A model generated the notes under the pieces. That model saw only the letters and a program-made list of their open reading frames with translations, made no database searches and was not told where the DNA came from. Below are positions 1 through 18,387 of a stretch of 18,387 nt of DNA, piece by piece. The DNA comes from an uncultured beta proteobacterium (GTDB lineage: Bacteria; Pseudomonadota; Gammaproteobacteria; Burkholderiales; Burkholderiaceae_C). Location of the stretch: the NCBI GenBank assembly GCA_903870955.1, contig CAIQEX010000079.1, positions 1 to 18,387 of the forward strand, given 5' to 3'. How positions within the stretch are numbered: the stretch's first letter is position 1; every line of letters starts with the position of its first letter. The translations under genes were made by a program, and so were the position numbers.

Positions 1-246
1 CGCAGCAACGCTTCAGTGAGCAGGAGGGGCAAGGGCGGGCGACGATTTGTGGTACTCCACCATGAGGAGTTCGCCCTTGCTCCTCCTGCGCGCCATCCCC
101 ACCGGGACAACGGACTTCAGTGTTCGCTCATTGGGGGGCTCGGTGCGGGACCACTGGATATCGGACCGTCGTGTACACCCGCAACCAGCCCCAAGTTGCC
201 CACCAACGCAACCAGCTTTTCAAAACTCTAACTAAAAGCCCAGCCT
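1..246. other. non-coding or unrecognised stretch at window edge
   Basis: Plus-strand frame 1 is open from the window edge to a TAA at 229-231, but the translation (rich in Arg, Pro and Gly, with no motif) resembles no protein I know. It could be the tail of a gene starting outside the window, or plain intergenic DNA. The only structure I see is the inverted repeat at 21-88. An 8-bp direct repeat CTTCAGTG (11-18 and 115-122) is short enough to be chance. Confidence 0.35.
21..88. repeat. long imperfect inverted repeat with nested hairpin
   Basis: The left arm (21-37) and right arm (72-88) are reverse complements over 17 bp with one mismatch. A second short pair, ACTCC at 54-58 and GGAGT at 66-70, nests inside the loop. 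The structure could fold as DNA or RNA. It has no clear U-tract, so a simple terminator is unlikely. No recognised family. Confidence 0.55.
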
Positions 247-269
247 AAAAGAAAGGCCTTTGACGGCCT
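247..269 (-). terminator. rho-independent terminator of the CDGSH/TMEM175 unit
   Basis: On the minus strand, just past the TMEM175-family stop codon, AGGCC (269-265) pairs with GGCCT (258-254) around a 6-nt loop, followed by a T-rich tract TTCTTTT (253-247). The 5-bp stem is short but GC-rich, and its place right after the last gene of the unit supports the call. Confidence 0.6.
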
Positions 270-270
270 C

Positions 271-852
271 TCATTCGCTAGTGAGTTTGCGCTCAATACG
301 GCGGTCCGGAATCAGCCACATGCAGGCCACGGCCAAAATCAAAATGCCCGAAATCGCGGGCAGACCGAGCATCGCCAACGGCACTGCGACCACGTAGGCA
401 GCCAATGAAATCTTGCCCTTGGTATCGCTTCCCACGGCCTCGGACAGCAGCGAGGCCGGTCCATGCGACTTGATGATCTGCATTTGCAATACGGTGTAGC
501 TGATGGCGCACAGACACAGGTCCACCGCATACAAGGCCATCGGTGTTGCAGCGAAATGGTTTTCACCCACCCAGGCGGTGGCAAACGGCATCAGCGACAG
601 CCAGAAAAGCAGGTTCAGATTGGCCAACAGAATCGGCCCATTCACATGCTTGGTGGCGTGCAACAAATGGTGGTGGTTAGACCAGTAAATACCCACATTC
701 AGGAAACTGAGGATGTAGCTCAAAAAGACCGGCCACAGCGGCAACAGGTCTTCCAGGTGCTCGCCATGCGGCACCTTGAACTCCAGCACCATGATGGTGA
801 TGATGATGGCAATCACACCATCGCTAAAGGCTTCGAGTCGGGTTTTGTTCAT
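271..852 (-). CDS. TMEM175/DUF1211 family integral membrane protein (putative K+ channel)
   Basis: The 193-residue protein begins with the family hallmark, an Arg at position 5 followed by FSDG at 9-12 and a run of hydrophobic Ile/Val residues, which in prokaryotic TMEM175 (DUF1211) proteins forms the pore-lining first helix. About six hydrophobic segments follow, spread over the whole protein (near 7-24, 40-60, 73-95, 103-122, 150-166 and 168-183), and a His cluster (SNHHHLLH, near 58-65) sits after the second helix. Characterised bacterial members are potassium-permeable channels. The function here is inferred from family only. Its ATG (852-850) overlaps the TGA of the upstream iron-sulfur gene (ATGA), so translation is probably coupled. 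A terminator follows directly. Confidence 0.82.
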   Translation of the reverse strand: MNKTRLEAFSDGVIAIIITIMVLEFKVPHGEHLEDLLPLWPVFLSYILSFLNVGIYWSNHHHLLHATKHVNGPILLANLNLLFWLSLMPFATAWVGENHFAATPMALYAVDLCLCAISYTVLQMQIIKSHGPASLLSEAVGSDTKGKISLAAYVVAVPLAMLGLPAISGILILAVACMWLIPDRRIERKLTSE

Positions 853-1502
853 GCTGCTTCAAAGCCTGCGGCCTTGTGGCTACCGTCACAGTAGGGTTTG
901 TTCTTGCTGTGACCGCAGCGGCACAGGTAGGTCTCGCCAACCTTGTTGCAGGTGCGACCGGTGCCGCTCACCACTTCGAGGTTACCCACCACGCGCAGGG
1001 GTCCGTTGGGCCGGGGTTGCACGTCCAGCGGTCCGTTGCGAACTGCCAGCGCTTCAAAGCTGGCGGTGGCGGGTTCGCCCGTGGCCACAAAACCGGCGGC
1101 CACATGGCTGCCGTCGCAGAACGGTTTGCTTTTGCTCTGACCGCAACGGCACAGGGTGGCGCGCGGGTTGGCTTGCGCCTGACCGTTGATCAGCAACTCC
1201 GCCTCTACCGCGAGTGGTCCGTTCTCACGCACGCGCACGGTGTTGACGATGGGCAGCCCGTTGGAGTCAGCCGTTGCGCCAGCATCCGAGTGGTTGCGCA
1301 CCACCGTGATGGCACCCGAGGGACAGTTCTGACCGATGCGGATGAGTTCTTCCACCGGTTGGGCGTCGGGATGAATCCATGCGCCCACGACATTGGGCAC
1401 AAACACATCGGGATGCGAGAGCACACAGGTGCGCGAGTGAATGCACCGGGCAGAATCGAAATGGATGGTGGCTTCTTTGCCGGTGACTACTTCTATGGCC
1501 AT
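849..1502 (-). CDS. iron-sulfur protein: divergent 4Fe-4S domain plus two CDGSH domains
   Basis: The 217-residue protein has three metal-binding modules. Residues about 1-68 resemble the divergent single-cluster ferredoxin family (Fer4_19), with Cys at 20, 26 and 60 and CPSGAI at the last one. Two CDGSH zinc-finger-type 2Fe-2S sites follow, with ligands Cys118, Cys120, Cys129, His133 and Cys194, Cys196, Cys205, His209; both show the CxC...PxCDGSH pattern. CDGSH proteins take part in redox sensing or iron-sulfur handling; the substrate is unknown. The frame stays open far upstream, but the start at 1502 is chosen because GAAGGAG sits about 8 nt before this ATG and domain homology begins there. 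No signal peptide or membrane segment is seen, so it is probably cytoplasmic. It overlaps the TMEM175-like gene by 4 nt and diverges from DAHP synthase. Confidence 0.88.
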   Translation of the reverse strand: MAIEVVTGKEATIHFDSARCIHSRTCVLSHPDVFVPNVVGAWIHPDAQPVEELIRIGQNCPSGAITVVRNHSDAGATADSNGLPIVNTVRVRENGPLAVEAELLINGQAQANPRATLCRCGQSKSKPFCDGSHVAAGFVATGEPATASFEALAVRNGPLDVQPRPNGPLRVVGNLEVVSGTGRTCNKVGETYLCRCGHSKNKPYCDGSHKAAGFEAA

Positions 1503-1709
1503 GGTGGTCTCCTTCAGGAAAATATGCGGACAGGAAGATGGGACTTGGAACCTATGCCAGTGACACTGCGCTGGTGTGCACTGCAGACACGCCCCGACCA
1601 TCAAAAAGTTGCAGGCCTGGCTGTCACCGTATGCAAGGGCATCGGGGTGCAATAATTCTATCCCCGCATTGTCCTGGCCGCTTGCGCACTCCAAACCCAC
1701 CTTTACGGC

Positions 1710-2816
1710 ATGTATGCCGCCTCTATGACCTCCACCGTATCCGCTCCCCTCACCACCCACGATTCCACCCGCATCGATGACACCCGCATTGGCGCAGTGC
1801 GGCCCCTCATTACCCCCGCACTGCTGGAAGAAAAGTTGCCTGTGCCAGAAGCTGCGCAGGCTTTGGTGGAGAGCAGCCGTGCAGCCATCTCGCGCGTGCT
1901 GCATGGCGCGGATGACCGGCTGATCGTGGTGGTGGGGCCCTGCTCCATCCACGACCATGACCAGGCCATGGACTATGCGCGGCAGTTGAAGGCGCAGGCC
2001 GATGGGTTGAGCTTGGACCTGCTCATCGTCATGCGTGTCTACTTCGAAAAACCCCGTACGACGGTGGGCTGGAAGGGCTACATCAACGACCCGCATCTGG
2101 ATGGCAGCTTTGCCATCAACCAGGGCCTGGAGATGGCACGCAAGCTGATGCTGGACATTCTGGAACTCGGCCTGCCAGTGGCCACCGAGTTTCTGGATCT
2201 GCTCAGCCCGCAGTTCATCAGCGAGTTGGTGAGCTGGGGCGCCATCGGCGCGCGCACCACCGAGAGCCAGAGCCACCGCCAGTTGGCCAGCGGTCTGTCA
2301 TGCCCGGTGGGCTTCAAGAACGGCACCGACGGTGGTCTTAAAGTGGCCAGCGATGCGATTCAGGCGGCACAGGCAGCGCACGCCTTCATGGGCATGACCA
2401 AGATGGGCCAGGTGGCGATTTTTGAGACCCGCGGCAACAACGATTGCCACGTGATTCTGCGCGGCGGCAAGCAAACCAACTATGCCAAGTCAGACGTGGA
2501 TGCGGCCTGCGCCTTGCTGAAAAGTGCCGGCCTGCGCGAGCAGGTGATGATCGATGTGAGCCACGCCAACAGCAGCAAGCAGCACCAGCGTCAGATCGTG
2601 GTGGCGGCCGATGTTGCAGCGCAAATTGCAGCCGGCGATCAGCGCATCACCGGCATGATGATCGAGAGCCACCTGGAAGAAGGGCGCCAGGACATCACAC
2701 CCGGTGTGCCGCTCAAGCATGGCGTGTCGGTGACCGACGCCTGCATCAGCATGGCGCAGACGGTGCCGGTGCTGGAGCAACTGGCAGCGGCGGTGCGCAC
2801 AAGGCGCGCCGGCTAG
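1710..2816 (+). CDS. 3-deoxy-7-phosphoheptulonate (DAHP) synthase, class I
   Basis: This enzyme condenses phosphoenolpyruvate with erythrose 4-phosphate, the first step of the shikimate pathway. The AroF/G/H-type signatures are present: GPCSIHD (metal-ligand Cys78), KPRTTVGWKG (114-123), GARTTESQSHRQ (180-191), PVGFKNGTDG, ETRGNNDCH and DVSHANSSK. The length of 368 residues is a little above the usual 350 or so, because of a loosely conserved N-terminus that often carries the feedback-inhibitor site. Which amino acid inhibits it cannot be read from sequence. The start is uncertain: neither ATG 1710 nor ATG 1725 has a clear ribosome site. It ends 3 nt from the end of the convergent gguB, leaving no room for its own terminator. 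It is unrelated in function to the sugar locus. Confidence 0.93.
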   Translation: MYAASMTSTVSAPLTTHDSTRIDDTRIGAVRPLITPALLEEKLPVPEAAQALVESSRAAISRVLHGADDRLIVVVGPCSIHDHDQAMDYARQLKAQADGLSLDLLIVMRVYFEKPRTTVGWKGYINDPHLDGSFAINQGLEMARKLMLDILELGLPVATEFLDLLSPQFISELVSWGAIGARTTESQSHRQLASGLSCPVGFKNGTDGGLKVASDAIQAAQAAHAFMGMTKMGQVAIFETRGNNDCHVILRGGKQTNYAKSDVDAACALLKSAGLREQVMIDVSHANSSKQHQRQIVVAADVAAQIAAGDQRITGMMIESHLEEGRQDITPGVPLKHGVSVTDACISMAQTVPVLEQLAAAVRTRRAG

Positions 2817-2819
2817 TTT

Positions 2820-4013
2820 TTATTTCTTCTTGTTGTAGACGTCCACGCAGACCGCCGCCAACAGCACCAGCCCCTTGATCACCTGTTGGTAATCAATGCC
2901 GATGCCCATAATGGACATGCCGTTGTTCATCACGCCCATGATGAAGGCGCCGATGACGGCACCCAGCACCTTGCCGACGCCGCCCGATGCGGAGGCGCCA
3001 CCGATGAAACAGGCAGCAATCACATCCAGCTCAAAGCCGAGACCGGCCTTGGGTGTGGCGGTGTTCAGGCGCGCCGCAAAGATGAGGCCGGCGAGAGCCG
3101 ACAACATGCCCATGTTGATGAAGGTGTAGAAGGTCAGGCGTTCGGTCTTGATGCCCGAAAGGCGCGCCGCCTTCTCGTTGCCACCCAAGGCATAAATACG
3201 TCGGCCCACGGTGGTACGTGAGGTGACGAAGTCATACACCAGCATCAGCACCAGCATGACGATCAGCACATTGGGCAAGCCCTTGTACGAGGCCAGCATG
3301 TAACTGAAGGCGGCGATCATGCCGGCGAAGACCAGGTTCTTCACCATGAACAAAACCGCCGGCTCGCTTTCCATACCGTGCTTGACGCGCTCGGCGCGGC
3401 CGCGCACCTTGGTCACCAACAGCACCAGGGCCATCAGCAGCCCCGCCACCAGCGAGGTCACACGCAGCGTCTCGCCATGCAGCGGGTCGGGAATAAAACC
3501 GGTGCTGAGCAACTGAAAGTTTTCCGGGAAGGGGCCGACGGACGAGCCTTCCAGCACCGCCAGCGCCAGACCTTTGAACACCAGCATGCCCGCCAGCGTC
3601 ACGATGAAAGACGGTATTTTGTAAAACGCCACCCAGTAGCCCTGGGCCGCACCGATGACGCCACCCAGCACCAGACAGATGATGGTGGCCGGTACAAAGT
3701 GCATCCCTTTGTTGACCATCAGCACGGCCGCGCAGGCACCCACAAAACCACTCACCGAGCCCACCGACAAATCGATATGGCCGGACACAATCACCAGCAG
3801 CATGCCCAGCGCCATGACGATGATGTAGCTGTTTTGCAGGATCAGGTTGGTCAGATTCAGCGGCTGAAACAGGGTGCCGTTGGTCTCGACCTGGAAGAAG
3901 ACCATGATCACCACCAGGGACAGCAGCAGTCCGTATTCACGCAAATTGTTTTTCAAGAAGTTGCCGCCACTGACCACTTCGGTGGCGTTGGTTTCTGCAG
4001 TTTGGGTTGCCAT
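2820..4013 (-). CDS. gguB: sugar ABC transporter permease GguB (XylH-like)
   Basis: A 397-residue inner-membrane protein of the ribose/xylose-type ABC permease family (BPD_transp_2), with about ten hydrophobic segments. Family landmarks are the GHIDLSVGSVSGFVG stretch after the early helices, LGGNEKAARLSGI on a cytoplasmic loop that contacts the ATPase, and the Gly-rich GGASASGGVGKVLGAV segment near the end. It forms the translocation pore for sugars delivered by ChvE and is powered by GguA. The ATG follows the gguA stop by one base (TGA-A-ATG), with AGGAG about 9 nt upstream inside gguA, so coupling is likely. The name rests on the chvE-gguA-gguB order and overall similarity. Confidence 0.9.
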   Translation of the reverse strand: MATQTAETNATEVVSGGNFLKNNLREYGLLLSLVVIMVFFQVETNGTLFQPLNLTNLILQNSYIIVMALGMLLVIVSGHIDLSVGSVSGFVGACAAVLMVNKGMHFVPATIICLVLGGVIGAAQGYWVAFYKIPSFIVTLAGMLVFKGLALAVLEGSSVGPFPENFQLLSTGFIPDPLHGETLRVTSLVAGLLMALVLLVTKVRGRAERVKHGMESEPAVLFMVKNLVFAGMIAAFSYMLASYKGLPNVLIVMLVLMLVYDFVTSRTTVGRRIYALGGNEKAARLSGIKTERLTFYTFINMGMLSALAGLIFAARLNTATPKAGLGFELDVIAACFIGGASASGGVGKVLGAVIGAFIMGVMNNGMSIMGIGIDYQQVIKGLVLLAAVCVDVYNKKK

Positions 4014-4014
4014 T

Positions 4015-5622
4015 TCAGTTAGCTCCTGATGTCACGATGGATCGCATGATTTTTTCCTGGGTCGCCTCGGCGGCCGTAAATTCGGCGACAAATGCGCCTT
4101 CGTTGAGAACGCAGATGCGGTCGCACATACCCAGCAATTCGGGCATTTCGCTGGAGATCATCAGCACGCATTTTCCCTCGGCTGCGAGCTGCGCGATGAT
4201 GGTGTAAATCTCGTATTTGGCACCGACGTCGATACCGCGGGTCGGTTCATCCAGTATCAGCACCTCGGGGTCGGAAAAGAGCCATTTGCTCAAGACCACT
4301 TTTTGCTGGTTGCCGCCTGACAGATTGACGGTGCGGGCAAACACATCCGGGCTGCGGATGTTCAACTTGCGCCGGTAATCCTCGGCCACCTTGTACTCAC
4401 GCCCTTCGTCGATCACCGAATTCGTCGAGACTGCATTGAGGTTCGCCAGTGTGGTGTTCCAGGCAATGGTTTCCTCCAGCACCAGGCCGTAGCCTTTGCG
4501 GTCTTCGGTGACGTAGGCAATGCGGTTATTGATGGCCTTTTGCACCGTGCTGGTGTCGACCTTTTTACCGTGCAGGAAAACTTCGCCGCTGATGTCGCGG
4601 CCATACGTTTTGCCGAAGATGCTCATGGCCAACTCGGTGCGGCCCGCGCCCATCAGGCCGGCAATGCCGACGATCTCGCCGCGCTTCACATGCAGGTCGA
4701 CGCCCTTGATGACCACGCGCTCCGGGTGCACCTCGTGGTGCACTTTCCAGTTCTTGACTTCAAAAACTATATCGCCAGAATTAGCCCCCAGTCCAGGCTG
4801 TGCCTGGCCCCCCGAGGGGGTGCAGTCATCCTTGGGGCGGCCCGGCGAATGACTATAGGGCGTGCGCCGGGGGTAACGGTCGGCCATCTCACGGCCCACC
4901 ATGTGGCGGATCACCGTGTCTTCGCTGATCTTGCCCGCCGTGCAATCCAGCGAAGCGACGGTGGCGCCATCGCGCAGCACGGTGATGCTGTCCGCCACCT
5001 TGGAAATTTCGTTGAGCTTGTGCGAAATCAGGATGCAGGTAATGCCGTGGCGCTTCAGGTCGAGCAGCAACTCCAGCAGGGCATCGCTGTCGGTCTCGTT
5101 CAGACTCGCGGTGGGCTCATCCAGGATCAGCAGTTTGACTTCCTTGGACAAGGCCTTGGCGATTTCAATCAGCTGCTGCTTGCCCACACCCAGGTTGGTG
5201 ATGAGCGCATTGGGTGATTCTTTCAGGCCTACTTTTTTCAGCAGCGCCTGGGTTTTTACAAACGAGGTGGTCCAGTTGATGATGCCAGAGGACGCCTGTT
5301 CGTTGCCCAGAAAAATGTTCTCGGCAATCGACAACAAAGGCACCAGTGCCAGCTCCTGGTGAATGATGATGATGCCCTTGTGCTCGCTGTCGGCGATGCC
5401 TTTGAAGTGGCAATCCTGACCCAGAAATTTGATCTGGCCTTCGAAGTCTCCATCCGGATAGACGCCCGACAAAACCTTCATCAGGGTTGATTTACCGGCC
5501 CCGTTCTCACCCACGATGGCATGGATCTCGCCCGGCATCACGCTTAGATTGACGTTGCTTAAAGCGCGTACCCCGTGGAAGGATTTCTTGATTCCACGCA
5601 TTTCAAGAATGGGTTCTGCCAT
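4015..5622 (-). CDS. gguA: sugar ABC transporter ATP-binding protein GguA, with an unusual in-frame insertion
   Basis: This 535-residue tandem ATPase energises sugar import. Domain 1 has Walker [10 protein letters not shown] (38-46), an LGVGKQQ signature (near 144-150) and Walker [12 protein letters not shown]. Domain 2 has the degenerate GLMGAGRTE loop usual in this family (322-330), the NLSGGNQQK signature (433-441) and Walker [13 protein letters not shown]. Typical GguA/XylG proteins are about 510 residues. The excess of about 23 residues lies in the linker (about 256-282), between RYPRRTP and the start of domain 2, and is encoded by a GC-rich double-hairpin sequence (4780-4850) listed separately. 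The frame is intact and all ATPase motifs are present, so the protein is probably functional. The start ATG 5622 has AGGCAAGG upstream. A strong terminator-like hairpin lies between it and chvE. Confidence 0.92.
4780..4850 (-). repeat. REP-like palindromic element inserted in frame in gguA
   Basis: Two hairpins sit directly side by side. One is CCAGGC/GCCTGG with a 3-nt loop (4793-4807); the other is a run of C's and a run of G's around a 2-3 nt loop (4808-4820). A GC-rich flank GGGCCGCCCCAAGG, read on the minus strand, follows. The stretch encodes about 23 low-complexity residues (Gly, Pro, Ser, Gln, Asp) absent from the usual GguA linker. I recall similar GGGCCGCCCCAAGG...CCCCCTCGGGGGG sequences as intergenic repeats in Comamonadaceae genomes, but cannot search here. 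No second copy is in this window. Boundaries are approximate. Confidence 0.6.
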
Positions 5623-5650
5623 TGCCTTGCCTGTCTCTGGTTGTTGAAAT

Positions 5651-5683
5651 TAAAAAGGCCCTGTGCAGATGCGCACAGGGCCT
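5651..5683 (-). terminator. intra-operon terminator/attenuator between chvE and gguA
   Basis: On the minus strand a perfect 11-bp stem, AGGCCCTGTGC (5683-5673) with GCACAGGGCCT (5666-5656), encloses a 6-nt loop and is followed by TTTTTAATTT. It lies in the 84-nt gap between the chvE stop and the gguA start. Such a hairpin after a binding-protein gene typically stabilises or terminates most transcripts there, giving excess periplasmic binding protein over membrane subunits. Partial readthrough is inferred, since no separate gguA promoter is apparent. Confidence 0.85.
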
Positions 5684-5706
5684 CTCACTTTAGCCCCAAA
5701 TAGAGA

Positions 5707-6783
5707 TTACTTGAGCTGTTCTTCCTTGATGTAGCCGCTGCCGATCAAGACTTGCTTGTAGTTGGAAAGATCCACCGGCACGGGCTTGAGCAGGTAGGAG
5801 GGCACCACCTTGACCTTGTTGTTATAGGTCTTGGTGTCGTTGATTTCGGGCTGCTTGCCGGAGAGGACTGCGTCCACCAGATTGGCAGTGACCTTGGCCA
5901 GTTCACGTGTGTCCTTGAAGATGGTGGAGTACTGTTCCTTGCGGATGATGGACTTCACCGAGGGCACTTCCGCATCCTGTCCGCTGACGAACGGATAAGG
6001 CTGCGAAGCCGAGCCGTAGCCCACGCCCTTCAGCGAGGACAGGATACCGATGCTCAAACCATCGTAGGGGGACAGCACAGCGTCGACGCGCTTGTTGCCG
6101 TAGTAGGCGCTCAGCAGGTTGTCCATGCGGGCCTGGGCCACAGCACCATCCCAACGCAGGGTGGAGACCTTGTTCATGCCGGTCTGCTTGCTCTGCACCA
6201 CCAGCTTGCCCTTGTCGATGTAGGGCTGCAGCACGGACATGGCGCCGTCGTAGAAGAAGAAGGCATTGTTGTCGTCAGCCGAACCGCCAAACAGTTCGAT
6301 GTTGAATGGGCCCTTGCCTTCTTTCAGACCGAGTGCTTTTTCCAGCGACTGGGCTTGCAGCACGCCGACCTGGAAATTGTCGAAGGTGGTGTAGTAGTCA
6401 ACGTTCTTGCTGCCGACGATCAGGCGGTCATAGGCCACAACCTTGATGCCCTTGTCAGCGGCTTTTTGCAGCGCGTTGGAAAGCGTCGTGCCGTCGATGG
6501 AGGCAATCACCAGAACCTTCACGCCCTTGGTGATCATGTTTTCGATTTGGGCCAACTGGTTGGGGATGTCATCGTCTGCGTACTGCAGGTCGGCCTTGTA
6601 GCCCTTGGCGGCCAGAGCGGCAACCATGCTGTTGCCGTCGCTCACCCAGCGGGTGGAAGTCTTGGTTGGCATGGCCACGCCAACGGTGCCCTTGTCTTGC
6701 GCTTGTGCAACGGGTGCAATGAGCGAAAAACCGAGTGCCAGACCGGCGGCCAGTGCCTTGAGTGTGTATCTGCGAGCGTTCAC
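5707..6783 (-). CDS. chvE: periplasmic multiple-sugar-binding protein ChvE
   Basis: A 358-residue substrate-binding protein of the ribose/xylose-binding class (periplasmic-binding fold type I). The N-terminus [10 protein letters not shown] plus a hydrophobic stretch ends in AQA-QDKG, a clear signal peptide with predicted cleavage after residue 28. The mature part starts with [18 protein letters not shown] and contains the family stretches [19 protein letters not shown] and [11 protein letters not shown]. Agrobacterium ChvE binds aldoses and also uronic acids such as galacturonate, which fits the neighbouring uronate-type enzymes. The start codon is GTG, supported by CAGGAGA about 7 nt upstream and by the signal peptide beginning exactly there. 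It is the first gene of the chvE-gguA-gguB unit and has its own promoter/operator at 6837-6896. Confidence 0.93.
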
Positions 6784-6836
6784 TGTATGTCTCCTGAGTG
6801 TTTAGTTACTCTTTGGCCGGTGGTCAAAGAAGCTGC

Positions 6837-6896
6837 ATCATAAGAACGCTATCGATAATCTTCCAATTGAGATTAGGGCAGTTTCTATAGCAAAAC
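6837..6896 (-). promoter_or_regulatory. chvE promoter with putative LysR-type operator (copy 2)
   Basis: On the minus strand there is a -35-like TTGGAA (6866-6861), an 18-nt spacer, and a -10-like TATGAT (6842-6837). Upstream lies TTTGCTATAGAAA, a near-palindrome with T-N11-A form, at about -55 to -65 from the expected start, where LysR-type activators usually bind. The 60 bp match 11920-11979 without gaps at 40 positions, including GATAAT, AATTG and ATAGCAAAAC read on the plus strand. The predicted mRNA leader is about 47 nt. Confidence 0.75.
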
Positions 6897-6914
6897 GTGG
6901 ATTGGTAATTACCC

Positions 6915-8081
6915 TTAGTTTGCAGTGATTCCGCTGAGGGGTTCGGTGGCTGCGCTGGCCAGCGCCGCGTGCATGCGCGACAAGGCCAAGGTACTGCCGT
7001 GCTGCTCAGCCAAAGCCAGCAGCGGCGCAAAGCGGCGCTGCTTTTTCTGCGCGTGGTTCTGGAAGATGTCGGCGATATGGTGCTCCAGAAACGGGTTTTC
7101 AAAGCGCTCACGCACCGTGGCCAGATAGGCCTGGGCCTGTGGCAATTGCCCCAGCAAGTCAAATACCGGCAGCACCTCCTCGTCCCAGAAGGATTCCAGT
7201 TCACCACGCTGCTGGCTATCCGACATGGCTTCGCGCACGGTCTGACGGGGCGGGCGCTTTAAGGCGTGCCAGCGTTCGGCTAAATAGGTGTGGCCCGCAT
7301 TGAGCAAAAAGAGTTTCAGCCGCTCGTAGCGCGCCAGGTCATCCGTGAGCACGATGCACGGATGCTGGCACGGCATAACCAGCCCGACCTGTCTTTGTAC
7401 CGCCCACAAAGCGTACGGTTCGGCCACCGCACCGACCGGCTCCAACGCCTGGGAGACGATGCGGTCGACCAGCGAATTGGCCCACACGCAGTGCTGCTGC
7501 AACCACACGCAAAAAGTCTGGCTTAAGGCCCAGCGCTGGGCCAGGCGGATCAGCAACTGGCGCAGCACGTCGCCGTTGTCTTGCACCAGCTCGCAGGGCA
7601 GCAGGGTCAGCGGCGCGTCCGGGCGCTGTTGCCAGCGGCCAGCCAGAAGCACCAGCAACTTGGCCGGAAAACTGGCCGGTACCGCGCCGTCTGAGGCCAG
7701 CATGGCCGGGCCATCAGCCAGATCCAGTGCGTAACCGGTATCTCCGGTATTGGAAACAAGCACCTGCGCGTGCAATACCGCCTGACGCACCTGCGGCCAC
7801 TGGGTGTCGGCCTGCAGCGCGCCGCGAATCGCGTTCGCGTAATAGGTTTGATCGATGCGGGCGCCATCCTGGCAGCCACGCACCCGCACCGGGTAGGGCG
7901 CGCCGGTGGCCAGCGCCGCCACCCGCGCGGCGCCCTCTGCACGGGTGGTTGTCTGCACCACGGTGATGCCGCCCAGCGCATGGCTGGCACCGGCTTCGCC
8001 AGCCAGCGCTTGCGAGACAAACAAATCCACATGCGCCTGCAAGAAGCGGCTGGTACCAAACTGCACGATGGGCTGGAACAT
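6915..8081 (-). CDS. mannitol-dehydrogenase-family oxidoreductase, likely tagaturonate reductase (UxaB-like)
   Basis: This 388-residue protein belongs to the long-chain polyol dehydrogenase family (mannitol dehydrogenase, UxaB, UxaD). Evidence includes the N-terminal nucleotide-binding opening QFGTSRFLQAHVDLF (7-21), VSNTGDTGY, the PCELVQDNG segment (162-170), NSLVDRIV (202-209), and the catalytic K-x4-N-x2-H motif with Lys256, Asn261 and His264. UxaB reduces D-tagaturonate to D-altronate with NADH. The altronate dehydratase gene next door supports that role, but mannonate, fructuronate or a polyol remain possible. It is about 90-100 residues shorter than E. coli UxaB (about 480), yet has all core motifs. 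Its ATG lies 2 nt after the stop of the Zn-dehydrogenase, with GAGGT upstream, so it is in the same operon. The chvE operator begins about 20 nt past its stop. Confidence 0.75.
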   Translation of the reverse strand: MFQPIVQFGTSRFLQAHVDLFVSQALAGEAGASHALGGITVVQTTTRAEGAARVAALATGAPYPVRVRGCQDGARIDQTYYANAIRGALQADTQWPQVRQAVLHAQVLVSNTGDTGYALDLADGPAMLASDGAVPASFPAKLLVLLAGRWQQRPDAPLTLLPCELVQDNGDVLRQLLIRLAQRWALSQTFCVWLQQHCVWANSLVDRIVSQALEPVGAVAEPYALWAVQRQVGLVMPCQHPCIVLTDDLARYERLKLFLLNAGHTYLAERWHALKRPPRQTVREAMSDSQQRGELESFWDEEVLPVFDLLGQLPQAQAYLATVRERFENPFLEHHIADIFQNHAQKKQRRFAPLLALAEQHGSTLALSRMHAALASAATEPLSGITAN

Positions 8082-8083
8082 GC

Positions 8084-9094
8084 TCAGACCTCGATCAGGG
8101 CCTTGACGACACCGCGCGCCGGGTCCAACAGCTGGGCAAAGTCAGTAGGCACATCGGCCAGTGGCATGCGGTGCGTGTTGAGCGCTGCGCAGGGCACCTG
8201 CCCGGCACGAATGGCCTGCAGCACGGTCTCAAAGTCCTCGGCCGTGGCGTTGCGGCTGCCCAGCAGGGTGGTCTCGCGCTTGTGGAATTCGGGGTCCGAG
8301 AAACTGATGCTGCCCTGCACCACCGAGATCAGCACGTAGCTGCCGCCGTGGCAGACAAACTGCAGGCCGCGTTCCATGGCCTTTGCATTGCCGGTGGCGT
8401 CCATCACCACATCAAAAAATTCGCCGTCGGTTGCATCCCGCAACCGGGCTTCGTCATCAGCGCCCAGCGTGACCGCAGCGGCCACACCCAGCTCGCGCCG
8501 GCAGAATTCCAGCCGGTCCTGACGCGCGTCCAGCGCCGTAACCTGGGCACCACGCAGCCCGGCAAAAATCATGGCGGCCATGCCAATAGGCCCGGCACCC
8601 ACCACCAGCACGCGCTGGCCTGGACGCACCTGGGCGCGGCGCACCGCATGTGCGCCAATGGCCAGAAATTCGACCATGGCGGCCTGGTCCAGCGTCACGC
8701 CTTCGGCCTTGTGCACAAACTGTTCGGGTAGGGCCAGGTATTCGCAAAAGGCGCCATCGCGGTGTACGCCCAGCACCTGAATAGCGACGCAGCAATTGGT
8801 CTTGCCCTGTCGGCAGGCAATGCATTGGCCGCAGGACAAATAGGGCATCACATACACCGTGTCGCCAACGGCCAGACGCCCGCCCTGCGGCGCCTCGGCC
8901 ACCTCGCCGGAAAACTCGTGGCCCATGACGCGCGGGTATTGTAGGAACGGCTGGGTGCCGCCAAAGATGTGCAGATCGGTACCGCAAACGCCCACGCGGC
9001 GCACCCGCACCAGCACTTCGCCAGGTGCGCAGACAGGGCGTGCGCGTTGTTCGGCACGCAGATTTCCAGGGGTTTCACAAACGATGGTCAGCAT
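8084..9094 (-). CDS. zinc-dependent alcohol dehydrogenase, L-galactonate 5-dehydrogenase (LgoD/RspB)-like
   Basis: The 336-residue protein is a medium-chain Zn dehydrogenase. Catalytic zinc ligands are Cys37 (GVCGTDLH), His59-Glu60 (GHEFSGEV) and probably Glu142. The structural zinc lobe has Cys88, Cys91, Cys94 and Cys102 (C-x2-C-x2-C-x7-C). The NAD-binding loop is VVGAGPIG (164-171). The overall pattern resembles LgoD/RspB/YjjN, which in E. coli oxidises L-galactonate at C5 to D-tagaturonate. With UxaB- and UxaA-type neighbours, that reaction would feed directly into the pathway. A sorbitol, galactitol or threonine-dehydrogenase-like role cannot be excluded. AGGAAA lies just before the start. 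The gap to uxaA upstream is 43 nt, and to the next gene 2 nt. Confidence 0.75.
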   Translation of the reverse strand: MLTIVCETPGNLRAEQRARPVCAPGEVLVRVRRVGVCGTDLHIFGGTQPFLQYPRVMGHEFSGEVAEAPQGGRLAVGDTVYVMPYLSCGQCIACRQGKTNCCVAIQVLGVHRDGAFCEYLALPEQFVHKAEGVTLDQAAMVEFLAIGAHAVRRAQVRPGQRVLVVGAGPIGMAAMIFAGLRGAQVTALDARQDRLEFCRRELGVAAAVTLGADDEARLRDATDGEFFDVVMDATGNAKAMERGLQFVCHGGSYVLISVVQGSISFSDPEFHKRETTLLGSRNATAEDFETVLQAIRAGQVPCAALNTHRMPLADVPTDFAQLLDPARGVVKALIEV

Positions 9095-9137
9095 AGGTTT
9101 CCTAAATCATCATTGGAGGTGGGGGAGCGCTGCAAGC

Positions 9138-10682
9138 TCAGGTCACCGCACCGAGTTGCCAGGGCACAAATTCGTTTTGGCCGTAGCCATGGATTTCGCT
9201 CTTGCTGAGTTCGCCCGAGGCCATGCGCAGCAGGGCCTGGAAGATTTGCTCGCCCATCTGGTCTACCGTGCATTCGCCATCCACAATGCCACCGCAGTTG
9301 ATGTCGATGTCGGCCGCCTGGCGTTGCCACAGCAGGCTGTTGGTGGCCAGCTTGAGCGAGGGCACCGGGGCGCAACCATAGGCCGAGCCACGTCCGGTGG
9401 TGAAGCAGATCAGGTTGGCGCCACCGGCCACCTGTCCGGTGGCACTCACCGGGTCGTAGCCGGGGGTGTCCATAAACACCAGGCCGTGTCGGGTGACGGG
9501 CTGCGCGTATTCCAGCACCTCGACCAGATTCGTGGTGCCGCCTTTGGCCACCGCCCCCAGCGACTTTTCCAGAATCGTGGTCAGGCCACCGGCCTTGTTG
9601 CCGGCCGAGGGGTTGTTGTTCATGTCGGCACCCATGCGCTGGCAATAGGCCTCCCACCAGGCGATGCGCGCCAACAGTTGGGCACCCACTTCGGCGCTTT
9701 GCGCACGGCGTACCAGCAGGTGCTCTGCACCATAGATTTCCGGTGTTTCTGACAGGATGGCGCTGCCGCCCTGGCGCACCAGGCGGTCCACCGCAGCACC
9801 CAGCGCCGGGTTGGCACTGACGCCGGAGTAGCTGTCCGAGCCACCACATTGCAGGCCGACCACGAGGTGGCTGGCGGGCACCGGCACGCGCTGCACGGCG
9901 TTGGCCGCGGGCAACATGCCGCGCACCACCTCCAGACCACGCTGCACGGCCAGCGCGGTGCCACCGCTGTCCTGAATCGTGTAGGCCTGCAGCACCGGCC
10001 CGGCCTGCAAGCCTTCGGCCTGAATCCAGGCCGGGATCTGGTTGGTCTCGCAACCCAGACCGATCACCAGCACGGCCGCAAAATTGGCATGCCGTGCATA
10101 GCCCGCCAGCGTGCGGCGCAGCAGTTGCAGGGCTTCGCCCTCGGAGTCCACTGCGCAACCGGCGCCGTGGGTCAAGGCCACGACACCATCTACCTGTGGA
10201 AAGTCCTGCAGTGCCTCGGGAAAGATGTCCCGGCGAAAGCGGTCAGCAATGGCGCGGGCCACGGTGGCCGAGCAGTTCACCGAGGTCAGGATGCCGATGT
10301 AGTTGCGCGTGGCCACGCGCCCGTCGGGCCGCACAATGCCCATGAAGGTGGCGGCCTCGGCCGCGAACTGTGTCGGCCGCGCATCCAGCGTGGCTACCTG
10401 CGCCGCATCGCGTTCAAACTCGCCCATGCCCAGGTTGTGCACATGCACATGCTGGCCGCGCCGGATCGCCTGTGAGGCAAATCCAATGATCTGGCCGTAG
10501 CGCCGCACCGGTGCACCGGCTTCCAAGTCGCGCACCGCCACCTTGTGGCCGGGCGGAATCAGGCCGCTGATGGTGATACCTTCTTCCGGCAGCACCGTAC
10601 CCGAGAGCAATTGCTGGCGGGTGATGACGACATCGTCATCGGCATGCAGGCGGATCGAGACCGGGGCGGTGGTGGTTGTCAT
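9138..10682 (-). CDS. uxaA: UxaA-family altronate dehydratase
   Basis: A 514-residue single-chain enzyme with an N-terminal SAF domain (about 10-88) and the large UxaA/GarD catalytic domain (about 115 to the end). Characteristic segments are GRVATRNYIGILTSVNCSA, LTHGAGCAVDSEGE, GLGCETNQIPAW, LQCGGSDSYSGVSANPALG (invariant Cys likely binding the metal) and FTTGRGSAYG. Altronate dehydratase converts D-altronate to 2-keto-3-deoxy-D-gluconate using Fe2+ or Mn2+. The related galactarate dehydratase shares the fold, but the adjacent oxidoreductases favour altronate. Its ATG follows the TGA of the FAH-family gene by one base, with AAAGG upstream inside that gene, so the two are surely cotranscribed. 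Confidence 0.85.
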   Translation of the reverse strand: MTTTTAPVSIRLHADDDVVITRQQLLSGTVLPEEGITISGLIPPGHKVAVRDLEAGAPVRRYGQIIGFASQAIRRGQHVHVHNLGMGEFERDAAQVATLDARPTQFAAEAATFMGIVRPDGRVATRNYIGILTSVNCSATVARAIADRFRRDIFPEALQDFPQVDGVVALTHGAGCAVDSEGEALQLLRRTLAGYARHANFAAVLVIGLGCETNQIPAWIQAEGLQAGPVLQAYTIQDSGGTALAVQRGLEVVRGMLPAANAVQRVPVPASHLVVGLQCGGSDSYSGVSANPALGAAVDRLVRQGGSAILSETPEIYGAEHLLVRRAQSAEVGAQLLARIAWWEAYCQRMGADMNNNPSAGNKAGGLTTILEKSLGAVAKGGTTNLVEVLEYAQPVTRHGLVFMDTPGYDPVSATGQVAGGANLICFTTGRGSAYGCAPVPSLKLATNSLLWQRQAADIDINCGGIVDGECTVDQMGEQIFQALLRMASGELSKSEIHGYGQNEFVPWQLGAVT

Positions 10683-10683
10683 G

Positions 10684-11871
10684 TCACAAACCTTTTGCGT
10701 TCAACAGACCACGCGCCGCCAGGTTATTGAAGAAGGCGCGCAGGCCAAACTGCCAGGGCGGGGCATCGCCGCAATGGTGCACGCGGTTGCACAACACGCC
10801 CAGGTGAGGACTCTGAATGCGCACGGTGTCGCCCAGGTGGTGGGTAAAGCCGCTACCGGCCTGATCGCGGTCTTTGGTGGGTGCAAACAGCGTGCCCATG
10901 AACAGCATGAAGCCGTCCGGGTACTGGTGCGCGCCCATGACTTGCTCTACGAGCTCCAGCGGATCGCGGCTGATCTGGTCCATGGAATTCACGCCCTTCA
11001 TGACAAAGCCGTCTTCGCCGGTCACCAGCAATTGCAGCACTTCATTGCGCACATGGTCGAGGGTGAAAGTCGCATCAAACAGGCGGATGAACGGGCCAAT
11101 GGCGCAGGAGGCGTTGTTGTCCTTGGCCTTGCCGAGCAACAGGGCACTACGACCCTCGATGTCGCGCAGGTTGACGTCATTGCCCAAGGCTACACCCTGG
11201 ATCACGCCCCGGCTGTTGACCGCCAGCACCACTTCCGGTTCGGGGTTGTTCCAGTGCGAATCGGCGCGTATGCCGACGGCACTGCCGGTCCCCACCGAGG
11301 ACAGCACCGGTGCCTTGGTAAACACCTCGGCGTCTGGCCCGATTCCCACCTCCAGATATTGCGACCAGATGCCTTGCGCCTGCAGCGCGGCTTTGAGTTG
11401 CATGGCCTGGGGCGAGCCGGGTTTGATGGCCGACAGATCGGCACCGATTTGCGCCAGCACCTGGCTGCGAATGGCCTGGGCGCGGCTGGCGTCGCCACCG
11501 GCCTTTTCTTCGATCACGCGCTCGATCATGCTGGTGGCAAAGGTGACGCCGGCCGCCTTGATGACCTGCAAATCGCAGGGCGACAGGAAGAAGGGTTTGC
11601 TGAGGTCGCGCGTGGCCTCGTCGCTATTGGCCAGCAGATCCTCCAGGGAACCGGCACGCGTTCCCGCATAGCCCTGAACCAGGGCCGCAGGGTTTTCAGT
11701 CTCCAGCAGGGTGCTCATGCTGGCCACATGGGCCGACAGGTCGTAAACCCCATCGGCGCGCAGCACGGCCACCGAGGGGCCTGCCACACCGGCGGTATTC
11801 CAGATGCGGGTGACCAGGGTGCCGGCATAACCGTCGGCAGGTAAACAGTCTTGATTGGGCATGGGGTTCAT
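10684..11871 (-). CDS. fumarylacetoacetate hydrolase (FAH)-family sugar-acid catabolic enzyme
   Basis: The 395-residue protein has the FAH C-terminal fold, with the metal-binding style stretches HWNNPEPEVVLAV (paired Glu ligands), ALGNDVNLRDIEGRSALLLG and AKDNNASCAIGPFI. The subgroup looks like the 2-keto-3-deoxy-pentonate dehydratases (XylX/KdxD-like) or the AraD1/GguC type often found with gguAB, which dehydrate or cleave 2-keto-3-deoxy sugar acids. The exact substrate is not readable. The frame allows an ATG at 11913, but that codon sits at the predicted transcription start of the promoter at 11920-11979. ATG 11871 gives a leader of about 40 nt, similar to chvE, so it is preferred; ATG 11862 is also possible. 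No clear ribosome site is visible. First gene of the catabolic operon, divergent from lysR. Confidence 0.8.
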   Translation of the reverse strand: MNPMPNQDCLPADGYAGTLVTRIWNTAGVAGPSVAVLRADGVYDLSAHVASMSTLLETENPAALVQGYAGTRAGSLEDLLANSDEATRDLSKPFFLSPCDLQVIKAAGVTFATSMIERVIEEKAGGDASRAQAIRSQVLAQIGADLSAIKPGSPQAMQLKAALQAQGIWSQYLEVGIGPDAEVFTKAPVLSSVGTGSAVGIRADSHWNNPEPEVVLAVNSRGVIQGVALGNDVNLRDIEGRSALLLGKAKDNNASCAIGPFIRLFDATFTLDHVRNEVLQLLVTGEDGFVMKGVNSMDQISRDPLELVEQVMGAHQYPDGFMLFMGTLFAPTKDRDQAGSGFTHHLGDTVRIQSPHLGVLCNRVHHCGDAPPWQFGLRAFFNNLAARGLLNAKGL

Positions 11872-11919
11872 CCGTTTTTCTGAGGGAATTTGGGCGCGTG
11901 GCAAGGGCAGCAAGCGCAG

Positions 11920-11979
11920 ATGATACGAAGCAGATTGATAATGTCCTAATTGCTAATTGCCCAACTCCCATAGCAAAAC
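11920..11979 (-). promoter_or_regulatory. catabolic operon promoter with putative LysR-type operator (copy 1)
   Basis: On the minus strand there is a -35-like TTAGGA (11949-11944), an 18-nt spacer and a -10-like TATCAT (11925-11920). Upstream lies GTTTTGCTAT (11979-11970), identical to the block in the chvE promoter at the same spacing. The region also lies 37-96 nt before the divergent lysR start, so the regulator could repress its own gene from the same site. The site sequence is seen; binding by the neighbouring LysR protein is inferred. Confidence 0.75.
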
Positions 11980-12015
11980 AAGTATGTCTAGCCAGCCCCG
12001 TCCTTCCCGCAATTC

Positions 12016-12987
12016 ATGACAAATTACAACCACTGGTTTATCCGCGCCCGGCTCAAGACCCGGCAACTGCTGTTGCTGGTGGCACTCGCCGAAGAGGGCA
12101 ATATCCACCGAGCCGCCCAGGTGCTGAGCATGAGCCAGCCGGCAGCCAGCAAATTGCTCAAAGACCTGGAAGACGTGCTGGAGGTTTCGCTGTTCGAGCG
12201 CTTGCCGCGCGGCATGCGCCCGACCTGGTATGGCGAGACCATGATTCGCCATGCCCGCGTGGCATTGGCGTCCTTGAATCAGGCGCACGATGAATTGCAG
12301 GCCGCCAAGAGCGGCCAGTTTGGCCAGGTCAGCATCGGCGCCATCACCTCGCCGGGGCTGATGCTGCTTCCCGAGGCGGTGCAACGGGTCAAGGCGGATC
12401 ACCCGGATTTACGCGTCTCGCTGCAAATCGAGACCAGCGATGTGCTGATCGAAAAGCTCAGCCAGAACAAACTGGACATTCTGGTGGCGCGGCTGTTTGC
12501 CCAACATGACAAAAGCGATTTGCGCTACGAGGTATTAACCGAAGAGCCGATCTGCGTCGTGGCGCGAACCGGCCACCCGATGCTGAAAGTCAAAGACCTG
12601 TCGTTGAACGACATGGCCGAAGCCGGCTGGATTGTGCCGCCCGCGGGCAGCGTGCTGCGGCATCGGTTTGAGTTGATGTTTCAGGAGATCGGGTTACGCG
12701 CGCCGGTCAACCTGATCGAGACGGGGGCCCTGCTTTTCACCAGCAAGATGCTGCAAATGAGTGACATGCTCAGCGTGCTAGCCACCGATGTGGCGCGCTA
12801 CTACGCAGAGCACGGACTGGTGTCTATTTTGCCGATTGACCTGCCTTGCCAGATGGAGGCCTTTGGCATCATTACCCGGCGCGACCGCCTGTTGTCGCCA
12901 GCCGCTGAAGTGATGCTGCGGGCGATCCGCAGCACGGCGCTGAGCGTGTACGGGCTGACTCCGGTGGAAGTGCCAACGGACAATTGA
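12016..12987 (+). CDS. LysR-family transcriptional regulator, GbpR-like
   Basis: A 323-residue LysR regulator. The winged helix-turn-helix (about 13-72) contains EEGNIHRAAQVLSMSQPAASKLL, here split as EEGNIHRAA and SQPAASKLL, and LFERLPRGMRPT. The effector-binding domain occupies about 95-305. The opening FIRARLKTRQLLLLVAL strongly recalls GbpR, the LysR protein that controls chvE-type sugar-binding protein genes in Agrobacterium and Azospirillum in response to sugars. It diverges from the catabolic operon, the standard LysR arrangement, and the shared operator blocks at 11920-11979 and 6837-6896 are its likely targets. The start at 12016 has no good ribosome site but matches where homology begins. 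The inducer is unknown: a sugar or sugar acid. Confidence 0.88.
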   Translation: MTNYNHWFIRARLKTRQLLLLVALAEEGNIHRAAQVLSMSQPAASKLLKDLEDVLEVSLFERLPRGMRPTWYGETMIRHARVALASLNQAHDELQAAKSGQFGQVSIGAITSPGLMLLPEAVQRVKADHPDLRVSLQIETSDVLIEKLSQNKLDILVARLFAQHDKSDLRYEVLTEEPICVVARTGHPMLKVKDLSLNDMAEAGWIVPPAGSVLRHRFELMFQEIGLRAPVNLIETGALLFTSKMLQMSDMLSVLATDVARYYAEHGLVSILPIDLPCQMEAFGIITRRDRLLSPAAEVMLRAIRSTALSVYGLTPVEVPTDN

Positions 12988-13015
12988 TGCATCCGGTTTG
13001 CAATGCCGGTTTTGG

Positions 13016-15823
13016 CTAAGCCGCAGTGGCTGCCCGGCGCTTCATAAGCTGGCGCAACAGAACCCGGTACAGGACCTTTGGCTCGACCGGTTTGGTAACG
13101 AAATCATTCATGCCGGCCTCCAGGCAACGCTGGCGATCTTCCGAAAATGCATTCGCCGTCAAGGCCACAATGGGGACTCCCGCTGCCGCGCCGGTGCTGC
13201 GAATGACGCGTGTCGCCTCCAGGCCATCCATTTTTGGCATCTGCATGTCCATCAGAATCAGATCGTAAGAAAACTGCTGGGCCATATCCACAGCCGCCTG
13301 CCCGTCTTCCGCCAAGGACACTGAAAGTCCCACGTCCTGTAGCAGGATGGTGCCAATTTCCCGGTTGAACTCATCATCTTCGACCAACAAAACCCGCCGT
13401 CCAGCGAAACCGGACTTCAACAGTTTCTCGGCTTCTGCGGGTCCAACGGGGTGATCCTCGAGGTCTGACTTTTGACACTTTTTGAGTCTTGCCGTGAACC
13501 AGAAAGTACTCCCCTTTCCCACCTCACTGACGGCTCCGACCGCACCACCCATCGCCTCTGCCAGGCGTTTGGTGATGACTAAACCCAAACCCGTGCCCCC
13601 AAATTTGCGTGTGGTTCCGGCGTCCGCCTGGACAAAAGGTGAAAAAAGCCGGCCCAGTTTCTCGGGCGAAATGCCCAGGCCCGTGTCCTGCACTTCAAAC
13701 CGCAACAAGGCTGAATCCTCCGACTCTTCCTGAACCAGTCCCTTCAGCCATACCGTTCCACCGTCGGTAAATTTCACCGCGTTGCTTGCATAGTTCAACA
13801 AAGCTTGCTGCAGGCGCGTGGCATCTCCGGCCAAACGCTGCTGGGTTGGCGCCACGTCCACCACCAGTGTCAGACCTTTTTCCGACACCGTCTCCTGCAG
13901 CATGTTGGCGACGTTTTCAAACAGCGTGGCGACCTCAACCGGGCTTTCCTCAAAGACCAGCTTATTGGCTTCAATTTTGGACAGGTCGAGAATGTCATTG
14001 ATGATGGCACTCAGATGTCTGGTTGCAGATTGGAGCTTCGTCATCCAGTTCGACTGCGCCCGGTTCAGCGGTTCCCTGCCGATGAGTTGGGCCATGCCCG
14101 AAATGGCGCTCAATGGCGTACGAATCTCGTGGCTCATGTTGGCCAGAAAATCCGACTTGGCCGCATTCGCCTGGGTCGCAACCTGGGCTTGCATGGCGAG
14201 TTGCTCGTTGAGCCGCATCAGGCTATTTCCCGCGCTTTTTAACTCCGTAACATCCTCGATCAAGACAAAAAAACCTTGGACGATCCCGTTCGACACATCC
14301 GGTATGTACTTGGCGGCCATGCAACCGAGTTCGCCATTTGGTCGACGCCATTCGCGCTGAAATAACTGGGCTTCACCTGCCAGCACCGCCTGAATTCGGG
14401 AGGAGTTCAACTGGAACAGGTCGGCGCCCAGCACATCCTTGATATGCATGCCCAAAATGGTTTCCACATTCACGTCAAACCATGCCTCGTAGGCCTTGTT
14501 GGCAAAGCGGCAGCGCAGGTCGCGATCCCAATAACCAATCATGCTGGGAACACCATCTGCGACCGCACGCAAGAATTTCTGCTGGGCAATCAACTCCTGG
14601 TTGCTGGCTTCCAGTTTGCGGGTCCGGTCCATGACCAGGTCTTCCAGTTGGCTCTGGTGTTTGGCGATGAGCAGGTCGCTGGCCTTGCGCTGGCTGATAT
14701 CCTGCATAAAACCCGTGACCCGAATCGCCCGGCCTGACGGGTTGTAGTCGATTTGCCCGACGTTGTGGATCCAGCGAAGCTGCCCATCCTGGGGTCTGAT
14801 GATCCGGTATTCCAGATCAAAGCGGCTATCGGCGCGGCGCATTGCGGCACGGAAATGGGCACGAATGGTGGCACGGTCCTCGGTGATCAGCAGGCTCTGC
14901 CATGCGGCGACCGTTCTGGGGTAGTTGGTGTCGATGCCAAGCACTTTTTCGAGCGAGCTTGAAGTCTGCCAGGTTCCGGTTTCCAGGTCGGTAACAAACG
15001 TCCCGGCGTGGGCGATTCTCTGCGCTTCGTTCATGTCTCTCTGGCTGATCTGCAGTGCAATGCGGGTGTTCTCCTGCTCTGTCACATCGACCATGGAGCA
15101 AACCAGAAATAGCGGTTCTCCGGCGGCATTGAAAATCGGATTTTTGAAGGTGTGCCCGATCCGGTTTTGCTGCATCGCGTTATTCCAATACACCTCCTGA
15201 AAATCGACGGGCACCTTTGCTGCAAATATGGCTTTGTCATCCGCCAGAAATTTTTGCATCTGACTGGCTGGGAACATCGCTGAGCCGTCCTTGTCCTTCA
15301 GGTCAGCGAAAGAAATTCCCCACTGGCTTTCGCACGCGCGGTTCATCAACACAAAACGGCTGTGTGCGTCTTTAACAAACAAGGGGACCGGTGAGGCCTC
15401 CAGAATGCTTTGCAGTTGCTGTCGGGTATGCAGCGCTTCCAGCTCAATCTGCCTTCTCGCAGAAATATTTTGCAGTTCCCACAGCACGCAGTCACCTTGG
15501 TCTGTCATCACCGTTTGGCCGTTAATGACATGCGGCGTAGCGACACCCTTGAGGTTTAAAAGAACTTCATGGTCCGAGACGCAGGAATCTTCCTGGATCG
15601 CCCGCATGCAGGCGTCTCTATCTTTCGGGTCAACCCAAATTCCAAGCTCCAACGCAGTGCGACCGATGGCCTCAGAGCGGCCAATGCCGGTGGCGCTGAT
15701 CCAGCGTTCGTTGACATCCAGAATGACACCGCTTGCCTTGTCAGTGAATGACAGGCTGTTTTTGCTGGCATTGAAGATCAGCGCATAGTTGAGCTTTGGG
15801 GTAAGTCTGGGTTCTTGTGCCAT
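13016..15823 (-). CDS. hybrid sensor histidine kinase with four PAS domains and a receiver domain
   Basis: The 935-residue protein has no signal peptide or clear membrane segment, so it probably senses a cytoplasmic signal. In order: PAS1 (about 18-125), PAS2 (135-255), PAS3 with PAC (275-380), PAS4 (415-530), a short coiled coil, the HisKA dimerisation domain with phospho-acceptor His565 (SHEIRTPL), an HATPase with N681 (NYASNAVKF), DTGLGI and FGGTGLGL, then a receiver domain with Asp816/Asp817, phospho-acceptor Asp859 (LMDMQMP) and Lys911. There is no HPt domain, so phosphate must pass to a separate HPt protein or the receiver may act as an intramolecular brake. ATG 15823 is preferred; a TTG at 15835 would add four residues. 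It lies 56 nt downstream of the chemoreceptor gene with no terminator between, so the two are probably cotranscribed. The ligand is unknown. Confidence 0.92.
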   Translation of the reverse strand: MAQEPRLTPKLNYALIFNASKNSLSFTDKASGVILDVNERWISATGIGRSEAIGRTALELGIWVDPKDRDACMRAIQEDSCVSDHEVLLNLKGVATPHVINGQTVMTDQGDCVLWELQNISARRQIELEALHTRQQLQSILEASPVPLFVKDAHSRFVLMNRACESQWGISFADLKDKDGSAMFPASQMQKFLADDKAIFAAKVPVDFQEVYWNNAMQQNRIGHTFKNPIFNAAGEPLFLVCSMVDVTEQENTRIALQISQRDMNEAQRIAHAGTFVTDLETGTWQTSSSLEKVLGIDTNYPRTVAAWQSLLITEDRATIRAHFRAAMRRADSRFDLEYRIIRPQDGQLRWIHNVGQIDYNPSGRAIRVTGFMQDISQRKASDLLIAKHQSQLEDLVMDRTRKLEASNQELIAQQKFLRAVADGVPSMIGYWDRDLRCRFANKAYEAWFDVNVETILGMHIKDVLGADLFQLNSSRIQAVLAGEAQLFQREWRRPNGELGCMAAKYIPDVSNGIVQGFFVLIEDVTELKSAGNSLMRLNEQLAMQAQVATQANAAKSDFLANMSHEIRTPLSAISGMAQLIGREPLNRAQSNWMTKLQSATRHLSAIINDILDLSKIEANKLVFEESPVEVATLFENVANMLQETVSEKGLTLVVDVAPTQQRLAGDATRLQQALLNYASNAVKFTDGGTVWLKGLVQEESEDSALLRFEVQDTGLGISPEKLGRLFSPFVQADAGTTRKFGGTGLGLVITKRLAEAMGGAVGAVSEVGKGSTFWFTARLKKCQKSDLEDHPVGPAEAEKLLKSGFAGRRVLLVEDDEFNREIGTILLQDVGLSVSLAEDGQAAVDMAQQFSYDLILMDMQMPKMDGLEATRVIRSTGAAAGVPIVALTANAFSEDRQRCLEAGMNDFVTKPVEPKVLYRVLLRQLMKRRAATAA

Positions 15824-15879
15824 GGATGATCCCAATTCCAGGACAAAATCAGGTTGTTTCGTTCCAGGGATTTTTGGTG

Positions 15880-17574
15880 TTACCGACGGGCTTGGTACTG
15901 AAGGCCCTGACGCGCAACGCTCCGGGTGGGCAGATAAGCAACGGCAGATTCCGATGGGTTGGCTGCCTCGTCTTTAAAGCCACGGCGCATTTCAACCGCG
16001 TCCATTTGTGACACCGTAAGCTCACCCGACTTGAGCCGGAACAGCCGCATTGAATTGCCAACTTCCTTGACTTGGCCACTGAGTGACTGCGCGGTCGCTG
16101 CGAGCTCTTCCACCATGGCCGCATTTTGTTGGGTCATGGTATCCATTTGGGTCACGGCTTCGTTGACCTGTGAGACACCCAGGGTTTGTTCCTTTGATGT
16201 GGAACTGATTTCTTCCAGCACCACGGCAACCTTGTCTACGGCACTCAGGGCCACGTTCATGCGTTCCAGCGCAATGGCGGTCTGGTTGTTACCGGCATCA
16301 ATGCGTTCGTTGGACGCCGTAATCAAATTCTTGATTTCTTTGGCTGCCGCCGTGGTGCGCTGTGCCAGAGCCCGAACTTCGGTGGCCACCACCGCAAATC
16401 CCCGCCCCTGATCGCCGGCTCGGGCGGCCTCCACCGCTGCATTCAGTGCGAGGATATTGGTCTGAAATGCCACCCCTTCAATGAGCTGAATAATCTCGGT
16501 GATTTTTTTGGAGGATTGCGAAATTTCCTGCATCGATTTCGCCACCAGTGTCACGGCTTCATTGCTGCGGTGGGTGACGTCCTTGGTGTCGTCCGCAAGG
16601 AGGTAGCCGCGTTGTGCTGATTCCGCACTTTGCTGAATGTTTCCATGGATTTGCTCCATGGATGCCGCTGTTTCTTCCAGGTTACTGGCCTGTGATTCGG
16701 TTCTTTCGGAGAGGTCCTGATTGCCGTCTGCAATCTCCTGCACGGACATGCCTAGCTGGTCCATTTCCTCGCGAACATCGCTCACCACAGTGCGCAAATT
16801 AACCGACATCTGATTGAGTGCCTGTTGCAGTTGGCCGACCTGCCCATGGCTGCCGGTTTTGACTGCGTGCGATAAATCCCCCGCGGCCAAATGGTTGGCA
16901 TCGGACACCAGCGATGCCAACGGTTTCACGGTCAAAGACCAGGTCCAGAAGACTGCCAAAGCTGCCGCCAGAATCATGCCCAGTGCAACCAGTGGCAGGG
17001 GTAGACCCGCTGCAACCATCGCCAGAACCAGTCCCCCCAGCAGTATCTGTACCCATGCCAGTCTGGCAATCACACCGGGTTGTAGCAGCCGTCCGAATTG
17101 CCCTGCCAAGCCGACGTGTACCACCTGGCCCTGCTTCAAACCCACGGTGCGGCGTCCTGCACTTTGTTCCTGGCGCATTTGCGCATACAACTTCTCGGCG
17201 GCGGCCACGGCTTGTGCGGATGGGACGGTTCGAACAGACAGGTAACCGGTTATGGTCTCGCCATCCAGCATGGGTGTGGCATTGGCCAGAACCCAGTAGT
17301 AGTCGCCATTTTTTCGCCGATTTTTGACCAATCCCGTCCAGGGCAGTTTGGATTGAATGGTGGCCCACATGTCGCGAAAGGCTTCTTCCGGCATTTCAGG
17401 ATGGCGCACCAAATTGTGGGGCTGCCCCAGCAGTTCACCTGAGGAATAGCCGCTGACCTCGACAAAGGCGCGATTGCAGTAGGTTATGCGGCCCTTGAGG
17501 TCGGTCACCGATACCAGCGTCTGCTCTCTACCGAATTGGTATTCGGTTCGGGTAACCGGAAGATTCGTACGCAT
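15880..17574 (-). CDS. PAS-containing methyl-accepting chemotaxis protein (Aer-like)
   Basis: A 564-residue chemoreceptor. The N-terminal PAS domain (about 10-118) has the Aer-type pattern NLPVTRTEYQF, TDLKGRITYCN, GQPHNLVRHPEMP and LVKNRRKNGDYYWVLANATP, suggesting redox or oxygen sensing through a bound cofactor (FAD in E. coli Aer). Two hydrophobic stretches (about 173-190 and 193-212) form a membrane hairpin, followed by HAMP (about 212-262) and a long signalling coiled coil with the conserved tip around EGVAFQTNILALNAAVEAAR (366-385). There is no periplasmic domain and no C-terminal CheR-binding pentapeptide. The frame extends to 17721, but ATG 17574 is chosen: GAGGGGAA lies about 7 nt upstream and Aer homology begins there. 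The upstream gene is divergent; the hybrid kinase is downstream. Confidence 0.92.
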   Translation of the reverse strand: MRTNLPVTRTEYQFGREQTLVSVTDLKGRITYCNRAFVEVSGYSSGELLGQPHNLVRHPEMPEEAFRDMWATIQSKLPWTGLVKNRRKNGDYYWVLANATPMLDGETITGYLSVRTVPSAQAVAAAEKLYAQMRQEQSAGRRTVGLKQGQVVHVGLAGQFGRLLQPGVIARLAWVQILLGGLVLAMVAAGLPLPLVALGMILAAALAVFWTWSLTVKPLASLVSDANHLAAGDLSHAVKTGSHGQVGQLQQALNQMSVNLRTVVSDVREEMDQLGMSVQEIADGNQDLSERTESQASNLEETAASMEQIHGNIQQSAESAQRGYLLADDTKDVTHRSNEAVTLVAKSMQEISQSSKKITEIIQLIEGVAFQTNILALNAAVEAARAGDQGRGFAVVATEVRALAQRTTAAAKEIKNLITASNERIDAGNNQTAIALERMNVALSAVDKVAVVLEEISSTSKEQTLGVSQVNEAVTQMDTMTQQNAAMVEELAATAQSLSGQVKEVGNSMRLFRLKSGELTVSQMDAVEMRRGFKDEAANPSESAVAYLPTRSVARQGLQYQARR

Positions 17575-17654
17575 CTGAATTCCCCTCAGTGTATGTAGTT
17601 GTTGCACTGTTGCTGATGGGGGCGCTGAAGCGCGGCTAACAGCCAAAGTACGGT

Positions 17655-17701
17655 TTTGATACGAATCAAATAATTCGCACAAATCAATTTTAACGATTAA
17701 A
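17655..17701. promoter_or_regulatory. AT-rich divergent control region with two short palindromes
   Basis: The gap between the chemoreceptor and the divergent HTH-receiver gene (17575-17750) is AT-rich on the side nearer the regulator. It contains two perfect inverted repeats: TTTGATACGAATCAAA (17655-17670, 6-4-6) and TTTAACGATTAAA (17689-17701, 5-3-5). They could be operators for the adjacent regulator. TACAAT at 17704-17709 resembles a -10 box for the plus-strand gene, but I see no matching -35. No convincing sigma-28 site for the chemoreceptor was found. Confidence 0.35.
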
Positions 17702-17750
17702 GCTACAATTACACAACTCAATTTGAATTATTTAGTACACTTGCCAAATC

Positions 17751-18386
17751 ATGATCAAGATTCCGGACAAGCCCTATTTTTCAGCCAGTGAAGTGGCCCG
17801 CCTGCTATTGGTCAGCACCAACAGTGTTCGTGTCTGGGCCAATAAAGGCCTGTTGAAAACCGAGTTGACACTGGGCGGGCACCGTCGCTTCCCAGCCAGC
17901 GAGATCGTGCGATTGGTTAAAGAGCGGCAAACGCAATCAGAAAAAATGCGGCTCGATACCTTGCGCATTCTGATCATCGACGACGACGAGGTTTTCACGC
18001 AGATCCTGACCGCTGGACTGGAAAACTCCATGCCAGAGGTTGTCGTGATGGTGGCCGCAGACGGTTTCAGTGGCGGCATGCTGGCGCGGGGACAAACGCC
18101 CGACATCATCCTGCTTGATTTACGAATGCCCGGTCTCGATGGCTTTCAGATTTGCAAAATGTTGAAGTCGGACGCCGTCACCCGTCATATCCGGGTCATC
18201 GCGATATCGGGTGATCAGAGCGAGGACGTCGCGCAAAGCATTCGCGAAGCAGGTGCGGAAGGGCTTCTGTCCAAGCCCGTGCATATGCCGACGTTGGTGG
18301 CGGCAATCGAGGGGTCTCTGTGGCCTGCCCATCCCCCTGTTACAGGTCAAAGCGCCACCACAAGTCCGCTGGCTGGACGCCTATAG
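17751..18386 (+). CDS. HTH (MerR/excisionase-like) plus receiver domain response regulator
   Basis: The 211-residue protein joins an N-terminal DNA-binding module to a C-terminal receiver, the reverse of the usual response-regulator order. Residues 8-57 form a MerR/BldC/excisionase-type winged helix (YFSASEVARLL, SVRVWANKGLL, LGGHRRFPASEI). A charged linker (57-70) leads to the receiver (about 71-188), with acidic pocket Asp77-79, phospho-acceptor Asp123 (ILLDLRMPG), Ser153 and Lys175 (SKPVH), all key residues present. It is complete within the window, ending in TAG. No ribosome site is evident before the ATG. It diverges from the chemoreceptor-kinase unit, suggesting it receives phosphate from that hybrid kinase through an HPt protein elsewhere; this is inferred. 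Confidence 0.88.
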   Translation: MIKIPDKPYFSASEVARLLLVSTNSVRVWANKGLLKTELTLGGHRRFPASEIVRLVKERQTQSEKMRLDTLRILIIDDDEVFTQILTAGLENSMPEVVVMVAADGFSGGMLARGQTPDIILLDLRMPGLDGFQICKMLKSDAVTRHIRVIAISGDQSEDVAQSIREAGAEGLLSKPVHMPTLVAAIEGSLWPAHPPVTGQSATTSPLAGRL

Positions 18387-18387
18387 C

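Follow-up and report, generated by a model that had tools for sequence, protein, structure and literature searches.

Two similar 60-base blocks stand at the heads of two neighbouring operons in an 18,387-nucleotide stretch of DNA from an uncultured beta proteobacterium, referred to below as the window. Each of them is probably a regulated promoter with a putative LysR operator, and by these blocks the catabolic FAH-UxaA-ADH-UxaB operon and the transporter operon chvE-gguAB would be driven together. The following genes and blocks were assigned:

2820-4013 (-), gguB, permease; above NCBI's GguB cut-off
4015-5622 (-), gguA, ATP-binding protein; above NCBI's GguA cut-off
5707-6783 (-), chvE, sugar-binding protein; above NCBI's ChvE cut-off
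6837-6896 (-), candidate promoter/operator block of the chvE-gguAB operon; 28.0 bits with a matrix from other loci, rank 1 in the window
6915-8081 (-), tagaturonate reductase (UxaB)-like dehydrogenase of the mannitol dehydrogenase family; below NCBI's cut-off
8084-9094 (-), zinc-dependent alcohol dehydrogenase (ADH); profile matches
9138-10682 (-), UxaA/GarD-superfamily dehydratase; below NCBI's galactarate dehydratase cut-off
10684-11871 (-), FAH-superfamily enzyme, 2-keto-3-deoxy sugar acid dehydratase-like, start at 11871 or 11862; solved relatives 9kkt and 2q18
11920-11979 (-), candidate promoter/operator block of the FAH-UxaA-ADH-UxaB operon, in the intergenic region with the divergent lysR; 21.8 bits with the same matrix, rank 2 in the window
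12016-12987 (+), LysR-type regulator, expected binder of both blocks; PF00126 and PF03466 above cut-off

Both the HTH and the substrate-binding domain of LysR proteins are thus present in the regulator. For the FAH-superfamily gene no Pfam or NCBIfam match was obtained at the limits used; its ATG at 11862 lines up with the start in the relatives L006, L008 and L101.

Likeness and number of the blocks

That the window holds two similar 60-base blocks could be confirmed. A sequence-only reading had claimed 40 identical positions of 60 in a gapless alignment of 11920-11979 with 6837-6896, and a recount gave the same number, with GATAAT, AATTG and ATAGCAAAAC in the same register in both blocks. 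The siting was borne out as well, one block lying between lysR and the FAH gene and the other before chvE. The distances of 49 and 54 bp to the start codons are slightly different on recounting: 53 nt separate the block from the chvE GTG at 6783, and 48 nt from the FAH ATG at 11871, or 57 nt from the ATG at 11862.

For each block, the best match elsewhere on both strands of the window is the other block; the next best reaches 29/60 for the 11920 block and 30/60 for the 6837 block. The likeness drops away past both block ends. Both regions are AT-rich and intergenic and carry ordinary -35 and -10 boxes, by which two promoters might come to resemble each other by chance. However, in 1000 dinucleotide shuffles of both intergenic regions the best ungapped 60-mer had a mean of 26.5 and a maximum of 32 identities, 40 being reached in none, and none of 200 column-permuted matrices reached either block. 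A chance likeness therefore has a negligible probability.

The own genome (4.39 Mb) was scanned with the near-clade pattern, allowing up to three mismatches. Two matches were obtained, both in the window, and none with the reversed control. A second pattern, in which GTTTTG is not required, yielded 18 sites in 11 near genomes and none in the control. Two sites each were found in seven of these genomes (the window's genome, G006, G014, G032, G103, G136 and G138) and one each in the other four (G018, G128, G114 and G106). With clade-specific patterns one site, beside lysR, was detected in 7/7 and 9/10 other genomes, all chosen among genomes carrying the lysR; the control was again zero. As the sites used to build the patterns belong to these same genomes or clades, their recovery is true by construction, and what is informative is that no further sites appeared and that the controls were zero. 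Pattern scans gave no third site in the own genome, of which the assembly is 87% complete and in which diverged sites would escape. The regulon of two sites proposed by the sequence-only reading fits these counts, with the LysR protein as the putative binder of both sites.

Conservation in related loci

A matrix of 60 ungapped columns was seeded from one locus and refined on training loci alone. Training used the 250 bp upstream of lysR in 73 loci that do not belong to the near clade (Variovorax, Rhizobacter, Polaromonas, Hydrogenophaga and others). The locus pool consisted of the best 80 of 174, from which the seven near-clade loci L155-L161 were deliberately excluded; L162, L200 and L230, titled Rhodoferax, were retained among the 73. 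Within these best 80 of 174, records for the LysR proteins nearest to the window's carry the titles uncultured beta proteobacterium, Comamonadaceae, Burkholderiales and Rhodoferax lacus.

On both strands of the window the 73-locus matrix ranked 6837-6896 (-) first with 28.0 bits and 11920-11979 (-) second with 21.8, and the third place scored -16.7; the score of neither block was reached by any column-permuted matrix (n=200). For a second matrix the eight chvE-adjacent loci were removed, which left 65 loci, none with chvE or FAH beside lysR. The same two blocks were still on top (14.4 and 8.5; next -21.0). Within the full training set (best 80 of 174 minus the near clade), 72/73 loci scored above 0 bits and 69/73 above 20; L187 was the one of the 73 training loci for which the matrix scan found no site. 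Hence, a feature expected of LysR regulators is present, namely a site that is kept upstream of the regulator gene and common to the divergent operon.

Conservation in related loci had been set beforehand as a test of the blocks. The block is kept before chvE, and a same-register site occurs upstream of lysR even beside other sugar genes. The near-clade chvE is preceded by the site in all eight genomes examined, and FAH in all five genomes with FAH as first gene beside lysR. In L034 and L035, two chvE-adjacent relatives, the matches to both window blocks stay below 33/60. The proposal that uxaA homologues in general would be a place to find the site did not hold. No site was present in three 16-kb loci that have a UxaA homologue (67-73% identical) but lack such a lysR, namely L239 and L240 from the same genus and L241 from the same order; their best scores were -36.0, -33.8 and -26.8. 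Thus, there is no fixed link between the site and uxaA. L238 starts within the FAH gene and was left out of this judgement.

The blocks could also be promoters under another regulator, with lysR merely adjacent. A further dyad in the chvE leader (6810-6830) and the perfect inverted repeat of some FAH sites, both described below, would suit this explanation, as would one Phyllobacterium in which an orthologous chvE with an adjacent GntR-family gene has no such site. However, the site accompanies lysR also where chvE or FAH is no neighbour (64/65 such loci above 0), and each genome has one or two copies of it, located at the lysR cluster. We therefore regard another regulator as unlikely and the LysR-type protein as the probable one.

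The order of the genes around the sites varies among the near genomes. G018 has lysR-site-chvE; the cultured Rhodoferax lacus IMCC26218 (locus L158), G032 and G136 have lysR-site-FAH-site-chvE; G014 has lysR-site-FAH-UxaA-site-chvE, and the window lysR-site-FAH-UxaA-ADH-UxaB-site-chvE. An ABC transporter follows the lysR site in G006 and G138 (lysR-site-ABC transporter ... FAH-UxaA ... ADH-UxaB ... site-chvE) and in G128 (lysR-site-ABC ... FAH-UxaA-ADH-UxaB), the latter with no chvE within the stretch examined. L155-L161 coincide with the contigs G006, G138, G014, G103, G018, G032 and G136, and none was counted twice in the site comparisons. The gene cluster appears to have been rearranged around one regulator, and each operon head beside lysR or chvE retains its own site.

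Such an arrangement might be a passive relic: the catabolic operon would have entered between chvE and lysR, an intergenic piece would have been duplicated, and no joint regulation would exist now. L029, a relative in which lysR adjoins chvE without the catabolic genes, is consistent with this history, and the stop codon of the UxaB-like gene abuts an upstream element (see below) that in other loci is found near the lysR start. In contrast, five genomes with FAH beside lysR retain both copies. The FAH sites share 46-53/60 positions among themselves vs 33-40/60 with the chvE site of the own genome; thus, the two kinds split before these species did, and the copies are old. The -35, TATC and -10 columns are almost invariant. 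A relic is for these reasons very improbable, and joint regulation of both operons by the LysR protein is preferred.

Anatomy of the sites and an element upstream of chvE

Six elements were assigned in the two units:

6837-6842 (-), -10 box TATGAT, chvE; promoter scan
6861-6866 (-), -35 box TTGGAA, chvE; promoter scan
6881-6896 (-), upstream dyad GTTT-N8-AAAC, putative site recognised by LysR; the transcription start is expected about 58 bp further on
6901-6914 (-), GGGT-N4-ACCAAT element (GGGTAATTACCAAT) of the chvE unit, directly adjoining the UxaB-like stop codon; the FAH site is without it
11920-11925 (-), -10 box TATCAT, FAH operon; promoter scan
11944-11949 (-), -35 box TTAGGA, FAH operon, placed by register with chvE; the scan favours AGGACA at 16 nt

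The consensus from the 73-locus matrix is CGATTGATATCCATTTTGTCCAAAAAACGATTGGATAGATATCAATTCTGTTCCTAGACT. Columns 31-36 represent the -35 box (TTGGAA for chvE, TTAGGA for FAH) and columns 55-60 the -10 box (TATGAT and TATCAT), with 18 nt between them; the -10 columns read TAGACT in distant loci. Common to 16 near-clade sites are AT in columns 9-10, ATT.G in 30-34, TATC in 40-43 and TAT.AT in 55-60. The same 18-nt spacing had been claimed for both promoters. This was found for chvE, where the scan itself detects TTGGAA-18-TATGAT at 6866-6837 (-), but for FAH the scan favours AGGACA-16-TATCAT, and TTAGGA-18-TATCAT is an alternative that preserves the common register.

Sites of LysR-type regulators are known for a T-N11-A dyad near -65. 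The dyad described here lies near -58, with its centre at column 8.5 and a form of 12-16 bp, and strict T-N11-A spacing misfits some sites. It is ATCGATATCGAT-like in distant loci, and in the window's FAH copy the right arm is mostly gone. The search motif proposed earlier has to be modified: its N8-12 is slightly missed by the actual chvE spacing, GTTTTGCTAT-N18-AATT-N7-TATC, and GTTTTGCTAT is only the near-clade form.

Directly upstream of the chvE block, behind a 4-nt gap, GGGTAATTACCAAT (6914-6901) had been overlooked. GGGT-N4-ACCAAT with variable centre was detected at 8/8 near-clade chvE sites and at 3/3 sites before another ABC transporter, and at 0/5 FAH sites. Among the 72 scoring training loci, 67 have GGGT at the same 18-nt offset. 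For the more distant chvE-adjacent loci the element is kept in L031-L033 and deviates in L034 and L035; L036, where the chvE start lies beyond the stretch, was excluded from this comparison and L037 from the alignment. The element is found near the lysR start codon in many relatives. Since it is intact in the window though it abuts the UxaB-like stop codon, a role for chvE and not for lysR alone is suggested.

The 60-bp block as the duplicated unit therefore describes the core, which both copies have, but the chvE unit comprises about 78 bp and reaches 18 bp further upstream. Judged by their letters, the two copies are not equivalent, the FAH unit being a trimmed form of the chvE unit. As a tentative and rather doubtful extension, one LysR protein might serve two promoter versions, a full 78-bp version (GGGT-N4-ACCAAT, dyad and core) on transporter operons and a trimmed one on FAH, with the full version as a general GbpR-type operator of alpha- and betaproteobacteria. 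If this were true, uptake and catabolism would respond to different amounts of ligand, or lysR autoregulation would be the chief role of the trimmed site.

Further repeats were observed near the blocks. The FAH/lysR intergenic region of L006, L008 and L101 contains a perfect inverted repeat (L008: CTGCCATACC-N6-GGTATGGCAG) that overlaps the block start; in the window it is degenerate (CATA-N10-TATG, 11969-11986). The chvE leader of the window carries at 6810-6830 (-) the inverted repeat TCTTTGACC-ACC-GGCCAAAGA, just past the expected chvE start. GCC-N3..8-GGC occurs in the first 35 nt of 16/21 distinct chvE leaders, which are related rows and do not include the window's imperfect repeat among the 16, and in 2000 shuffles the mean was 1.3 and the maximum 5. 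This repeat is possibly the operator of a second regulator. In a genome scan for the leader dyad the pattern was too loose to be informative: the control counts were similar and the chvE leaders themselves were not returned. A known RNA element was rejected: no Rfam family reaches threshold in the window, and RNAalifold gave no consensus fold for the 21 distinct chvE leaders (identical ones counted once).

Proposed control and comparison with known systems

LysR-type activators bind as tetramers to a site near -60 and, with ligand, also to the -35 region, whereupon polymerase is recruited. The anatomy of the sites fits this mechanism. Each block would combine -35 and -10 boxes of sigma-70 type, 18 nt apart, with a site for the LysR-type protein (12016-12987) about 58 bp ahead of the expected start. 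This protein would occupy the upstream site and, together with a ligand derived from sugar, contact the -35 region at the conserved ATT.G-N5-TATC. Recruitment of RNA polymerase by the ligand-bound protein, i.e. activation and not repression, would turn on both operons jointly, that for transport from 6837 and that for catabolism from 11920, and the 11920 block may also act in lysR autoregulation. With GGGT-N4-ACCAAT at the chvE promoter and none at the FAH promoter, the two operons probably differ in strength or threshold of response.

Several points stand against this reading. The FAH copy is without the upstream element (0/5) and, in the window, most of the right dyad arm and may be bound differently, and the lysR-tied sequence could in part be lysR's own promoter. 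The training locus L187, without a site, and the relatives L034 and L035, with their low block matches and deviating upstream element, also count against it. By comparison among loci, the predicted LysR regulon of two sites is well supported. Control of this kind is common in bacteria; what is added here is the exact candidate operator, the extra upstream element and two unequal versions. A precise and testable operator/promoter is proposed for the putative regulator of the multiple-sugar transporter ChvE-GguAB.

In common with LysR-type activators of divergent operons, which have a site near -60 and a second contact near -35, the system has a divergent target, a dyad about 58 bp before the expected start and conserved columns around -35. 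In contrast to these, the dyad spans 12-16 bp, T-N11-A is not universal and the GGGT element lies still further upstream.

According to the available part of a review, ChvE is the sugar sensor used by Agrobacterium on plants, and chvE is regulated by GbpR when sugars are available (PMC4086400). The window is similar in having a LysR-type gene at the chvE-gguAB locus. Unlike in Agrobacterium, a catabolic operon that carries a further copy of the site stands between the regulator and chvE. In Azospirillum argentinense the LysR protein encoded next to chvE shows 42% identity with that of the window over 292 residues. The term GbpR-like, used in the sequence-only reading, is fair on account of this identity, and the protein may be an orthologue of GbpR. 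The tree fork that sets the window's LysR with the Azospirillum and Rhizobium proteins against paralogues of the own genome has a support of 94/96, which is below the tool's mark, with long branches. A GbpR operator was not found in the literature searched, the original chvE-GbpR work being outside its coverage; nor was a consensus site for GbpR-type regulators, most subscription titles lying outside the part covered.

The matrix was also applied to 13 loci including the window, with 200 permuted matrices each. For Rhizobium leguminosarum the best place was the lysR-chvE intergenic region (4.0; 0/200), for Azospirillum thermophilum a place before chvE (-10.7; 0/200). Caballeronia gave the LysR/IlvD intergenic region (-1.0; 0/200) and, in the same Caballeronia, a place before chvE (-11.7; 1/200). 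Places upstream of lysR were detected in G067 (28.5; 0/200) and G017 (10.8; 1/200), and two places in G083, one of them before chvE (2.2 and -8.0; 0/200 each). In A. argentinense the second place was the lysR/SMP-30 intergenic region (-10.6; 1/200) and the third lay just before chvE (-15.4). No outstanding place was given by the matrix for Phyllobacterium (81/200), Allorhizobium (120/200) and the distant LysR loci L038 (8/200) and L039 (23/200). A GbpR-wide operator may be possible.

GguR is a regulator for hexuronates. In Halomonas it is a GntR-family protein, according to the accessible portion of the source, and the GguR regulon was hence rejected as a candidate, since GguR is not the window's LysR (PMC5507952).

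For Herbaspirillum huttiense, C785_RS13685 and C785_RS13680 are described in the portion seen of PMC6336799 as D-arabinonate dehydratase and 2-keto-3-deoxypentonate dehydratase. The window resembles this non-phosphorylative pentose pathway, as that portion presents it, by a UxaA/GarD-superfamily dehydratase and a COG3970 FAH-superfamily enzyme, likened by family and not by sequence (PMC6336799). A difference from that pathway is that a zinc alcohol dehydrogenase and a UxaB-like reductase are present as well; they would suit a hexonate route, and their NCBIfam scores are under the curated cut-offs. The terms LysR, promoter and chvE have 0 occurrences in the main text of PMC6336799.

Some minor observations concern the surroundings of the genes. 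In L030 (G032), two short LysR C-terminal matches (66% and 84% identical) lie downstream of the intact lysR at 16730-16998 (+) and are probably remains of a second copy. At 849-1703 (-) the window has a 68-bp direct repeat (860-927/1088-1155; 81% identical, 228 bp apart), which is accounted for by the encoded protein, in which two CDGSH iron-sulphur domains and a divergent 4Fe-4S domain are present. Beyond lysR, two further proteins are encoded on the (-) strand, a large one resembling hybrid histidine kinases (13016-15835) and a PAS-containing one resembling chemotaxis receptors (15880-17721).
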